Source of the DNA: Rhodopseudomonas sp.
Lineage (GTDB): Bacteria; Pseudomonadota; Alphaproteobacteria; Rhizobiales; Xanthobacteraceae
Reading direction: 5' to 3'
Length of the DNA stretch: 64,000 bases
Assembly (NCBI GenBank): GCA_016124795.1
Contig: WGNB01000010.1
Coordinates: 1-64,000 of the forward strand
Part shown: piece after piece, positions 1 through 64,000 of the stretch
Layout: every line of letters begins with the position of its first letter
Position numbering within the stretch: the first letter of the stretch is position 1
Program-made: the position numbers and the translations under genes
The notes under the pieces: generated by a model
The model's input: only the letters and a program-made list of their open reading frames with translations
Told to the model about the DNA's origin: nothing
Databases searched by the model: none

Positions 1-174
1 ATAAACGACAACCTGCGCGCCCGCGGCGGATAACAGTTCGGCCTTCCAGGCCGCCGCGTGACTGCCGCCGGCAAGCACAGCGCGCCGCCCCTCGAGCGCC
101 AGAAACACCGGCAGCCGCGCCAGCTTGCTTATGCGCTCGGGCCGCGCTTCAAGCGGTTTGCGGGACACGGCCAT
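1..174 (-). CDS. cysG: Siroheme synthase, N-terminal part (cut by window edge)
   Basis: Reading frame on the minus strand starts at an ATG at 174 and runs off the left edge, so only about 58 residues are visible. They read as the start of the precorrin-2 dehydrogenase/ferrochelatase half of CysG: a short basic lead, then LPVFLALEGRRAVLAGG, the first strand and glycine turn of the NAD-binding fold. Siroheme is the cofactor of the nitrite reductase NirA encoded 4 kb upstream in the same direction. The start overlaps the end of nasA by 26 bp, so it is most likely the last visible gene of the nitrate assimilation operon. Whether the methyltransferase domain follows cannot be seen. Confidence 0.8.
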   Translation of the reverse strand, partial: MAVSRKPLEARPERISKLARLPVFLALEGRRAVLAGGSHAAAWKAELLSAAGAQVVVY

Positions 175-2842
175 CGCTCACAATCCTCTTCAATTCCGGC
201 AGGCACGAACCGCAATTGGTCCCCGCGCGCAAAGCCTTGCCGATCTCCTCGACATTGCCGGCCACGCCATCGGCCAACGCGGCACGAATTACATTCAGAC
301 CGACGCCGAAACAGGCACAGATCACGGGACCGGGATCGGCCAGCCCCTCGGTCGATTTGCCCGACAGCACGGCGCGGCGCTGCACCTCGCCCATGGTCTC
401 GGTTTCGAACATCAGCTTGACGGCGTCCCATTGCGGCGCGGCCTCGGCCGGCCCCACGAAAAGACAGCCGACGAATTTGCCATCGGCAAAGGCGGCCAAG
501 CGGTAGCTGCCGCGCGGCGTGTCGATATATTCGGCGATCTCGACATCCACGCCGAACAAAGCCGCCGCACGCTGCCGCCACACCTCCGGTCGATCATTGC
601 TGGCGATCAACAACCCCTCGCCGCCGGTGACGCACGCCCGCGCCCACCATGTTTCGGCCGGCATCGTCAGCCGCGCCCGCGACAACACGAAGCCGCGATA
701 AGCAAACGTCACCGGCGCGATCGCGACCGCCGTCGCCTTGGCTTCGGGCTGTCCGGAATGAGGATCGTTGGCCGGCGCCACCAGTGCCCCAATGCGCGCG
801 GACGACGCGGTCTCATCGCTCCAGTGAATCGGCGCGAACAGCGAACCGCGCTGCTGACCTTCGCTAAAGATCACCTTCAACACGCAAGCGCCGTGAACCG
901 ACGTCACACGCGCAAAGCCGCCCGGCGTCAGGCCCGACGCCGCCGCGTCGGCGGGATGGACCTCGACAAATGGCTCCGGCAAATGCGCGCCGAGCCGCGG
1001 GCTCAGGCCCGAGCGCGTCATCGTGTGCCACTGATCGCGAATGCGACCGGTGTTCAGCCGGAACGGAAACTCCGGCGATAACGGCGCTTCCGGACGCGGC
1101 GGTTCCGGTGGCAGCATCCGGGCCTTGCCGTCGGGCGTAAAGAACCGGCCGTCGGCAAAAAAGCGGCTCTCGTCCTTGATCGGGTTGACGCGCGCCGGCC
1201 ATTGCACCGGATCGAGCGCATTGAATTCGGCATCGCCGAGCGCCGCCAGCGAACCGATATCGAAATCGCGCGTGCCGTCATTCTCGAAAGCCGACAGCGC
1301 CGCGTGTTCGCGAAACACCTCGCCGACGCTCGCATATGGAAAGGCTTCGGCGAAACCGAGACGTTGCGCCACCTGGGTCACGATCCACCAGTCCGGCATC
1401 GCCTCGCCCGGCAGCGACAGGAACGAACGCTGACGCGAGATGCGACGTTCCGAATTGGTGACCGTGCCGTCCTTCTCGCCCCAGGCCGCCGCCGGCAGCA
1501 GCACCTGGGCATTGGCGTTGACCGTGTCATTGCTGACGACATTGTCCGAGATCACGAGCAGATCGAGTTTGCGCAGCGCATCGCGCACCGCGCTGGCGCG
1601 CGGCAGCGAAACCGCCGGATTGGTCGCCATCACCCACAGCGCCTTGATCTCGCCGCGGCCGATCGCATCGAACATCTGCACGGCTTTCAGGCCCTCGCGC
1701 TCGGCCATGTTCGGCGCATGCCAGAACCGGCCGACCCGGTCGATATCGACGGCCGTGAAATTCATGTGCGCGGCGAGCTGATTGGCCAGTCCGCCGACCT
1801 CACGGCCGCCCATCGCATTCGGTTGCCCGGTCAGCGACAGCGGCCCCATGCCGGGCCTGCCGATCCGGCCGGTGGCCAGATGACAATTGATGATGGTGGT
1901 GACCTTGTCGGTGCCCTGCGCCGACTGATTGACGCCCTGCGAAAAGCAGGTGACGACCTTCGACGTCGCCGTGAACAACGCGAAGAACGCCGCGACATCG
2001 GCCGGGGCCAGACCCGTGGCAATCGCCGTCGCCGCGACATCCGGCGCGATCTCGCGCGCCCGCGCCAAGGCCTCGGGCAAACCGTTGGTATGGCCGTCGA
2101 CATATTCATAATCGATCGACAAGGTATCGGCGAGATGGACCAGCAACCCGCAAAACAAGGCGGTGTCCATGCCCGGCGCGACCGACAGAAACAAGTCGGC
2201 ATCCTCGGCCGTCGCAGTGCGGCGCGGATCGATCACGATCAGTTTCGCGCCGCGTTCGCGCTTGTTGGCGACCATGCGCTGATACAGCACCGGATGGCAC
2301 CAGGCCGCATTCGAGCCGACCAATATGATAAGATCGGCCTGATCGAGATCGGCATAATTGCCGGGCACAGTGTCCGTACCGAAGACACGGCGATGCCCGG
2401 CCACCGACGAGGCCATGCACAGCCGCGAATTGGTGTCGACATTGGCCGAGCCGATGAAACCTTTCATCAGCTTGTTGGCGACGTAATAATCCTCGGTCAG
2501 CAATTGACCGGACAGATAGAACGCAACCGAATCCTTGCCGTGGCGCGCGATGGTGCTGGCAAAGCCCTCCGCCACCCGATCGAGCGCCACGTCCCAGGAA
2601 GCGCGCGCCATCGTGCCGTCGGACTGGCGCAGCATCGGGTTGAGCAGACGCGAACCGAGCGCCAAGGTTTCGCCAAGCGCGGACCCCTTCGAGCACAGCC
2701 GCCCGAAATTCGCCGGATGATCGGGATCGCCGACAATCACCGCGCCGCCGCGCCCGTCCGGCTTGGCCAGCACGCCGCAACCGACGCCGCAGTAAGGACA
2801 CGTCGTCCGAATCGCCGGCGGATGCTGGGCGGGCGCGTTCAT
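149..2842 (-). CDS. nasA: Assimilatory nitrate reductase catalytic subunit
   Basis: Cytoplasmic molybdenum (bis-MGD) enzyme reducing nitrate to nitrite; 897 residues. Near the N-terminus CPYCGVGC gives the [4Fe-4S] ligands, followed by the molybdopterin oxidoreductase body and the dinucleotide-binding domain. The C-terminal 60 residues carry a BFD-like [2Fe-2S] motif (CACFGV then CGSC), the usual NasA electron entry module. The ATG at 2842 shares one base with the stop of the preceding gene (TGATG), so translation is probably coupled; a TTG one codon earlier is less likely. It is downstream of nirA and the reductase genes and is followed by cysG. Expression is expected to depend on the NasT-controlled leader before nrtA. 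Confidence 0.93.
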   Translation of the reverse strand: MNAPAQHPPAIRTTCPYCGVGCGVLAKPDGRGGAVIVGDPDHPANFGRLCSKGSALGETLALGSRLLNPMLRQSDGTMARASWDVALDRVAEGFASTIARHGKDSVAFYLSGQLLTEDYYVANKLMKGFIGSANVDTNSRLCMASSVAGHRRVFGTDTVPGNYADLDQADLIILVGSNAAWCHPVLYQRMVANKRERGAKLIVIDPRRTATAEDADLFLSVAPGMDTALFCGLLVHLADTLSIDYEYVDGHTNGLPEALARAREIAPDVAATAIATGLAPADVAAFFALFTATSKVVTCFSQGVNQSAQGTDKVTTIINCHLATGRIGRPGMGPLSLTGQPNAMGGREVGGLANQLAAHMNFTAVDIDRVGRFWHAPNMAEREGLKAVQMFDAIGRGEIKALWVMATNPAVSLPRASAVRDALRKLDLLVISDNVVSNDTVNANAQVLLPAAAWGEKDGTVTNSERRISRQRSFLSLPGEAMPDWWIVTQVAQRLGFAEAFPYASVGEVFREHAALSAFENDGTRDFDIGSLAALGDAEFNALDPVQWPARVNPIKDESRFFADGRFFTPDGKARMLPPEPPRPEAPLSPEFPFRLNTGRIRDQWHTMTRSGLSPRLGAHLPEPFVEVHPADAAASGLTPGGFARVTSVHGACVLKVIFSEGQQRGSLFAPIHWSDETASSARIGALVAPANDPHSGQPEAKATAVAIAPVTFAYRGFVLSRARLTMPAETWWARACVTGGEGLLIASNDRPEVWRQRAAALFGVDVEIAEYIDTPRGSYRLAAFADGKFVGCLFVGPAEAAPQWDAVKLMFETETMGEVQRRAVLSGKSTEGLADPGPVICACFGVGLNVIRAALADGVAGNVEEIGKALRAGTNCGSCLPELKRIVSDGRVPQTA

Positions 2843-4455
2843 CAATAGACGTCCTGCTGATAGCGGCCCTTTTTCTTCAGGTCGGTGACGAAGGCGCTGG
2901 CTTCTTCCAGTGAACGCGCGCCATGCGCGGCCACGATTTCGACCAGCGCCAGTTCGACATCCTTGGCCATGCGTTTGGCGTCGCCGCAGACATAAATGTG
3001 CGCACCTTCGGTGAGCCAGGCCCAGAGATCGCGGCCGGAATCGCGCATACGGTCCTGCACGTAAATCTTCTCGTCGCCGTCGCGCGACCAGGCCAGCATC
3101 AACCGCGTCAGGTGGCCGCTGCTGCGCATCGCCTTGAGCTCGTCCTCATACAGGAAATCGCAATCCGACTTTTGATGGCCGAAGAACAGCCAGTTGCGGC
3201 CCGGCGCCTTGTCGGCCAACCGGTCCTGAAGAAAGGCGCGGAACGGCGCGACGCCGGTGCCGGGGCCGATCATGATGACGGGCACATTGGGATCGGCCGG
3301 CAAGGCAAAGGCATGCGCCTTCTGCACATAAGCCTTCAGCACGGCGCCGGGCTCGATGCGCTCGGCCAGCATGGTCGAACAGACGCCGAGACGCTGACGA
3401 TCCTTGATCTTGTAACGCACGGTATCGACCGTCAGCGTCACCCGGCCCGGCACCGTCTTGGGCGACGACGAGATCGAATAGAGTCGCGGCTGTAACGGAT
3501 CGAGCGCTTCGATGAAAGCTTCCGGATCGGGCCGGATGCCGGGAAACTTTTCGATTGCCGCCAGCACGTCGAGCGTTTCGGCATCGCCGTCGGGATCGTC
3601 ACCGTTCGACAGCAACCGCGCTTTCTGCCGGCGCTCGCCGCCGGTGATGTAGGAGAACAGCTGGAACAGCATATCGGGCGCCGGCGACAACGACACGCCG
3701 TCGATCAGCACTTCGCGCAAGGTGCGTTCGCCGATCGGAAAATCGGCCGGCGCGTCGAGCGCCTTGATGATCGCATCGGCGAGCCCCGGATCGTTCTGCG
3801 GAAACAGGCCGAAGGCATCGCCAACCGTATAGTCGATCCCCGAGCCGCTGAGATCGAACTCGACGTGCCAAGTCTCCTTCTGCGAACCGGGCTTGTTGAG
3901 CAATGTACGCGACAGCACTTTCGCGAACGACGGATTATCGCGCGACGTGCCAGGCGCCGCGGTTGTCGCAACGGCGGTCGGCGCGGCAGCCGGCGCGGCG
4001 GCCGGTTTCGGCGCGCTTTTAAGCTCCTCGGCCAGCGCCTTGACCATGCGGGCGGTTTCCTTGCCGCCGGGGACGCACAGGTTCAACCGTTCTTCGGCGC
4101 CGGACACGATCGCGCCGGAGTAGTTCTTGCAGTCGTAGCCGCACTGGCCGCAATCCTGCTGCGCCATCGCCGCCATCATCTTCCAGCGCAGCGGCTTGTC
4201 GGCGGCCAGCTTCATGCGCTCGGCAATCGGCAAAGTCTGGTCGTGCCACGGCGCGCCACCGTCATCGTCTTCCGGATTGGGCGCACCGCCAGCCATCAAG
4301 GCCGCATTCTGGTCGCCACTCAGCGCCGTCACATCAGCACTGTCGAGCGAAATCAGACCGGCGAAAAAACCGTTCAGCCAGCTTCGCTGCTCGGCGGTGA
4401 ACGGCGCGGTCTCCGGCACCAGCGACGGGATAGGCGGGGTCACGTTCTGGCTCAT
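2842..4455 (-). CDS. FeS-cluster/FNR-type electron-transfer flavoprotein (CysJ-like, no flavodoxin domain)
   Basis: 537 residues. The C-terminal two thirds match the FAD/NADPH part of sulfite reductase flavoprotein (RLYSISSSP for FAD, GPGTGVAPFRAF and YVCGDA for NADP binding). The usual N-terminal FMN flavodoxin domain is absent. Instead residues 102-127 hold C-x2-C-x3-C-x17-C ending CVPGG, similar to the small FeS domain of RnfB and corrinoid FeS proteins. An alanine-rich linker joins the two. It lies between nirA (4-bp overlap) and nasA (1-bp overlap), so it probably passes electrons from NADPH to nitrite and/or nitrate reductase rather than to sulfite reductase. Databases would likely call it sulfite reductase subunit alpha; the partner is inferred from position only. 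Confidence 0.75.
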   Translation of the reverse strand: MSQNVTPPIPSLVPETAPFTAEQRSWLNGFFAGLISLDSADVTALSGDQNAALMAGGAPNPEDDDGGAPWHDQTLPIAERMKLAADKPLRWKMMAAMAQQDCGQCGYDCKNYSGAIVSGAEERLNLCVPGGKETARMVKALAEELKSAPKPAAAPAAAPTAVATTAAPGTSRDNPSFAKVLSRTLLNKPGSQKETWHVEFDLSGSGIDYTVGDAFGLFPQNDPGLADAIIKALDAPADFPIGERTLREVLIDGVSLSPAPDMLFQLFSYITGGERRQKARLLSNGDDPDGDAETLDVLAAIEKFPGIRPDPEAFIEALDPLQPRLYSISSSPKTVPGRVTLTVDTVRYKIKDRQRLGVCSTMLAERIEPGAVLKAYVQKAHAFALPADPNVPVIMIGPGTGVAPFRAFLQDRLADKAPGRNWLFFGHQKSDCDFLYEDELKAMRSSGHLTRLMLAWSRDGDEKIYVQDRMRDSGRDLWAWLTEGAHIYVCGDAKRMAKDVELALVEIVAAHGARSLEEASAFVTDLKKKGRYQQDVY

Positions 4456-6215
4456 ACTAGCGCCTCGGCGTCGAACATGCCTTTCAGCGCGTCGATCTCA
4501 TGACGGCGCGAGAAAGCGAGAAAGGTTTCATCGGCGCCGGCGCGATTCGCCAGATAGCCTTTCAGCATTCGCTCGACGGTGCGCGGCACGTCCTCGGCCT
4601 TGACGTCGCGGTAAATGTCACGGGCCAGCCCGACATCGACACCAAAGCCGCCGCCGACCAGAACGTGATAGCCCTCGACCGGATCGGCATCCTCGCCGAC
4701 ATCCACCTTGCACGCGAGCAAGCCGATATCGCCGATGTAATGCTGCGCGCAGGAATGATGACAACCGGTCAGATGAATATTCACCGGGCCGTCGAGCGAT
4801 ACGCGCGGCTCGCACCATTGAGCGATCGCTTCGGCGTCTTCCTTGGTGTGGGCGGCGGCGAAGCGGCAGCCGGTCGCGCCGGTACAGGCGATCAAGCCCG
4901 TCCGCAACGCGCTTGCTTTCGTCGCCAAACCAAGCTGCTTGATCGCGGCAACCGCAAGCGCGACATTGGCGTCAGCGACGCCGGAGATCAGCAAGTTCTG
5001 CCAAACCGTCAACCGGATGTCGCCATCGCCGAGATCGGCGGCGATCCTGGCGAGCCCGCGCATCTGATCGGTCGACATCCTGCCGACCGGAAATACCACG
5101 CCGATCCAGTTGAGGCCCGGCTGCTTTTGCGGATGCACGCCGATATGAGCGGAGCGGTCATAGACCGGGCGTGGCGCGATGGCGTCAGCCGGCACCTTGA
5201 CCAAGGGCCGCCCCAGTTTCTCCTCGACCAATCCCAAAAACTTGTCGAAGCCAAAAGCATCGAGCACATATTTCAGCCGAGCCTTCAGCCGGTCGGTGCG
5301 GTCGCCATGCTCAATAAAAACCCGCACGATGGCATCGGCGACCTTCGTCGCCTCCTCGGGCTCGACGATGACTCCGGTATCGCGGGCAAAATCCTTGTGA
5401 CCGGTAATGCCGCCCAGAGCGAGACGAAACCAGACGCCGGGCTCGACGCCGAAGCCGTCCTTCACCTCGACCGCCTGAAAACCGATATCGTTGGTGTCTT
5501 CGAGCACAGGAATGCGGCCGGCACCGTCGAATCCGACGTTGAACTTGCGCGGCAGACCGTAAAGCGCGCGCTCGTTCAGGATATGGAAATGCCACTCCCG
5601 CGCATAAGGCCGGGTGTCGATCAATTCCTGCGGATCGATGCCGGCCGTCGGCGTGCCGGTGACGTTGCGGATGTTGTCGGCACCGGAACCGCGCGAGGCA
5701 AGCCCCAGGTCCATGATGCCTTCGACGACATCGACCGCATGCTTCGGCTCGATCTCACGGATCTGAAAATTGGCGCGGGTCGTGACATGGCTATATCCGC
5801 CGGCGCAACGGTCGGTGAGATCGGCCAGCCCCGCCATCTGCCAATGATTAAGAATACCGTTCGGAATCCGCAACCGACACATATAGGACGATTGCGCCGG
5901 CGCGACGTAGAACAGCCCGTAGTAGCGCCAGCGAAAATTGTCGGCCGGCTTCGGTGCCTCGTTGGCGCGCGCCTGCGCCTTGAGCCGTTCATAGGCATCG
6001 AACGGATGTTCTTCGCGTTTGAATTTCTCCGGATCGGACAATTTGCCGCCGCCGGCCACCGTACGATCCTGCGCCTTGATATGAACGGCATCCGGACCGG
6101 TCGGCTCGCCGACAAGCCCGGCCGGCATCTGACCGCGCGCGGCGCGCGCCGCCGTCAGCCCGGAGGCAAAACCTTCAAGGTAACGCTTTTGATCGGGACT
6201 GAAGTCGCTCGACAT
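4452..6215 (-). CDS. nirA: Assimilatory nitrite reductase (siroheme, ferredoxin-type)
   Basis: Reduces nitrite to ammonium with six electrons; 587 residues, the usual length for NirA. Two nitrite/sulfite reductase repeats are visible. The siroheme-[4Fe-4S] ligands are C444, C450 (C-x5-C) and C485, C489 (C-x3-C, TGCHHSC). The protein has no NAD(P)H or FAD domain, so it needs external electrons, presumably from the FAD reductase upstream and the FeS/FNR protein downstream. The ATG at 6215 is 6 bp after the FAD reductase gene; its stop overlaps the next start by 4 bp. A sulfite reductase hemoprotein would look similar, but the neighbours favour nitrite. Confidence 0.9.
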   Translation of the reverse strand: MSSDFSPDQKRYLEGFASGLTAARAARGQMPAGLVGEPTGPDAVHIKAQDRTVAGGGKLSDPEKFKREEHPFDAYERLKAQARANEAPKPADNFRWRYYGLFYVAPAQSSYMCRLRIPNGILNHWQMAGLADLTDRCAGGYSHVTTRANFQIREIEPKHAVDVVEGIMDLGLASRGSGADNIRNVTGTPTAGIDPQELIDTRPYAREWHFHILNERALYGLPRKFNVGFDGAGRIPVLEDTNDIGFQAVEVKDGFGVEPGVWFRLALGGITGHKDFARDTGVIVEPEEATKVADAIVRVFIEHGDRTDRLKARLKYVLDAFGFDKFLGLVEEKLGRPLVKVPADAIAPRPVYDRSAHIGVHPQKQPGLNWIGVVFPVGRMSTDQMRGLARIAADLGDGDIRLTVWQNLLISGVADANVALAVAAIKQLGLATKASALRTGLIACTGATGCRFAAAHTKEDAEAIAQWCEPRVSLDGPVNIHLTGCHHSCAQHYIGDIGLLACKVDVGEDADPVEGYHVLVGGGFGVDVGLARDIYRDVKAEDVPRTVERMLKGYLANRAGADETFLAFSRRHEIDALKGMFDAEALV

Positions 6216-6221
6216 AATGCC

Positions 6222-7451
6222 TCACGCTGCCAATTCTTTAGGGTGGGACCGCTCGACAAAGGCGCGGCCAAACATCAGATCGTCGCGGATACCTGCAATC
6301 GAGGAGCCCGCGCGGATGAGTTCGAGATACCAAAGCCCGTCAACGGTATCGCCGAACAACACCGCGCCGACCAGCTTGCCGTCCGCGATCACCAGTTTCT
6401 TGTAACTGCCAAGGCCGGCATCGCTGAATTCGACGATCTCGGTGCCGGGCGCGCCGATAAAGTCGCCGGCGGAAAAAACGTCAACGCCAGAAACCTTAAG
6501 GTTGGTCGCCATCACGCTGCCGTCGTAACGCGCGTCTTCACCGGCAAGGCGTGACGCCAATACACGCGCCTGCTCATAGGCCGGTTCGACAAGGCCGTAG
6601 CAAATGCCGCGATGCTCGGCGCATTCGCCGATCGCGAAAATGCCAGCCTTGCTCGTGGTCATATGGTCGTCGACAACGATACCGCGGCCGACCTGAAGAC
6701 CGGCGGCAGCGGCAAGATCGGCGTTGGCGCGAATGCCGGCGGCCACCACGACCAAATCGGCTGGCAATTCGCGTCCGTCTTTCAGCGCGACCGCCTCGGC
6801 GCGTTGATGACCCTTGATCGCGGCCGTTTCAGCATTCAACAGCACCGCGATACCCTTGGCCTCAACCGCCGCCTTGAGTAAGGCCGAGGCGCGGGCATCC
6901 AACTGGCGCTCCATCAGCCGGTCCATCAAATGCACGACCGTCACCTGCAACCCCGCCTTCGCCAGACCGTAAGCGGCTTCGAGCCCAAGCAGGCCGCCGC
7001 CGATCACCACCGCCTGACGGTGCGTTTCGGCCGCTTTCTCGATGGCGGCGACGTCGGTGAGGTCGCGAAACGTCATCACGCCCGGCAAGTCCATACCCGG
7101 CACGTTCAGACGGATCGCCCGAGACCCGGTCGCCAGCACCAGTTTGGTGAAAGGCAAGGTCGCGCCATTGGCAAGCCGGACGCGGCGAATATCGCTATCG
7201 ACCGCCACCGCACGCTGGCCGACCATCAGAGTGACACCATGCGCACGCCACCATTGCGCCGGCTTCAACTCGATCTCGCCCTGCGATACCTCGCGCGCCA
7301 GCACCGACGACAACAGCACGCGGTTATAGGCCAGCCGCGGCTCCTCGCCGATGACGGCAACCGCGTAACGGCCGAGCGCGCGCCGGCTCAGTTCCTCGAC
7401 CAGCCGCACCGTGGCCATGCCGTTCCCGATAATAACGAGTGGTTCACTCAT
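6222..7451 (-). CDS. NAD(P)/FAD-dependent oxidoreductase of the nitrate operon (NirB N-terminus-like)
   Basis: 409 residues from the ATG at 7451, 7 bp after nrtCD. Two dinucleotide folds are visible: IIGNGMA at the N-terminus for FAD and VVIGGGLLGLEAA in the middle for NAD(P)H, then the FAD-contacting IFAIGECAEH segment. This matches the rubredoxin reductase/NirB N-terminal family. Standing alone, without NirB's BFD and siroheme parts, it is probably the electron donor to NasA or NirA in the cytoplasm. The C-terminal region (GLGSYKKLVI, LVGAVLFGDT) is typical of the NirB-type subfamily. Exact acceptor is inferred. Confidence 0.85.
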   Translation of the reverse strand: MSEPLVIIGNGMATVRLVEELSRRALGRYAVAVIGEEPRLAYNRVLLSSVLAREVSQGEIELKPAQWWRAHGVTLMVGQRAVAVDSDIRRVRLANGATLPFTKLVLATGSRAIRLNVPGMDLPGVMTFRDLTDVAAIEKAAETHRQAVVIGGGLLGLEAAYGLAKAGLQVTVVHLMDRLMERQLDARASALLKAAVEAKGIAVLLNAETAAIKGHQRAEAVALKDGRELPADLVVVAAGIRANADLAAAAGLQVGRGIVVDDHMTTSKAGIFAIGECAEHRGICYGLVEPAYEQARVLASRLAGEDARYDGSVMATNLKVSGVDVFSAGDFIGAPGTEIVEFSDAGLGSYKKLVIADGKLVGAVLFGDTVDGLWYLELIRAGSSIAGIRDDLMFGRAFVERSHPKELAA

Positions 7452-7458
7452 AATGTGA

Positions 7459-9153
7459 CTAGGCCGCCGCTGATTTCGGCTTGGCGCGCGCGCCGGCGCC
7501 ATGTTCGTAGTCTTCCAGGAAGGTCAGCAATTCCTGACGATATTCGTAGTAGCGCGGATGCTCGAGCAGTGAACGGCGGGTCCGCGGCCGCGCGATATCG
7601 ACGTCCATAATCTTGCCGATACGGGCGTTCGGCCCGTTGGTCATCATCACCACACGGTCGGCCAGCAGAATGGCCTCATCGACATCGTGGGTGACGCAGA
7701 TCGCGGTCACCTGCGTGCGCGACCACACCTCCATCAGCACTTCCTGCAATTCCCAGCGCGTCAGCGAGTCGAGCATTCCGAACGGCTCATCGAGCAGCAG
7801 AAGCTTGGGCGAGATCGCAAAAGCCCGCGCGATACCGACCCGCTGCTTCATGCCGTTCGACAGATCCGATGCGCGCTTGTCCATGGCATCGCCCAAACCG
7901 ACGCGCGACAGATAATAGTCGACGATATCGGTCCGCTCGGCCTTCGAGACTTGCGGGAAGACCCGCTCGACGCCAAGCGCGACGTTCTCGCGCGCGGTCA
8001 TCCACGGCAACAGCGATGGCGACTGGAACACCACGGCGCGGTCCGGCCCCGCCGCCGTGACCTCTTTATTGTCGAGCACGATGCCGCCGCCGCTGACGTC
8101 CTGCAAGCCGGCGATCATCGACAACACGGTCGATTTGCCGCAACCCGAATGGCCGATCAGCGAGACGAACTCGCCTTTCTTCATCAGAAGATCGAAGCCG
8201 TCGACCACCGTCAACGGCCCCTTCGGCGTGGGATATGTCTTCTTGACCTCATAGAATTCGACATAGCGTTGATCGAAGGGCGTCTCTGCCGCGTCGCGAT
8301 AAGCGCGCGGCGGCCCATTGTCGAAACGCACCGGCACCACATTGGGCAAGACCCGCGTGTCCTCGATGGCCGCGCCGCGCCTGATGCCGGCATCCATCAG
8401 ATATTGCGTGATCGCCGCGCGCAACTTCTTGTAAGCCGCACTGTCATTCATCGCAGAACGGTCGCGCGGCCGCTCGAACGGCACGCGAAACTCCGGACCG
8501 AAGCTGGCGTCCGGTCCGGGATTGAGCGGAATGATGCGGTCGGCGAGCAGAATCGCTTCATCGACATCGTTAGTGATCAGCACCACCGTTTTCTTTTCCT
8601 GCGACCAGATATCCTCGATCTCGGTCTGCAATTTGGCGCGCGTCAGCGCATCGAGCGCCGAAAGCGGCTCATCGAGCAACAGCACTTCCGGATGCATCGC
8701 CAGGGCCCGCGCCACCGCGACGCGCTGGCGCATGCCGCCCGACAATTCGGCAGGCTTGCGGTCGGCGGCGTGGCTTAATCCCACCATCTTGATGTAGCGC
8801 GCGGTGCGTTCGTCACGTTCGGCTTGCGGCGCAGCCCGCATCACCGCGTCGACGGCCAACGCGATGTTGCCGCGCACCGACAGCCACGGCATCAGCGAAT
8901 AACTCTGGAACACCACGCCGCGTTCCGGGCCGGGCTCGCTCACCGGCTGACTCTTGAAAACCACCTCGCCGCCGTCCGGCCTGGTCAGGCCGGCCATCAG
9001 GCTGATCAGCGTGGTCTTGCCCGAACCGGAAAAGCCGACGATGGCGACAAACTCACCGTCTTCGACCGACAAGGATACATCCTTCAGCACATTGGTACGG
9101 GCATCGCCTTCGCCGAAATGCTTCGACACCGCTTTGAGTTCAAGGATCGGCAT
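7459..9153 (-). CDS. nrtCD: Nitrate ABC transporter ATPase, two fused ATPase domains
   Basis: 564 residues with two complete ABC domains. Domain 1 (about residues 1-240): Walker A GFSGSGKTT, signature LSGGMRQR, Walker B VLLLDEP. Domain 2 (about 310-550): GHSGCGKST, LSNGMKQR, LLLLDEP. Both sit inside the cytoplasm and energise NrtB. In domain 1 the switch histidine is replaced: the sequence reads LITNDVDEA, where domain 2 has CVTHDVDEA, so the first site may be regulatory or slow. Cyanobacterial NrtC is an ATPase fused to a binding domain, whereas here two ATPases are fused. Starts 5 bp after nrtB. Confidence 0.88.
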   Translation of the reverse strand: MPILELKAVSKHFGEGDARTNVLKDVSLSVEDGEFVAIVGFSGSGKTTLISLMAGLTRPDGGEVVFKSQPVSEPGPERGVVFQSYSLMPWLSVRGNIALAVDAVMRAAPQAERDERTARYIKMVGLSHAADRKPAELSGGMRQRVAVARALAMHPEVLLLDEPLSALDALTRAKLQTEIEDIWSQEKKTVVLITNDVDEAILLADRIIPLNPGPDASFGPEFRVPFERPRDRSAMNDSAAYKKLRAAITQYLMDAGIRRGAAIEDTRVLPNVVPVRFDNGPPRAYRDAAETPFDQRYVEFYEVKKTYPTPKGPLTVVDGFDLLMKKGEFVSLIGHSGCGKSTVLSMIAGLQDVSGGGIVLDNKEVTAAGPDRAVVFQSPSLLPWMTARENVALGVERVFPQVSKAERTDIVDYYLSRVGLGDAMDKRASDLSNGMKQRVGIARAFAISPKLLLLDEPFGMLDSLTRWELQEVLMEVWSRTQVTAICVTHDVDEAILLADRVVMMTNGPNARIGKIMDVDIARPRTRRSLLEHPRYYEYRQELLTFLEDYEHGAGARAKPKSAAA

Positions 9154-9158
9154 GTCGA

Positions 9159-10256
9159 CTACCTCGTCGCGCTGTGGCTGAACGCGGCCTGCAAGGCCAT
9201 CATCACGCGGTCGAGCAGAAAGCCGATGATACCGATGGTGAACACCGCGACCATGATCCGGGCCAGCGAGGCCGACGAACCGTTCTGGAATTCATCCCAG
9301 ACGAATTTGCCGAGCCCCGGATTCTGCGCCAGCATTTCGGCAGCGATCAGCACCATCCAGCCGACGCCGAGCGACAACCGCAGACCGGTGAAGATCAGCG
9401 GCAGAGACGACGGCAGCACGATCTTGATAATTTTGGTATACCACGGCAGCCGCAAGACCCGGCCGACATTGATCAGGTCCTTGTCGATCGAAGCGACACC
9501 GATCGCCGTATTGATCAAGGTCGGCCACAACGAGCACAGCGTCACGGTGATCGCCGAGACCAGGAAAGACTTGGCAAACATCGGATCGCTGGTGACATAG
9601 ACCGCGCTGACGATCATGGTGACCAGCGGCAGCCAGGCCAATGGCGACACCGGTTTGAAGATCTGCACCAACGGATTGATTGCGGTATTGAAGGTCTTCG
9701 ACAGGCCGCACATCACGCCAAGCGGCACCGCCAGAATAGTGCCAAGCAGGAAGCCGGCGAACACCGTTTCAAGGCTGGTGACGATCTGATCGAGATAAGT
9801 CGGTGCGCCGGTGTAAGGCCGCACCCGCGCATGATAATTCGGATCGCGGGCCAGCATCTCGGCGTTGCGCTTGTCCTGCCGGGCGTAAAACGCCTTTTCC
9901 TTGGCGCGCTCGGCGAAGTAATTGCTCCACAGGTTCTCGGCCTGTTTCCAGACCTGGACTGGCCCCGGCAGAACGCCAAGGCTGGTTTTGACCAAGGGCG
10001 CGGTCATGCCCCAGGCCACCAGAAACATGACAATGGCCACGACCGGGATACCGAAAGATTGCCACAGCTCCTTGAGTTGCGGCTTGACGCTTTCGCCGGC
10101 CGCCATGCGCAGCAGCGGCACGACAAAACCGAGCCCAAGAATATTGAGGAAACCGGAAGCCCGTGAAATTCGTGTTTGCCAGCGCGCCCGCCGCGCGGCG
10201 CGGGCGGCATCGTCGGCAACAACGGCGGGGCCGAGAAATTCGCTTGCGGTCGACAT
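9159..10256 (-). CDS. nrtB: Nitrate ABC transporter permease
   Basis: 365-residue inner-membrane protein, longer than most NrtB because of an extended N-terminal cytoplasmic part and a charged segment between the first and later membrane spans (about residues 110-150). Several hydrophobic spans follow, and the cytoplasmic loop with NPGLGKFVWDEFQNG is the binding-protein-dependent permease motif that contacts the ATPase. Forms the channel for nitrate (perhaps nitrite or cyanate) with NrtA and NrtCD. ATG at 10256. A strong intercistronic hairpin lies just upstream. Confidence 0.9.
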   Translation of the reverse strand: MSTASEFLGPAVVADDAARAARRARWQTRISRASGFLNILGLGFVVPLLRMAAGESVKPQLKELWQSFGIPVVAIVMFLVAWGMTAPLVKTSLGVLPGPVQVWKQAENLWSNYFAERAKEKAFYARQDKRNAEMLARDPNYHARVRPYTGAPTYLDQIVTSLETVFAGFLLGTILAVPLGVMCGLSKTFNTAINPLVQIFKPVSPLAWLPLVTMIVSAVYVTSDPMFAKSFLVSAITVTLCSLWPTLINTAIGVASIDKDLINVGRVLRLPWYTKIIKIVLPSSLPLIFTGLRLSLGVGWMVLIAAEMLAQNPGLGKFVWDEFQNGSSASLARIMVAVFTIGIIGFLLDRVMMALQAAFSHSATR

Positions 10257-10308
10257 TTTAAATCATCCCTGACAAGTGCGAATAGACACGCGTAACGGAA
10301 GTGAGAAC

Positions 10309-10337
10309 GGCCGGGCGGCGGGGGCTCGCGCCCGGCC
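10309..10337 (-). other. Intercistronic hairpin between nrtA and nrtB
   Basis: Perfect 9-bp inverted repeat GGCCGGGCG / CGCCCGGCC with an 11-nt loop, starting 7 bp after the nrtA stop. No run of T follows on either strand, so it is more likely an RNA-stabilising or partial attenuation hairpin that keeps binding-protein mRNA more abundant than the permease part than a full terminator. That role is inferred from similar hairpins after binding-protein genes of other ABC operons. Confidence 0.55.
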
Positions 10338-10344
10338 GGCCTCC

Positions 10345-11781
10345 TCAGTTAGCGACCACTTTCGATCCGGAAACGTGCTGGTCGCCCTTCAGACCAATGG
10401 CAAGTTTGTTCAAGTAGTCGTTCGGCTTGCGCCCGTCGTAAGCGACCTTGTCGATAAAGTCGTCGCCCGGCGGGTGATAACCGTCACTGTCCCACGGGAA
10501 GTCGGCCTTCTTGGCCTTGCCTTCCGCGACCAGCGCCTTGGCGGCTTCGAGATAGATATCCGGCCGGTAAACCTTCTTGGCCGTCTCGACGTACCAGCTA
10601 TCCGGCTTGCCCTCGGGAATCTGGCCCCAGCGCCGCATCTGGGTCAGGAACCAGGTGGCGTCGGAGTAATAGGGGTAGGTCGCGAAATAACGGAAGAAGA
10701 CGTTGAAGTCGGGAACACTGCGCTTGTCGCCCTTTTCGTATTCAAACGTGCCGGTCATCGAATTGGCGATTACCTTGGCGTCGGCGCCGACATATTGCGG
10801 CTTGGCGAGGATATCGACGGCTTTCAGGCGATTGGCATTGTTGTTCTCGTCGAGCCACTGGCCAGCGCGGATCAGCGCCTTGGTCGCCGCCAGCACGGTG
10901 CCGGGGTTCTTCTGCTGGAAATCGGCGGTAAAGCCGAACACCTTCTCCGGATTATTCTTCCAGATTTCGGTGTCGGTGATGACCGGCACGCCAATGCCCT
11001 TGAACACCGCCTGCTGGTTCCAAGGCTCGCCGACGCAGTAACCCATGATGGTGCCGGCTTCCAACGTCGCCGGCATTTGCGGCGGCGGCGTCACCGACAA
11101 GAGCACGTCGGCCATGATCTGGCCGGAGATATCGGTCTTGGAATAGAAGCCCGGATTGATGCCGGCAGCCGCCAGCCAGTAACGCAGATAGTAATTATGC
11201 GTCGACAGCGGGAACACCATGCCCATGTTGAACGGTTTGCCGTCGCGCTTATAGGCATCGACCACCGGCTTGAGCGCGTCGGCCTTGATCGGATGAACAA
11301 GCTTGCCGTCCGGGCCTTTGGGAATGTGCTTGGCCATTTCCGCCCAGACCGACTTGGCGACCGTGATGCCGTTGCCGTTGAGGTCCATCGAGAATGGCGT
11401 AATGATATGCGCCTTGGTGCCGAAGCCGATGGTAGCGCCGAGCGGCTGCGGCCCGAGCATATGCGCGCCGTCGAGTTCGCCGGTGATGACACGGTCGAGC
11501 AGCACCTTCCAGTTGGCCTGCGCCTCGACCGAGACGTAAAGGCCTTCGTCCTCGAAGAAGCCAAGCTCCTTGGCGATCGCGATCGGCGCCATGTCGGTCA
11601 GCTTGATGAAGCCGAACTTGAGGTCTTCCTTCTCCGGCTTGATGGCGGCGCGCGCCACATTCGGCATGAAGATGTCATAGACCGGCACGATACCGGCCAA
11701 CGCTGCGGCGCTGACACCGCGCTTGAGGAAGGCGCGGCGGCCGATCCCGCCAGTCGGCTTCTTCTCTGTCTTATCGGTCAT
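10345..11781 (-). CDS. nrtA: Nitrate ABC transporter substrate-binding protein
   Basis: 478 residues, NrtA/CmpA/SsuA-like family. The N-terminus carries a twin-arginine signal (GRRAFLKRG followed by a hydrophobic stretch ending near residue 46), so it is exported folded to the periplasm. The body contains the conserved [18 protein letters not shown] start of the mature fold and [17 protein letters not shown], typical for nitrate binders. First gene after the NasT-type leader, followed by nrtB and nrtCD. It is paralogous to NasS upstream, which lacks the signal peptide. Confidence 0.92.
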
Positions 11782-11818
11782 TCCCGAGTCCCTTTCGACG
11801 TTGACGTGCGCGAGGCAT

Positions 11819-11871
11819 AAAAAAAGCCGCAGTCCTGAAGAGCGCTCGAGCGCATCGTGCAGGACAGCGGC
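11819..11871 (-). terminator. Intrinsic terminator in the nrtA leader (attenuator)
   Basis: On the minus strand a 12-position stem (GCCGCTGTCCTG against CAGGACTGCGGC, one T-T mismatch) encloses a 29-nt loop with its own GCGCTC/GAGCGC helix, and is followed directly by seven T. It ends about 37 bp before the nrtA start, so it would stop transcription before the operon unless antitermination occurs. Its 5' arm overlaps the second ANTAR-type hairpin, as expected for NasT control. Confidence 0.85.
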
Positions 11872-11897
11872 GTTGCTATTCGGCCCGTCATTGGACC
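11864..11897 (-). promoter_or_regulatory. ANTAR (NasT) target: two hexaloop hairpins
   Basis: On the minus strand, hairpin P1 (11882-11897) is GGTCC-AATGAC-GGGCC and hairpin P2 (11864-11879) is ATAGC-AACGCC-GCTGT, separated by 2 nt. Both loops are six bases with A at position 1 and G at position 4, the established signature of ANTAR-protein RNA targets. The 3' arm of P2 is part of the 5' arm of the terminator at 11819-11871, so P2 and the terminator exclude each other. NasT bound to P1/P2 should let transcription run into nrtA and the nas genes. Confidence 0.85.
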
Positions 11898-11938
11898 CGT
11901 GACGCCAGCCCCAAGGGCGACGTCGGCGGTTTCATCTA

Positions 11939-11955
11939 TACAAGTGTCATGCCAG
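11939..11955 (-). promoter_or_regulatory. Probable sigma-54 promoter of the nrt-nas operon
   Basis: Minus strand reads TGGCAT-N5-TTGTA, with GG and GT spaced exactly as the -24 GG and -12 GC of sigma-54 promoters; the -12 element is one base off (GT for GC). Transcription would begin near 11927, about 30 nt before the ANTAR hairpins. This fits RpoN/NtrC control of nitrogen assimilation, but is a sequence match only. Confidence 0.5.
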
Positions 11956-12060
11956 TTACGGGCGCCAAGCTATTTGGTCGGAATCCCAAAGCCTTAAGGC
12001 ACACGGCGTCGAAGCCGGACCGGCATCGGTGATGAATTGTCTGCTTATGGTCAGCGCAAC

Positions 12061-12084
12061 TTGCGTATTTGTTGTGCAACGCAA
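12061..12084. promoter_or_regulatory. Inverted repeat, possible NtrC enhancer site
   Basis: Arms TTGCGT and ACGCAA are 12 bp apart. Inside is TGC-N11-GCA (12062-12078), the minimal NtrC consensus. It lies in the nasS-nrtA intergenic region about 125 bp upstream of the candidate sigma-54 promoter, a usual enhancer distance. The consensus is short, so chance is possible. Confidence 0.35.
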
Positions 12085-12088
12085 TATG

Positions 12089-13279
12089 TCAGTGCACGAC
12101 CGACAGGTGTGGCCGTCCGGGACGCCTGATACGCCAGGCATCGAGGTGACTGGCAATCGCGGCCGGGTCGAATTTCGGCCCGACAAAAGCGCCGATGCCG
12201 TCATGTGGCGTACCCTTGTCGGGCGGCGGCGCCAGACCCAGCGCGGCATCATAGAGATCGGGCCGGAATGCCGATTGCGCCACGGCATAGAGTTCATCGG
12301 TCAGGATCGCCTGTCCCCAGCGCACCATTTGCGCATAGAGCCATGCGGCCTGCACCGGGTCGGGACGGTTAACGCCGCTGCCGCCGATCAGCATGTAGCG
12401 GTTATCGGCCCGGATCGCACCTTCCGGGGCAATTTTGAGATTGCCGGTCAGGCTGCGCACCACCAGATCGGCGGACACACCGATCCGCTTGGCAACCGTT
12501 TCCGACACGATCGCGAGGTTGTTCTTGTCCTCGACATAAGCGGCGGCCGCCGACAGGGCGCGGATCAAGGCGGCCAGCACGTCTCGATTTTCGTTGGCCC
12601 AGGGCTCGCGCACCGCCAGCACTTTTTCCGAAGCCCGGGCCATGAGTTCGCAGCCAAAATGCAGAATCCGGCCGACCCCCGAATCGACGGCCACCGAATT
12701 CCACGGCGCGCCGACACAAAATCCGTCGACATGACCGCTAGTCAGACTCTCGACCATGTAAGGCGGCGGCAGCACGACCAGTCTCACATCTTCGTCCGGA
12801 TCGATGCCGCCGGCCGCCATCCAGAACCGCAGTTGATAATTATGATTGGAGAACGGGAAGGTCATGCCGAAGGTCAGAGGCTCGGCATTGCTCTTCTTGC
12901 GTTCCTCGACCAGCCGGGCCATCGCACGCGCCGACACGACCGGATCGGCCAGATTGCCATCGGCGAGACCTTGCAGGCTGCTGTAAAGCTTCGGCGACAC
13001 CGTGACGGCATTACCGTTGAGACAAAGATTGAACGGCACGATGACCGGAACACGGACGTGGCCGATGCCGAGCGAGGAAGCAATCGCGACCGGCGACAAC
13101 ATGTGAGCGGCGTCGAACAGCCCGATATTGAGCTTGTCGCGCACATTCGACCATGACACCTCGCGCACCAGATCGATGTCGAGATTTTCCGTCGCCGCAA
13201 AACCGCAGTCGACCGCGACGATCAAGGCCGCGGCATCGACCAGCGGAATGAACCCGATACGGAGCTTGTCGGCGCTCAT
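12089..13279 (-). CDS. nasS: NasS-type nitrate/nitrite sensor, cytoplasmic NrtA paralogue
   Basis: 396 residues of the NrtA/CmpA family but starting directly with KLRIGFIPLVDAAAL and without any signal peptide, as expected of NasS. In known NasTS systems NasS holds NasT inactive and releases it when nitrate or nitrite binds. Its ATG at 13279 overlaps the nasT stop by 4 bp, giving a stoichiometric pair. The stop at 12089 is followed by the 307-bp leader/promoter region of nrtA. A periplasmic binding role is unlikely without an export signal. Confidence 0.88.
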   Translation of the reverse strand: MSADKLRIGFIPLVDAAALIVAVDCGFAATENLDIDLVREVSWSNVRDKLNIGLFDAAHMLSPVAIASSLGIGHVRVPVIVPFNLCLNGNAVTVSPKLYSSLQGLADGNLADPVVSARAMARLVEERKKSNAEPLTFGMTFPFSNHNYQLRFWMAAGGIDPDEDVRLVVLPPPYMVESLTSGHVDGFCVGAPWNSVAVDSGVGRILHFGCELMARASEKVLAVREPWANENRDVLAALIRALSAAAAYVEDKNNLAIVSETVAKRIGVSADLVVRSLTGNLKIAPEGAIRADNRYMLIGGSGVNRPDPVQAAWLYAQMVRWGQAILTDELYAVAQSAFRPDLYDAALGLAPPPDKGTPHDGIGAFVGPKFDPAAIASHLDAWRIRRPGRPHLSVVH

Positions 13280-13998
13280 TTAAACAGCTCCGACGCGGTC
13301 AGCACCGATTGCGCGATGTCGACGATTTTCTTGTTCTCGTTCATCGCGGTCTTGCGCAGCAGCGCATAGGCCTCTTCCTCGCTGAGTTTCTTGGCTTTCA
13401 TCAGTACGCCCTTGGCGCGATCGATAACCTTGCGCTCGTCGAGCGCGTCCTTGGCGCGATCGAGTTCGGCCTGCAACCGAGAGAAAGCATTAAACCGCGA
13501 TATGCACAAATCGAGGATACTGGTGATCCGCTCCTTCCGCAGGCCGCCGACGATATAAGCCGACACGCCGGCATCGACCGCCGCCTGAATCGAGGCCCGG
13601 TCGCTCTGGTCGACGAACATCGCCACCGGACGTTTGACCGCCCGGCTCATCTGGAACATCTGCTCCAGCATATCTCGGCTCGGACTTTCCAGGTCGATCA
13701 GGATCACATCCGGGTCCAGCGCATAAATCCGCGCCAGCAGATTGCGGTGCTCGGCGATCCGCTCGACCTGGAGAAAGCCGGCCTCGCGCAGGCCATCTTC
13801 CAGAATGGCGGCCCGGACCGGGCTTTCGTCAACAATCGCGATTTTGAGCGTCGAATCACGTTGCCCGCCCGGCGGCGACGAGCCATGACCAGACTGGTCC
13901 GATCCTTTACGCATCTCAGCCAAAACCGAATTCTCCGCCGCCGACCGGCCGAAGCCGGACGGGCGTTTGAATGCCAAGCGTTCACGCAACCCTGTCAT
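13276..13998 (-). CDS. nasT: NasT-type ANTAR antiterminator
   Basis: 240 residues. Residues about 50-165 form a receiver-like domain (KIAIVDESPVRAA, DPDVILIDLESPSRD). The C-terminal 60 residues are an ANTAR RNA-binding domain (KVIDRAKGVLMKAKKLSEEE, then AYALLRKTAM). It should bind the two hexaloop hairpins before nrtA and prevent termination, under control of NasS encoded next to it. ATG at 13998 gives a 50-residue unmatched lead; a second ATG at 13914 would give a shorter protein nearer the family length. Neither has a convincing ribosome binding site. Confidence 0.88.
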   Translation of the reverse strand: MTGLRERLAFKRPSGFGRSAAENSVLAEMRKGSDQSGHGSSPPGGQRDSTLKIAIVDESPVRAAILEDGLREAGFLQVERIAEHRNLLARIYALDPDVILIDLESPSRDMLEQMFQMSRAVKRPVAMFVDQSDRASIQAAVDAGVSAYIVGGLRKERITSILDLCISRFNAFSRLQAELDRAKDALDERKVIDRAKGVLMKAKKLSEEEAYALLRKTAMNENKKIVDIAQSVLTASELFK

Positions 13999-14053
13999 GC
14001 AAGACCTATTCCATGCCTAGCGGTCGGACAAGCCGGCCAACGAACGTTCAACG

Positions 14054-14470
14054 TCAGGCCGGCACGGAGGCGGCTGCCTTTTGCATCACGCCAGCCAAAG
14101 TAACGTAAGTTTCGGTCCAGGCGGCCTTCACCGGCGGGGTGAAATCGTCGCCGAGCCCCTGTTCCAGGGTCCAGAGCAGCGCGGCGCCAACCGGTTCGTA
14201 CATCCCGCTGGTAACACCGTAAGCGACATGACGGCGGCCGAGATCCTCGACTGCCGGGATAATTGTTTCGACCTGGTGAAGGTTATTGACTGCGGTCGCC
14301 AGCATGGCGATCAGCTTTTTCTTTTGGTCGGCAAGATCATCCGGAAACAACGGGCGCACCGCCGGCGCGATCTCGAACAGCCGACCGTAAAACAGGTCGG
14401 CCGCCGTACTGGCGATGGGCGCCACTTTCTTGAAGCTCTCCTGCACCATCGCGATTTGATCGGGCGTCAT
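14054..14470 (-). CDS. Single-domain bacterial globin
   Basis: 138 residues, ATG at 14470 preceded by GGGAG at good spacing. It resembles the globin part of flavohaemoglobin and Vitreoscilla haemoglobin: proximal histidine in GRRHVAYGV (H81) and the LFYGRLFEIAP helix near the N-terminus. There is no FAD/NAD reductase domain. Located just before nasT in the same direction (55 bp apart). A role in removing nitric oxide made during nitrite reduction, or in oxygen supply, is inferred from this placement. A reductase partner is not in the window unless an operon reductase serves. Confidence 0.8.
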   Translation of the reverse strand: MTPDQIAMVQESFKKVAPIASTAADLFYGRLFEIAPAVRPLFPDDLADQKKKLIAMLATAVNNLHQVETIIPAVEDLGRRHVAYGVTSGMYEPVGAALLWTLEQGLGDDFTPPVKAAWTETYVTLAGVMQKAAASVPA

Positions 14471-15100
14471 GAAACGTCTCCCTTGCTGGTTGGACGGACA
14501 CTTTCGAGGGCGCAAAGCGCGGCACAGCAGCGATCCGGTGCATTAGCCAGCCGTGACGCGACGCGGCGAAATTCTTTTGGTTCGGTAAATCGAGCGAAAC
14601 GCATATCGGCATCGGCCCCAAAGCACGGCGGGATGGCGCAACGGTTGAACACCGGCACTCAGCCATTGCCGGCAACACTGCCGGCACTTTGCCCGCCATT
14701 GGGCGATGCGCGGTCCGTAGCGGCTAATCCGCCGCGGACCACGACAAATCGTTCGTCACTATTGGAAGATCGCAGCAAAGACCGTGCCATCCCGGCAATT
14801 GCCGCCAGTGTCCGAAACGACGGCAGCGAAAGAGCGATGGCATGCAGGGCCGGGGCTTCGCATGGCGGAACCTGACGGGCACAGCCGACGTTTACTGTGT
14901 CCGCGCCGCGTCTGTGGCGAATGTCTGGACTACTGTTGCCCGGGGATTGCGCAGCCGCTGACGCCCATATGCGCATGACGGCGAGCACCAGTGCGAATAC
15001 GGCGGACGAATATCAATTATGGCAGTGATGTGAATTTCTGTTGCAATGCCAGAAAAATGATGTTGCAATGCACACTGACGACTAGTCGGAGGTGACGACT
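14471..15100. other. Intergenic region without a supportable gene
   Basis: Only short frames without family resemblance are present, and none has a good ribosome binding site. The right end holds an 11-bp direct repeat, TGTTGCAATGC at 15039-15049 and 15061-15071, 22 bp apart (two helical turns), just upstream of the small gene at 15101. Promoters for the globin gene and that small gene should lie here but no clear -35/-10 pair stands out. Confidence 0.5.
15039..15071. repeat. 11-bp direct repeat at 22-bp spacing
   Basis: Two exact copies of TGTTGCAATGC start 22 bp apart, 30 bp before the start of the small gene at 15101. Same-face spacing suggests an operator for a protein binding in tandem, or possibly a repeated -35-like element. 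No regulator can be assigned. Confidence 0.45.
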
Positions 15101-15307
15101 ATGGCGACAGCGAAATGTCTCAGGCGGCAAGCTGCAACTTGCGCCAATCTTGCGCGCGAGACTTACGACGAAGAAAGTCGTGAGCGCTATATCAGGCTGG
15201 AGCAACTTTATCTTCAGCTTGCCGACAGCGAAGAGCCCGCCGAAGGGCAACCCAGCGGCTACACCGGCGAAGGCCGCTCCGAAACGCCAGTTCATCGCGC
15301 CAATTAA
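15101..15307 (+). CDS. Small conserved-type hypothetical protein
   Basis: 68 residues. The ATG at 15101 follows GGAGG at an 8-nt spacing, a clear start signal, while the GTG at 15092 sits inside that site. The product is hydrophilic: a basic, cysteine-containing lead (KCLRRQAATCANLARETYDE), then ESRERYIRLEQLYLQLADSEE, probably a helical segment, and a disordered tail. Proteins of this style are common in Hyphomicrobiales and have no assigned function. It stands alone between the globin gene and the molybdenum hydroxylase, and is transcribed opposite to both. Confidence 0.55.
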   Translation: MATAKCLRRQAATCANLARETYDEESRERYIRLEQLYLQLADSEEPAEGQPSGYTGEGRSETPVHRAN

Positions 15308-15443
15308 ACGTCGACCGGCGTTAACCGTTTTCACATCGACGACTTTGCCATCGCCGGGTGTCGGCGCCGATCGACGACGCCAACACCCGTTTAAAGCAAT
15401 CGCTCCCGCCGCGCCGATCTGGGCGATTCAGGTCCTTGTCGAC

Positions 15444-17756
15444 TCAGGAGCTTTTCGCGCTGTTGATCGCCGTCCAGACCCGCGCCGGCGTGGCCGGCAT
15501 ATCGAGATGCACGACGCCGACCGGGCGCAAGGCGTTCAATACCGCATTCATGCAAGCCGGCAGACTGCCGGTCGAACCGGCCTCGCCGACACCCTTGACG
15601 CCAAGCGGATTGTTCGGGCTCGGCACCACATGATTGGACAGATTGACCTTCGGAATGAGATCGGCGCGCGGCATGCAGTAATCCATGAAGCTGCCGGTCA
15701 CGAGCTGACCGTCCTGCGGATCGTACTGGCAATGTTCGCCGAAAACCTGGCCCGCGCCCTGAACGATGCCACCCACCACCTGACCATCGGCCAGCACATG
15801 GTTGATGACGTTGCCGATATCGTCGACGGCCGTGTAGTTCGCGACTTCGACCTCACCGGTCGCCGGGTCGATCTCGACTTCGACGACATGTGCGCCGCTC
15901 GGAAAAGCCTGTGAAATAGCGCGTTCGGCAATGGTGTCGAGCGGATTCGGCACCATCGCGCCGCTCTTCTCGATCACCCGCGTCATCGTCAGCTTGCGGT
16001 CGGTGCCGGCAATCGTGAAGACGCCTTCGGCAAATTCGATGTCGCCGACGCTGGCTTCCAGTTCATCGGCGGCGATCTTCTTGGCCTTCTCAATGATGAT
16101 ATCGGCGGCGACTTTGTAGGCACTGCCCTGCGACATAGCCGAACGGGAACCGATCGACGGATGGCCGATCAGATGCGGCCCGTTCGGGTCGCCCGATTTC
16201 AGCGACACCGTTTCAGCCTCGATGCCGAGCCAGCGCGCGATCATTGCCGGAAACACGGTTTCATGGCTTTGCCCGCTCGGACCGGCAACATCGTGAATGA
16301 TGACGGAACCGTCCTTGTTGAACAGCACCGCGACCTCATCCTTTTTCATGCCGCCGCCGCCCGACGGCTCGATGAAGACGGCGCAGCCAATGCCGCGCAG
16401 CTTGCCGCCCTTGCGCGACACACGTTGGCGCTTGGCGAAGCCCTTCCAGTCGGCGGCTTCCTTGACCTTGGCGATCAGACCGGGGAAATCGGCGCTATCG
16501 AAGCGCGCGCCGGTCAGCGTCATGTAGGGGAATTGCGCCTTCTTCAGCACATTGCGGCGACGCAGCTCGAGTGGGTCGACCCCGAGCTTGACCGCGGCCT
16601 CATCGACAAGCCGCTCGACGATATAATTCGCCTCCGGCCGGCCGGCGCCACGATAGGCGTTGGTCGGCGCGGTATTGGTGATCACCTGACGGTGCCGGCC
16701 ATACATAGCCTCGACCTGATAGGCCCCGGCACCGACCACCTTGCCATTGACCGAATTGGTCATGGCGCCGGCCTGCGCCAGATACGCGCCGGAGTCGCAC
16801 AGCCATTCGGTGCGGATGGCGAGGAATTTGCCGTTGGCGTCATAGGCCAGCTCGCCTTTGAGCGAGATCGCCCGGCCGTGATTGTCGGTCAGGAAGTCCT
16901 CCGAGCGGGTCGACAGCCACTTCACCGGACGCTTGAGCTTCTTCGCCAACAACATCAACGGCGGATATTCCGGGAACGGCGCAGTGCGGGCGCCGAACGC
17001 GCCGCCGACGTCAAGCATATGCACGCGAATCTTGTCATGCGGAATGCCGGCCATTTCCGACAGCGAATGACCAAAGGCGGGGCCGCCCTGGTTCGGGCTA
17101 TAGAAGTCGTAGCTGTCCGTCGCTTCATCATAAGACACCAGCGCGCCGCGGACTTCCATCGGATTGGGCGCGACGCGCGGACTTTCCGCGGTCAGGCTGA
17201 CGATGCCGGCGGCGCGGGCGAAAGCGTCTTTCACCGCCTGCTCGTCGCCATAGTCGAAATCGAAACAGACATTGCCCGGAATATTGTCGTGAATGACAAC
17301 GGCGTCCTTGGCCATGGCCCGTTCAACGCCGATCAGCACCGGCAGGTCCTCAAAGTCGATTTCGATCAGATCGGCGGCGTCGCGCGCGGCGGCCGCGGTC
17401 TTCGCGACCACGACGGCGATTTCCTCACCGGCAAAACGCACGCGATCATGCGCCAGAAACGGCCGCTCCGGGGTCAGAATGCCCTGGCCGCCCCGGCCCG
17501 GCGGCGGCGGAATCGGCGGCGCCGACACAAAGCCAGCATCGGCGACATCCTGCCCGGTCAAGACGGCGAGAACACCGGGCACCGCCTTGGCCGCCTCGGT
17601 ATCGATCGACTTGATAATGGCGTGCGCCCGATCGGCGCGGCGGAAGGCGGCGTAAGCCTGACCGTCGAGATTGAAATCATTGGTGTAACGGCCCGCGCCG
17701 GTGACCAAACGCCGGTCTTCGCGCCGGCCCGTATATTTGAAACTGATGTCTGACAT
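15444..17756 (-). CDS. Molybdenum hydroxylase large subunit (xanthine oxidase/CoxL superfamily, orphan)
   Basis: 770 residues from the ATG at 17756. Aldehyde oxidase/xanthine dehydrogenase hammerhead domain at the N-terminus (GRREDRRLVTGAGRYTNDF), then the molybdopterin-binding domains. The loop that is AYxCSFR in true CO dehydrogenase reads NAYRGAGRPE here, so this is a form II or other hydroxylase. The catalytic glutamate is present in GVKGVGEAGS. The FAD (medium) and 2Fe-2S (small) subunits normally needed are not nearby. It follows boxB by 195 bp in the same direction, so it may act on an aromatic or its CoA ester. Substrate unknown. Confidence 0.8.
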   Translation of the reverse strand: MSDISFKYTGRREDRRLVTGAGRYTNDFNLDGQAYAAFRRADRAHAIIKSIDTEAAKAVPGVLAVLTGQDVADAGFVSAPPIPPPPGRGGQGILTPERPFLAHDRVRFAGEEIAVVVAKTAAAARDAADLIEIDFEDLPVLIGVERAMAKDAVVIHDNIPGNVCFDFDYGDEQAVKDAFARAAGIVSLTAESPRVAPNPMEVRGALVSYDEATDSYDFYSPNQGGPAFGHSLSEMAGIPHDKIRVHMLDVGGAFGARTAPFPEYPPLMLLAKKLKRPVKWLSTRSEDFLTDNHGRAISLKGELAYDANGKFLAIRTEWLCDSGAYLAQAGAMTNSVNGKVVGAGAYQVEAMYGRHRQVITNTAPTNAYRGAGRPEANYIVERLVDEAAVKLGVDPLELRRRNVLKKAQFPYMTLTGARFDSADFPGLIAKVKEAADWKGFAKRQRVSRKGGKLRGIGCAVFIEPSGGGGMKKDEVAVLFNKDGSVIIHDVAGPSGQSHETVFPAMIARWLGIEAETVSLKSGDPNGPHLIGHPSIGSRSAMSQGSAYKVAADIIIEKAKKIAADELEASVGDIEFAEGVFTIAGTDRKLTMTRVIEKSGAMVPNPLDTIAERAISQAFPSGAHVVEVEIDPATGEVEVANYTAVDDIGNVINHVLADGQVVGGIVQGAGQVFGEHCQYDPQDGQLVTGSFMDYCMPRADLIPKVNLSNHVVPSPNNPLGVKGVGEAGSTGSLPACMNAVLNALRPVGVVHLDMPATPARVWTAINSAKSS

Positions 17757-17951
17757 TGCATTCCCACCGCTTGAACCGCTTCCGCAACGGTCGGACCGGG
17801 CCTTCGAACCAAGCCCGTTATCCGTCCCGTCCGCCATATATCCAGTTTTGGCGGTAATTGGCCAGACACCGGGCGGACGGCACCGGAACGTGCAAGAGCC
17901 GCCGGTTTCCCGGCGGCCTTGCATCACATAACCACTGCGGCAGACAAACCG

Positions 17952-19394
17952 TCAGGCGATTTTCACATATTCGAAATCGCCGGACTTGTTGTCGATGCCG
18001 ACCTTGGGCGGCGAGATCCAGCTGGCGAACTGACCAGGTTCGGACCGCGGCTGCATCAGGCTTTCGATGAAATCCTTGTCGCCGTCCGACGGCAAATAGT
18101 CACCGCGCGTCCGGCTCCAGTCGCTGTCGCTCAAGAGATTGCCGTTGACGTCGGTAAGCACCTTGGAGAATTCGCCGATATGGCGATGGAAAGCGACATG
18201 CGGCAGCTTGATCTGGAACGGGATGCCGAAGCTTTCGATGACCTTGTTCCAGCGGCCGACGCCCGCGTTGCAGTCGACGACGTAATCGTCGCGCAGCCGC
18301 ATATTGAGCGCCGACAAAGCAGGCGCGTCTTCCGCCTTGATCTGGCCGTCGACCAGACGCAGCACCGGGTAAGTATCGTTTTCGAGCTGATGATCGTCCT
18401 TCAGCCGGTCTTCGCGATAGCGGCCCTTCAGGCCGGCGTGGAAGGCGTTGGCGGCATTGGTGGAGATTTCATTGCCAAACAGATCGAGCGTCAATGAAAA
18501 GTGCAGATTGGCTTTCTTCTGGACGGTCGGCAGATCGATGACGCCGAGCTTGCGGATCTTGTCGATCTCGTAGGGATCCTTGATGCCCGCTTTCTGCATC
18601 GCTTCGCAAGTCGCCTGGATGACACGGGTTACGCCGGTTTCACCGACGAACATGTGATGGGCCTCCTCGGTCAGCATGAAGCGGCATGTGCGCGACAGCG
18701 GGTCGAAGCCGGATTGCGCCAGCGCTTCGAGCTGCATCTTGCCGTCGCGGTCGGTGAAGAACGTGAACATGAAGAATGACAGCCAGTCCGGCGTCTGTTC
18801 GTTGAAGGCGCCCAGCATGCGCGGCGTATCGGCATCGCCGGAGCGGCGCTGCAACAAGGCTTCGGCCTCTTCGCGGCCGTCGGCGCCAAAATATTTTTGC
18901 AGCAGATAAACCATTGCCCAGAGATGACGGCCTTCCTCGACATTGACCTGGAACAGGTTGCGCATGTCGTAGAGCGACGGCGCGGTCTTGCCGAGATAGC
19001 GCTGCTGTTCGACCGAAGCCGGCTCGGTATCGCCTTGAATGACGACGAGGCGGCGCAGCATGGCGCGATATTCGCCGGGGATTTCCTGCCAGACCGGTTC
19101 ACCTTTGTGGCGGCCGAAACCGATTTTGCGATCGGTATGCTGCGGCGCGAGCAGCACGCCCCAACGATATTCCGGCATCCGGACATAATCGAACTTGGCC
19201 CAGCCCTTCGGATCGACGCTGATCGCGGTGCGCAGATAGACCAGCGATTCCTGGAAACCGTCCGGCCCCATGTCGTTCCACCAGTCGATATAACCGGGAT
19301 GCCATTTCTCAAGCGCGTGCTTGACGCGCGGATCGGTGCCCAGGCCGACATTGTTCGGGATCAGACCGTCGTAATCGACCGCTTGAATGTTCAT
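17952..19394 (-). CDS. boxB: Benzoyl-CoA 2,3-epoxidase oxygenase subunit BoxB
   Basis: 480 residues, close to the roughly 470 of characterised BoxB. The di-iron oxygenase inserts one oxygen into benzoyl-CoA to give the 2,3-epoxide. Family hallmarks are the N-terminal DYDGLIPNNVGL, the long helical body and LTEEAHHMFVGETGV, which carries di-iron ligands (E-x2-H type). The ATG at 19394 follows GAGGAAG. It is 144 bp downstream of boxC in the same direction. It needs an NADPH-linked reductase; BoxA is not in the window and the flavoprotein/ferredoxin pair at 22.4-23.8 kb is the candidate donor. Confidence 0.92.
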   Translation of the reverse strand: MNIQAVDYDGLIPNNVGLGTDPRVKHALEKWHPGYIDWWNDMGPDGFQESLVYLRTAISVDPKGWAKFDYVRMPEYRWGVLLAPQHTDRKIGFGRHKGEPVWQEIPGEYRAMLRRLVVIQGDTEPASVEQQRYLGKTAPSLYDMRNLFQVNVEEGRHLWAMVYLLQKYFGADGREEAEALLQRRSGDADTPRMLGAFNEQTPDWLSFFMFTFFTDRDGKMQLEALAQSGFDPLSRTCRFMLTEEAHHMFVGETGVTRVIQATCEAMQKAGIKDPYEIDKIRKLGVIDLPTVQKKANLHFSLTLDLFGNEISTNAANAFHAGLKGRYREDRLKDDHQLENDTYPVLRLVDGQIKAEDAPALSALNMRLRDDYVVDCNAGVGRWNKVIESFGIPFQIKLPHVAFHRHIGEFSKVLTDVNGNLLSDSDWSRTRGDYLPSDGDKDFIESLMQPRSEPGQFASWISPPKVGIDNKSGDFEYVKIA

Positions 19395-19538
19395 GGCGAC
19401 TTCCTCTCTCAACGACCGGTTTTTCTTTCCATCATTCCGGGACAGCACATCGCGCCGAACCCGGAAGCGAGACGCCAATCGGGCGCCTGTATCCCAATTC
19501 CGGATTCGCCCGCTTAGCGAGCGTCCCGAAATGACCTG

Positions 19539-21194
19539 CTAGACTCTATCCTTGGCGAATTCCGGCTTGACGCCCGAACCGTAAAGCTTGAGCGCACCAT
19601 GTTCGCCAATCGCATTCGGCCGCTGGAAGATCCAGTTCTGCCAGGCAGTCAAGCGTCCGAAAATCTTGGTCTCCATCGTCTCCGGGCCAGCGAAGCGCAA
19701 ATTGGCTTCCATGCCGGTCATGGCGTCAGGTGAGAAGCTGGCACGCTCCTCCAGCATCACGCGGGTCTCGTCATCCCAATCGAAACTCTCATAAGCTTGC
19801 GTGATCAGGCCGAGGCGATCGGCTTCTTCGGCTTCGACGGCGACGCCGATCTTGCTCTGCGCGGCCTGAACCGATTTCGGCTCACCAAGAAAGCGCGTCT
19901 GCAATCGGGACAGACCGTTGCCCATCGGATAGAGACCGAAATTGACGTGACCAAGCGTGATCGCCGCCGGCGGACGATTGTCGCCCTCTCGCGTTCCGAT
20001 CAGCATCAATGAGCGATCGGCCGCGAAGGCCAGTTCGGCCAGAGTGCCGGCAAAGCAGGAGCCGGGCTCGATCAGCGCGATGAAGCTTTTCGGCGTGGTA
20101 TCGATCCGCTTCAGCGTGCGCTTGAGATAGTGGCGGATCTCGCGCATCAGCCAGTCTTTGTCATGCTGGCTGACAAAGGCGTCGTAATCAAGAACCGCCA
20201 GCGCGTTGCCTTCGGTACGCAACAACACAACGCCGATCGCCGGTTCATTGGCGCGCAGATGCAAAATGGCGTCTTCGAGTTCACGCGCCACCGCCAGCGG
20301 CCAGAATTTGTCCCCGAGCGCATGCGCGGCAGCGAGCGAAGCCGGCTCCGGCTCCGACGGACCGCGCACCGTGATCGATACCAGACCGCGCGGCCGGTCG
20401 ATCTCGACCTCGACATTGGGATACGAAATGCGATCGCCGTCGAACTTGCGGGCCAATGGCGTCAGCGTGATGCCTTTAGCGCTCTTCGGCCGGTCGGACC
20501 GTGCGGCGATTTCGTGCGCGCGCGCCGATACTGTGTCGCCCCATTTCGAATTCGGCACCACTTCGTCGACCAGGCGCCATTCGACCGCCTTGGCGCCGCG
20601 AATGCCTTCCTCGATCGAGCAGAACACATCGGCGCGATCACGCCGCACCTTGCGCTTATCGGTGACGCGCGTCAGGCCGCCGGTGCCAGGCAGCACCGCA
20701 AGCAACGGCGTCTCCGGCAAGGCAACGGCGGAACGGCGATCGTCGACCAGCATGATGTGGTCGGCGGCGAGCGCCAGTTCATAGCCGCCGCCGGCGGCAT
20801 TGCCGTTGATGGCGCAGATATAGGTCTGTTTCGAATTGGCCGACGCGTCCTCGATCGCGAGCCGGGTTTCGTTGGTGAACTTGCAAAAGTTCACCTTGTG
20901 CCCATGCGTCGACTTGCCGAGATAACGGATATTGGCGCCAGCGCAGAACACATTATCCTTGCCGGATTTGATAACGACCGCACCGGCATCCGGATGCTCG
21001 AAACGCAGCCGCTGCACCGCGTCGTTCAGTTCGATGTCGACGCCGAGATCGTAGGAATTGAGCTTGAGTTCATAACCGTCGGACAACCCGCCGGCCTGGT
21101 CGACATCCATGATCAGATAAGCGACATCGCCATCGCGTTCGATTCGCCAATGACGATAGCGGGCTGGCTCAGTTTGAAAATCGATAATCGACAT
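19539..21194 (-). CDS. boxC: 2,3-Epoxybenzoyl-CoA dihydrolase BoxC
   Basis: 551 residues, the normal length. Two crotonase-like halves: the first holds CAGANIRYLGKSTHGHKVNF and NGNAAGGGYELALAADHI (oxyanion-hole region), the second PGSCFAGTLAELAFAADRSL. Opens the epoxide ring of the BoxB product hydrolytically, releasing formate and a semialdehyde CoA ester; the formate could feed the Fds dehydrogenase encoded a few kilobases away. First gene of the minus-strand box operon, transcribed divergently from the BoxR-type regulator with a 167-bp shared promoter region. Confidence 0.93.
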   Translation of the reverse strand: MSIIDFQTEPARYRHWRIERDGDVAYLIMDVDQAGGLSDGYELKLNSYDLGVDIELNDAVQRLRFEHPDAGAVVIKSGKDNVFCAGANIRYLGKSTHGHKVNFCKFTNETRLAIEDASANSKQTYICAINGNAAGGGYELALAADHIMLVDDRRSAVALPETPLLAVLPGTGGLTRVTDKRKVRRDRADVFCSIEEGIRGAKAVEWRLVDEVVPNSKWGDTVSARAHEIAARSDRPKSAKGITLTPLARKFDGDRISYPNVEVEIDRPRGLVSITVRGPSEPEPASLAAAHALGDKFWPLAVARELEDAILHLRANEPAIGVVLLRTEGNALAVLDYDAFVSQHDKDWLMREIRHYLKRTLKRIDTTPKSFIALIEPGSCFAGTLAELAFAADRSLMLIGTREGDNRPPAAITLGHVNFGLYPMGNGLSRLQTRFLGEPKSVQAAQSKIGVAVEAEEADRLGLITQAYESFDWDDETRVMLEERASFSPDAMTGMEANLRFAGPETMETKIFGRLTAWQNWIFQRPNAIGEHGALKLYGSGVKPEFAKDRV

Positions 21195-21247
21195 GATCCG
21201 CCCTGGTTGACGTCCCTTTCAAAGGAGCGGTCTACGCCGCCGCCTCT

Positions 21248-21263
21248 ATGCATTATTCTGCAT
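21248..21263. promoter_or_regulatory. BoxR/BzdR-type operator near boxC
   Basis: Inverted repeat ATGCA-N6-TGCAT, 54 bp before the boxC ATG. It contains two TGCA units, the core recognised by BzdR-family regulators of benzoate pathways. A TTGACC hexamer on the minus strand at 21281-21286 may be the -35 of boxC, in which case this repeat covers the -10 region and binding would repress boxC. Confidence 0.5.
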
Positions 21264-21332
21264 CTCGATAACATCGCCGAGGTCAATTAACAATAGCGTA
21301 GATTTTATCGGTTCGAACTTTCAGCTTGTCTA

Positions 21333-21344
21333 GCATTATAATGC
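21333..21344. promoter_or_regulatory. Palindrome with -10 element before boxR
   Basis: Perfect 12-bp palindrome GCATTATAATGC containing a consensus TATAAT (21337-21342) and overlapping a TGCA (21342-21345). It lies 17 bp before the boxR start. Binding by BoxR itself would block this promoter, suggesting autoregulation. Confidence 0.5.
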
Positions 21345-21361
21345 ATGTTAGCCACTAAGCC

Positions 21362-23402
<2,041 letters not shown>

Positions 23403-23451
23403 TCCATTACGCCGCACGATCTCTCCTCCCTCTCGCGAGTTATCAAAGACC

Positions 23452-23775
23452 ATGCCGAAAATCACTTTCATCGAACATGACGGCACCGTTCACGAAGTCG
23501 AGGCCGAAATCGGCGCGACTGTGATGGAAACGGCGCTGCGCAACGACGTGTCCAGCATCGTCGCCGAATGCGGCGGCGGCTGCACCTGTGCGACCTGTCA
23601 TGTTTATGTCGATGAAGCCTGGACCGCGATCGTCGGCCCGCCCTCGGCCGACGAAGAAGCCGAGCTCGACGCAGCCTTCGAGGTGCGGGATAATTCCCGT
23701 CTGTCCTGTCAGATCAAGGTGACCGAAGCGCTCGACGGCCTGATCGTACGGACGCCGTCTTATCAAGGCCGCTAA
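23452..23775 (+). CDS. 2Fe-2S ferredoxin, adrenodoxin type
   Basis: 107 residues from the ATG at 23452. Cluster ligands follow the C-x5-C-x2-C pattern in CGGGCTCATC plus a distal cysteine in RLSCQI, the adrenodoxin/putidaredoxin signature. Last gene of the boxR-reductase-ferredoxin unit, 49 bp after the reductase. Probable carrier from the NADPH reductase to the BoxB di-iron centre; other oxygenases are possible clients. Converges with the Tat-peptide gene 8 bp further on. Confidence 0.88.
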   Translation: MPKITFIEHDGTVHEVEAEIGATVMETALRNDVSSIVAECGGGCTCATCHVYVDEAWTAIVGPPSADEEAELDAAFEVRDNSRLSCQIKVTEALDGLIVRTPSYQGR

Positions 23776-23783
23776 CCCGGTTC

Positions 23784-24008
23784 CTAGAAGCGGGCCGCCC
23801 GGTAATACATCCGGACGTGCTCGGTCTCGCTATAGCCGGCTTGCCGCTCCTGCGGTGCCGGCGTCGCGGCTTCCACTTTCGGCAAGGCCAGCCCGACCGT
23901 CGCGCCAGCTGCGCCAGCGCCGAGCCCAGCCATTTTCATGAAGCCGCGGCGACTGACCTGCTTCGGCGAGGCCTTTTCGTTCTTCGGCTTGCGACCACGT
24001 TTGGCCAT
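23784..24008 (-). CDS. Small twin-arginine protein of formate dehydrogenase loci
   Basis: 74 residues. A lysine-rich start is followed by SRRGFMKMAG and a hydrophobic stretch, a clear twin-arginine signal, then about 30 mature residues. It resembles the short 'formate dehydrogenase region Tat target' proteins, normally next to membrane-bound periplasmic formate dehydrogenases. Here it ends a cytoplasmic Fds operon, 12 bp after fdhD, so it may be a leftover of another formate dehydrogenase or serve a distant one. Confidence 0.7.
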   Translation of the reverse strand: MAKRGRKPKNEKASPKQVSRRGFMKMAGLGAGAAGATVGLALPKVEAATPAPQERQAGYSETEHVRMYYRAARF

Positions 24009-24020
24009 TGGCCAGTCTCC

Positions 24021-24998
24021 CTAAGATGAAGTGAGAATTCGACTGTCTTGCGCCGCCGTCGCGTCGAGCCGCGGCGGCAAGCCGGCGCCGTCGATGAATT
24101 CGGGATGGCTGTAGACCTGCATGCTGTCGGGACGCGCCAGCGCCACCAACGTCATATTGGCCGATTGCGCCGTCGTCACCGCCAGGGCGGTCGGCGCCGA
24201 GATTGCCACCAGCAACGGCACGCCGGCGGTCGCCGCTTTCTGTACCATCTCGAAACTGCAACGGCTGGTGATGACGACAAACCCTTCGCCTGGCTCGCGT
24301 TTGGCCAACGCCAGCGCACCGATCAGCTTATCGAGCGCATTGTGCCGGCCGACATCTTCCGCCGCCATGACGATGGCGCCATCGGCATCGGCAAAGACGG
24401 CGGCATGCAGCGAGCGCGTGACGCGATTGAGCGCCTGCCATCGCGGCAAATCCGCAAGAGCGCGCGTAATCGCCGCCGTCGCAAGCGCCCGGCTCCGATG
24501 CAGCGGCGGCACTGGCCGCACCGCCTGATCGAGACTGTCTACCCCGCACAAACCACAACCGGTACGCCCCGCCAGACTGCGGCGGCGCTCGCGCAAGGCG
24601 GCGAAGCGGCGCGCCGAAATCGTCAGATACACGACCAGCCCCTGCGGCGCTTTGGTCACCTCGATATCGTGCAGTTCGTCCGGATGCCGGAGGATGCCCT
24701 CGCTCAGGCTGAAGCCGAGCGCGAAAGCTTCAAGATCGGCAGGCGTCGCCATCATCACGGCGTGCGACACACCGTTGTAAGTCAGAGCAACCGGCACTTC
24801 CTCGGCAACGCTGTCGCGCATCGTCGTGGCGACGCCATCGCGCAGCAGATAACCATCGGCCGTGGCGACGGCTACCGGTCCATCGTCAGCCCGGCGGCCC
24901 ATCGGGCTCAGCCCGGCGGCCAAAGTCGCATCCGCTGGCAAGGACACGACGGGAGCCGCGCCGGCCGATCCATTCCTGTATGCGAGAGGCCGTCTCAT
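24021..24998 (-). CDS. fdhD: Formate dehydrogenase sulfurtransferase FdhD
   Basis: 325 residues. FdhD passes sulfur from a cysteine desulfurase to the molybdenum cofactor, essential for formate dehydrogenase activity. The catalytic CxxC is visible as GCGLCG, and the conserved AEDVGRHNALDKLIG and TSRCSFEMVQKA segments follow. Some 40 residues at the N-terminus are poorly conserved. It corresponds to FdsC of fdsGBACD operons. Its neighbour upstream is a cysteine desulfurase, giving donor and carrier together. Confidence 0.9.
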   Translation of the reverse strand: MRRPLAYRNGSAGAAPVVSLPADATLAAGLSPMGRRADDGPVAVATADGYLLRDGVATTMRDSVAEEVPVALTYNGVSHAVMMATPADLEAFALGFSLSEGILRHPDELHDIEVTKAPQGLVVYLTISARRFAALRERRRSLAGRTGCGLCGVDSLDQAVRPVPPLHRSRALATAAITRALADLPRWQALNRVTRSLHAAVFADADGAIVMAAEDVGRHNALDKLIGALALAKREPGEGFVVITSRCSFEMVQKAATAGVPLLVAISAPTALAVTTAQSANMTLVALARPDSMQVYSHPEFIDGAGLPPRLDATAAQDSRILTSS

Positions 24999-25034
24999 CC
25001 ATTCCTCGGTGCCGTCGCCGACCGATTTATTATG

Positions 25035-25050
25035 TTTAGATATGTCTAAA
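25035..25050. promoter_or_regulatory. Palindrome between cysteine desulfurase and fdhD
   Basis: TTTAGA-TATG-TCTAAA in an AT-rich 77-bp gap before fdhD. It could be an operator giving fdhD its own control. No regulator can be named. Confidence 0.35.
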
Positions 25051-25075
25051 TTCGGAAAATTGGATTATACGGAAA

Positions 25076-26308
25076 TTATGAGCTTTTGAACAGCTCAATG
25101 TCGCTCTTCGCATTGGGCACATCCCGCAACCGCTCGACTTCATCGGCCATCCGCGCCACCGCGCGATCGATATCCCGAGCGGTCGTGAAGCGGCCGAGAC
25201 CGATGCGCAGCGAGGCGCGCGCCAGCGCTTCATCAAGGCCAAGCGCGCGCAAGACATAAGACGGCTCGAGCGAGGCCGACGAACAGGCCGCGCCGGACGA
25301 CATCGCGATATCGGGCAGCGCCGTCATCAGGTCCTCGGCGTCGACTCCGGGAAAGGCAATATTGAGATTACCGGCCACCCGCGCGGTGATATCACCATTC
25401 ACTTGAATGTCCGGCAACCGGCGACGCAAACCCGCCAGCATGACGTCGCGCAAGGCTACGACGCGGGCGGCTTCCGCCGCCATCTCCAGGCTGGCGATCT
25501 CGCAAGCCGCGCCGAAGCCAACGCATAGCGGCAGCGGCAATGTGCCGGAGCGCAAGCCGCGCTCCTGACCGCCGCCATCGAACAACGGCGAAAAGCCGCG
25601 CTGCAATTCCTGGCGAACGTAGAGTGCGCCGATCCCCATCGGACCATGAAGCTTGTGACCGGACAGGCTCATCAGATCGATGTTCATCGCTTCGACATCG
25701 AGAGCGATTATGCCAGCCGCCTGCGCCGCATCGCTGTGAAGCAAGATCCCGCGTTGACGGCACATCCGACCGATCTCCGCCAATGGCTGGATCACGCCGA
25801 TCTCATTATTCACCGCCATCACCGACACCAGCGCCGTCTTCTCGGTCAGCGCAGCGGCGAGCCGATCAAGATCGATCAAGCCATTAACTTTAACCGGCAG
25901 AACGGTGACGCGCATGCCACCCGCTTGTAGACGGGCACAGGTCTCCAGCACGCAAATATGCTCGGTCACGACCGTCACGATCTCGTCGCGCCGAGGATCG
26001 AACCCGGCCACGCCCTTAATGGCCAGGTTATTGGCCTCGGTCGCGCCGGAGGTAAAGACGATCTCGCTCGGCTTGGCGCCGATCAGCGCCGCGACCTGAC
26101 GGCGTGCCGTCTCAACCGCATCCTCCGCCGCCCAGCCGACGCTATGCTGGCGCGCATGCGGGTTGCCGAACCGGCTAGTGAAAAACGGCAGCATGATATC
26201 GACGACGCGCGGGTCGGTCGGCGCGGTCGCCTGATAATCGAGATAGATCGGCGCGTCCTCGCATTGAAGCCGCCGCTCCGTCATCGCCTGCATGGCGCTC
26301 GTACTCAT
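25076..26308 (-). CDS. Cysteine desulfurase (NifS/IscS type)
   Basis: 410 residues, class V PLP enzyme releasing sulfur from cysteine. Visible: YLDYQATAPTDPRV at the start, TSGATEANNLAIKG, the PLP lysine in SLSGHKLHGP and the catalytic cysteine in SSGAACSSASLEPSYV on an IscS-like loop. It lies between fdsD and fdhD, not in an isc/suf cluster, so it is most likely the dedicated sulfur donor to FdhD for cofactor sulfuration, as IscS is in Escherichia coli. A general Fe-S role cannot be excluded. ATG at 26308, 49 bp after fdsD. Confidence 0.88.
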   Translation of the reverse strand: MSTSAMQAMTERRLQCEDAPIYLDYQATAPTDPRVVDIMLPFFTSRFGNPHARQHSVGWAAEDAVETARRQVAALIGAKPSEIVFTSGATEANNLAIKGVAGFDPRRDEIVTVVTEHICVLETCARLQAGGMRVTVLPVKVNGLIDLDRLAAALTEKTALVSVMAVNNEIGVIQPLAEIGRMCRQRGILLHSDAAQAAGIIALDVEAMNIDLMSLSGHKLHGPMGIGALYVRQELQRGFSPLFDGGGQERGLRSGTLPLPLCVGFGAACEIASLEMAAEAARVVALRDVMLAGLRRRLPDIQVNGDITARVAGNLNIAFPGVDAEDLMTALPDIAMSSGAACSSASLEPSYVLRALGLDEALARASLRIGLGRFTTARDIDRAVARMADEVERLRDVPNAKSDIELFKSS

Positions 26309-26357
26309 CCATCCCTCAACGCCGCATCCATTGTCGCGCGGCGCGGTCGCGCCGCCA

Positions 26358-26603
26358 TCACGCCGCGACGGATTTCGCCTTCAATTGTTCGATGGCGGTC
26401 CGCACCGCCGGATCGAGGCCCGCGCCGCCGGCATCGAGGTGCGCAAAGATGGCATTGCGCATCCGCGGCTCCCAGAATTTGCCGATGTGTTCGGCAATCC
26501 CCGCAGCCGCCTTGCTCTGGTCCTGATCCCTGCCGCGTCCCTGAGTGACAAAGAATTTGCCGATCTGGTTGGCCATGTAGACCAGCTTCTGCGGAGACGA
26601 CAT
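26358..26603 (-). CDS. fdsD: NAD-dependent formate dehydrogenase delta subunit
   Basis: 81 residues. Typical FdsD: KLVYMANQIGKFF near the start, then a helical region ending in AVRTAIEQLKA. The small subunit is needed for the soluble FdsGBAD complex. Starts 5 bp after fdsA, so is translated with it. Confidence 0.88.
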   Translation of the reverse strand: MSSPQKLVYMANQIGKFFVTQGRGRDQDQSKAAAGIAEHIGKFWEPRMRNAIFAHLDAGGAGLDPAVRTAIEQLKAKSVAA

Positions 26604-26608
26604 TGGCT

Positions 26609-29452
26609 TTACTCCGCCGCTTCGGCCGGGGCGATGCGCCGGCTCCGACGGGCGAAGTCATTATAATCCTCCTGCCAGCGCGACGGCCCGTTCGACACCG
26701 TGATCTGCACCGCCGTCACTTTGTATTCCGGGCAATTGGTCGCCCAGTCGGTGAAATCGGTGGTGATGACGTTGGCCTGTGTATCCGGATGATGGAATGT
26801 GGTGTAGACGACGCCGGGCGCAACCCGGTCGGTGATCTGCGCCCGCAACGACGTCTCTCCGGCGCGGCTTTGCAACTTCACCCAATCGCCGTCGCGCACG
26901 CCGCGCTGCTCGGCATCGTGCGGATGAATCTCCAGCCGGTCCTCGGCATGCCAGATGCTGTTGTCAGTGCGCCGGGTTTGCGCACCGACATTATATTGCG
27001 ACAGGATTCGGCCGGTCGTAAGCAGCAACGGGAAGCGCGGACCGGTCTTCTCATCGGTCGCGATATACTCGGTGACGACGAAATTGCCCTTTCCGCGCAC
27101 GAAGCCGTCTATATGCATGACCGGCGTGCCGAAAGGCATCTTGTCGTTGCACGGCCACTGCACTGAACCGAGCTCGTCGAGTTTGGCATACGATACGCCG
27201 GTGAAGGTCGGCGTCAGCCGCGCGATCTCGTCCATGATCTGCGACGGATGGTCATAGGGCATATCGAAGCCAAGCGCCCTCGCCAGCCGCACCGTGATTT
27301 CCCAGTCGGCATAACCGTTCTTCGGCGCCATCACCTTGCGCACGCGCTGAATGCGACGCTCGGCATTGGTGAAAGTGCCGTCTTTCTCCAGGAAGGTCGA
27401 ACCCGGCAGAAACACATGGGCATAATTGGCGGTCTCGTTCAGGAACAGGTCCTGCACCACGACGCATTCCATCGCCGCCAATCCCGCAGCCACATGCTTG
27501 GTATCTGGATCGGATTGCAGGATGTCCTCGCCCTGAATGTAAATGCCCTTGAAGGTGCCGTCGACCGCGGCATCCAGCATGTTCGGGATGCGCAGGCCCG
27601 GCTCCTTTTCGAGGGTGACGCCCCACAGCGCACCAAACAGCTCGCGGGTAGCGTCGCCCGAGATATGACGATAGCCCGACAATTCGTGCGGGAACGACCC
27701 CATGTCGCAGGCACCTTGCACATTGTTCTGCCCACGCAGCGGATTCACGCCAACGCCGGGTCGGCCGATATTGCCGGTCGCCATCGCCAGATTGGCAATC
27801 GCCATCACCGTGGTTGAACCCTGGCTATGTTCGGTGACACCGAGCCCGTAATAAATCGCGCCATTGCCACCAGTTGCGTATAGCCGCGCCGCGTCGCGAA
27901 TGCTTTGCGCCGGCACGCCGGATGCCAAAGCCACCGCTTCCGGACTGTTCTGAGGCAAGGTGACAAATTCAGCCCAATCCTGAAACGCCTCCCAGTCGCA
28001 GCGCTCGCGCACGAAGGTCTCATCGACCAGCCCTTCGGTCACGATGACATGCGCAAGGGCCGTCAATACGGCGACATTCGTGCCGGGCTGCAACGGCAGA
28101 TGATAGGCCGCCTCGATATGCGGCGACCGCACAATATCGGTGCGACGCGGGTCGATCACGATCAGCTTCGCGCCCTCACGCAATCGCTTCTTCAGCCGGG
28201 ACGCGAACACCGGATGACCATCGGTCGGATTGGCGCCGATGATCATGACGACATCGGTCTGCTCAACCGAATCGAAGTCCTGCGTGCCGGCCGATGTGCC
28301 GAAGGTGGTCGCCAGACCGTAACCGGTCGGTGAGTGGCAGACGCGCGCGCAGGTATCGACGTTGTTATTGCCAAAGCCGGCGCGGATCAGCTTCTGAACC
28401 AGGAAGGTTTCCTCGTTGGTGCAGCGCGACGAGGTAATGCCGCCGACCGCATCCTTGCCGTAGGTCCCCTGGATACGCTTGAACTCGGACGCAGCATAAG
28501 CAAAAGCCTCGTCCCATGACACTTCACGCCACGGATCGCTGACCTTGGCGCGGATCATCGGCTTCAGGATGCGTTCCCTGTGCGTGGCGTAACCCCAGGC
28601 GAAACGGCCCTTGACGCAGGAATGGCCGCGATTGGCCTTGCCGTCCTTGTACGGCACCATGCGCACCAGTTCGTCGCCACGCATCTCGGCCTTGAACGAA
28701 CAGCCGACGCCGCAATACGCGCATGTCGTCACCACCGAATGCTCGGGCGTGCCGATCTCGATCACCGATTTCTCGTTCAAGGTCGCGGTCGGACAGGCCT
28801 GCACGCAGGCGCCGCAGGACACGCATTCCGAACCGAGGAAGCTTTCCTGCATACCGGGCGACACCACCGAGTCGAAACCACGACCGGCAATCGTCAGCGC
28901 GAAGGTGCCCTGCACTTCCTCGCAGGCCCGCACGCAGCGCGAACAGACGATGCACTTCGACGGATCGTAGGTGAAATAGGGGTTGGATTCGTCCTTGCCG
29001 GGATTGGCGTGTTTCTCGCCGTCATAGCCATAACGCACGTCGCGCAAGCCGACTGCGCCCGCCATATCCTGCAATTCGCAATCGCCATTGGCCGAACAGG
29101 TCAGGCAGTCGAGTGGATGGTCGGAGATGTAGAGTTCCATCACGCCCTTGCGGATGGTCTTGAGCCGGTCGGTCTGGGTCTTGACCACCATGCCGGCCGC
29201 GACCGGCGTGGTGCAGGACGCCGGCGTGCCGGCACGGCCTTCGATCTCGACCAGACAGAGGCGGCACGAGCCGAAAGCTTCGACCATGTCGGTGGCGCAA
29301 AGCTTGGGGATCTGCGTGCCCGCTTCCATCGCGGCGCGCATGACCGAGGTGCCTTCCGGCACGGTTACGGCTTGTCCATCGATGGTCAGCGTTACGGTCT
29401 TGTCAGTTCTGGACCGCGGCGTGCCGTAGTCGATCTCGGATACGAGTGACAT
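26609..29452 (-). CDS. fdsA: NAD-dependent formate dehydrogenase alpha (catalytic) subunit
   Basis: 947 residues. Order of domains: [2Fe-2S] with C52, C63, C66, C80; NuoG-like His-Cys [4Fe-4S] region at HPLDCLTC; two [4Fe-4S] clusters at CIVCSRCVRAC (167-177) and CVSCGACVQAC (210-220); then the FdhF-like part with CAYCGVGC (244-251) and the molybdenum ligand cysteine C372 in RVCHSPT, so this is a cysteine and not a selenocysteine enzyme. It oxidises formate to CO2; electrons go to NAD+ through FdsB/FdsG. ATG at 29452 has AGGAAG upstream; an earlier alternative start would overlap fdsB. Confidence 0.95.
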   Translation of the reverse strand: MSLVSEIDYGTPRSRTDKTVTLTIDGQAVTVPEGTSVMRAAMEAGTQIPKLCATDMVEAFGSCRLCLVEIEGRAGTPASCTTPVAAGMVVKTQTDRLKTIRKGVMELYISDHPLDCLTCSANGDCELQDMAGAVGLRDVRYGYDGEKHANPGKDESNPYFTYDPSKCIVCSRCVRACEEVQGTFALTIAGRGFDSVVSPGMQESFLGSECVSCGACVQACPTATLNEKSVIEIGTPEHSVVTTCAYCGVGCSFKAEMRGDELVRMVPYKDGKANRGHSCVKGRFAWGYATHRERILKPMIRAKVSDPWREVSWDEAFAYAASEFKRIQGTYGKDAVGGITSSRCTNEETFLVQKLIRAGFGNNNVDTCARVCHSPTGYGLATTFGTSAGTQDFDSVEQTDVVMIIGANPTDGHPVFASRLKKRLREGAKLIVIDPRRTDIVRSPHIEAAYHLPLQPGTNVAVLTALAHVIVTEGLVDETFVRERCDWEAFQDWAEFVTLPQNSPEAVALASGVPAQSIRDAARLYATGGNGAIYYGLGVTEHSQGSTTVMAIANLAMATGNIGRPGVGVNPLRGQNNVQGACDMGSFPHELSGYRHISGDATRELFGALWGVTLEKEPGLRIPNMLDAAVDGTFKGIYIQGEDILQSDPDTKHVAAGLAAMECVVVQDLFLNETANYAHVFLPGSTFLEKDGTFTNAERRIQRVRKVMAPKNGYADWEITVRLARALGFDMPYDHPSQIMDEIARLTPTFTGVSYAKLDELGSVQWPCNDKMPFGTPVMHIDGFVRGKGNFVVTEYIATDEKTGPRFPLLLTTGRILSQYNVGAQTRRTDNSIWHAEDRLEIHPHDAEQRGVRDGDWVKLQSRAGETSLRAQITDRVAPGVVYTTFHHPDTQANVITTDFTDWATNCPEYKVTAVQITVSNGPSRWQEDYNDFARRSRRIAPAEAAE

Positions 29453-29462
29453 CGCAAGCTTC

Positions 29463-31019
29463 CTATTCTGCGGCTTCGAGGCGCGTCGGCGCGCCAAAAT
29501 CCTCGGGGAAATGGGTAAGCGCGCTCATCACCGGATAAGGCGTGAAGCCGCCAAGCGCACAAAGCGAGCCGAACTTCATGGTGTTGCAAAGGTCGGTCAG
29601 CACATCGAGGTTCTTGGCGCGCTCAATGCCGGCAATGATGCGATCGACCGTCTCGACGCCACGAGTCGAGCCGATGCGACACGGCGTGCACTTGCCGCAG
29701 GACTCCACCGCGCAGAACGCCATCGCAAAGCGCGCCTGCCTCGCCATATCGACACCGTCGTCGAATACGACAATACCGCCGTGCCCGATCAGACCGCCGC
29801 GCGCGGCAAAGGCTTCGTAATCGAACGGCGTATCGAACAAGGCGCGCGGAAAATAGGCCCCGAGCGGCCCGCCCACCTGCACTGCCTTCACCGGCCGGCC
29901 GCTCAGCGTACCGCCGCCGATATCGTCTACAAGTTCGCCAAGCGTGATCCCGAAGGCCACCTCGAACAGCCCGCCATGTTTGATGTTACCGGCAAGCTGG
30001 ATTGGCATGGTGCCGCGCGACCGGCCAATGCCGAAGTCGCGGTAAAACTCCGCGCCCTTGTCCATGATCAGCGGGACAGCCGCCAGCGACAGGACATTGT
30101 TGATCACGGTCGGCCGGCCGAAAAGTCCCTTATGCGCCGGCAACGGCGGTTTGGCCCGGACTACGCCGCGTTTTCCTTCGAGCGAGTCGAGCAACGCGGT
30201 TTCCTCGCCGCAGACATAAGCGCCGGCGCCGACCCGGACCTCGATGTCGAACGCGAACGACGACCCCATGACGCTGCCGCCCAGCACGCCGCCGCGTCGC
30301 GCCATATGGAGCGCGTCGTTCAGCACCGCGATGGCGTGCGGATATTCCGACCGCACATAAATGTAACCTTTGGTCGCGCCGACGGCGATTCCGGCAATCG
30401 TCATGCCTTCGATCAACACGAAGGGATCGCCTTCCATGATCATGCGGTCGGCGAAGGTGCCGCTGTCGCCTTCGTCCGCGTTGCAAACGATATATTTCCG
30501 GTCGGCCTTTGCCTCGGCCACGGTCTTCCATTTGATGCCGGTGGGAAAACCCGCGCCGCCGCGACCGCGCAGGCCGGACCGTGTCACGACGTCGACAATC
30601 TCGCCAGTCTTCTCGAGCGCTCGGGCGAGCCCGGCGTAACCACCATGCGCCCGATAATCGTCCAGCGAACGCGGATCGACCACGCCACAGCGCGCGAAGG
30701 TCAAACGAGTCTGCTTTTGCATGAAAGGATGTTCGTCCGGCACGCCGATGCAAAGCGGATGCGGACCACCGTCCGCGATCATCGCCTCGAGCACGCCATC
30801 GACATCGGTCGGCGTCACCGGACCGTAGGCGATCCGGCCCCGACGAGTCGCGACCTCAGCCATAGGCTCAAGCCACAACATCCCGCGCGAGCCGTTACGG
30901 ATCATTTCGATGGCGACGTTGCGCTTGCGGGCCGCCGCCGCAAAGGCCAACGCGACATCATCGGCCCCGCAGGCAACCGCCGCCGCATCGCCTGGGACAT
31001 AAATGCGAAGCGCGCTCAT
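29463..31019 (-). CDS. fdsB: NAD-dependent formate dehydrogenase beta subunit
   Basis: 518 residues, NuoF-like with an extra N-terminal thioredoxin-like part (about residues 1-115). NADH-binding GRGGAGFPTGIKW near 152, FMN-binding NADEGDSGTFADR near 181, and a C-terminal [4Fe-4S] site ESCGKCTPCRIGSTRG with a distal cysteine in SLCALGG. Carries the FMN where NAD+ is reduced. The start overlaps the fdsG stop by 4 bp. Confidence 0.94.
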   Translation of the reverse strand: MSALRIYVPGDAAAVACGADDVALAFAAAARKRNVAIEMIRNGSRGMLWLEPMAEVATRRGRIAYGPVTPTDVDGVLEAMIADGGPHPLCIGVPDEHPFMQKQTRLTFARCGVVDPRSLDDYRAHGGYAGLARALEKTGEIVDVVTRSGLRGRGGAGFPTGIKWKTVAEAKADRKYIVCNADEGDSGTFADRMIMEGDPFVLIEGMTIAGIAVGATKGYIYVRSEYPHAIAVLNDALHMARRGGVLGGSVMGSSFAFDIEVRVGAGAYVCGEETALLDSLEGKRGVVRAKPPLPAHKGLFGRPTVINNVLSLAAVPLIMDKGAEFYRDFGIGRSRGTMPIQLAGNIKHGGLFEVAFGITLGELVDDIGGGTLSGRPVKAVQVGGPLGAYFPRALFDTPFDYEAFAARGGLIGHGGIVVFDDGVDMARQARFAMAFCAVESCGKCTPCRIGSTRGVETVDRIIAGIERAKNLDVLTDLCNTMKFGSLCALGGFTPYPVMSALTHFPEDFGAPTRLEAAE

Positions 31020-31501
31020 CGTTCCGCCTCCGCCAACAAACCATCTAGCTTGGCCGGATCAAGCCGTCCGACGAGGCGACCGTCGAACATCGCCGACGGC
31101 GCGGTTGCACAAAGGCCGAGACAATAGACCGCCTCGACGGTCACGCTTCCGTTAGCAGTGGTATCGCCGAGTTTGATGCCGAGCAGAGACTCGGCGCGCG
31201 CGGCCAGTTCGTCGCCACCGCAGGATTGGCAGGCCTCGGCACGGCACAGCTTCAATACGTGACGGCCGGCCGGTTCATGACGGAAGTCATGATAGAAAGT
31301 CACGACACCATGAACCTCCGCCCGTGACAGATTGAGCGCATCGGCGATCATCGGAACCGTCGGCTCCGGAATATACCCAAACGTCGACTGTAGATCGTGC
31401 AGGATCGGCAGCAGGATGCCTTCGCCGCCGAGATGCGCGCCGATCAATTCAGTGGCGAGTTGTGCGTCCCATGGCTGCCGGGCGCCGATCCGCATCGTCA
31501 T
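31016..31501 (-). CDS. fdsG: NAD-dependent formate dehydrogenase gamma subunit
   Basis: 161 residues from the ATG at 31501 (a second ATG two codons on). NuoE-like thioredoxin fold with a [2Fe-2S] cluster: CRAEACQSCG and CLGLCATAP supply the four cysteines. LQSTFGYIPE and VHGVVTFYHDF are characteristic. First gene of the fds operon, divergent from a LysR-type regulator whose boxes lie in the 351-bp gap. Confidence 0.92.
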   Translation of the reverse strand: MTMRIGARQPWDAQLATELIGAHLGGEGILLPILHDLQSTFGYIPEPTVPMIADALNLSRAEVHGVVTFYHDFRHEPAGRHVLKLCRAEACQSCGGDELAARAESLLGIKLGDTTANGSVTVEAVYCLGLCATAPSAMFDGRLVGRLDPAKLDGLLAEAER

Positions 31502-31683
31502 GACTTTTTGTTCCGCCCGCTGAATGACGACACTGAAATGCCGTCGTTTGCTTTGTTGTCCGCCGCGTTTCGCCAACCCACCGACTGGCAATCGTCGCGA
31601 CCGATAAGCTGCGGTCTGCCGCAACAACCGCAGTCAGATTAGAACCCGTTAAACCAGGATCAAGCACGCGTTCTCGTTACGCG

Positions 31684-31728
31684 ATTATGAAAGCTAATCG
31701 CCAACCACAATCGATAGCCCCGGGCTAT
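31684..31728. promoter_or_regulatory. Two LysR-type boxes between fdsG and its regulator
   Basis: ATTA-N7-TAAT at 31684-31698 (within CGATTA/TAATCG) and ATAGCCC-C-GGGCTAT at 31714-31728. Both satisfy T-N11-A with dyad symmetry, and they are 30 bp apart, about three helical turns. They fit recognition and activation sites of the divergent LysR protein. The rest of the 31502-31852 gap holds the promoters but no gene. Confidence 0.6.
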
Positions 31729-31852
31729 GTATTTTCGCCAATCATCCGATCCAATATTCCGATCGAAGCGAATTAGCGCTGCATTTTTCCGCGAAACATC
31801 GGATACCGAAGCGACGGCATCGTCGTCTTCAAACCGATCGAAGGAGCAGCGT

Positions 31853-32749
31853 TTGATCGACCGACTGGAGTTTCTCATCGCCTTGGCGCGCGAACGCCAC
31901 TTTGGCCGCGCGGCTGAAGTCTGCGGCGTATCGCAACCGACCTTGTCGTCCGGCCTTAAGCTACTCGAAGAGTCATTGAACACATTGCTGGTCGTTCGTG
32001 GTTCGCGATTCGAGGGTTTCACGGTGGAAGGCGAGCGGACGCTGGAATGGGCGCGCCGCATTGTAGCCGACAGTCGCGCCATGCGGCAGGAGCTCGACGC
32101 GCTCAAACGCGGCCTCACCGGCGAGATCAAGATCGCCGCGATCCCGACCGCGCTACCGATGGTCTCGAGCCTGACGACGCCTTATCGAGCCAACCATCCC
32201 AGTGTCAGTTTCACGATTCTGTCGCGCACGTCGATCGACGTCTTGAAGCAGATCGAAAATCTCGAGGTCGATGCTGGCTTGACTTATATCGATAACGAAC
32301 CGCTTGGCCGGGTGAGTTCGGTGCCGCTTTATCGCGAGGAATATCGCTTCCTGACCGCGGCCGATGCGCCGCTCGGCGACCGTGACACCGTCACCTGGGC
32401 CGAGGTCGGCAAGGTGCCACTATGCCTGCTGACAACCGACATGCAGAACCGCCGCATCATCGACCAAGTGCTACGGTCGGTCGGCGTCGAAACAGCGCCA
32501 ACCCTGCAATCGAACTCGATGGTGGTTCTGCATTCGCATGTCCGAACCGGACGCTGGGCCAGCATCATGCCGGCGGTTCTGGCCGATAACCTCGGCCTGA
32601 CGCCGGCGGTGCGCTCGATCCCGATCGTCGATCCGGTCATCGGTCACACCATCGGCCTGGTTGCGCCTGAACGCGAACCGATGACACCGCTGGTCGCCGC
32701 GTTGCTGACGGAGGGCAAGAAGCTCGCCAAGACTCTGCTGGCGTCGTGA
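31853..32749 (+). CDS. fdsR: LysR-type regulator of the formate dehydrogenase operon
   Basis: 298 residues if started at the TTG at 31853, chosen because AAGGAG lies 6 nt upstream and the helix-turn-helix follows at once (DRLEFLIALARERHFGRAAE, then VSQPTLSSGLKLLEE). Longer frames upstream give an unmatched 42-residue lead. The C-terminal effector domain begins near GEIKIAAIPT. Divergent from fdsG, as fdsR is in Cupriavidus-type loci, where it responds to formate. The symbol is by context. Confidence 0.8.
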   Translation: MIDRLEFLIALARERHFGRAAEVCGVSQPTLSSGLKLLEESLNTLLVVRGSRFEGFTVEGERTLEWARRIVADSRAMRQELDALKRGLTGEIKIAAIPTALPMVSSLTTPYRANHPSVSFTILSRTSIDVLKQIENLEVDAGLTYIDNEPLGRVSSVPLYREEYRFLTAADAPLGDRDTVTWAEVGKVPLCLLTTDMQNRRIIDQVLRSVGVETAPTLQSNSMVVLHSHVRTGRWASIMPAVLADNLGLTPAVRSIPIVDPVIGHTIGLVAPEREPMTPLVAALLTEGKKLAKTLLAS

Positions 32750-32761
32750 CGCCGGCGGCGA

Positions 32762-33895
32762 TCAGCCCTTGCGCATCAACGGCAAGGCAAGGTCGAGCAG
32801 CGCACCGCCATTCAGGCCTTCCAGCATGCTGAAGTGATGGCCGGGCACGATCAGCGAAGGCGGTGCTTTCCATAGCGACGCGAGCAATTCGGACTGCCGC
32901 TTGAATTCATCGCTTTCGGCCGCGCCGACCGCCAGCGCAACGCGCGTCGACGACGGCGCCGGGAAACGAGCCGGCGACAACGCCGCGATGGTCGCCGCGT
33001 CGAACTGCAATAGCCGGCCAAAAGGCAGGAGCCCGAGAGGTTCAAGGTCGAACAGACCGGACAGCAGCAGCACCGAACGGATCGGCACCGCCGTTTGATC
33101 GAGCGCCGCCATGGCCGCCAGATGCGCGCCGGCCGAATGACCGGAAAGATGCAAGTCGCCGATGTCGAGCGAAAGATTGTCGGCCTGCGCCGCCAGGCAG
33201 GCCATCAGCCGCTTAATCTGGCCGACGATCGTTGTCACCGACGTCTCCGGCGCGAGACCATAATTGGCCATGACCACGGCATAGCCGGCCTTCAACATGC
33301 CGGCGGCGAACTGGCCGTGCTGGTTTTTATCCGACGCCTGCCAATAGCCGCCATGCAGAAATACCCAGACCGGCGGACGCGCGACGTTGGCCGGCATGAA
33401 CAGATCGAAGGTTTCGTAACGGCCCGGCCCGTAACAGAGGTCGAGGCCGCCATGCGGCGCGCGCGCCTGCGCGCCGTCCTTGCTCCATTGCTTGAACAGC
33501 ACATTCATGTCGGTCTGGCCGCGCGGGCTGTATTGCCGGCCGAGTTCGGCCCGCGTGTAGCCGCGATAGACCGCCTGATCGGCATCGGCCGAAGGCGGCG
33601 CCTTCGCGGCGGTGATGACGACGCGCAGGCCCGGCTTGCCCGAACGGCGCAAGGCGACCGGCTTGCGGAAGCCGGCGAAGACCTCGCGATACAGCAATTC
33701 GACGTCATGGCGCGACGGGTGAAAGGCCGCGAGATCGTCGACCTCCCAGGCAACCGCTTCGATACTCTGCGGGCCGCAACCGGCCGCGATCAGCGCCTTC
33801 AGCGCGTCGGTCAGCGCGTCGCGCAGGGATTCATCCCGGTCAGTTGACGGAGAATAACCGGAAACCTCGATCAGCGTGGCTTTAGAGTCCGACAT
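32762..33895 (-). CDS. RidA-like domain fused to arylformamidase-type alpha/beta hydrolase
   Basis: 377 residues in two parts. Residues about 15-100 resemble a YjgF/RidA subunit (AGCGPQSIEAVAWEVDDLAAF, then YREVF). Residues about 130-375 are an alpha/beta hydrolase with VFLHGGYWQA, the HGGxW oxyanion motif of kynurenine formamidases, the nucleophile serine in LSGHSAGAHLAA, and a late GHHFSMLEGL with the catalytic histidine. A formamide or ester hydrolase acting on an amino-aromatic or ring-cleavage product is likely. Its start overlaps the livF end by 14 bp, so it is the last gene of the importer operon. Confidence 0.75.
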   Translation of the reverse strand: MSDSKATLIEVSGYSPSTDRDESLRDALTDALKALIAAGCGPQSIEAVAWEVDDLAAFHPSRHDVELLYREVFAGFRKPVALRRSGKPGLRVVITAAKAPPSADADQAVYRGYTRAELGRQYSPRGQTDMNVLFKQWSKDGAQARAPHGGLDLCYGPGRYETFDLFMPANVARPPVWVFLHGGYWQASDKNQHGQFAAGMLKAGYAVVMANYGLAPETSVTTIVGQIKRLMACLAAQADNLSLDIGDLHLSGHSAGAHLAAMAALDQTAVPIRSVLLLSGLFDLEPLGLLPFGRLLQFDAATIAALSPARFPAPSSTRVALAVGAAESDEFKRQSELLASLWKAPPSLIVPGHHFSMLEGLNGGALLDLALPLMRKG

Positions 33896-34580
33896 AACCC
33901 TGCACCTTATCCGCGTCGCGCGTCAGGGCGTCGCTATCGCCCTCCCACACCGTGCGGCCCTTCTCCAAGACATAATGATAATCGGCGATCCGCTTTAGCA
34001 CGTTCAGGTTCTTGTCGATCAGCAGAATGGACTGCCCGGCGTCCTTCAAGGCAGCAATGCAATGCCAGATATCGGCCCGGATCACCGGCGCCAATCCTTC
34101 GGTTGCCTCGTCGAGAATCAGCAATTTCGGATTGGTCATCAAGGCGCGGCCGATGGCCAGCATCTGCTGTTCGCCGCCCGACAGGGTCTGCGCCAGGCTT
34201 TGCGCCCGCTCCGCCAGCCGCGGAAACATTCCGTAAATTCGTTCGAGCGTCCAGGGATCGGCGCGGCCGAAACGATTGGCGGCCGTGGCGACGAGATTCT
34301 CACGCACGGTCAACGTCGGAAACACGATACGGCCTTCCGGCACGAGCCCGATGCCACGGCGGGCGATTGCATCCGAACTCACGCCGGCGGTCGGCTGGCC
34401 TTCGAACCAGATGCCCTGTCCGACCGGCAATATGCCCATAATGGAGCGGACCGTCGTCGTCTTGCCCATGCCGTTACGGCCCAACAACGTGACGACCTTG
34501 CCTTGCGGGATTTCGAGATTGACGTCGAACAGCACCTGGCTGGCACGATAGCCGGCCTCGACATGGCTCAACTTCAGCAT
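33882..34580 (-). CDS. livF: Branched-chain-type ABC transporter ATPase LivF
   Basis: 232 residues. Walker A GRNGMGKTTT, signature LSGGEQQM, Walker B LLILDEATEGLAP: the LivF pattern. Cytoplasmic energising subunit of a hydrophobic-amino-acid/aromatic-acid class importer with LivG, LivM, LivH and the periplasmic proteins below. Its ATG shares one base with the livG stop (TGATG). Confidence 0.9.
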   Translation of the reverse strand: MLKLSHVEAGYRASQVLFDVNLEIPQGKVVTLLGRNGMGKTTTVRSIMGILPVGQGIWFEGQPTAGVSSDAIARRGIGLVPEGRIVFPTLTVRENLVATAANRFGRADPWTLERIYGMFPRLAERAQSLAQTLSGGEQQMLAIGRALMTNPKLLILDEATEGLAPVIRADIWHCIAALKDAGQSILLIDKNLNVLKRIADYHYVLEKGRTVWEGDSDALTRDADKVQGYVGL

Positions 34581-35332
34581 CAGACGTCACCCTCGCCGAG
34601 ATAGGCTGTGCGGACTTCCTCGTTAGCCTTGATGTCGTCGACATTGCCCTGGGCGATAAGCCGGCCATAGACCAGCACGGATATCCGGTCGGCCAACGTA
34701 AACACGGCTTCCATGTCGTGTTCGACGATCAGCATTGTGACGTGGCCCTTGAGCGACGCCAGCAGGGACACCATCTGCTGACTCTCGACCGTGCCAAGCC
34801 CCGCCATCGGCTCGTCCAACAGCAGCACACGCGGCTTGCAGGCCAGCGCCGCCGCCAGATCAAGCTGCTTGCGCTCGCCATGCGCCAGTTCGCCGACCGG
34901 CACGTCGGCGCGCTGGGTCAGGCCGACCTGCTCGATGTAAATCGCCGCCTCGTCGCGGATCGCCCGATCGCCGCGCGCATGGCCGACGAAGCGGAAGCTG
35001 TGACCGGACCGCGCCTGGATCGCCAGCATCACGGTGTCGCGGCTGGTATACTCCGGCAATGTCTCGGTGATCTGGAATGTCCGCGCCAGACCGCGCAGCA
35101 CGCGGCTCCACACCGGCAGATGGCCGATTTCGGCTCCTGCCAGCATGATCGAGCCGGAATCATGTTCCAGCGCACCGACCAGTTGATTGACCAACGTTGT
35201 CTTGCCGGCGCCGTTGGGACCGATCAGCGCATGCAGTTCGCCCTCCGGCAAAGCCAAACTGAGATCGTCGGTGGCGATCAGGCCGCCGAAACGCTTGTTG
35301 AGCCCGCGAACGTCGAGAAGCGCTTGCGTCAT
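34580..35332 (-). CDS. livG: Branched-chain-type ABC transporter ATPase LivG
   Basis: 250 residues from the ATG at 35332; the open frame continues 450 bp further upstream but over livM, so that part is not real. Walker A GPNGAGKTTL, signature LAHGERKQ (a LivG-type variant of LSGGQ), Walker B VLLLDEPMAGLG. Overlaps livM by 4 bp. Confidence 0.9.
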   Translation of the reverse strand: MTQALLDVRGLNKRFGGLIATDDLSLALPEGELHALIGPNGAGKTTLVNQLVGALEHDSGSIMLAGAEIGHLPVWSRVLRGLARTFQITETLPEYTSRDTVMLAIQARSGHSFRFVGHARGDRAIRDEAAIYIEQVGLTQRADVPVGELAHGERKQLDLAAALACKPRVLLLDEPMAGLGTVESQQMVSLLASLKGHVTMLIVEHDMEAVFTLADRISVLVYGRLIAQGNVDDIKANEEVRTAYLGEGDV

Positions 35333-36366
35333 GGCCGGCCCAGTCCGAGTTGCCGGAATAGCGCCGCCAGCCCGCCCCGCGAGAACAGGACAACGGCGAG
35401 CAGAATAATGCCGAGCGGCAATTGCCAATGCTCGGTCTGCGCCGTCAGCACAGCTTCGAGCAGCACAATGGCGGCCGCGCCGAGCAGCGGACCGAACAAA
35501 GTGCCGGTGCCGCCGAGGATCACCATCATCATCAGTTCGCCGGACTTGGTCCAATGCAGCATATCGGGGCTGGCGAAGCGCAGATAATTGACCATCAGCG
35601 CGCCGGCCAGACCAGCGCCCATGCCGGCGATGACGAATGCGGCGAGCTTGTAAGGGTAAGGCGAGAAGCCGAAAGCGGCGAGCCGCTTTTCGTTCTGCCG
35701 CAAGCCGGACAGCACGAATCCGAACCGCGACCGGACGATCAAAGCCGTCAAGCCGAGCCAGAATGCCGCCGCAACCAGGCACAGATAATAGAACGTCTGG
35801 TCGCCCCAGATATCAACGAAAGGCAAAACGTCGCGGCGGCGCATCATCAGACCGTCGTCGCCGCCATAGGTCTTCAGCGATACGAACAGGAAATAGAGCA
35901 TCTGCGCAAAAGCCAGCGTGATCATGATGAACTGCACGCCGCCGGTCCGGAGCGAAAAAGCGCCGATCACCGCCGCGAGAATACCGGCCACCAACATCGC
36001 GGCAGGAAGCGTTATCAAAAGATTGTCAGTGCCCGGGACCAGATCGAGAAAGGCGCTGTCGTCGGCGTGATGGAAATAGAGAATGGCGACGACATAAGCA
36101 CCGACGCCGAAGAACGCGCCGTGTCCGAAACTAATCATACCGCCATAGCCGAGGATCAGGTTCAGACTCAATGCCGCGATACCGTAGATCAGCACCTGGG
36201 TCACCAGGCCCACGAACGAATCGTGACCTAAACCGCGTGCCAGATAAGGCAGCGCGACCAGAAGAGCAGCCACGACGAGGCCAAGCGTCACCTTGACCGG
36301 CGCGGATGCGCCGGTCGGCGAGTTGACGGGTTTAGTTGCCGCGAAGTCCACAGGTTGCTCGGTCAT
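35329..36366 (-). CDS. livM: Branched-chain-type ABC transporter permease LivM
   Basis: 345 residues, ATG at 36366 sharing a base with the livH stop. Inner-membrane protein with about eight to nine hydrophobic spans. NLILGYGGMISFGHGAFFGVG is the usual LivM loop and GMGAGLAGALMV lies in the ATPase-contact region. A 40-residue polar N-terminal lead precedes the first span. Confidence 0.9.
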   Translation of the reverse strand: MTEQPVDFAATKPVNSPTGASAPVKVTLGLVVAALLVALPYLARGLGHDSFVGLVTQVLIYGIAALSLNLILGYGGMISFGHGAFFGVGAYVVAILYFHHADDSAFLDLVPGTDNLLITLPAAMLVAGILAAVIGAFSLRTGGVQFIMITLAFAQMLYFLFVSLKTYGGDDGLMMRRRDVLPFVDIWGDQTFYYLCLVAAAFWLGLTALIVRSRFGFVLSGLRQNEKRLAAFGFSPYPYKLAAFVIAGMGAGLAGALMVNYLRFASPDMLHWTKSGELMMMVILGGTGTLFGPLLGAAAIVLLEAVLTAQTEHWQLPLGIILLAVVLFSRGGLAALFRQLGLGRP

Positions 36367-37280
36367 CACGATTTCACAAACAAGCCGCGCGGCTTTACCA
36401 AAAGAACGACAGCCATCAGCAGATAAACACCCATCGACGACAGCCCGCTGCCGAGCGCATCGGCATTGGAACCGTTCATGACATGGCGCAACAGCCCCGG
36501 CAGAAACGCCCGCGCCAACGTATCAATCAGGCCCGCCAACAAGGCTCCATAAAAGGCGCCACGAACCGAACCGACGCCGCCGATCACCACGACCACGAAA
36601 GCCAGAATCAAGATCTGCTCGCCCATACCAACCTGAACCGACAACACCGGGCCTGCCATAGCGCCGGCAAGCCCGGCCAGCACCGCGCCAAGCCCGAACA
36701 CCAGCGTATAAAGCGCCTTGATGTCGACGCCGAGCGCACGCACCATTTCGCGGCTGGTCGCGCCCGCGCGCACCAGCATGCCGACACGGGTCCGGTTAAT
36801 CAGAAAATAAAGTCCGGCCCCGACCACCAGACCGACCCCGATCACGACCAGCCGATAGACCGGATAAACCAGCCCCGGCAGCAGGGTCACCGACCCGGAA
36901 AACAAAGGCGGCATCGCCACAAACAAGGGCTGACGTCCGACCAAAATGGTAGCGGTCTCGTTGATGATCAGAATGAGCGCGAAGGTCGCCAGCACCTGGT
37001 CGAGATGATCGCGGTCATACAAACGGTTGATCACCAGCACCTCAAGCAACAATCCGGCGACACCCGCCCCCGCCAAACCGGCGATCAAAGCCAGTAGCAC
37101 CGAGCCGGTCTTGGCAGCGACCAGCGCCGCCGCGTAAGCGCCGATCATGTAGAGCGAACCATGGGCGAGATTAATCACGCCCATGATTCCGAATATCAGA
37201 GTCAGGCCGGCCGACATCAGAAACAGCGAGATGCCGAACTGGATGCCATTGAGAAACTGCTCTGCGACAAGCATATTCAT
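36366..37280 (-). CDS. livH: Branched-chain-type ABC transporter permease LivH
   Basis: 304 residues. Hydrophobic throughout, with GIMGVINLAHGSLYMIGAYA near the start and ALGVDIKALYTLVFGLGAVL at the ATPase contact, both typical of LivH. Follows the binding-protein gene by 37 bp. Confidence 0.9.
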   Translation of the reverse strand: MNMLVAEQFLNGIQFGISLFLMSAGLTLIFGIMGVINLAHGSLYMIGAYAAALVAAKTGSVLLALIAGLAGAGVAGLLLEVLVINRLYDRDHLDQVLATFALILIINETATILVGRQPLFVAMPPLFSGSVTLLPGLVYPVYRLVVIGVGLVVGAGLYFLINRTRVGMLVRAGATSREMVRALGVDIKALYTLVFGLGAVLAGLAGAMAGPVLSVQVGMGEQILILAFVVVVIGGVGSVRGAFYGALLAGLIDTLARAFLPGLLRHVMNGSNADALGSGLSSMGVYLLMAVVLLVKPRGLFVKS

Positions 37281-37317
37281 CGATGCCGGCCTTCCTCTTC
37301 CTCTATCGCCTTAACGA

Positions 37318-38493
37318 TCAGAGCTTGCAGTCCTTGGCGAAGGAATCGCCATAGTTGGACAGGATCTTCTTCTGGGTCACCAGATGAAGCTGGCCGTCGC
37401 CGCCCTTCTCCACCTTCAACGCGAACCAATCCTGAACCGGGTGCTGATTGTTGCCAAATTTGAAGTTGCCGCGTACCGAATGGAAATCGGCCTTCAGCAT
37501 GGCGGTACGGAACGCGGCGGTGTCATCGACCTTGCCGCCAGTCTGCTTCAGCGCGGCGGCGATCGCCAGCGCGGCGTCATAGCCCTGGCTGGAATAATAG
37601 GTCGCCGGGCGGTTATAGGCCTTGGTCCAGGCGGCCATGAAAGCCTTGTTGGCCGGATTGTCGAAGTCGCTGTTCCAGTGCGCGCTGACATTGACGCCAA
37701 CCGCCGCTTCGCCGACCGCCTTGAGGGTCACGGCGTCGAGCGACGGCGCCGCGACCACCATCGGAACTTCCTTGCCAAGCCCGGCCTGCTGATACTGACG
37801 CAACAGGGCGATGCCGAGACCGCCGGGCTCGAACTGGAAGAACGCATCCGGCTTGGCGGCGCGCACCTGCGCCAGTTCGGCGGAGAAGTCGGTCTGGTCG
37901 AGGCGGGTATAAATTTCGCCGACGATCTTGCCCTTGAAGGTGCGCTTGAAGCCGGCGAGCGCGTCTTTGCCGGCCTGATAGTTCGGCGCCATGATGAAGG
38001 CGCTCTTGTAGCCCAGCGAATTGGCGTTCACGCCGGCGCTTTCATGCAGGCTGTCGTTCTGCCACGACACGACATAATAGTTCTTGTTGCAGCTCTTGCC
38101 GGCGAAAGGCGACGGCGCCGCGTTCGGGCTGACATAAATCGCGCCGGCATCAAGCACGTCGGGCACGGTCGCGCCGAGCACATTGGAGAAGACGATGCCC
38201 GTGAACAGCTTGATGTGCTGATCCTTCAGCATCTTGTCGGCGATTTCGCGGCCTTTGCCCGGCTTGAGGCCATCGTCTTCGACGACGACCTTGACCGGAA
38301 CGCCGCCGAGCTTGCCGCCTTCCATCTGCACCGCGAGATTGAAGCCGTCACGGATATCCTGACCGAGATAGCCCGCCGGGCCCGACAGCGTCGTAATAAA
38401 GCCAATCGCCAGCGGATCGGCCGCGTAGGCCGCCGATGCGCTGCCCAGAGCGAACGCAAGAGCGGAAACCATCGTCAACGTTTTCATCTTCAT
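37318..38493 (-). CDS. ABC transporter periplasmic binding protein, Liv/aromatic type (copy 1)
   Basis: 391 residues. Sec signal peptide (MKMKTLTMVSALAFALG...AYA) then the type I periplasmic fold: IGFITTLSGPAGYLGQDIRD, PNYQAGKDALAGFK. First gene of the importer operon livHMGF. Members of this class bind branched-chain amino acids, benzoate-like acids or other aromatics; here the neighbouring catabolic genes point to an aromatic or heteroaromatic acid. Very similar to the protein at 39564-40760. Two inverted repeats lie upstream. Confidence 0.88.
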   Translation of the reverse strand: MKMKTLTMVSALAFALGSASAAYAADPLAIGFITTLSGPAGYLGQDIRDGFNLAVQMEGGKLGGVPVKVVVEDDGLKPGKGREIADKMLKDQHIKLFTGIVFSNVLGATVPDVLDAGAIYVSPNAAPSPFAGKSCNKNYYVVSWQNDSLHESAGVNANSLGYKSAFIMAPNYQAGKDALAGFKRTFKGKIVGEIYTRLDQTDFSAELAQVRAAKPDAFFQFEPGGLGIALLRQYQQAGLGKEVPMVVAAPSLDAVTLKAVGEAAVGVNVSAHWNSDFDNPANKAFMAAWTKAYNRPATYYSSQGYDAALAIAAALKQTGGKVDDTAAFRTAMLKADFHSVRGNFKFGNNQHPVQDWFALKVEKGGDGQLHLVTQKKILSNYGDSFAKDCKL

Positions 38494-38548
38494 CGCCTCA
38501 TACTCCTGTTCATTCCGGTACGCCCCCGGCAGTTTAAGCCACTATTCA

Positions 38549-38585
38549 TCTGTCAATAACAGACAATCGCAGCTCTACGATTGTC
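38549..38585. promoter_or_regulatory. Adjacent inverted repeats upstream of the importer operon
   Basis: TCTGT-CAATA-ACAGA at 38549-38563 abuts GACAATCG-N8-CGATTGTC at 38562-38585 (8-bp perfect arms). They sit 56-92 bp before the binding-protein gene, where a promoter is expected, and after the metallo-hydrolase gene. No T run follows, so an operator is more likely than a terminator. Confidence 0.5.
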
Positions 38586-38634
38586 CGGCGACGCCGCGAC
38601 GCGCTACCGGCAGTTGCAAACCCGCACCGTCAAC

Positions 38635-39555
38635 TCAGAGCGGGACGTAATCGAAACCTTCTCCAACCGCGTGAAGACGCCCGAACACCGGCGCCGGAAA
38701 ATGATACGGCGCTACGATCGTCGCAGCGTCAGCGCATTCATCGAGGAGACGCCGACGGGTTGCCGCCGCGACCGCCGGGTCCATGCAAAAATTGGACCCT
38801 TTGCCCGGATCGCTCAACTGCGCCGGATGATGAATAACATCGGCCAGGAACAACACTTCGGCGTCGTCGGTGCGCAGCCGCACGACCGCCATGCCCGGCG
38901 AATGGCCGGGCGCCGGTTCCAACGCAAGACCCGGCACGATCTCGTGCGGCAGCGCCACGCCCTCAAGTCGGCCCAATTTCAGCAACGGCACGACGCTGTC
39001 GGCAAAGGAACCGTGCAGCAAGGCATCGCCTTCCGTCGCAAAGCGCTCCGACCAGTACGTCAGGTCGACGGCCGGGGCCAGATAACGCGCATTCGGAAAG
39101 GCCGGGACCCAGTTGCCGTCATCGTCGGCCACCGTGTTCCAGCCGACGTGATCGGCATGCATATGGGTATTGATGACAATGTCGACGCGCTCAGGCGCAA
39201 AGCCCATTTCCGTCAGCGCGGCCATGAACAAGCCGTTGCGACGATGCCAGTGCGGTCGGTCGAGCCGTTCCTTGCCATTGCCGATGCCGGCATCGATCAG
39301 CACCACCTTGCCGGCGGTCTCGACCACGTAAGAATTGAAACTCAGCAAGATCGAATTCGTCTCCGGATCGACCATGCCGGGCGGCAAACGCGCCGCCGCC
39401 GCGGTCAGTTGATCGCCGGTCAACCATTTCAACAGACTCGTTGCCGGCCATTTCACCGTCTCGATATCGCTGAGACGGTGGACCCGCGCGTCACCGACGC
39501 GCAAGGTCTGCACTTTGTAAGCGCCGCCAGCAACATCTCGCTGTGACACGGTCAT
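38635..39555 (-). CDS. Metallo-beta-lactamase-fold hydrolase
   Basis: 306 residues from the ATG at 39555, 8 bp after the second binding-protein gene. The metal motif THMHADHVGW (HxHxDH) is present, with later ligands in EPAPGHSPGM, a downstream aspartate in LFLADVIHH and a histidine in VAPYHFPAP. The family includes lactonases and other ring-opening or ester hydrolases. Its place in a catabolic operon suggests hydrolysis of a lactone or cyclic intermediate, which is inferred only. Confidence 0.82.
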   Translation of the reverse strand: MTVSQRDVAGGAYKVQTLRVGDARVHRLSDIETVKWPATSLLKWLTGDQLTAAAARLPPGMVDPETNSILLSFNSYVVETAGKVVLIDAGIGNGKERLDRPHWHRRNGLFMAALTEMGFAPERVDIVINTHMHADHVGWNTVADDDGNWVPAFPNARYLAPAVDLTYWSERFATEGDALLHGSFADSVVPLLKLGRLEGVALPHEIVPGLALEPAPGHSPGMAVVRLRTDDAEVLFLADVIHHPAQLSDPGKGSNFCMDPAVAAATRRRLLDECADAATIVAPYHFPAPVFGRLHAVGEGFDYVPL

Positions 39556-39563
39556 CGACTCGC

Positions 39564-40760
39564 TCACAGTTTGCACTGCGCCGCAAAGGGATCGACGTAG
39601 TCGCTGATGATCTTCTTCACGGTCTTGAGCACGATCTGACCGGAAGCGTCCTTTTCGACCTGCATCCCGTACCAATCCTGAACCGGATGCTGGTTCTTGC
39701 CAAACTTGAAATGGCCACGGGTGTTGGGGAAATCACCCTTCAACAACGCCGCCCGAAACGCATCCTTGTCGTCGACCTTCCCGCCCGTGCGTTTGAGCGT
39801 GGCGTCAATCGCCAAGGCTGTGTCGTAACCTTGCGCCGCATACATCGTCGGCGTGCGGCCATATTCTTTCTTGAATGCCACGACGAAAGCCTTGTTGGTC
39901 GAATTATCGAAATCGGCGTTCCAGGCACCCGAAACATGAATGCCAAGCGCGGCGGCGCCCACCGCCTTGATAATAACCTGATCCATTGATGGCTCCGATA
40001 CCACCATGGGAATCGTCGTCAAAAGGCCCGCCTGCTGATACTGGCGAAGGAAGGCGATGCCGAGACCACCGGGATGGAACTGGAACACCACATCCGGCTT
40101 GGCGGCGCGGATCTGCGCCATCTCGGCGGCGTAATCGGTCTGGTCCATACGGGTATAGACCTCGCCAACAATCTGGCCCTTGAAGAAACGCTTGAAACCG
40201 GCAATGGCATCCTTGCCGGCCGCATAGTTCGGCGCCAGCACGAAAGCGCGCTTGTAACCGAGCGTGGAGGCGTTCTCGCCAGCACTGCCCTGCATGGTGT
40301 CGGTCAGCCATGACATCACGAAGTAATTGCGATCGCACATCTTGCCAGCGAATTCCGACGGGCCGGCGTTTGGGCTGATGAAAATGCCGCCGCCATCGAG
40401 CACCTCGGGCACGACGACGCCAGCTACGTTAGAGAACACCAGACCGGTGAACAACTTGATCTTGTCGTTCTTGAGCATCCGGTCGGCGATCTGCTTGCCG
40501 TTGCCGGGCTTGAGACCATCGTCCTCGACTTCGACGTTGACCGGCGTGTCGCCGAGTTTGCCGCCCTGCAACTTGACCAGCAAATTGAAGCCGTCGCGAA
40601 TATCCTGCCCCAGATAGCCGGCCGGACCGGACAATGTGGTAATAAAGCCGATCTTGAGCGGATCGGCGGCCCGGGCAGATGCGACCCCGCCCATTGTGCC
40701 CAGAAGGAACGAGCCCAACAGCAGAGCACCGGCGGCAAGACAACGCGACGAAATCTTCAT
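39564..40760 (-). CDS. ABC transporter periplasmic binding protein, Liv/aromatic type (copy 2)
   Basis: 398 residues with a signal peptide ending near ASARA. It aligns almost end to end with the protein at 37318-38493: both have IGFITTLSGPAGYLGQDIRD, NQHPVQDW and end in CKL. The two genes are separated only by the metallo-hydrolase gene, so this is a local duplication that has diverged. It has no permease of its own and probably feeds the same LivHMGF, with a different ligand preference. Confidence 0.87.
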   Translation of the reverse strand: MKISSRCLAAGALLLGSFLLGTMGGVASARAADPLKIGFITTLSGPAGYLGQDIRDGFNLLVKLQGGKLGDTPVNVEVEDDGLKPGNGKQIADRMLKNDKIKLFTGLVFSNVAGVVVPEVLDGGGIFISPNAGPSEFAGKMCDRNYFVMSWLTDTMQGSAGENASTLGYKRAFVLAPNYAAGKDAIAGFKRFFKGQIVGEVYTRMDQTDYAAEMAQIRAAKPDVVFQFHPGGLGIAFLRQYQQAGLLTTIPMVVSEPSMDQVIIKAVGAAALGIHVSGAWNADFDNSTNKAFVVAFKKEYGRTPTMYAAQGYDTALAIDATLKRTGGKVDDKDAFRAALLKGDFPNTRGHFKFGKNQHPVQDWYGMQVEKDASGQIVLKTVKKIISDYVDPFAAQCKL

Positions 40761-40851
40761 CTCAATTCAGTTCCTTCTCCAGCTTCTTCTCGTTCGATTC
40801 TCAACATCCGGCGGTGAGGTCAGCGCGCCCGGCGCCGACCCCCAACCGGCG

Positions 40852-41403
40852 CTACAGCGTCACCCAACCAGCCGGCGGCGTCTTTCCGGGATGGATGGCG
40901 CCACAGTTCGGGCACTTGCGCGCCGACTCGTTGGCAAAAAACGCTTCGTAGATCGGCGGCAAATCCCGCACCAGATTCTCGACCTTGACTTCGGCGCGAT
41001 GCACCAGCGCGTTGCATTCGAAGCAGTACCATTCGAAGGCATCGACATCGTCGCCGGCATGACGCTTCGGCTCGACAACGAGACCAATCGATCCTTCCTG
41101 CGGTCGCTGCGGCGAATGACGCACATGCGGCGGCAACAAAAACACTTCGCCCTCGCGCACCGGCACATCGTAGAAATTGCCGTTGTCGACCACCTTGAGC
41201 ACCATGTCGCCCTTGAGCTGGTAGAAGAACTCCTCGACCGGATCGTCATGGTAATCGGCGCGCGAATTGGGACCGCCGACCACCATCACTGTCATTTCGG
41301 AATTTTCGAACACCTTGCGGTTGCCGACCGGCGGCTTCAGCAGATGCTGGTTCTCGTCGATCCATTTCTGGAAGTTGAATGCCTGTAGACGCCCAAGCTT
41401 CAT
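40852..41403 (-). CDS. 3-Hydroxyanthranilate 3,4-dioxygenase
   Basis: 183 residues, a cupin. Residues matching the characterised bacterial enzyme are all present: R48, H52, E58, H96, R100, E111 for iron and substrate binding, and a C-terminal rubredoxin-like site with CFEC (C127, C130) and CPNC (C164, C167). It cleaves the ring of 3-hydroxyanthranilate to 2-amino-3-carboxymuconate semialdehyde. The usual next enzymes (decarboxylase, semialdehyde dehydrogenase) are not seen, so the true substrate may be an analogue. Overlaps the molybdenum hydroxylase gene by 4 bp. Confidence 0.9.
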   Translation of the reverse strand: MKLGRLQAFNFQKWIDENQHLLKPPVGNRKVFENSEMTVMVVGGPNSRADYHDDPVEEFFYQLKGDMVLKVVDNGNFYDVPVREGEVFLLPPHVRHSPQRPQEGSIGLVVEPKRHAGDDVDAFEWYCFECNALVHRAEVKVENLVRDLPPIYEAFFANESARKCPNCGAIHPGKTPPAGWVTL

Positions 41404-43712
41404 GATGATCGTCCTCCGTTATTGTGTTTCTGATTGAGTGCGCGCCAGATTTTTTCGCTGGTGAGCGGCGCGTCGAGATCGGTGACGCCGAACGGCGACA
41501 GCGCGTCGATAGCGGCATTCAGGATTGCCGCCGGCACACCGATGCAGCCGGCTTCGCCTACCCCTTTGGCGCCGAGCGCATTAGCCGCCGAAGGCACGGT
41601 GATCTTGTCAATGACCAGGTCCGGAATATGAGCGGCGCGCGGCACCGCGTAGTCCATCAGTGACGCGGTCACCAACTGGCCGTCCGTATCGTAAACCAGA
41701 CGTTCCGACATCACGGCGCCCAGCCCCTGCGCGAAGCCGCCACGCAACTGGCCCTCGACCAGCATCGGATTAACGACCACGCCGGCGTCGTCGATCCAGG
41801 TAACATGCTCGATTGTCAGCGCTCCGGTCGGACCGTCGACCACGACCAGCGCGATACAACAGCCACTAGCCCAGGCCTCGGACCCGGCCTGATATTTTTG
41901 CGCGGTCGTCAGCGCCAATCGATCGGTCACATCGATGCGCGCCGCATGGGCGCGCGCCGCAACCGCCGACCAAGAAACACAGGCGGCGGGATCGGCGACC
42001 AGCGCCAGTCCGCCGTTCACCGGCACGATATCGGCTGTAGCCGCATTGAGCATCTCAGCTGCCACCGCCGTCGCCTTGGTGAGAAATTCACGTACCGCGA
42101 CCAGTACCGCGCTGCCGCCGATCGGCGTACCGCGGCTGGCCAAGGCGCCAATACCGGCGGGTGCACGCGCGGTGTCGCCGTGAATCACGCACACTTGCCC
42201 GGCCTGCGTTTTGAGAACGTCGCAGACGATCTGTGCGTAAGCAGTCTCACGGCCCTGGCCTTGCGCGCTACTGCCGGATGCCAAAACAATCTCGCCATCG
42301 ACGCCAAGGCCTATCGTTGCGCTTTCCCAGCCTTCGCCGCACGGTTCGATATAAAGCGAAGTGCCGATGCCGACGATCTCGCCACGACGGCGGCGCTTGG
42401 CGCGACTGCGACACAACGCCTTGTAGTCGGCACGCTCGGTCGCCTTGGCGATCAACGCAGGGTAATCGCCGGCATCGATCAGAACCCCGGTCGGCGACCG
42501 GAAAGGCAAGCGGTCCGGTGAAATCAGATTGCGTCGGCGGATTTCCAGCGGATCGAGATTCACGACCGCCGCCGCCCGGTCCATCAAACGTTCCATCACC
42601 AGGCAAGCCTCGGGGCGACCGGCGCCCCGATAGATGCCGAGCGCAGCCGTGTTGGTCAGATGGCCGGTCAATTCGATCTCGACGGTGTCGATTAGATAAG
42701 GCCCCGGGAGAATGCGCCCGGCATTTCGGCCCGGCACGACCGAACTGTAAGGCATCCAATGGCCGAGCGGAAAATTCAGGCGGGCCTGTAGTCCCAGCGC
42801 GCGGCCATCGCCAGAGAGCGCCAACGCGGCTTCAATGCGCCCGCCACGCCCATGCGTTGCCGCGAGAAAATCCTCGCTGCGGCTGGCGATCCATTTTACC
42901 GGTCGACGCATCGTCTTGGCCGCCCAGGCGACCACCGCGTCTTCCGGATAGATCGACGCCTTGCCGCCGAAAGCACCGCCGACATCGGGAGCAATAATGC
43001 GAATTTGCGAGTCGGGCATGCCGAGAATGCTGGCAAGATCGATACGCGCGCGGTGCGGCGCCTGGGTCGGCAAATGAACGGTCAGACGAGCCTCGACTTC
43101 GTCCCATTGCGCGACCGCGCCGCGCGGTTCAAGCGCCATCGGCGCGACACGGGCATGGTCGATATCGACGCGCACGACATGCGCGGCCTTCGCGAAGACC
43201 TCGGCGCAATCGCCCTGCGACCAGCGTTGAGCGTAAGCGGCGTTGTCGGCGACCTGATCCGGCCCCGCACTGTCGTCGACGCCGAAGACGATCGAGTCGG
43301 CGGCATCCCGAGCCGCCTCTGCCGACGTGCCGATCACGGCGGCCACCGGCTGGCCGACCGCTTCAACGATGCCACGCGCGAGCGGAGAAAACGACGCCAT
43401 TTTCATGCCGGAGATCAGCGGATTAACACCGGCCGGCGCGACGGCGACGACATCGCGTCCGGTAAAAACCGCGACAACCCCGGGACTCGTCCGCGCGGTC
43501 TCGACATCGAGCTGGGTGATGGCGCCGCGCGCATGGGTGCTGCGGAAAAACGCCAGATGCAGGCAATCGGCCGGACTGACATCGTCGATGAAACGGCCCG
43601 CGCCGGTCACCAAGGGCGCGTCCTCGCGACGTCTGACCGCGCGGCCGATCCCGGCATCGACGGCACCCGCCGGCCAAAATTTCGCACTCTTGCTCGATGC
43701 GCCTTGCCCCAT
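41400..43712 (-). CDS. Molybdenum hydroxylase large subunit (xanthine oxidase superfamily, orphan)
   Basis: 770 residues from the ATG at 43712. Hammerhead domain start GRAVRRREDAPLVTGAGRFIDD, molybdopterin domains with VGGAFGGKASIYPED, loop IYRGAGRPEACLVME and catalytic glutamate in GAKGVGEAGCIG. It resembles the protein at 15444-17756 in size and architecture. FAD and 2Fe-2S subunits are missing. Translationally coupled to the dioxygenase, so it probably hydroxylates the ring (often next to a ring nitrogen) before cleavage, or acts on an aldehyde. Divergent from a LysR gene. Confidence 0.82.
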   Translation of the reverse strand: MGQGASSKSAKFWPAGAVDAGIGRAVRRREDAPLVTGAGRFIDDVSPADCLHLAFFRSTHARGAITQLDVETARTSPGVVAVFTGRDVVAVAPAGVNPLISGMKMASFSPLARGIVEAVGQPVAAVIGTSAEAARDAADSIVFGVDDSAGPDQVADNAAYAQRWSQGDCAEVFAKAAHVVRVDIDHARVAPMALEPRGAVAQWDEVEARLTVHLPTQAPHRARIDLASILGMPDSQIRIIAPDVGGAFGGKASIYPEDAVVAWAAKTMRRPVKWIASRSEDFLAATHGRGGRIEAALALSGDGRALGLQARLNFPLGHWMPYSSVVPGRNAGRILPGPYLIDTVEIELTGHLTNTAALGIYRGAGRPEACLVMERLMDRAAAVVNLDPLEIRRRNLISPDRLPFRSPTGVLIDAGDYPALIAKATERADYKALCRSRAKRRRRGEIVGIGTSLYIEPCGEGWESATIGLGVDGEIVLASGSSAQGQGRETAYAQIVCDVLKTQAGQVCVIHGDTARAPAGIGALASRGTPIGGSAVLVAVREFLTKATAVAAEMLNAATADIVPVNGGLALVADPAACVSWSAVAARAHAARIDVTDRLALTTAQKYQAGSEAWASGCCIALVVVDGPTGALTIEHVTWIDDAGVVVNPMLVEGQLRGGFAQGLGAVMSERLVYDTDGQLVTASLMDYAVPRAAHIPDLVIDKITVPSAANALGAKGVGEAGCIGVPAAILNAAIDALSPFGVTDLDAPLTSEKIWRALNQKHNNGGRSS

Positions 43713-43760
43713 CGGCAAAGTATGCGAAAGCGGCGACTATAGGACAATGGCGATTATTCG

Positions 43761-43792
43761 TATCAGTTGATAAGCTATTACTTATAGATCAA
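43761..43792. promoter_or_regulatory. Overlapping dyads in the molybdenum hydroxylase / lysR promoter gap
   Basis: TATCA-GT-TGATA (43761-43772) and ATAAG-CTATTA-CTTAT (43770-43785) lie in an AT-rich 101-bp divergent region. They are plausible binding sites for the LysR protein encoded just downstream. Confidence 0.4.
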
Positions 43793-43813
43793 GGAACCGC
43801 CGAGGCGCCCTCC

Positions 43814-44758
43814 ATGAACATCACCATCCGACAGTTGCAGGCCTTCATCGAAGTGGCCGACGCCGCCAGCTTCACCCAGGCGGCCAAGCGCATGCACATC
43901 GCGCAGCCGGCGCTGTCGCAACACGTTCGCGATCTGGAAAGCGAACTCGGTATCCGGCTGTTCGACCGCACCACGCGGCGGGTCGAACTCACTGAGGGCG
44001 GTCGCGAATTCCGCAATCGCGCCGGCAAGATCGTCGAAGACCTCGAGCACGCCACCCGTTACGTCCACGACTACGCCGAGCGCAAACACGGTCGCGTGAC
44101 CATTGCCGCACCGCCTCTGCTGGCGGCGACGATTCTGCCTTGGGCGATGGCGGACTTTCATGCCGCCTTTCCCGGCATCCAGATCAGCCTTACCGAACTG
44201 CCGAGCGATCAAATCGTCGCGCAGGTCCGCTCCGGCAAAATCGAATGCGCGCTGGGAACGTTCCGCGCCGGCGAACCCGACATCAGCAGTAAAGTCCTAT
44301 GCAGCGACAGCCTGGCGGCTTTCAGCCTGGGCAACAATCCGCTCTCCCGGCAAAAGCGCATCCTGTGGCGCGAGCTGGAGAATTATCAGCTGATCGCAAT
44401 GACGCGAGAAAGCAATATCCGCCTGCTGTTCGAACTCGGGTGCGAACGATCAAAAGCCGCGCTTAACCCGACATACGAAGTGTCGCATGTAACCACCGCA
44501 CTCGCGATGGTGGAAGCCGGCCTCGGCGTCGCGATCCTGCCTACTTATGCGGCGGTGGCGTCCCGCAATCCCGATGTCAAAGCCACACCTCTGCACAAGC
44601 CGCAGATGGAACGCAATATTGTGCTCATTACACAATCCGGCCGCTCGCCATCGCCCGGCCTGCAAAGCTTCACGCACTTCCTCGTCAAGCATACGCTGGC
44701 TTCTCTGCCGCGAAGTCTGACGGCAACCGGACGCAAGCTTTCCGCACGAGCAAACTGA
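43814..44758 (+). CDS. LysR-type regulator of the aromatic catabolic locus
   Basis: 314 residues from the ATG at 43814, where the helix-turn-helix begins (MNITIRQLQAFIEVADAASF, then TQAAKRMHIAQPALSQHVRD). The effector domain follows from about residue 90 (GRVTIAAPPLLAATILPWAM). Upstream frame extension has no family match. Divergent from the molybdenum hydroxylase/dioxygenase genes and followed by RidA, YciI and amidohydrolase genes; a regulator of both arms is likely. Confidence 0.85.
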   Translation: MNITIRQLQAFIEVADAASFTQAAKRMHIAQPALSQHVRDLESELGIRLFDRTTRRVELTEGGREFRNRAGKIVEDLEHATRYVHDYAERKHGRVTIAAPPLLAATILPWAMADFHAAFPGIQISLTELPSDQIVAQVRSGKIECALGTFRAGEPDISSKVLCSDSLAAFSLGNNPLSRQKRILWRELENYQLIAMTRESNIRLLFELGCERSKAALNPTYEVSHVTTALAMVEAGLGVAILPTYAAVASRNPDVKATPLHKPQMERNIVLITQSGRSPSPGLQSFTHFLVKHTLASLPRSLTATGRKLSARAN

Positions 44759-44876
44759 ATAATCGACACCGTGTGACGCAGGCGGATTGTGCGACGATCT
44801 TTTTCGGTGATAGAACGCGCCGGATCAACGACGCTGCTCTCATCATTCCCGTCAGCCTGTCACAACGGTCAAACGA

Positions 44877-45347
44877 ATGAACAAGATCGACGCCCGCCTG
44901 TCCGAACTCGGCATTGAGCTGCCATCGCCGCCACCGCCGCGCGCTGCGCGTATTCTGATGGCCAAGATTGCCGGCGATTTCCTGTTTGTATCTGGCCAGT
45001 TGCCGTCCTGGAACGGTGAGCTACGTTATATCGGCAAGGTCGGCAAGGAATTCGATCTGGCACAGACACAAGCCGCCGGCCGTCTCTCGGCGCTCAACGT
45101 CCTGGCGCAGGCGCGTGCCGCGCTCAACGGTGATCTCGATCGTATCACGGAGGTCGTCGGCCTGCGCGGTTATGTCAACACCACGCCCGAGTTCTTCGAG
45201 ATCGCACAGGCGGTCAACGGCGCATCCGATCTGATGGTCGAAGTCTTCGGCACGGCCGGCGCCCATACCCGCACCGCGCTCGGGGTGGCGATGATGCCCT
45301 ACAATGCGGTCATCGAAATCGACGCCCAGTTCCTGCTGAAAAAATAA
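44877..45347 (+). CDS. RidA (YjgF/YER057c) family protein
   Basis: 156 residues with FLFVSGQLPSWNG, ALAQ-type helix region, and HTRTALGVAMMPYNAVIEID, where the conserved arginine of enamine deaminases is kept. Family members hydrolyse enamines/imines; some (2-aminomuconate deaminase, RutC) act in ring-cleavage pathways of amino-aromatics or pyrimidines. This fits the dioxygenase across the divergent promoter. Possibly a trimer in the cytoplasm. Confidence 0.8.
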   Translation: MNKIDARLSELGIELPSPPPPRAARILMAKIAGDFLFVSGQLPSWNGELRYIGKVGKEFDLAQTQAAGRLSALNVLAQARAALNGDLDRITEVVGLRGYVNTTPEFFEIAQAVNGASDLMVEVFGTAGAHTRTALGVAMMPYNAVIEIDAQFLLKK

Positions 45348-45375
45348 TAGAATCAAACCATTACCGGAGAGAGCA

Positions 45376-45693
45376 ATGCTGTACATCATCTATCAGGAAG
45401 ACCGCCCCGACGGAGCCGCGATCCGCGCCGCGGCGCGCGAAGAGCACTTCGCCTATCTCGATCGGCACAAGGATATTCTCGTGCTCGGCGGCGCGACGCT
45501 CGCCGGCGATGACGACACAACGCGCATCGGCAGCGTCCTCATTATCAACGTGCCGAGCTTTGCCGACGCCGAAAAATTTTCCGAGAACGAACCGTTCCGC
45601 AAGGCCGGCCTGTTCAAATCGGTGAAGGTCACCCGGATGCGTCGAGGCCAATGGAATCCGGCCGCCGCGCCGTCGAGCGCCGAAGGCAATTAG
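45376..45693 (+). CDS. YciI-like protein
   Basis: 105 residues, preceded by GGAGAGA. Ferredoxin-like dimer fold of the YciI family: MLYIIYQEDRPDG, then EEHFAYLDRH with the conserved histidine-aspartate pair and VLGGATLAGDDD, NVPSFADAEKFSENEPF. Function of the family is uncertain; in muconolactone-isomerase-like relatives it serves in catabolic operons. Lies between RidA and amidohydrolase genes in one plus-strand unit. Confidence 0.8.
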   Translation: MLYIIYQEDRPDGAAIRAAAREEHFAYLDRHKDILVLGGATLAGDDDTTRIGSVLIINVPSFADAEKFSENEPFRKAGLFKSVKVTRMRRGQWNPAAAPSSAEGN

Positions 45694-45774
45694 ACGACAG
45701 AAGCGTCCGCCGATGCGAAGCGGCGCACCGGCGCCCGAAAGCATCACTCCGAGCGGGAACACCACGGCGCAGCG

Positions 45775-46446
45775 ATGACGGACATCGAACTCAAGGCCCG
45801 GCCGCAGAACTTGCGGTTCGCGACGGCGCGCACCGCACTGATCGTCAACGACATGCAGAATGCCTTCTGCTCGCCGGGGGGCTATCTGGAGCGTATCGGC
45901 TTCAGCGTCGCCGAGGCTCCCGCGGTCATTCACAATGTGTCCCGGCTCTGCGGCGCGGCCCGCCGCGCCGGCGTGCTGGTGGTCAATCTCAAGAACGGCT
46001 TTGCGCCCGACCAGCATGAAGCGCCTCCCGGCGCGCCGATCTTCCACAAGTCGAATGCGCTGCAATACATGCGCGCCCATCCGGACATGGCCGGCCAAAT
46101 CCTCACTCACGGCACATGGGATTATGAGTTTATCGACGCGCTGACCCCACAACCGGGCGACCTCGTCGTCGAAAAGTCACGCGATAGCGGATTTGCCGGC
46201 ACGTCGCTGGACAGTGATCTGCGCGGTCGGGACATCCGCACGGTCATCGTGTGCGGCATCGCCTGCAATGTCGGCGTCGAATCGACCATTCGCGCCGCCT
46301 ACCATCTGAATTATTTCGCTGTACTCGCCAATGACGCCACTCTCCCCGCCGGACCGAAATTCATCCAGGACGCAACCGAGCACAACGTCGCGACCTTTTA
46401 TGGCTGGGTCGCCGACACCGCCGCGATCTGTCAGGCGTTGCGATAG
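45775..46446 (+). CDS. Cysteine hydrolase of the isochorismatase/RutB type
   Basis: 223 residues. Catalytic triad visible: aspartate in LIVNDMQNAF, lysine in VVEKSRDSGF, cysteine in VCGIACNVGVEST. This matches amidohydrolases such as ureidoacrylate amidase (RutB) and maleamate amidase (NicF). In this neighbourhood an open-chain amide or carbamate from ring cleavage is the likely substrate. Last gene of the plus-strand unit. Confidence 0.82.
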   Translation: MTDIELKARPQNLRFATARTALIVNDMQNAFCSPGGYLERIGFSVAEAPAVIHNVSRLCGAARRAGVLVVNLKNGFAPDQHEAPPGAPIFHKSNALQYMRAHPDMAGQILTHGTWDYEFIDALTPQPGDLVVEKSRDSGFAGTSLDSDLRGRDIRTVIVCGIACNVGVESTIRAAYHLNYFAVLANDATLPAGPKFIQDATEHNVATFYGWVADTAAICQALR

Positions 46447-46780
46447 CCGAAGCCAAGATCGTCGCCGCGCGCGGAACCAGCCTGACACCGTCCGGAACGA
46501 CAGAAAAAAACGGCGGGCTGGCTAATTTGTCCGGGCTGACCAAGCAGCGCCGCTGACGGGCTCAATCATTAAAAAAATGGCGCGCCAGTCGGCGTAAAAC
46601 CACGAACACCTATGTCATTGAAATTACGCCATGATCTTTGAGGTCGAAACCCGTGTGTCCGTTCAAGCTCAATGAGCGGACATAGCGCATATAGTCAACC
46701 AAGTTCCGCGAAGGGCCATGAGCGGCCTTAGACGATGCGGCCTTTCCAGCGATGACGACGATCAATTCCCGGAAGAAAAG
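46447..46780. other. Intergenic region with palindromes, no gene
   Basis: Lies between two converging genes. It contains TGTCCG (46656) and CGGACA (46677) arms around a perfect GCTCAATGAGC palindrome (46667-46677), a hairpin style frequent between genes in these bacteria. No coding frame with support. Confidence 0.45.
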
Positions 46781-47974
46781 CTACCTGCCGGCGAAGACAC
46801 TAGCCGGTGCGAGCTTGAAAACGGCGCGTGCGCTGATCGCAGCGGCAACGAGGCTGACAACGATAACGAGCCCGGCGGACGCCAGCGGCGAAAACCACAT
46901 CATGCGGAACGGGTAATCGGCCTCGCTCGCCGCCATGCGGCCCACGACCGCACACATACCCAGACCGATTCCGGTGCCAAGGACAGCACAGATACCCGCC
47001 TGGGCGAGGATCATGCCCAACAGCATGCGCGGCGTCGCGCCCATCGCATTGAGTACCGCGTATTGCCCGAGCGTCTCCTCGGTGAACATGTATAGCATCA
47101 CCCCGGTCACGCCGAATCCGACCAACAGGGCAATCCAGATCATCGACGCCATGTCGCCGACGTCCTCCGAATTGAGCAAAAACCAGCGCACGGTATCCGT
47201 CTTGAACTGAGCGACCGTGCGAGCGCGAAGACCGGTTCGCGCGGCAATTCGTTTCGCGAGCGTGTCGGGCGAGACACTGGGGGCGGCCTTCGCGAGAATG
47301 AACGTTAGGCGGTGCTCCTCGGGCGGCAAGATCCGGTCGGCGTTGGCGTAGGTCGTGTAGAGCAGCGGCCGGGGTGGATAGCGCGGTAGCGACTCAACCA
47401 GTCCAACAATGCGAACGCGGTGGCCGTTGACCAACACAACGTCGCCTCTCCGTAAGCGGCGGGTGGGAACATCGAGATGCGGACGGCGCGGCCATTGATC
47501 GGCGCGCAAGAGCGGCGTTTGCAGCTTGCCTTTGGTACCTCCGGCGCTCACCGCGGCCGCATCAGGCGTACGCAAGACCGTGCGCGACAGATTGCCTCGC
47601 AGCGGCGGCAGTCCGCTCAATGTAGCACCATCGACCCCAATCACCTCGAACGACTGAAACTGTCCATTCGGGAAATGCACGTCCGTCGTGCCAACTGCCA
47701 GCGGCACGGCCGATTGCACTCCTTCGATGCTGCGCACGCGCTGGAGCGCCAATACGGGCATGTTGGTCATGTGCTCGGTCGAATCGACCGCCGGGTCCAT
47801 AATCCAGACGTCGGCCTGCGGATTTTCCGAGATCAGCGCGAACCCGCGCGTCATGAAACCAGCGAGATAGGACAGCGCGAAAGCGATCAGGAACGAAGTG
47901 AACGCGATACCGAGCAGTAGCCCGATATATTTCGCGCCCTTGCCGATCAACATCTTGACCGCGATCCGTAGCAC
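46781..47974 (-). CDS. ABC exporter permease, FtsX/DevC type (copy 1)
   Basis: 397 residues from a GTG at 47974, decided by AGGAGG 6 nt upstream and by the start of the second copy at 63199. N-terminal membrane span, a large periplasmic domain (about residues 40-265, starting SENPQADVWIMDP), then three spans forming the FtsX-like core (MIWIALLVGFGVTGVMLYMF, YAVLNAMGATPRMLLGMI). Works with the HlyD-type adaptor and the ATPase just upstream. Substrate unknown; DevBCA homologues export envelope lipids, MacB homologues peptides or antibiotics. Confidence 0.85.
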   Translation of the reverse strand: MLRIAVKMLIGKGAKYIGLLLGIAFTSFLIAFALSYLAGFMTRGFALISENPQADVWIMDPAVDSTEHMTNMPVLALQRVRSIEGVQSAVPLAVGTTDVHFPNGQFQSFEVIGVDGATLSGLPPLRGNLSRTVLRTPDAAAVSAGGTKGKLQTPLLRADQWPRRPHLDVPTRRLRRGDVVLVNGHRVRIVGLVESLPRYPPRPLLYTTYANADRILPPEEHRLTFILAKAAPSVSPDTLAKRIAARTGLRARTVAQFKTDTVRWFLLNSEDVGDMASMIWIALLVGFGVTGVMLYMFTEETLGQYAVLNAMGATPRMLLGMILAQAGICAVLGTGIGLGMCAVVGRMAASEADYPFRMMWFSPLASAGLVIVVSLVAAAISARAVFKLAPASVFAGR

Positions 47975-47984
47975 GCTCGCCCTC

Positions 47985-48908
47985 CTAGGGCTCGGGGGCG
48001 GACGCCGCAGTATTCTCTCGAACCGGCGGCGCCTTGATGAAAGCGTCCATCTCCTGACCGAGATAGATCGGTAATTTGCTACGCCGGAAACTGTAGACAA
48101 CGTGCAGCACGCGAACGTCGGTTCGTTCGGTGGTGTTACCCGTGAGCAGCGTCTTCGGAACGAGATAGGGGTCGAAACGGACGAAGTTAAGCGGCGTTTT
48201 CAAATCCGGATTACCGCGCAAAAATGCGATGGCTTGCGCATCCGGACGCACCCGCCATGCGTCGTCCTCGTCGATGCTCACCCGCAGATAGATCAGACGA
48301 TCGTCGCCAAACAGCATCAGCGGCGGATTGAGAACGCCGCTCGGCGCGTATTCACCGACGCGCGTGTTGATCTGCAGGACGCGCCCGTCGACCGGAGCCC
48401 GGACCGTGTGCCGGGACAGTTCGGAGTCAAGCTGCTTTACCTTCGCCCTCGCCGCCGCAAGAGCCGCCTGCTTGATCGCAACGTCGTAACGCCGATTTTC
48501 GACCTCGACCTTGCTGATCGAGGTGCCCACGGCGAGGTTGGTGCCTATGTCGAGCAGGTTCTTGTTCTTGGCCAGGTCCGCTTCGGCCTGGGCAACCGCG
48601 GCCTGGGCCGGTAGCAACTGTGCCTTCACGTCGGTGTCGTCGATAGTGAACAGAGGCGCGCCGGCCTTGACCTCCTCGCCCCACGAAACATCGACCGCGG
48701 TCACGATCCCCGGGACGGGCGTCCCAATCGCAATGTTCCCGGTGCTGGCCTCGGTGATTCCGGTGCCTTCGACGTAGGAGGAGAACGGTGACAAAGCAGT
48801 CGGGCTCGGTGCGCCGGCGACAGACGCGGCTCGATCGTCCTGTACCACCGCGAATGCGGCGACAGCGACGCCTACCAGTGCGAGAGCGATGATGAAGTAG
48901 TTACGCAT
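47985..48908 (-). CDS. HlyD-family periplasmic adaptor (copy 1)
   Basis: 307 residues: N-terminal membrane anchor (YFIIALALVGVAVAAFAVV), split biotinyl-lipoyl domain (GIVTAVDVSWGEEVKAGAPL and RAPVDGRVLQINTRVGEY), a short coiled hairpin between them and a beta-barrel. Links the inner-membrane permease to the outer envelope. Overlaps the ATPase stop by 8 bp. Strongly similar to the protein at 62249-63172. Confidence 0.87.
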   Translation of the reverse strand: MRNYFIIALALVGVAVAAFAVVQDDRAASVAGAPSPTALSPFSSYVEGTGITEASTGNIAIGTPVPGIVTAVDVSWGEEVKAGAPLFTIDDTDVKAQLLPAQAAVAQAEADLAKNKNLLDIGTNLAVGTSISKVEVENRRYDVAIKQAALAAARAKVKQLDSELSRHTVRAPVDGRVLQINTRVGEYAPSGVLNPPLMLFGDDRLIYLRVSIDEDDAWRVRPDAQAIAFLRGNPDLKTPLNFVRFDPYLVPKTLLTGNTTERTDVRVLHVVYSFRRSKLPIYLGQEMDAFIKAPPVRENTAASAPEP

Positions 48909-49602
48909 TTACCGACATCTCCTCAGCCGAGACGATGCGTCCGTCGTCCATGCGCGCGATCCTGTCGGCAAAGCCAAAAATCCGGGGATCGTGCGTGACC
49001 ACAATGACCGCGCGGTCCGGCACCTTCGCTTCCCGTTGCAGCAATTCCATCATGCTCTGCCCGGTCTCGTGATCGAGGCTGCTGGTCGGCTCGTCGCAGA
49101 TGAGCAGCCTGGGTTCGCAGGCGAGCGCCCGTGCGATCGCGACCCGCTGCTGCTGCCCGCCGCTGAGTTCGCGCGATGGCGCGTCCCGCCGCTCGCTCAG
49201 CCCCACGCGTTCGGCCAGGTCGGCGGCGCGCAGCTCAGCATATTTTCGGCTGCGTCCGGCGATCAGCATCGGCACGGCGATGTTCTCGACAACGGTGAGG
49301 GTCGGCAGCAGGTTGAAGACCTGAAAGACGAAGCCGACCGCCTGATTGCGGAAGCGTGCCCGGCCGAGCGCATCCAACTGCGCTACATCCTGTCCCAGCA
49401 CCTCGCAGGTGCCCGAATCCGGGTCCGCAAGCGTGGCAATGATCGAGATCAGCGAAGTCTTGCCGCAACCGGACGGGCCGACGAGCATCAGCAGTTCACC
49501 GCGGGCCACGTCGAGGTTCACGCCGCGCAGAGCGGGGACTGCGGCCTCGCCACTCCCGTAAGTTTTGGTCAGGCTATGACAATGGACGGCAAGCGGGGGC
49601 AT
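48901..49602 (-). CDS. ABC exporter ATPase, LolD/MacB/DevA type (copy 1)
   Basis: 233 residues from the ATG at 49602; a GTG at 49656 gives 18 more residues that do not match the family. Walker A GPSGCGKTSL, Q-loop FVFQVFNLLPTL, signature LSGGQQQR, Walker B LLICDEPTSSLD, switch VVTHDPRIF. First gene of a three-gene exporter unit on the minus strand, next to the tRNA fragment. Confidence 0.87.
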   Translation of the reverse strand: MPPLAVHCHSLTKTYGSGEAAVPALRGVNLDVARGELLMLVGPSGCGKTSLISIIATLADPDSGTCEVLGQDVAQLDALGRARFRNQAVGFVFQVFNLLPTLTVVENIAVPMLIAGRSRKYAELRAADLAERVGLSERRDAPSRELSGGQQQRVAIARALACEPRLLICDEPTSSLDHETGQSMMELLQREAKVPDRAVIVVTHDPRIFGFADRIARMDDGRIVSAEEMSVNA

Positions 49603-49893
49603 TACCGATCGAAGCGCTCTGTCTCGTTCACCCCCGGAACAAGCTAAAGCATGCACCGCTCCGCATGTAAATCCATCGAAAAAACTCGGCTTGAGGTCCT
49701 CCGATTAATGGCATGCTTTCCAAATCGCCTGTGGCGAAAAACCATCGATTACTTCCGGTCGGTTACGCTGGCTAAGGGTCATTAGCCGACATTGTGGCGC
49801 GATAATCCCACCTCGGCTCTCCCTCAAAAAGCGGACATCAGTCAGCATACCCGCAAGAGGGTGTTCGCAGCTTTGTACCTACTGGTGGAAATT
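49603..49893. other. Region upstream of the exporter, no gene seen
   Basis: AT-richer sequence with no supportable frame. It should hold the promoter of the minus-strand exporter operon. A fragment AAGCGGACAT at 49836-49845 resembles the ends of intergenic palindromes elsewhere in the window. Confidence 0.4.
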
Positions 49894-49948
49894 TGGCGCG
49901 CCCGAAGAGATTCGAACTCCTGACCCCCAGATTCGTAGTCTGGGGGAC
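49894..49948 (-). pseudogene. 3' half of a tRNA-Arg(ACG), probable integration-site remnant
   Basis: On the minus strand there is a perfect anticodon stem with the loop CTACGAA (anticodon ACG), a variable region GGTCAGGAG, the T-loop TTCGAATC and an acceptor end CGGGCGCGCCA with encoded CCA. The D-arm and 5' acceptor strand that should precede it (at higher coordinates) are absent; the sequence there is unrelated. Such 3' tRNA halves mark the far end of islands inserted at a tRNA gene. Confidence 0.75.
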
Positions 49949-50103
49949 GCCATTGAAATCATTGAGGTTCGTTACCGTAAGGATAGGCTATTAGTCAAAT
50001 TGTTTAATGTTCGAGCTAGCTAGCCGGTCGGGTGTTGCCAAAAGCTTTTTCAGCTTAGTCGCGCCTTGGGGCACGCGAGCGCCGTTTCCTCCACCTGCCG
50101 CCA

Positions 50104-50292
50104 ATGCCCGTTTATAACATCGAGCGAATGCTAAAGCGGGTGATCAGCAGTAAGGGGGCCGTACTCTTGTGCGGCACATGCATGGATGCGCGCGGCATGA
50201 GCGAAGCGGAACTACTCGTAGGCGCACAGCGCAGCACGATGGACGCGCTGGCGAATGCAACGGCGGAGGCCGATAAGGTCTTGGTATTCTGA
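50104..50292 (+). pseudogene. C-terminal fragment of a DsrE-family protein
   Basis: 62 residues: YNIERMLKRVISSKGAVLLC, GTCMDARGM, then STMDALANATAEADKVLVF, which is the second half of a DsrE/DsrF-like protein with its conserved cysteine pair. The first half (about 60 residues) is not present upstream in any frame, and no ribosome binding site precedes the ATG. Probably cut when the element at the tRNA fragment inserted. Confidence 0.65.
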
Positions 50293-50313
50293 ATGTGTTC
50301 CGGACCATAGTTC

Positions 50314-51123
50314 TTATGCAATTGCCTTCACAATTGTTTCGAGAACGTTTAAAGCATCGATAGTCCCGTCGGACTCGCCTTTTTCAAAATCCCGTTCGGT
50401 CTGCCCCATCGTGTTGGTGACATGCGCGAGACAAAGTACGGATTTTGAACGTGCCCGCGCAAACGTGTATAGGGCAGCCGCCTCCATTTCCACCGCCAAT
50501 ATGCCCCTCGCGCGTGCGGCCTCAATCGCTTCGGTCGTTTCCCGAAACGGCGCATCGGTGGTCCAGCTTGACCCGACCAGAACGCGCAAGGCCGACTGTT
50601 CGAGAGCCTTGGCAGCCGTCGCAACGAGTTGTATGTCAGCTTCCGCAAACTCGGCCGGCACGGCGTAATGATAGCTTGTGCCCTCGTCTCGGAGCGCGCG
50701 GTCGATCACCACAAAATAGGGCGTTGGCCCCGCAGCATTGATTTGGCCCGCTGACGTGAGACTGAGCAGAAAGCGGCAGCCGCAGGCGAATAATTCTTCG
50801 GCGATTAATACCGCGAAGGATGCACCAACGACGCAGCCGAGGATGCCGACCGTTTGGCCCCCGAGATGAAACACATAGAGGTCAGTGTGGTAACAGGGCC
50901 ACGCATCAAAGCGCGCGGCTTGACCGGATTTGCGGAGATGGCGGAGGATATCGCCGTCCGGATCGAGGATGCAGACCGACGGTACATCGAGGGGCACAAA
51001 CCCCTTTTGGCGTCGGGCTTCGCGCAACAAGGCATCAGGCGAAAACACCGATGACACATTCGGAAACTTGTTTTCTAGGATGGGCACCGTTTCGCTCTTT
51101 CGTTCATTCTTGATCCGATGCAT
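50314..51123 (-). CDS. Nucleoside phosphorylase family protein
   Basis: 269 residues from the ATG at 51123 (a GTG three codons earlier is possible). PNP/UDP phosphorylase fold: GGQTVGILGCVVGASFAVLI, LLSLTSAGQIN and the purine/uridine site VEMEAAALYTFARA with the ribose-binding glutamate. Would cleave a nucleoside with phosphate. The first 60 residues do not match well. It stands alone, converging with the DsrE fragment; its role here is unknown. Confidence 0.75.
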   Translation of the reverse strand: MHRIKNERKSETVPILENKFPNVSSVFSPDALLREARRQKGFVPLDVPSVCILDPDGDILRHLRKSGQAARFDAWPCYHTDLYVFHLGGQTVGILGCVVGASFAVLIAEELFACGCRFLLSLTSAGQINAAGPTPYFVVIDRALRDEGTSYHYAVPAEFAEADIQLVATAAKALEQSALRVLVGSSWTTDAPFRETTEAIEAARARGILAVEMEAAALYTFARARSKSVLCLAHVTNTMGQTERDFEKGESDGTIDALNVLETIVKAIA

Positions 51124-51181
51124 GCTCACCACCCATCAACGCTAATGTATGTTTATCGTACCTCATCAAAGAGACATTTAA

Positions 51182-51778
51182 ATGGTGCTTCCTGGTTTTT
51201 TCAAAGGAACCGAAATGCCCACTGCCGGCTGGTGGGAGGCGCTATGGCCTGATCCGGCCACGATCCTCAGTCAAGTTGGCGTGACGGCTGGCATGGTAGT
51301 TGTCGATTTATGCTCAGGCGACGGCTGGTTTACATTGCAGATTGCCAAGCTTGCACGGGATGTCACGTCGGTAGATATCGACCGCAATTTCCTGGACTTG
51401 GCCCGCATTCGTCTCGTTGAGAACGGCATCACCAATTGCAAGTTTGTCGAAGGCGACGCCTATGACATCGACAAGCTGATATCGCAGCCGGTAGATTTTG
51501 TGTTCATGGCGAACGCATTTCACGGCGTGCCGGAGCGAACACGGCTTGCACGTGCTGTGGCATCGGCTCTTGTTCCGAATGGACGTTTTGCAATTGTGAA
51601 TTGGCATGCGCGACCGCGCGAGGAAACCACAATTTTGGGCGAGCCGCGCGGGCCGGCAACCGAACTCAGAATGACGCCGGAAGCCACTCAGGTGGCGGTG
51701 GAGCCAGCGGGATTCAGATTGCATCGGGTCGTCGAATTGCCGCCTTACCATTACGGAGCGATTTTCGACAGAAATTGA
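51182..51778 (+). CDS. Class I SAM-dependent methyltransferase
   Basis: 198 residues. SAM site VVDLCSGDGWFTLQIAKLA (motif I), acidic end of strand 2 in SVDIDRNF, then EGDAYDID and FVFMANAFHGVPER. The start FFKGTEMPTAGWWEALWPDP is typical of a group of small methyltransferases seen near metal and metalloid genes. An ATG at 51215 has a better ribosome binding site (AAAGGA), but the family match reaches further upstream, so 51182 was kept. Followed after 25 bp by the IS element. Confidence 0.75.
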   Translation: MVLPGFFKGTEMPTAGWWEALWPDPATILSQVGVTAGMVVVDLCSGDGWFTLQIAKLARDVTSVDIDRNFLDLARIRLVENGITNCKFVEGDAYDIDKLISQPVDFVFMANAFHGVPERTRLARAVASALVPNGRFAIVNWHARPREETTILGEPRGPATELRMTPEATQVAVEPAGFRLHRVVELPPYHYGAIFDRN

Positions 51779-51803
51779 ACGGACAGATGAAATGTCGCTT
51801 ATG

Positions 51804-53325
51804 GGCCGATTTTGTTGAAAAAGTCTGGCTGCAAATCTAAGTAGATCGCGCCACGATATTGATGGCACCCGCCTTGCTACCGGATCTGTTGTCAGGCTGG
51901 TTTCAGGTCCGGCACCGGGATCAGCTTTGCCAGTTTCCGAAGGTTCTGGGCGGTTGCTGCGAGGAGGAATTCGTCGTGCGCACCGTTTGGCCCTCGTAGT
52001 CGAAGCCGGCCGAGGTTAAGGATGCGCTTGAGATGCGCGAACAGCATCTCGATCTTTTTGCGTAGCCGCCGGGATTGCCCGCCTTCCCATGACTTGGCGA
52101 TCTGGCGCGCCATATCGCGGGCGCCTTCGTGGATCGAGCGCGGTACCTTGCGCGCCGGAGTGTTAGGACAGCACCTAGGTCTGAGAGTACATCCGGCACA
52201 ATCGCTCTTGCTGGCGCGGTAGAGCATCGTGGCATCGTCGTTCACAAGCGTACCGGTCGTGGTCAGCTTCTTCCCGCCAGGACAGAGGTAGATGTCGATC
52301 TCATGATCATAAGTGAAGTCGTCGCGTGAGAAGGTGCCGTCCTTGCGGGCCGACTTGTCGAATACGGTCACATGCGGCTCGATGCCGTGTTCGTGGACCA
52401 GCCACCCCAGCATGTCGGCCGAGCCATAGGCACTGTCACCCATCAGCCTGGCGGGATAGAGACCGAAACGGTCCATCGAGCGCTCGATCATGCGCCTTGC
52501 CGCAAGAACCTCGGCCTGCCGGATCGCGGAGGTTGCTTCGACATCCACGATGATCGCGTTCTCGACATCGATCAGATAGTTGGTGGAGTAAGCGAAGAAA
52601 GCCTGTCCGCCATGCGCCCCGGTCCAGCGCGCCGCCGGATCGGCCGGCGAGATGAACTTCGGCTTGACCTCGCTCGCGGCGCCGAATGCCGCGTCATCGA
52701 GCACCGCCAGATACTCCTTGATCGCGCGCCCGGTGGCTTCTGGCGCAAACCCCTTCGCACCCTCGATACCCTTCTGCCGGTTGGCATCCGCCTTGATCAG
52801 GCTGGCATCGACAGCAAAGCCTTCGCCGCCGACGAGACGCTCGCTGATGCAGCGTCGCAGGACCGTCTCAAACAGCCGTCGGAACAGGTCGCTCTGCCGG
52901 AAGCGGCCATGCCGATTCTTCGAGAAGGTGGAATGATCGGGCACGCCGCCGTCGAGCCCGAGCCGGCAGAACCAGCGATACGCCAGGTTGAGGTGAATCT
53001 CCACGCATACCCGCCGCTCGGAGCGGATGCCGAAGCAGTAGCCTACGATCAGCATCCGGAGCATCAACTCTGGATCGACCGATGGCCGACCCGTCGTGCT
53101 GTAGAAGGCGGCCAGTTCACGCCTCAACTCGCCAAGCTCGACGAACCGGTCGATCGACCGCAAGAGATGATCGGACGGCACATGCCCTTCCAGCGAGAAC
53201 TCATAGAACAAAGCAGCCTGTTCGACTTGCCGGTGTCCCATCATGATCTTCAGTCCTGGCTATAGCCACGACTGAATCAGTGAACGTCATGCGTCGCAAC
53301 TAAGACTTTTTCAACAAAATCGGCC
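51804..53325. mobile_element. IS1182-family insertion sequence, complete
   Basis: 1522 bp bounded by perfect 23-bp inverted repeats: left 51804-51826 (begins GGCCGATTTTGTTGAA) and right 53303-53325. One intact transposase gene. No clear target duplication flanks it. Outside the ends, GTCGCTT (51794-51800) and AAGCGAC (53333-53339) form an inverted repeat, so it may have entered a palindromic intergenic element. It lies between the methyltransferase gene and the damaged membrane gene of the mer unit. Confidence 0.9.
51892..53244 (-). CDS. IS1182-family transposase
   Basis: 450 residues, full length. N-terminal DUF772-like domain (GRPSVDPELMLRMLIVGYCF, FSKNRHGRF), then the DDE catalytic core: D in FAVDASLIKADAN, D in LMGDSAYGSAD, E in KIEMLFAHLKRIL. 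A cysteine cluster CAGCTLRPRCC precedes the last part. No frameshift, so the element may be active. Confidence 0.92.
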   Translation of the reverse strand: MMGHRQVEQAALFYEFSLEGHVPSDHLLRSIDRFVELGELRRELAAFYSTTGRPSVDPELMLRMLIVGYCFGIRSERRVCVEIHLNLAYRWFCRLGLDGGVPDHSTFSKNRHGRFRQSDLFRRLFETVLRRCISERLVGGEGFAVDASLIKADANRQKGIEGAKGFAPEATGRAIKEYLAVLDDAAFGAASEVKPKFISPADPAARWTGAHGGQAFFAYSTNYLIDVENAIIVDVEATSAIRQAEVLAARRMIERSMDRFGLYPARLMGDSAYGSADMLGWLVHEHGIEPHVTVFDKSARKDGTFSRDDFTYDHEIDIYLCPGGKKLTTTGTLVNDDATMLYRASKSDCAGCTLRPRCCPNTPARKVPRSIHEGARDMARQIAKSWEGGQSRRLRKKIEMLFAHLKRILNLGRLRLRGPNGAHDEFLLAATAQNLRKLAKLIPVPDLKPA

Positions 53326-53355
53326 AAAGCGGAAGCGACGTCGATGAGACTTGAG

Positions 53356-53830
53356 CTATGCCTTGATGGCTTGCGCGTGGCGTGGGCCGAAGGCTAGTCG
53401 ATACAAACCCCATAAGAAAAACGCGAACAATAGATGTGGGATAGCGGATCCAACGATCAGATTGTGGCTTATTGCGAGCCCAAGAAAGCCCCATCCGACG
53501 AGCGGGAAAAAGAACACGAGAACCATTAACCAGAGCGCGATGCCCGAGCCACAAGGCTCGCCCAAAGGTCAATGTATCGCGGAACAGCACCACATAGAGC
53601 GCAGTAAATGCCGTCACCCACGCCGTGTGAAAAATCAACCCGACCGGCAGTGGCAACGACCGACCTAGTACTGTCTCCGCAAAGGCAAGCCCCAACGGTC
53701 GCGGCAGTGGCGAGATACCTGACTTCAGGCCAATAATCATGAATGCTGCGGTTAGGATTGCGACACCGATGCCAACCCCAATTACTTTGGCCCATTCGCG
53801 AGTGTCAAGTTGATGTAGTTGCCATTTCAT
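53356..53830 (-). pseudogene. Frameshifted small membrane protein of the mer unit
   Basis: From the ATG at 53830 one frame encodes a hydrophobic protein up to about 53540 (MKWQLHQLDTREWAKVIGVG, LFRDTLTFGRALWL). The matching C-terminal half continues in another frame (ALWLMVLVFFFPLVGWGFLG to the stop at 53356). A one-base insertion (or two-base loss) near 53540-53565 joins them, so the gene is broken unless the sequence has an error. The intact product would be about 155 residues with four spans; function unknown. Confidence 0.6.
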
Positions 53831-53843
53831 TCGCAGCCTCCCT

Positions 53844-54065
53844 CTAGCAGCATTTAGATACCGTTGCGCTTTGAGCGTGGTGTTCTTGGATAGGAGGGCA
53901 TGGAACAGAGCCGTATGAACAGAACACGCAACAATCGCCCGGCTTCGGCTTAAGGCGAGCGCCACACCCGCTGCAGTCATAGAAGAACTGGCACGCATCG
54001 GTTGGCATCGGCTCGGCTTTCGCCGTGCCGCAGTGCGGACAAGTGATGACGGACTTTTCGATCAT
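53844..54065 (-). CDS. GDCCVxC-type zinc-ribbon protein
   Basis: 73 residues from the ATG at 54065, 4 bp after merP. Cysteine pairs CPHCG, CSGCG and GDCCVFCSYGSVPCPP make it a small metal-binding protein. The GDCCVxC family is often found next to mer or other metal-transport genes and may buffer metal in the cytoplasm. Its function is not established. Confidence 0.75.
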   Translation of the reverse strand: MIEKSVITCPHCGTAKAEPMPTDACQFFYDCSGCGARLKPKPGDCCVFCSYGSVPCPPIQEHHAQSATVSKCC

Positions 54066-54069
54066 GACA

Positions 54070-54357
54070 TCAACTCTTTGGCGAAGATGGGTAGCCCGCA
54101 TTGGTCGTCGCGGTGGTGAGCGCCTTTACGTTGGTTCGCGCGTCGTCATAGGTCACGACTGCCGTCTTTTGTTGCAGCGACACCGTGACTTTCTCGACGC
54201 CAGGGACGGCCTGCAGGCTCGCTCGCACGGTATACGGACAGGCAGCGCAGTACATGTTCTGCACCGCCAATGCGACCGTTTTTTCGGCGGCAATAGCCGA
54301 TGATGAGGCCACGATTGCGAGTGCAACGGTGAACGGGGCTAACTTATGCATGTGCAT
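54070..54357 (-). CDS. merP: Periplasmic mercury-binding protein MerP
   Basis: 95 residues with a signal peptide (KLAPFTVALAIVASSSAIAA) and a heavy-metal-associated domain. The ligand motif is NMYCAACPYTV (CxxC) where classic MerP has GMTCxxCP, so the threonine before the first cysteine is replaced by tyrosine. It would hand Hg(II) to MerT. Start at 54357, or ATG two codons later. Follows merT by 8 bp. Confidence 0.85.
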   Translation of the reverse strand: MHMHKLAPFTVALAIVASSSAIAAEKTVALAVQNMYCAACPYTVRASLQAVPGVEKVTVSLQQKTAVVTYDDARTNVKALTTATTNAGYPSSPKS

Positions 54358-54365
54358 ATCTCCAG

Positions 54366-54752
54366 TCACGAAAGCAGGTAAGGCGCGAGGTAGTCGAACC
54401 CGAAAGCGGCAATGACAATCACCGTCGCGGCCACAAGCGCGATCATCACAAGCTTGTTGGAAAGCGGGCGGGCACAAGCTCGACCATCGGCGCAAGCTTG
54501 CTTTGAGGCGCGATAAACCAGCCAATAGCCCGCGCCGACGAACCCAAGCGTCACCACGACGAAAATCGGCTTATACGGCGCAAGCTGGGTGAAATTGCTG
54601 ATCCATGCGCCGCTGATCCCGAGACTGAACAACACCACTGGCAGAATGCAGCATGACGTGGCGGCAAAGGCCGCAATCAATGCTCCTACCGCGAGCATGC
54701 GCGGCACCTGTGCAGGTATTGGTTCTGACGACTCTTCCGGCTTGACTGTCAT
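54366..54752 (-). CDS. merT: Mercuric transport protein MerT
   Basis: 128 residues with three hydrophobic spans. The first carries the vicinal cysteine pair in AATSCCILPVVLFSLG, and the cytoplasmic loop has CADGRACARP, the second cysteine pair. Imports Hg(II) from MerP into the cytoplasm, normally for MerA. First gene after a mer-type promoter and divergent from merR. Confidence 0.88.
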   Translation of the reverse strand: MTVKPEESSEPIPAQVPRMLAVGALIAAFAATSCCILPVVLFSLGISGAWISNFTQLAPYKPIFVVVTLGFVGAGYWLVYRASKQACADGRACARPLSNKLVMIALVAATVIVIAAFGFDYLAPYLLS

Positions 54753-54759
54753 GGCATCA

Positions 54760-54790
54760 GACCTACATCCTGTAGTTACTACAGGATCAA
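54760..54790 (-). promoter_or_regulatory. MerR-type promoter/operator of merTP
   Basis: Minus strand: -35 TTGATC (54785-54790), 19-bp spacer, -10-like TAGGTC (54760-54765). The dyad CCTGTAG-TA-CTACAGG core fills the overlong spacer. This is the classic architecture that MerR underwinds on mercury binding to allow transcription. Confidence 0.8.
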
Positions 54791-54802
54791 GGGCTTAAGA
54801 CC

Positions 54803-55234
54803 ATGGATGCAATCACAAAAACGCGAGCCGCCCCGTTTACGATTGGAAGGCTTTCAGACGCGACAGGCGTCAATATTGAGACGATCCGCTACTACGAGCG
54901 CATCAAATTGCTTGTCGCGCCACCGCGTACCCGGGGCGGACACCGCAGTTATCGAGAGGGGCACGTCCAACAGCTCAAATTTGTCCGCCGTGCCCGGGAC
55001 CTCGGATTTGGCATTGACGCCATCAGAGCATTGCTGGCGCTCGCCGAAGGCGACAATCCATCATGCCAAAAGGTTCGCGACATTGCGGCAGTGCATCTTG
55101 CCGATGTGCGTACAAAGCTTGCTGATCTTTCGAGACTGGAAGACGTTCTCGCAAAGACGGTGACGGATTGCGACGTCAAGTGCTGCGCTTCACCCGCGCC
55201 GCCCTGTCCGGTTCTGAAAATTTTACAACACTAG
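54803..55234 (+). CDS. merR: MerR-type mercury-responsive regulator
   Basis: 143 residues. Winged helix start FTIGRLSDATGVNIETIRYYERI, long dimer helix and three candidate Hg ligands: cysteine in NPSCQKV, in TVTDCDVK and in PPCPVLKIL, in the order of MerR C82/C117/C126. Extra cysteines (KCC) also lie in the metal loop. Divergent from merT; starts 13 bp after the -35 of the merTP promoter. Confidence 0.85.
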   Translation: MDAITKTRAAPFTIGRLSDATGVNIETIRYYERIKLLVAPPRTRGGHRSYREGHVQQLKFVRRARDLGFGIDAIRALLALAEGDNPSCQKVRDIAAVHLADVRTKLADLSRLEDVLAKTVTDCDVKCCASPAPPCPVLKILQH

Positions 55235-55528
55235 ACCGCTCGACCTATCGCTTTCGCCAACGCCAAAAAGCAACACCAGACCAAATCTCCTCGACCCCAC
55301 GAAAGGCCATGCGTCTTGCAGGAAGCCATAAGCGGACCCATCGGATTGGCAAGGTCATAGGGGGATGTAATCTCGGCAATGATTTACCTCGCCTTGGTTC
55401 TGCGTGCCTTGGATGCATTGTACAGAGCTGTTTGAAAACCGCCCGACGTCGACGCTCAAAGACGCAGCGCATGTCGCTTGGACGACCTTTTTTTTACGTA
55501 AGCCGCCACATATCGAAAGACAGTAACA
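55235..55528. other. Gap between merR and the cation transporter
   Basis: 294 bp with no convincing frame. It may contain remnants of lost mer genes, but nothing recognisable is left. A CGACGTCGACG palindrome lies near 55445-55455. Confidence 0.35.
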
Positions 55529-56107
55529 ATGACCGATGCAAAACTGCGCCGCGTTGTGGCCTTCGTAGCCGCGCTCAATCTAAGCTATTTTGTCGTCGAG
55601 TTCTCAGTTGCCCTTACTATCAAGTCCGTTTCTCTCTTTGCCGATAGCATCGACTTTCTCGAAGATACATCTGTCAATCTGTTAATCCTTTTGGCGCTCG
55701 GCTGGACCGCACGCAATCGAGCGCGGGTGGGCATGTTGCTCGCCGTTATCCTCCTTGCTCCCGGCATCGCTGCGGTGTGGACAGGTTTTGAAAAGCTGTC
55801 GCTTCCGGTTGCACCTAATCCGGTCGCATTGTCATGGACAGGCGCGGGTGCTTTTGCCGTGAATGTGACATGTGCATTCATGCTCGCCCATTATCGGCAT
55901 CACTCTGGCAGCCTGACAAAAGCCGCCTTTCTTTCGGCGAGGAATGATGCTTTCGCTAACGTGGCTATTATCCTTGCCGGCATTGCTACTGCTGTAACGC
56001 GCTCGGTGTGGCCCGATCTGATTGTGGGCGTTGGCATAGCAGCGATGAACGCGGACGCGGCGCGCGAAATATTTCATGCGGCACGCCGAGAACAAGCCGA
56101 GCCTTAA
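55529..56107 (+). CDS. Short cation transporter of the CDF type
   Basis: 192 residues, about five to six spans. Resembles the membrane part of cation diffusion facilitators: SLFADSIDFLEDTSVNLLI with the acidic metal site of span 2, and AFLSARNDAFANVAIILAG with that of span 5. The cytoplasmic C-terminal domain is missing, as in a group of short CDF-like proteins. Likely metal efflux; the metal is unknown. Confidence 0.7.
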   Translation: MTDAKLRRVVAFVAALNLSYFVVEFSVALTIKSVSLFADSIDFLEDTSVNLLILLALGWTARNRARVGMLLAVILLAPGIAAVWTGFEKLSLPVAPNPVALSWTGAGAFAVNVTCAFMLAHYRHHSGSLTKAAFLSARNDAFANVAIILAGIATAVTRSVWPDLIVGVGIAAMNADAAREIFHAARREQAEP

Positions 56108-56264
56108 TGGATCGTCCCAATAGCCGTGGGTCCTTATTGCGACTTTACGGTTGCAAACCTGTGCAGCGCGCGAGGTCGTGGAACAGTTTGTCGAAGTATC
56201 TAGATCGCGGAAGCTAGAGATAATCCGGCCATAGCGGCCTCAGAGCGATTGAGTTGGTCCGCAC

Positions 56265-57065
56265 TTAAGACGCATTTTTTGGCCTTCCCGGATGTCTCCC
56301 AGCGCGCTGCGGCAACAGGAGCACGCAGCCGACAATGAAAGCTGCTAGGACGGCCGACGCTAATGGGCGGCTGAGGGCGAGTCCGCCGTGGCTGAGCGGC
56401 TTATCGAGGAAGTCCCCGACCGTTGCACCGAGCGGACGGGTCAGGATGAACGCGGCCCAAAATAAGGCCACGTGCGAGACGTTCGTCCAATAATACAAGG
56501 CGGCTACGATGCCAATGGCGGCGAGAAACACAAGCGCGCCGCCTTCGTAACCGAGCCCAGTGGAATCGGCCATCCAGTCGCCGAGCGCCGTTCCCAACGT
56601 CTGCGAGAAAGTAATCGCGGCCCAATAGAAGGCCTCAACCTTGGGCGTATTCACCGTCGCGACAGAGATGGATCCAAGCGACCAGTACCAAAGACCGAGC
56701 GTCGCTATCAGAAGTGCCAAAAGTAGGCTGGAGCCGCCGGTATAACCGATACCAAGGGAGCGGTCCGCGAAATCGGCCATCGTGGTGCCGAAAGTGGTCG
56801 AGGCAACGATCGTTGCCCAATAAAGGATGGGATGGAATTTCGGCGCCAAGATCTGCCACACGACCAGCGCCACGAGCACGGCCAAGAAAATACCGGTTCC
56901 TATCAGATAGCCGCTGTTATGCGCGTTATGATTGGCGTGCAGCCACGTCATCGTCACGGTATCGCCGCCGGTCTCGCCCAGCGTCGTCGCAGCAATCTTG
57001 ATGATCCAGAAAATCAGCGTGACTTCGGGCACCTTCGTTGCATATTGGGCGGGCACGTGCTTCAT
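56265..57065 (-). CDS. COG4705-like membrane protein with four internal repeats (copy 1)
   Basis: 266 residues, about eight spans. Four repeats each begin with an aromatic-W pair and end in a G-x-D step: FWIIKIAATTLGETGGD, YWATIVASTTFGTTMADFAD, YWAAITFSQTLGTALGDWMAD, FWAAFILTRPLGATVGDFLD. Each gives a conserved T/G/D face in the membrane, suggesting a pore or metal site made by duplication. Uncharacterised family. Preceded by two copies of a palindrome shared with the second copy at 59370-60158. Confidence 0.7.
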   Translation of the reverse strand: MKHVPAQYATKVPEVTLIFWIIKIAATTLGETGGDTVTMTWLHANHNAHNSGYLIGTGIFLAVLVALVVWQILAPKFHPILYWATIVASTTFGTTMADFADRSLGIGYTGGSSLLLALLIATLGLWYWSLGSISVATVNTPKVEAFYWAAITFSQTLGTALGDWMADSTGLGYEGGALVFLAAIGIVAALYYWTNVSHVALFWAAFILTRPLGATVGDFLDKPLSHGGLALSRPLASAVLAAFIVGCVLLLPQRAGRHPGRPKNAS

Positions 57066-57167
57066 GATTTATCTCTAATGATATGACTATGGCGTGGCGC
57101 GCCACCGCTGCGCACCTTCTCGTTTTGATAGATAACCAGTGAAAAATTACGCTGTTATCTCTTGTGG

Positions 57168-57224
57168 CTTACACATTTGTAAGAACGGCTTCCATACGAA
57201 TTGGATGCCTTACAAATTTGTAAA
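57168..57224. promoter_or_regulatory. Two CTTACAAATTTGTAAG-like palindromes before COG4705 copy 1
   Basis: CTTACACATTTGTAAG (57168-57183) and CTTACAAATTTGTAAA (57209-57224, with a perfect 14-bp core TTACAAATTTGTAA) are 41 bp centre to centre, about four helical turns. A third copy lies before the other COG4705 gene (60277-60292). Probable sites of the OmpR-type regulator encoded between them. Confidence 0.6.
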
Positions 57225-57244
57225 ACAAACAGGCCGGCTCGAAG

Positions 57245-58627
57245 TCAGGCAGCAGAATTTGAGCTTCCGGACAGCCGCGCAAATGTGATGATGACACGCA
57301 ACCCGGGACCGGCGTCTTCAAAGTGGATTTCAGCTGCATGAAGATCGGCGACCGCCTTCACCAAGCTTAAACCGAGCCCGGATCCGGGCGAAGTCCGGCT
57401 TTTTTCTAGACGATAGAGCCTTCGAAACACCTTCTCATGCTCTTCCTCGGGAATACCGGGCCCGTCGTCTTCGACGCTGGTGATAATCTTGTCGCCTGAG
57501 GCAAGGATCGACACGTGTATCACCGCTCCCGGCGGACAATGCCGGATCGCGTTCTCGATAAGATTGGCGTACATCTGGGTTAGAAGTTCCCGATCGCCCA
57601 ACACTATGCACTCGGCTTCCGGCGTGAGTTCGCATTTGAGCGTGAGGCCCGCATCCTCCGCGACGCTTCTGTAAACATCTGCAAGAGCAACAAGAATCTC
57701 AAACAGGTTGACCGCGGTGAAGCGGGATTTGCGCGCGCCAGCCTCGATCTGGGCAATGCGTAGCAGCGCTTCGAAGGTCTGGTTGATCTGGTCGGCTTCG
57801 GCCAGCGCGGCTTCCAACATACCGGCGACCGGGCCGCTGGCCTCTTCTTTGAGTTTCGCCTCTTCGAGCGTGATCTTGAGATGATTCAGTGGCGTCTTCA
57901 GGTCGTGGGCGATATCGCTGCTGACCTGGCGCATGCTTTCGACCGCCGCAGCGAGACGTTCTAGTGCGACATTGATGTCCGCCGACATAAGATCGATGTC
58001 GTCGCCCCTACCGAGCAGCGGAATGCGGGCGGCGAGTTCGCCGTGAGACACACGACTCATCGTATCGCGGACCGCATCGAGGCGCCGCTGGGCGCGCGAG
58101 GCAATCAGCGCGCCGCCCCCGATAGCCAGCGCGATCACGACGATCGATGCCCAGCCAAAGCTGACAAATACGATTTCGCGGAGATCATCGGTTTCTTCGT
58201 TGTTGGTTCCGACAACAAGCCGGTTGGAGCCGACCGGTCCGGAAAACAGGCGGTAGGCATAATCACCCGGGATGCCGAAATCGGTTCCCGGGCGTTTGGA
58301 CCAGCCATCAGCGACATGGGTTGCGGGGATGTTGGCTGCCAGCACCCGCCCATCGGCGGTCTGCAGCAAGAAAATATCGCGCTTATTGGCGGTAGCCGCG
58401 ATATGGACGCGGGTTGCCTCGATCACGTCCTGGATGTCGCTGTCAGAAAAGGATTGCGAGATGACGTGGAACAACTCCTGTGTGCGATTGTCATAACGGG
58501 CATCAAGTTCGCGTTTAATGAGATCAATGGTGACAACTCCCGCAAGCAGGAACGCGCAAATGAAAAACACCGCGAAAGCCAGCGCGAGACGAAATGGCGT
58601 GCTGCGCAAGAGGTTATGACGGCGCAT
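57245..58627 (-). CDS. Sensor histidine kinase
   Basis: 460 residues from the ATG at 58627. Two membrane spans (about 13-35 and 154-176) flank a periplasmic domain; a HAMP region follows, then the H-box SSDIAHDLKTPLNHL with H241 and the ATP domain (NLIENAIRH, EDDGPGIPEEE, GSGLGLSLVKA). Partner of the response regulator, which it overlaps by 14 bp. The signal is unknown; metal or envelope stress is suggested by neighbours. Confidence 0.88.
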   Translation of the reverse strand: MRRHNLLRSTPFRLALAFAVFFICAFLLAGVVTIDLIKRELDARYDNRTQELFHVISQSFSDSDIQDVIEATRVHIAATANKRDIFLLQTADGRVLAANIPATHVADGWSKRPGTDFGIPGDYAYRLFSGPVGSNRLVVGTNNEETDDLREIVFVSFGWASIVVIALAIGGGALIASRAQRRLDAVRDTMSRVSHGELAARIPLLGRGDDIDLMSADINVALERLAAAVESMRQVSSDIAHDLKTPLNHLKITLEEAKLKEEASGPVAGMLEAALAEADQINQTFEALLRIAQIEAGARKSRFTAVNLFEILVALADVYRSVAEDAGLTLKCELTPEAECIVLGDRELLTQMYANLIENAIRHCPPGAVIHVSILASGDKIITSVEDDGPGIPEEEHEKVFRRLYRLEKSRTSPGSGLGLSLVKAVADLHAAEIHFEDAGPGLRVIITFARLSGSSNSAA

Positions 58628-59291
58628 GCAGCGAATATCCGGTGTTCCGGACCGTGTGGAGCAATTGCGTATCAAACGGCTTGTCGATCTTGGCTCGAAG
58701 GCGGCTGATATGGGTCTCTACGACGCTGGTTTTCGGATCGAAGTTAAAGCCCCAAACCTTCTCCAGCAGCATCGTGCGGGTTACCACGCGGCCTTCGTTT
58801 CGCATCAGGAATTCCAGTAGCTCAAACTCCTTCGTCTGCAAGTCGATACGCTGCCCGCTGCGCGAAGCGCGGCGGCGTAAAAGATCGAGTTCAAGGTCGA
58901 GGACACGGAGTGTAGTCACTTCCGCCTGAGCCGCCGGGCGACGGCCAAGCGCATTGACGCGTGCAAGCAGTTCGGAAAAGGCAAAAGGCTTGACGAGGTA
59001 GTCGTCACCACCGGCATCGAGCCCCTCGACGCGGTCATCTACACCGGATACTGAGGTCAGAAACAGAACCGGCGTCATGACGTGGGCAGCGCGCAACGCA
59101 CGTACCAAGGACAATCCGTCCAAGCCGGGCAACATCCGATCAACCACAAGCACATCATAGGCCTCGCGTGTCGCTTGGTAGAGGCCGTCCTGGCCGTCCG
59201 CCAGCACTTCGCAGTGATGACCGCTTTCCGCAAAGCCGCGCACGATGTAATCGGCGGTGCGCTGATCGTCTTCGATAAGAAGTATTCGCAT
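58614..59291 (-). CDS. OmpR-family response regulator
   Basis: 225 residues. Receiver with acidic pair EDD at 7-9, phospho-acceptor D51 (VVDRMLPGLDG) and lysine in LVKPFAFSELLA, then a winged helix (LLEFLMRNEGRVVTRTMLLE, VETHISRLRAKIDKPF). Similar to CopR/CzcR/QseB-type regulators. Probably binds the CTTACAAATTTGTAAG sites before both COG4705 genes. Confidence 0.9.
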   Translation of the reverse strand: MRILLIEDDQRTADYIVRGFAESGHHCEVLADGQDGLYQATREAYDVLVVDRMLPGLDGLSLVRALRAAHVMTPVLFLTSVSGVDDRVEGLDAGGDDYLVKPFAFSELLARVNALGRRPAAQAEVTTLRVLDLELDLLRRRASRSGQRIDLQTKEFELLEFLMRNEGRVVTRTMLLEKVWGFNFDPKTSVVETHISRLRAKIDKPFDTQLLHTVRNTGYSLHAPS

Positions 59292-59369
59292 CAGGATGTA
59301 CGTATGGCAGTCGTGTTGGCGAGATCAAGCAAAATACGTCGCTCCAGGGGAAATGGCTACAGACAGTCC

Positions 59370-60158
59370 CTATGAGCTGTCCCCTCCTGCCCCCTCCAGT
59401 CCCTGCCTGGTGAAGCTCATATAGATAACGATGGCGGCGATGCATCCAAGAAATACGAGACTGGTGATGGTGGTACCCAAGCCGAGCCCCCCTTCCGAAT
59501 ACGGCTGCGCGAAATAGTCGCCGAAAGACGCGCCCATAGGGCGCGTCAAGATATAGGCGAGCCAGAAGCAAAGGATGCCGTTGAGCCGGAGCCCGTAATA
59601 AGCAATGGCGACAAGCCCGATGACGGCTGCATAGGCGAGCCCGGCCTGCAGATAGCCGAGGCCAAGGCCTTCGGCAGCCAGGTCGCCGGCGGAAGTGCCT
59701 AGAGCAAAGGTGAATAGGATAGCAAGCCAGTAAAAAGTCTCACGGCGTGTCGTATAGATCGTGTGAATTGAGAGCGTTCGTTCGCATGCGTACCATATCG
59801 AGAAAGTGGCAACTAGTGCAGCGGCAAAGATGATGCTGCTGATTTCGAGCGGCACGCCGAGATTGTCCGCAAGGTTATCGCTTATCAGCGTACCCACGAC
59901 GCTGATCATCACCACCGCAAGCCAATACGGTAGTGGTACGTATTTTCGTTGGGCGAATTGCAGCATTAACGCGGCGATGAGGAAGCCGGCCATGATGAGC
60001 GACGTTGCCGAGAGGCCGAGCCCGAGGTGGACGCTCAGGTAATCAGCGGCAGTTTCACCCACAGTGACAGCCATTAGTTTGATGAGCCAGAAGTCGACAG
60101 TGACTTTAGGCACGCGATTGTACGTCACGGCGGACGTTTCAGAAGCAATGGCTGACAT
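59370..60158 (-). CDS. COG4705-like membrane protein with four internal repeats (copy 2)
   Basis: 262 residues from the ATG at 60158, with GGAG upstream. Same plan as the protein at 56265-57065: FWLIKLMAVTVGETAADYL, YWLAVVMISVVGTLISDNL, YWLAILFTFALGTSAGDLAA, FWLAYILTRPMGASFGDYFA. Heads a minus-strand unit with the two-component genes, 78 bp before the regulator. Divergent from the PepSY gene. Confidence 0.7.
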   Translation of the reverse strand: MSAIASETSAVTYNRVPKVTVDFWLIKLMAVTVGETAADYLSVHLGLGLSATSLIMAGFLIAALMLQFAQRKYVPLPYWLAVVMISVVGTLISDNLADNLGVPLEISSIIFAAALVATFSIWYACERTLSIHTIYTTRRETFYWLAILFTFALGTSAGDLAAEGLGLGYLQAGLAYAAVIGLVAIAYYGLRLNGILCFWLAYILTRPMGASFGDYFAQPYSEGGLGLGTTITSLVFLGCIAAIVIYMSFTRQGLEGAGGDSS

Positions 60159-60276
60159 CGGAATCTCCATCAGGCTTGCAATGCATATTTGCCAAAATCT
60201 GCAAATGCGTTTTGCACATACTGACAAATCGCGTCACTAACCTAGAGGCGCTGCCTCACGCCAGCCTGTCTTCCGG

Positions 60277-60292
60277 CTTACGAATTTGTAAG
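60277..60292. promoter_or_regulatory. CTTACGAATTTGTAAG palindrome before COG4705 copy 2 and pepSY
   Basis: 16-bp near-perfect palindrome in the 277-bp divergent region, matching the two sites at 57168-57224. A weaker related stretch (ACGATTTGTATG) follows at 60313-60324. Could control both the membrane protein/two-component unit and the plus-strand PepSY gene. Confidence 0.6.
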
Positions 60293-60435
60293 GTGCAACA
60301 GACCGTGTTTTAACGATTTGTATGCGGGTGAATAGGTCCGCGCAATATATTGCTCCTATATCGGCTGCAGGGGTTATCGCGGCAGCCGCCCCGACTTGGA
60401 ACAGGTTGCCGCCTCGACCAGAAATGGAGCAAGAC

Positions 60436-60786
60436 ATGGATATGCGTAAAACACCGTTGTCGACCGCGGGTGCGGCCCTGTTGGCCGCCATCGTTGCCAC
60501 ACCGCTCGCTTTGGCCAATGCTGCTACGGCGCCCAAACCTGCCATCACAATGAGCAAGGCTCGCGCCATCGCGCTCAAGGCCTACCCGGGTGGCAAAATC
60601 GCCAACGAAGAGCTGGAGAAGGAGGGCGGCGGCAGTGGGCTGCGTTATTCATTCGATATCAAGAACGGCTCGGCCACCTACGAAGTCGGCGTCGATGCCA
60701 TGACAGGCAAGGTGCTGGAGAAGGCATCGGAAAGCCCGAAAGACGAAGCGGTTGAAAAAGCCAACGAGGCGAACGAGAAGGATTAG
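60436..60786 (+). CDS. Exported PepSY-domain protein
   Basis: 116 residues from the ATG at 60436, 7 nt after GGAG. Signal peptide to about residue 28 (LLAAIVATPLALANAA), then one PepSY domain (MSKARAIALKAYPGGKIANE, RYSFDIKNGSATYEVGVDAM) and a charged tail. Such periplasmic proteins often accompany two-component systems and may sense or inhibit in the periplasm. Divergent from COG4705 copy 2. Confidence 0.8.
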   Translation: MDMRKTPLSTAGAALLAAIVATPLALANAATAPKPAITMSKARAIALKAYPGGKIANEELEKEGGGSGLRYSFDIKNGSATYEVGVDAMTGKVLEKASESPKDEAVEKANEANEKD

Positions 60787-60795
60787 TTCTGTACT

Positions 60796-60825
60796 GGCGG
60801 GCCGGCGTCGCGAAGCCGGCCTGCC
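60796..60825 (+). terminator. Hairpin after the PepSY gene
   Basis: 11-bp GC-rich stem (GGCGGGCCGGC / GCCGGCCTGCC, one G-T pair) with an 8-nt loop, 10 bp after the stop. There is no T run, so termination would be weak or Rho-assisted; it may only separate pepSY from the PAP2 gene. Confidence 0.45.
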
Positions 60826-60857
60826 AACTTCCCCTTAAGGCATACCGCTAGAAAATC

Positions 60858-61463
60858 ATGCTCGCCCTTAACAGCCAGCTCTTTCTACTAATCAATGCCT
60901 CGGCGCAGCCTTACCCAACAACGGTGGGACTGGCTGAGCTCGCCGCGTCCGGAGTCATCTTCCTTGTCCCCATACTGTTGGTGGGCCTCTGGATTTGGGG
61001 CGACCCAAAGCGCCGGCCGGGGCTGGTCGCAACGGCTATCGCCGCGACCGTTGCGCTCAGCGCAAACCAGCTTCTTGGTCTCCTTTGGTTCGAACCCCGG
61101 CCGTTCATGGTCGGGCTTGGGCGAACACTCATCACTCATCCGCCTGAGAACTCGTTCCCGAGCGACCATACGACATTCATGCTCGCCGTGGGCATAGGCC
61201 TGATCGCGACACGGGCGTCCCCGGCGTGGGGCAAGGTTGTTGTCATTCTCGGCTTGGTGGTCGCTTGGTCGCGGATCTACCTCGGATTACATTTCCCTGT
61301 GGACATGCTCGCTTCCGCGCTGGTTGGCGGATCATTCGGTGCGGTCGCTACTTTGTTGACGCGGGTGACGGCTCGTTACCTCATGCCTCTGATTGAACCG
61401 GTCTATGATGCGGGGCTCCGCCTGTTACATTTGCCTGCACGGTTATTCCCCCGCAAGACGTGA
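60858..61463 (+). CDS. PAP2-superfamily phosphatase (undecaprenyl-diphosphatase-like)
   Basis: 201 residues with about five spans. Phosphatase motifs: FEPRPF (motif 1 part), SFPSDHTTF (motif 2 with histidine) and SRIYLGLHFPVDM (motif 3). Resembles BcrC-type lipid-diphosphate phosphatases acting at the outer face of the inner membrane. The start follows a weak site. The ABC exporter genes begin 13 bp after it, so they are probably one transcript. Confidence 0.85.
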   Translation: MLALNSQLFLLINASAQPYPTTVGLAELAASGVIFLVPILLVGLWIWGDPKRRPGLVATAIAATVALSANQLLGLLWFEPRPFMVGLGRTLITHPPENSFPSDHTTFMLAVGIGLIATRASPAWGKVVVILGLVVAWSRIYLGLHFPVDMLASALVGGSFGAVATLLTRVTARYLMPLIEPVYDAGLRLLHLPARLFPRKT

Positions 61464-61476
61464 AAGGAGTCGGGAC

Positions 61477-62259
61477 ATGGTACCATCAGAACAGTCCCGG
61501 GCCGTAGCAAACCCTGAGGAAGAAAAGGCAAATCGATACTGCGACGACTCCTCCTCCGGCCTTGCAGTTCGTTGCCGAAACATCAGCAAGACCTATGGGG
61601 CGGGGGTTGCAAAGGTAGCTGCATTGCGTGGTGTCGATCTCGATGTCCGCCACGGTGAATTATTGATGCTGGTAGGCCCCTCCGGCTGTGGTAAGACTTC
61701 TCTCATCTCCATCATCGCGACCATTCTCGACCAGGACGAGGGCACTTGCGAGGTGCTGGGCCGGGACCTGGCGAACTTGGGGCCGCTTGAACGCGCGCGT
61801 TTACGAAGCCAGTCACTCGGCTTCGTATTTCAAGTCTTCAACCTGCTGCCGGCGCTCACCGCAATCGAAAACGTATCGGTGCCCCTGCTGATAAAGGGCA
61901 TCGGCCGCAAGCAAGCCGAAACGCGCGCCATCGAATTGCTCGATATGGTGGGTCTTGCCGAGCGGCGACGGAACCGGCCGCCCGAACTCAGTGGTGGCCA
62001 GCAACAGCGGGTCGCGATCGCCCGAGCGCTGGCGTGCGATCCACAACTTGTCATCTGCGACGAACCGACGAGTAGTCTTGACCATGAAAGCGGACATAGC
62101 GTCATGGAAATATTAAAGCTTCAGGCCAAGAGCCCTGAGCGCGCGGTGATCGTCGTCACACACGATCAGCGGAATTTCCCCTACGCCGATCGGCTTGCAC
62201 GCATGGATGACGGACGCGTCGTGTCGATTCATGCCGGAGACGCCCGCAATGCCCCGTAA
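61477..62259 (+). CDS. ABC exporter ATPase, LolD/MacB/DevA type (copy 2)
   Basis: 260 residues from the ATG at 61477, preceded by AAGGAG. Walker A GPSGCGKTSL, FVFQVFNLLPAL, LSGGQQQR, LVICDEPTSSLD. Closely similar to the ATPase at 48901-49602 but with about 30 extra residues at the N-terminus. First of three exporter genes after the PAP2 gene. Confidence 0.88.
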   Translation: MVPSEQSRAVANPEEEKANRYCDDSSSGLAVRCRNISKTYGAGVAKVAALRGVDLDVRHGELLMLVGPSGCGKTSLISIIATILDQDEGTCEVLGRDLANLGPLERARLRSQSLGFVFQVFNLLPALTAIENVSVPLLIKGIGRKQAETRAIELLDMVGLAERRRNRPPELSGGQQQRVAIARALACDPQLVICDEPTSSLDHESGHSVMEILKLQAKSPERAVIVVTHDQRNFPYADRLARMDDGRVVSIHAGDARNAP

Positions 62260-63172
62260 GCTGCTATTGCCGTTGCTGGCGCTCGCCGGCTTCGCGTTCG
62301 CCGTCTTCACGGTTATCAAGGATAACGACGCCACGACTATGGTCGCCGCCTCCAGCCCGACCGCCGTAGCGCCATATCCTTCCTACGTGGCAGGTACCGG
62401 CATCACCGAAGCGAGTACCGGCAACATCGCCGTCGGCACATCTGTCGCCGGCATCGTCAAATCGATCGCAGTAACCTGGGGCGAAAAAGCCGCCGCCGGC
62501 GCGCCACTTTTCACGATTGATGATCGCGCTGTGCAGGCGCTGTTGCTGCCCGCGGATGCAAAGGTCAAGCAAGCCGAGGCCGACCTCGCCAAGGCCAAAA
62601 ATCTGCTCGCTGTCGCTGGTGGCTTGGCGATCGGAAGCTCGATCAGTCGGGTCGATTTGGATAATCGCCGTTACGACGTCGCCATCAAGGACGCGGCCGT
62701 TTTAGCCGCCAAGGCCGAAGTCGAGCGGCTCAATATTGAGATCGCCCGGCACATCGTGCGCGCGCCGGTCGCCGGGCGTGTGCTGCAGATCAACACCCGC
62801 GTTGGAGAGTTCGCACCGAGCGGAGCCCTCAATCCGCCCTTGATATTATTCGGCGATGACAGCCGGCTCTATCTGCGCGTCAGCATTGATGAAGACGACG
62901 CATGGCGTGTCCGCGCCGAAGCGCCCGCGGTTGCCTTTGTGCGTGGTAATCCCGAATTGAAGACGCCACTCAAGTTCGTTCGTTTTGAGCCATATGTCAT
63001 CCCAAAGCCGGTACTGACTGGCAGCAGCACCGAACGCAGCGACATGCGCGTACTGCAGGTCATTTACAGCTTCGACCACGCCGCACTGCCCGTTTATGCG
63101 GGCCAGGAAATGGATGCCTTTATCAAGGCACCACCGGCCGCCGATCCGGACGCGAAGGTGCGCCCCGATTAA
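62249..63172 (+). CDS. HlyD-family periplasmic adaptor (copy 2)
   Basis: 307 residues from the ATG at 62249 (11-bp overlap with the ATPase), the same length as copy 1. Anchor LLLPLLALAGFAFAVFTVI, lipoyl halves GIVKSIAVTWGEKAAAGAPL and RAPVAGRVLQINTRVGEF, then SIDEDDAWRVR, which both copies share. Confidence 0.87.
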   Translation: MPRKLLLPLLALAGFAFAVFTVIKDNDATTMVAASSPTAVAPYPSYVAGTGITEASTGNIAVGTSVAGIVKSIAVTWGEKAAAGAPLFTIDDRAVQALLLPADAKVKQAEADLAKAKNLLAVAGGLAIGSSISRVDLDNRRYDVAIKDAAVLAAKAEVERLNIEIARHIVRAPVAGRVLQINTRVGEFAPSGALNPPLILFGDDSRLYLRVSIDEDDAWRVRAEAPAVAFVRGNPELKTPLKFVRFEPYVIPKPVLTGSSTERSDMRVLQVIYSFDHAALPVYAGQEMDAFIKAPPAADPDAKVRPD

Positions 63173-63198
63173 CCTTACTGACGTGGATCAAAGCATCA

Positions 63199-64000
63199 AT
63201 GCTACGTATCGCCCTGAAGATGCTGACCGGCAACCGCGCCAAATACGGCGGGTTGCTGCTCGGCATCACCTTTACATCGTTTCTCGTGACCTTTGCACTG
63301 TCCTACTTTGCCGGCTTTATGACCCGCGGCTTTGCCTTGATTTCCGAAAATCCGCAGGCCGACGTCTGGGTCATGGACGCGGCCGTGAATTCAACTGAAC
63401 ACACGACCAATCTGCCCGACTCGGCGTTGAACCGCGTGCGCAGCATCGAGGGCGTCCGATCAGCGACTCCGCTCGCGCTCGGCACAACCGACGTGCATTT
63501 TCCCAATGGTCAATTCCAGGCATTCCAGGTCATCGGCGTCGACGGACCCACGCTGTCGGGCCTGCCGCCGTTGCGCGGCGGCGTTCCTCTGAGCGTGCTA
63601 CGTACCCCCGATGCGGCGACGGTCAGCGCTGGCGGTACCGCCGGAAAACTGCAAACACCCCTCTTGAAGGCCGACCAATGGCCGCGCAGCCCGCATGTCG
63701 ACGTTCCGACACGCCGCTTGCGGACCGGCGATGTCGTGCTGGTCAACGATCACCGGGTCCGTATCGTTGGAGAAGCACGCGCGCTGCCGCGTTACCCTCC
63801 GCGTCCATTGCTTTACACCACTTACCCGAATGCCGGTCGCATCCTGCCGCCGGAACGGCATCGCATGACATTCGTGCTGGTGCATGCCGCTCCCGACCTG
63901 CCGCCGGCCGCCCTAGCGGCGCGGATCGCGGCACGGACGGGCTTGCGCGCGCGGACCTCGGCTGAATTCAAAGCGGACACTGTCCGCTGGTTTTTCATTA
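63199..64000 (+). CDS. ABC exporter permease, FtsX/DevC type (copy 2, cut by window edge)
   Basis: Open from the ATG at 63199 to the window end (267 codons visible). Starts MLRIALKMLTGNRAKYGGLL and keeps the copy 1 landmarks SENPQADVWVMD, LGTTDVHFPNGQFQ and RYPPRPLLYTTY. The three C-terminal spans of the FtsX core must lie beyond the window. Confidence 0.87.
   Translation, partial: MLRIALKMLTGNRAKYGGLLLGITFTSFLVTFALSYFAGFMTRGFALISENPQADVWVMDAAVNSTEHTTNLPDSALNRVRSIEGVRSATPLALGTTDVHFPNGQFQAFQVIGVDGPTLSGLPPLRGGVPLSVLRTPDAATVSAGGTAGKLQTPLLKADQWPRSPHVDVPTRRLRTGDVVLVNDHRVRIVGEARALPRYPPRPLLYTTYPNAGRILPPERHRMTFVLVHAAPDLPPAALAARIAARTGLRARTSAEFKADTVRWFFI

Follow-up and report, generated by a model that had tools for sequence, protein, structure and literature searches.

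Can 3-hydroxyanthranilate be degraded by a bacterium that lacks the decarboxylase ACMSD? The question is raised by a locus in a 64,000-nucleotide stretch of Rhodopseudomonas sp. DNA (positions 1 to 64,000 of contig WGNB01000010.1), the whole of which was analyzed and is termed the window. Textbooks describe tryptophan breakdown via 3-hydroxyanthranilate, and the absence of ACMSD would lead one to judge a genome incomplete for this route. The locus looks like an uptake and ring-cleavage system for an aminoaromatic acid, which supports the catabolic role suggested by an earlier sequence-only reading, and most likely imports and cleaves 3-hydroxyanthranilate, a tryptophan breakdown product. On balance we favor a scheme in which 3-hydroxyanthranilate is imported, cleaved by 3-hydroxyanthranilate 3,4-dioxygenase (3HAO) and oxidized at the aldehyde by a molybdenum enzyme (Mo-enzyme) with no involvement of ACMSD, the pathway being finished by a lyase in many relatives and by a replacement for it in the window.

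Organization of the locus

The main operon comprises ten minus-strand genes that run from the Mo-enzyme large subunit to an alpha/beta hydrolase (Table 1). Overlaps of 1–14 bp occur between the Mo-enzyme and 3HAO genes (XDH/HAO; 4 bp) and at LivH/M, LivM/G, LivG/F and LivF/hydrolase. Gene coordinates and domain searches bore out the gene list and order of the earlier reading, including a divergent LysR-type gene on the plus strand. When the gene set was sought in other genomes, the operon and the LysR gene recurred in the same order in a member of the genus (L181) with 60–85% identity to the window and, thus, the set is no chance assembly. The L181 LysR copy occupies the same place and is 65% identical. 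The RidA-YciI-RutB arm of the window does not adjoin the operon in L181.

Table 1. Coordinates of genes and other features of the locus within the window.
Feature	Position	Strand	Basis or remark
Alpha/beta hydrolase, esterase/kynurenine-formamidase group, extra N-terminal domain	32762..33895	-	
LivF ATPase	33882..34580	-	Recognized by eye; conserved next to HAO in relatives
LivG ATPase	34580..35332	-	Recognized by eye; conserved next to HAO in relatives
LivM permease	35329..36369	-	Recognized by eye; conserved next to HAO in relatives
LivH permease	36366..37280	-	Recognized by eye; conserved next to HAO in relatives
Periplasmic binding protein 2, Liv type	37318..38493	-	UrtA/Liv models, under cut-offs
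Metallo-beta-lactamase-fold hydrolase	about 38635..39555	-	PF00753; HxHxDH
Periplasmic binding protein 1, Liv type	39564..40760	-	PF13458
3HAO	40852..41403	-	PF06052 and two NCBIfam equivalogs
Mo-enzyme large subunit (CoxL/XDH family)	41400..43718	-	MoCoBD_1/2; proposed semialdehyde oxidase
Possible LysR operator ATAAG-N6-CTTAT, divergent promoter	43770..43785	.	Picked by eye
Divergent LysR-type regulator	43814..44758	+	HTH_1, LysR_substrate
RidA-family (YjgF_endoribonc) protein	44877..45347	+	PF14588; proposed enamine/imine deaminase
YciI-family protein	45376..45693	+	PF03795
RutB-like isochorismatase-family protein	45775..46446	+	PF00857

The possible operator is the only exact match to its motif in the window, where tolerance of up to two mismatches yielded 10 matches compared to a chance expectation of 6.3. 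Around this site 51 of 65 aligned columns are identical in L181, and the alignment scored 33 compared to at most 11 for 500 other L181 stretches kept clear of the site. The divergent LysR protein would control at least the main operon.

The four Liv genes are conserved as a group beside HAO in relatives, in which binding protein 2 also is retained next to LivH, and the order binding protein-metallo-hydrolase-binding protein is common to the window, L078, L083 and L181. The importer and its two binding proteins would take up 3-hydroxyanthranilate or a masked form that the formamidase/esterase-like hydrolase would unmask if needed. The latter protein carries an additional N-terminal domain of about 110 residues for which no Pfam match was found; a fold search dealt for the most part with the hydrolase domain. 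A fusion with RidA was suspected by eye, and comparison of the N-terminal domain with RidA by hhalign gave a probability of 9% (E 0.0036) across 41 columns, compared to 0.1% and 0.2% in control comparisons with 3HAO and lyase alignments, respectively. The metallo-hydrolase belongs to the lactonase/organophosphate-hydrolase group with 4le6 as the nearest PDB entry, and scored 112.6 bits with an AidB-type lactonase model, below the cut-off of 360. Matches at E values up to 1e-40 were present in 69 of 397 genomes of the order, but none of those listed apart from the window exceeded 41% identity and so provide no usable distribution profile for the window-type protein.

Ring opening and the probable substrate

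The window 3HAO exceeded both NCBIfam equivalog cut-offs (266.0 versus 220 and 254.8 versus 145.95 bits) and aligned to the solved bacterial enzyme (PDB entry 1yfu; 235.8 bits) with identical metal and substrate residues. R48, H52, E58, H96, R100, E111 and four Cys residues were invariant in a ten-sequence alignment. We take the corresponding 1yfu residues to be metal ligands, substrate-binding Arg and Glu, and C-terminal Cys pairs. Judged by its sequence, the protein is a 3-hydroxyanthranilate 3,4-dioxygenase with all of its active residues, as first read. In the HAO tree the window sits in a family in which loci of the lyase type and of the ACMSD type occur intermingled, and either type can be flanked by kynurenine genes. 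Because six lyase-type loci carry tryptophan/kynurenine genes (L100, L107, L112, L114, L124 and L126), the substrate probably is 3-hydroxyanthranilate. Kynurenine genes also are found in four ACMSD-type loci (L115, L125, L130 and L137), and in L066, L113 and L121 in which the sampled stretch bears neither lyase nor ACMSD.

Cleavage by 3HAO would generate 2-amino-3-carboxymuconate semialdehyde (ACMS). This compound is reported to decay non-enzymatically to quinolinate (PMC7842363), and the locus accordingly could feed quinolinate/NAD formation with catabolism ending there. That outcome is very improbable: the ten-gene operon includes a binding-protein importer, an oxidizing partner enzyme and an associated LysR gene, and inspection of the operon by eye revealed no quinolinate phosphoribosyltransferase.

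Proposed oxidation and cleavage steps in related loci

The window was compared with 131 other 3HAO loci. Together they make up 132 of 134 sources, L071 and L072 being omitted as their HAO matches fell below the 40% threshold. Of at least 582 relatives the best 80 were kept, so that loci nearest the window weigh too heavily in the set and canonical 3HAO loci too lightly. Gene presences are lower bounds since many stretches are short or terminated by contig ends, and some contigs entered twice because two collections contain them, leaving 125 distinct HAO sequences.

Under strict thresholds the Mo-enzyme was present in 35 of 132 loci and an aldehyde dehydrogenase (ALDH) in 40, with both in none and neither in 57. 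The exclusion was weaker with looser clusters, which placed the two together in 4 of 108 loci. The Mo-enzyme/ALDH label changed 12 times on a quick HAO tree, 4 of these changes being forced by well-supported branches. The mutual exclusion fits aldehyde oxidation by the Mo-enzyme, which seems to take over from the semialdehyde dehydrogenase in the DapA-lyase loci of relatives. No member of the ALDH cluster was found near the window HAO in a search of the locus. In the favored scheme the Mo-enzyme would oxidize the ACMS aldehyde, a step otherwise assigned to an NAD-dependent semialdehyde dehydrogenase.

The best NCBIfam model for the Mo-enzyme was glyceraldehyde dehydrogenase alpha (570.9 bits, below the cut-off of 790), and the large subunit retains the GxGE motif. 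CoxL (8uem) was the nearest PDB relative and quinoline 2-oxidoreductase (1t3q) the second; 6-hydroxypseudooxynicotine dehydrogenase also was among the relatives. The molybdenum hydroxylase of the sequence-only reading stands as far as this subunit is concerned, but a search of the entire window for the FeS/FAD subunits gave no CoxS/CoxM match at E 1e-10. Contig C27 of the same genome bears a 69% CoxS match and a 51% CoxM match beside another Mo subunit, so small subunits possibly are supplied in trans. The PDB relationships, the overlap of XDH with HAO, and the fact that, deamination aside, the known 3-hydroxyanthranilate route has no clear place for RidA, YciI and the RutB-like protein would all suit a Mo-enzyme that hydroxylates the ring of an imported N-heteroaromatic or anthranilate-like acid before the 3HAO homologue cleaves the product, instead of 3-hydroxyanthranilate. 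This alternative is unlikely in view of the retained substrate residues in 3HAO, the kynurenine genes that accompany other members of its 3HAO family, and the alternation of Mo-enzyme and ALDH under strict thresholds.

A DapA-superfamily lyase was encoded in 91 of the 132 loci and ACMSD in 8, with both in none and neither in 33. Merging identical HAO sequences altered these values to 86/125 and 8/125, again with no locus (0/125) carrying both. Aspartate dehydrogenase accompanied the lyase in 46 of the 91 loci. Among 397 genomes of the order, 3HAO was present in 35, the lyase in 29 and both in 27, when 12 genomes with weak HAO matches and 12 with 32–35% lyase matches were not scored as carriers of HAO and of the lyase, respectively. 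This co-occurrence has a Fisher p value of 1.7e-32 (1.9e-16 at genus level), shared descent being ignored. The lyase/Mo-enzyme/aspartate-dehydrogenase module lies on a different contig from 3HAO in L206 and L209, both of which possess 3HAO.

The lyase has the DHDPS/NAL superfamily fold and the Schiff-base Lys. DHDPS and NAL proper possess an active-site Tyr and a Ser/Thr pair. Instead, the relatives' lyase has W150 in the position of the NAL Tyr, and its GxxGE loop contains K59 and Q60; these residues did not vary among 37 sequences, and the enzyme was rejected as a member of either enzyme class. Trans-o-hydroxybenzylidenepyruvate hydratase-aldolase is a Schiff-base lyase of the same superfamily; for the relatives' lyase an equivalent hydration and cleavage of an unsaturated 2-oxo/imino acid is proposed, on a different substrate. 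Hydratase-aldolases were absent from the 60 and 50 PDB matches listed for the relatives' lyase, which speaks neither for nor against kinship.

In the scheme that we infer for the substrate, step order, products, regulation and roles of the enzymes besides 3HAO, early decarboxylation by ACMSD has no part. In many relatives the lyase would split the oxidized tricarboxylate (C7) into iminosuccinate/oxaloacetate and malonate semialdehyde, for which hydration followed by a retro-aldol reaction is the simplest mechanism, and aspartate dehydrogenase would convert the iminosuccinate/oxaloacetate to aspartate. The formulae balance by hand (C7H7NO6 + H2O = C4H5NO4 + C3H4O3). Tentatively, and short of an even chance, there may be at least two undescribed finishes that dispense with ACMSD. 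In the widespread one a DapA-superfamily hydratase-aldolase would split 2-amino-3-carboxymuconate to iminosuccinate and malonate semialdehyde, with the aspartate dehydrogenase step spending again the NADH made by ALDH. In the rarer window route the lyase would give way to RidA, a YciI resembling TftG, a RutB-like protein without the Cys and a hydrolase of lactonase fold, with the Mo-enzyme as semialdehyde oxidase.

In literature largely outside subscription journals, no described pathway that matches was found, in agreement with the earlier reading, and no work joining 3-hydroxyanthranilate with dihydrodipicolinate synthase was recovered. Co-mention of 3-hydroxyanthranil and aspartate dehydrogenase was limited to work on trypanosomatid genomes and on mouse proteomics (PMC3833962, PMC6120221). 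The DapA-superfamily/aspartate-dehydrogenase 3HAO locus type thus is described here from genomes without matching literature having been found. If the reading is correct, a shorter route straight to a C4 amino acid operates in many Alphaproteobacteria and in some Gammaproteobacteria and Acidimicrobiia. A group of DapA-superfamily lyases, catabolic aspartate dehydrogenases and an orphan Mo subunit would then also each acquire a function that can be tested.

The lower pathway in the window genome

The decarboxylase and semialdehyde dehydrogenase reported missing from the locus are indeed absent from it. Nor did the assembly contain a close ACMSD that would reduce the locus to a standard nba route: the best of 9 matches showed 33% identity and an internal stop. 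The lyase (k1 group) was not found in the assembly (best match 26%), and the sole aspartate dehydrogenase relative (43%) is located on contig C43 in another gene cluster. The best-supported lower pathway therefore is incomplete in the window. The lack of the lyase group and of a close ACMSD, like the gene content, the identity of 3HAO, the conservation and the gene exchanges, is read from the sequences themselves.

The canonical nba (2-aminomuconate) pathway resembles the window in ring opening by 3HAO, in a RidA-family protein, and in the kynurenine genes beside relatives of the window 3HAO. It differs in that the window assembly lacks a close ACMSD, the locus has the Mo-enzyme instead of a semialdehyde dehydrogenase, RidA fits PF14588 best and not the family found beside ACMSD, and YciI, RutB-like and metallo-hydrolase genes are additional. 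The DapA/aspartate-dehydrogenase loci share 3HAO, the Mo-enzyme, the Liv importer, the hydrolase and LysR with the window in largely the same order, whereas the window has neither a lyase of the DapA type nor an aspartate dehydrogenase linked to HAO. In the window genome the RidA-YciI-RutB-like arm, either alone or together with the metallo-hydrolase, probably replaces the last step.

An isochorismatase-family protein near a RidA-family protein also is a feature of the Rut pathway (RutB/RutC) and of NicF-type amidases, which are Cys-dependent. The window protein reads GIACNVGVEST where RutB (8bkd) reads GIATNVCVEST, with Gly in place of Cys, and scored 261.6 bits with the RutB model compared to a cut-off of 377.95; no rutA was seen in the locus by eye. 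The isochorismatase-type amidase of the sequence-only reading hence lacks the expected Cys at the aligned place, and the Rut/nicotinate analogy built on it was dropped for this reason. The compared loci yielded no close copy of this protein, the best match being 32% identical, and the proposed scheme offers it no evident substrate.

The nearest PDB entry for RidA is 3d01 and the nearest solved relative of YciI is TftG (4lbh). In another genome of the genus (L179/L198) a 79% copy of RidA directly adjoins HAO, followed in L179 by a 79% copy of YciI adjoining RidA-HAO, and this genome has no lyase. A 70% YciI copy adjoins HAO on the opposite strand in L132. The link between the main operon and the RidA-YciI arm gains support from the HAO-RidA-YciI adjacency. 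The window strain instead might use the DapA/aspartate route with its lyase in an unassembled part of the genome and the arm as an unrelated neighbor: the assembly is 95% complete, the lyase occurs in 27 of the 35 genomes sampled from the order that carry HAO, and the arm is separate from the L181 operon. This explanation is decidedly unlikely given that the lyase is missing also from G406, a genome of the genus that has the same locus and consists of one contig, and that RidA-YciI adjoins HAO in a third lyase-less genome. Replacement of the lyase by the arm remains our preferred reading for the window. The window-type loci (L083, L132, L179, L181 and the window) are scattered over the HAO tree with 5 changes for 5 rows, which does not improve on shuffles. 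The variant accordingly forms no single lineage and may comprise more than one thing. Within the family, window-type RidA was present in 3 of 4 3HAO genomes without the lyase compared to 0 of 15 with it (p 0.004, ignoring shared descent).

Locus architecture and promoter

The locus has two arms, a minus-strand operon and plus-strand genes behind a divergent LysR. Matches to Pfam and NCBIfam models identified the 3-hydroxyanthranilate 3,4-dioxygenase (3HAO), the large subunit of a molybdenum enzyme (Mo-enzyme), Liv/urea-type binding proteins, a metallo-beta-lactamase-fold hydrolase and an alpha/beta hydrolase, and the LivH/M permeases and LivG/F ATPases were named by eye and from conservation. 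Several genes of the operon overlap shortly, including the Mo-enzyme and 3HAO genes (4 bp), which suggests a single transcript. The divergent promoter contains the palindrome ATAAG-N6-CTTAT, the sole exact match within the window. In L181, which carries this locus in a different genome of the genus, 51 of the 65 columns aligned around the palindrome agree with the window. Ahead of RidA (44759-44876) the palindrome did not recur, even with up to two mismatches allowed.

Features of the locus and of its surroundings
Feature	Position	Strand	Source
Ten-gene operon	43718 to 32762	minus	window, contig WGNB01000010.1
LysR gene, divergent from the operon	43814-44758	plus	Pfam/NCBIfam
RidA (PF14588), YciI and isochorismatase-family protein, three genes behind LysR		plus	Pfam/NCBIfam
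Second LysR, between the formate dehydrogenase genes and the formamidase-like hydrolase	31727-32749
Formate dehydrogenase genes, just past the formamidase-like hydrolase	26609-31627		by eye
Gene for a further Mo-enzyme large subunit (37% identity to that of the operon)	15456-17732

A formate-releasing hydrolase would suit a formate dehydrogenase neighbor. In L181 a helicase-like gene occupies that place and thus the arrangement may be due to chance.

Exchange of putative lower-pathway genes around 3HAO

According to parts of PMC7842363, the known route comprises 3HAO, the decarboxylase ACMSD, a semialdehyde dehydrogenase and a YjgF-family deaminase, and 2-amino-3-carboxymuconate semialdehyde closes spontaneously to quinolinate. 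PMC10384668 mentions 3HAO genes from several bacterial phyla, with no alternative lower route in those passages. The named genome collection yielded at least 582 stretches with 3HAO, and the 80 best were retained; within the order, 3HAO was detected at E ≤1e-3 in 47 of 397 genomes and strongly in 35. Importers (Liv or TRAP), LysR and a hydrolase recur around the gene, as do four further enzyme families: a DapA-superfamily lyase, an aldehyde dehydrogenase (ALDH), the Mo-enzyme and aspartate dehydrogenase. The best model for the ALDH was succinate-semialdehyde dehydrogenase at 425.6 bits, below the cut-off of 646.35, and the aspartate dehydrogenases of two loci reached 263.5 and 339.3 bits with a subfamily cut-off of 177. 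Among the papers listed in literature searches, titles and abstract openings revealed no description of the lyase or aspartate dehydrogenase in a 3-hydroxyanthranilate role.

The lyase and ACMSD never shared a locus: 91 of 132 loci held the former, 8 the latter and 33 neither. At strict thresholds ALDH (40 loci) and Mo-enzyme (35) likewise were never found together, with 57 loci possessing neither, and aspartate dehydrogenase accompanied the lyase in 46 of its 50 loci and ACMSD in none. When identical 3HAO proteins were merged (125 loci), the tallies were 86 for lyase, 8 for ACMSD and 0 for both; 38 for ALDH, 34 for Mo-enzyme and 0 for both; and 47 for aspartate dehydrogenase, 44 with lyase and 0 with ACMSD. 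With looser clusters 4 of 108 loci combined ALDH with Mo-enzyme, and no locus combined lyase with ACMSD; the RidA family associated with ACMSD in these clusters (8 of 13 loci) also was present in three lyase loci.

The lyase and 3HAO co-occurred at the level of whole genomes. The lyase (≥52% identity) was present in 29 of the 397 genomes, with 3HAO in 27 and alone in 2, and 3HAO was alone in 8 (Fisher p 1.7e-32); by genus (142), 19 had both, 2 the lyase only and 6 3HAO only (p 1.9e-16), both p values being inflated by shared descent. Among the eight genomes with 3HAO alone, ACMSD was tallied in the fetched neighborhood of three (G013, G098, G224) and was seen on the neighborhood maps of a fourth (G047). 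The lyase and Mo-enzyme are grouped, with 3HAO on a separate contig, in G037 (L206), G262 (L209) and G133 (L208), and the first two groups include aspartate dehydrogenase. Gene exchange over many genomes points to a second type of lower pathway, which is better supported than the window's own route.

The substrate probably is 3-hydroxyanthranilate because kynurenine genes lie beside relatives, the 3HAO tree is mixed and active-site residues match. Kynureninase, kynurenine monooxygenase or tryptophan dioxygenase genes occur in six lyase loci (Gammaproteobacteria L107, L114 and L124; Acidimicrobiaceae L112 and L126; Rhizobiales isolate L100), in four ACMSD loci and in three loci with neither enzyme in the fetched stretch. 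Lyase and ACMSD kinds are intermixed in the tree, in which the window 3HAO falls in a group of 7 rows from its genus (support 100/97), some of them lyase-bearing; remaining branches have poor support, and the bootstrap had not yet converged. Residues surrounding the metal and substrate agree with those of the solved enzyme.

Other arrangements also were noted. The nearest 3HAO copies (90% identity) are in L167, L168 and L073 (MAG, Pseudolabrys sp.), where a different Liv operon adjoins 3HAO and the fetched stretch has no lyase or Mo-enzyme; L073 and L167 probably are the same contig. The 90% identity to the Pseudolabrys MAG and to copies from two genomes of the window's own genus makes a Pseudolabrys-like member of the Xanthobacteraceae a very likely source of the window. 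Nitratireductor aquimarinus TN35-13 carries 3HAO twice, in L083 with Mo-enzyme and metallo-hydrolase and in L092 with lyase, ALDH and aspartate dehydrogenase. In two genomes in which the lyase is unlinked from 3HAO (L199, L205), it adjoins an enolase-superfamily-like gene, named by eye, and LysR.

The window variant and its RidA-YciI arm

The sequence-only reading was borne out in that this catabolic locus lacks the usual downstream genes. The window assembly (5.14 Mb, 76 contigs, 95% complete) contains no close ACMSD. It also has no lyase of the relatives' kind (best match 26%), and its one aspartate dehydrogenase relative is sited in another cluster. The lyase is present in 15 of the 19 3HAO-bearing genomes of the family. 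The exceptions are the window genome, G397 and G407, which are 83% and 91% complete, and G406, a single contig of 100% completeness. Among 32 genomes examined, a RidA of at least 79% identity to the window's was confined to the window genome, G406 and G407; within the family it occurs in three of four lyase-less and none of 15 lyase-bearing genomes (p 0.004). In G407 RidA sits between 3HAO and YciI, and the contig also carries, at a distance of 16 kb, an ALDH of the kind in lyase-type loci; in L132 a 70% identical YciI copy adjoins 3HAO on the opposite strand. Because of this distribution and adjacency, RidA and YciI may well be part of 3-hydroxyanthranilate breakdown in the window variant. 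In G406 the pair is distant from 3HAO and close to a LigB-type dioxygenase-like gene, named by eye. Amidase-like and SDR-like genes, also named by eye, lie nearby (L195, 4.9-10.3 kb), a setting in which RidA and YciI may act in a different ring-cleavage pathway.

The closest solved relative of YciI is TftG, and the metallo-hydrolase is closest to organophosphate hydrolases and lactonases. Deamination by RidA, isomerization or elimination by YciI, and opening of a ring or lactone by the metallo-hydrolase would be plausible steps. The nicotinate- and Rut-like logic proposed earlier depended on an amidase and is not supported, as the Cys of RutB is absent from the RutB-like protein in the alignment.

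The metallo-hydrolase is present in five of 125 loci (L078, L083, L116, L181 and the window), the L116 copy being cut by the locus end 10 kb from 3HAO. It is not a plain substitute for the lyase, as L078 and L116 have both; the strain of L083 also has the lyase, at its second 3HAO locus. Window-type loci are dispersed over the 3HAO tree. The window locus is a rare, incompletely explained variant, and the earlier view that the gene set merits attention is shared here.

Another uncharacterized aromatic cluster in the same genome (L156, contig C43, about 1.8-15.9 kb; genes named by eye) encodes two Rieske oxygenases, RidA, a reductase, ALDH, aspartate dehydrogenase, a ThDP enzyme, SDR, IclR and a transporter, and brings RidA and aspartate dehydrogenase together once more.

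Small subunits of the Mo-enzyme

Genes for CoxS and CoxM lie at the distal operon end in L078 and L083, and neither was found in the 64-kb window. A CoxS 66-70% identical to the L083 copy was present in 10 of 10 genomes examined, nine of which were picked for a Mo-enzyme without linked CoxS in the fetched 3HAO stretch, the tenth being the window genome. CoxS is on the same contig as 3HAO at ~16 kb in G131 and ~41 kb in G146; in the window genome it is on another contig, C27, adjoining another Mo subunit. The small subunits may be supplied in trans. A search of the window genome with the Mo-enzyme large subunit gave 22 matching places, some of which are fragments of one gene.
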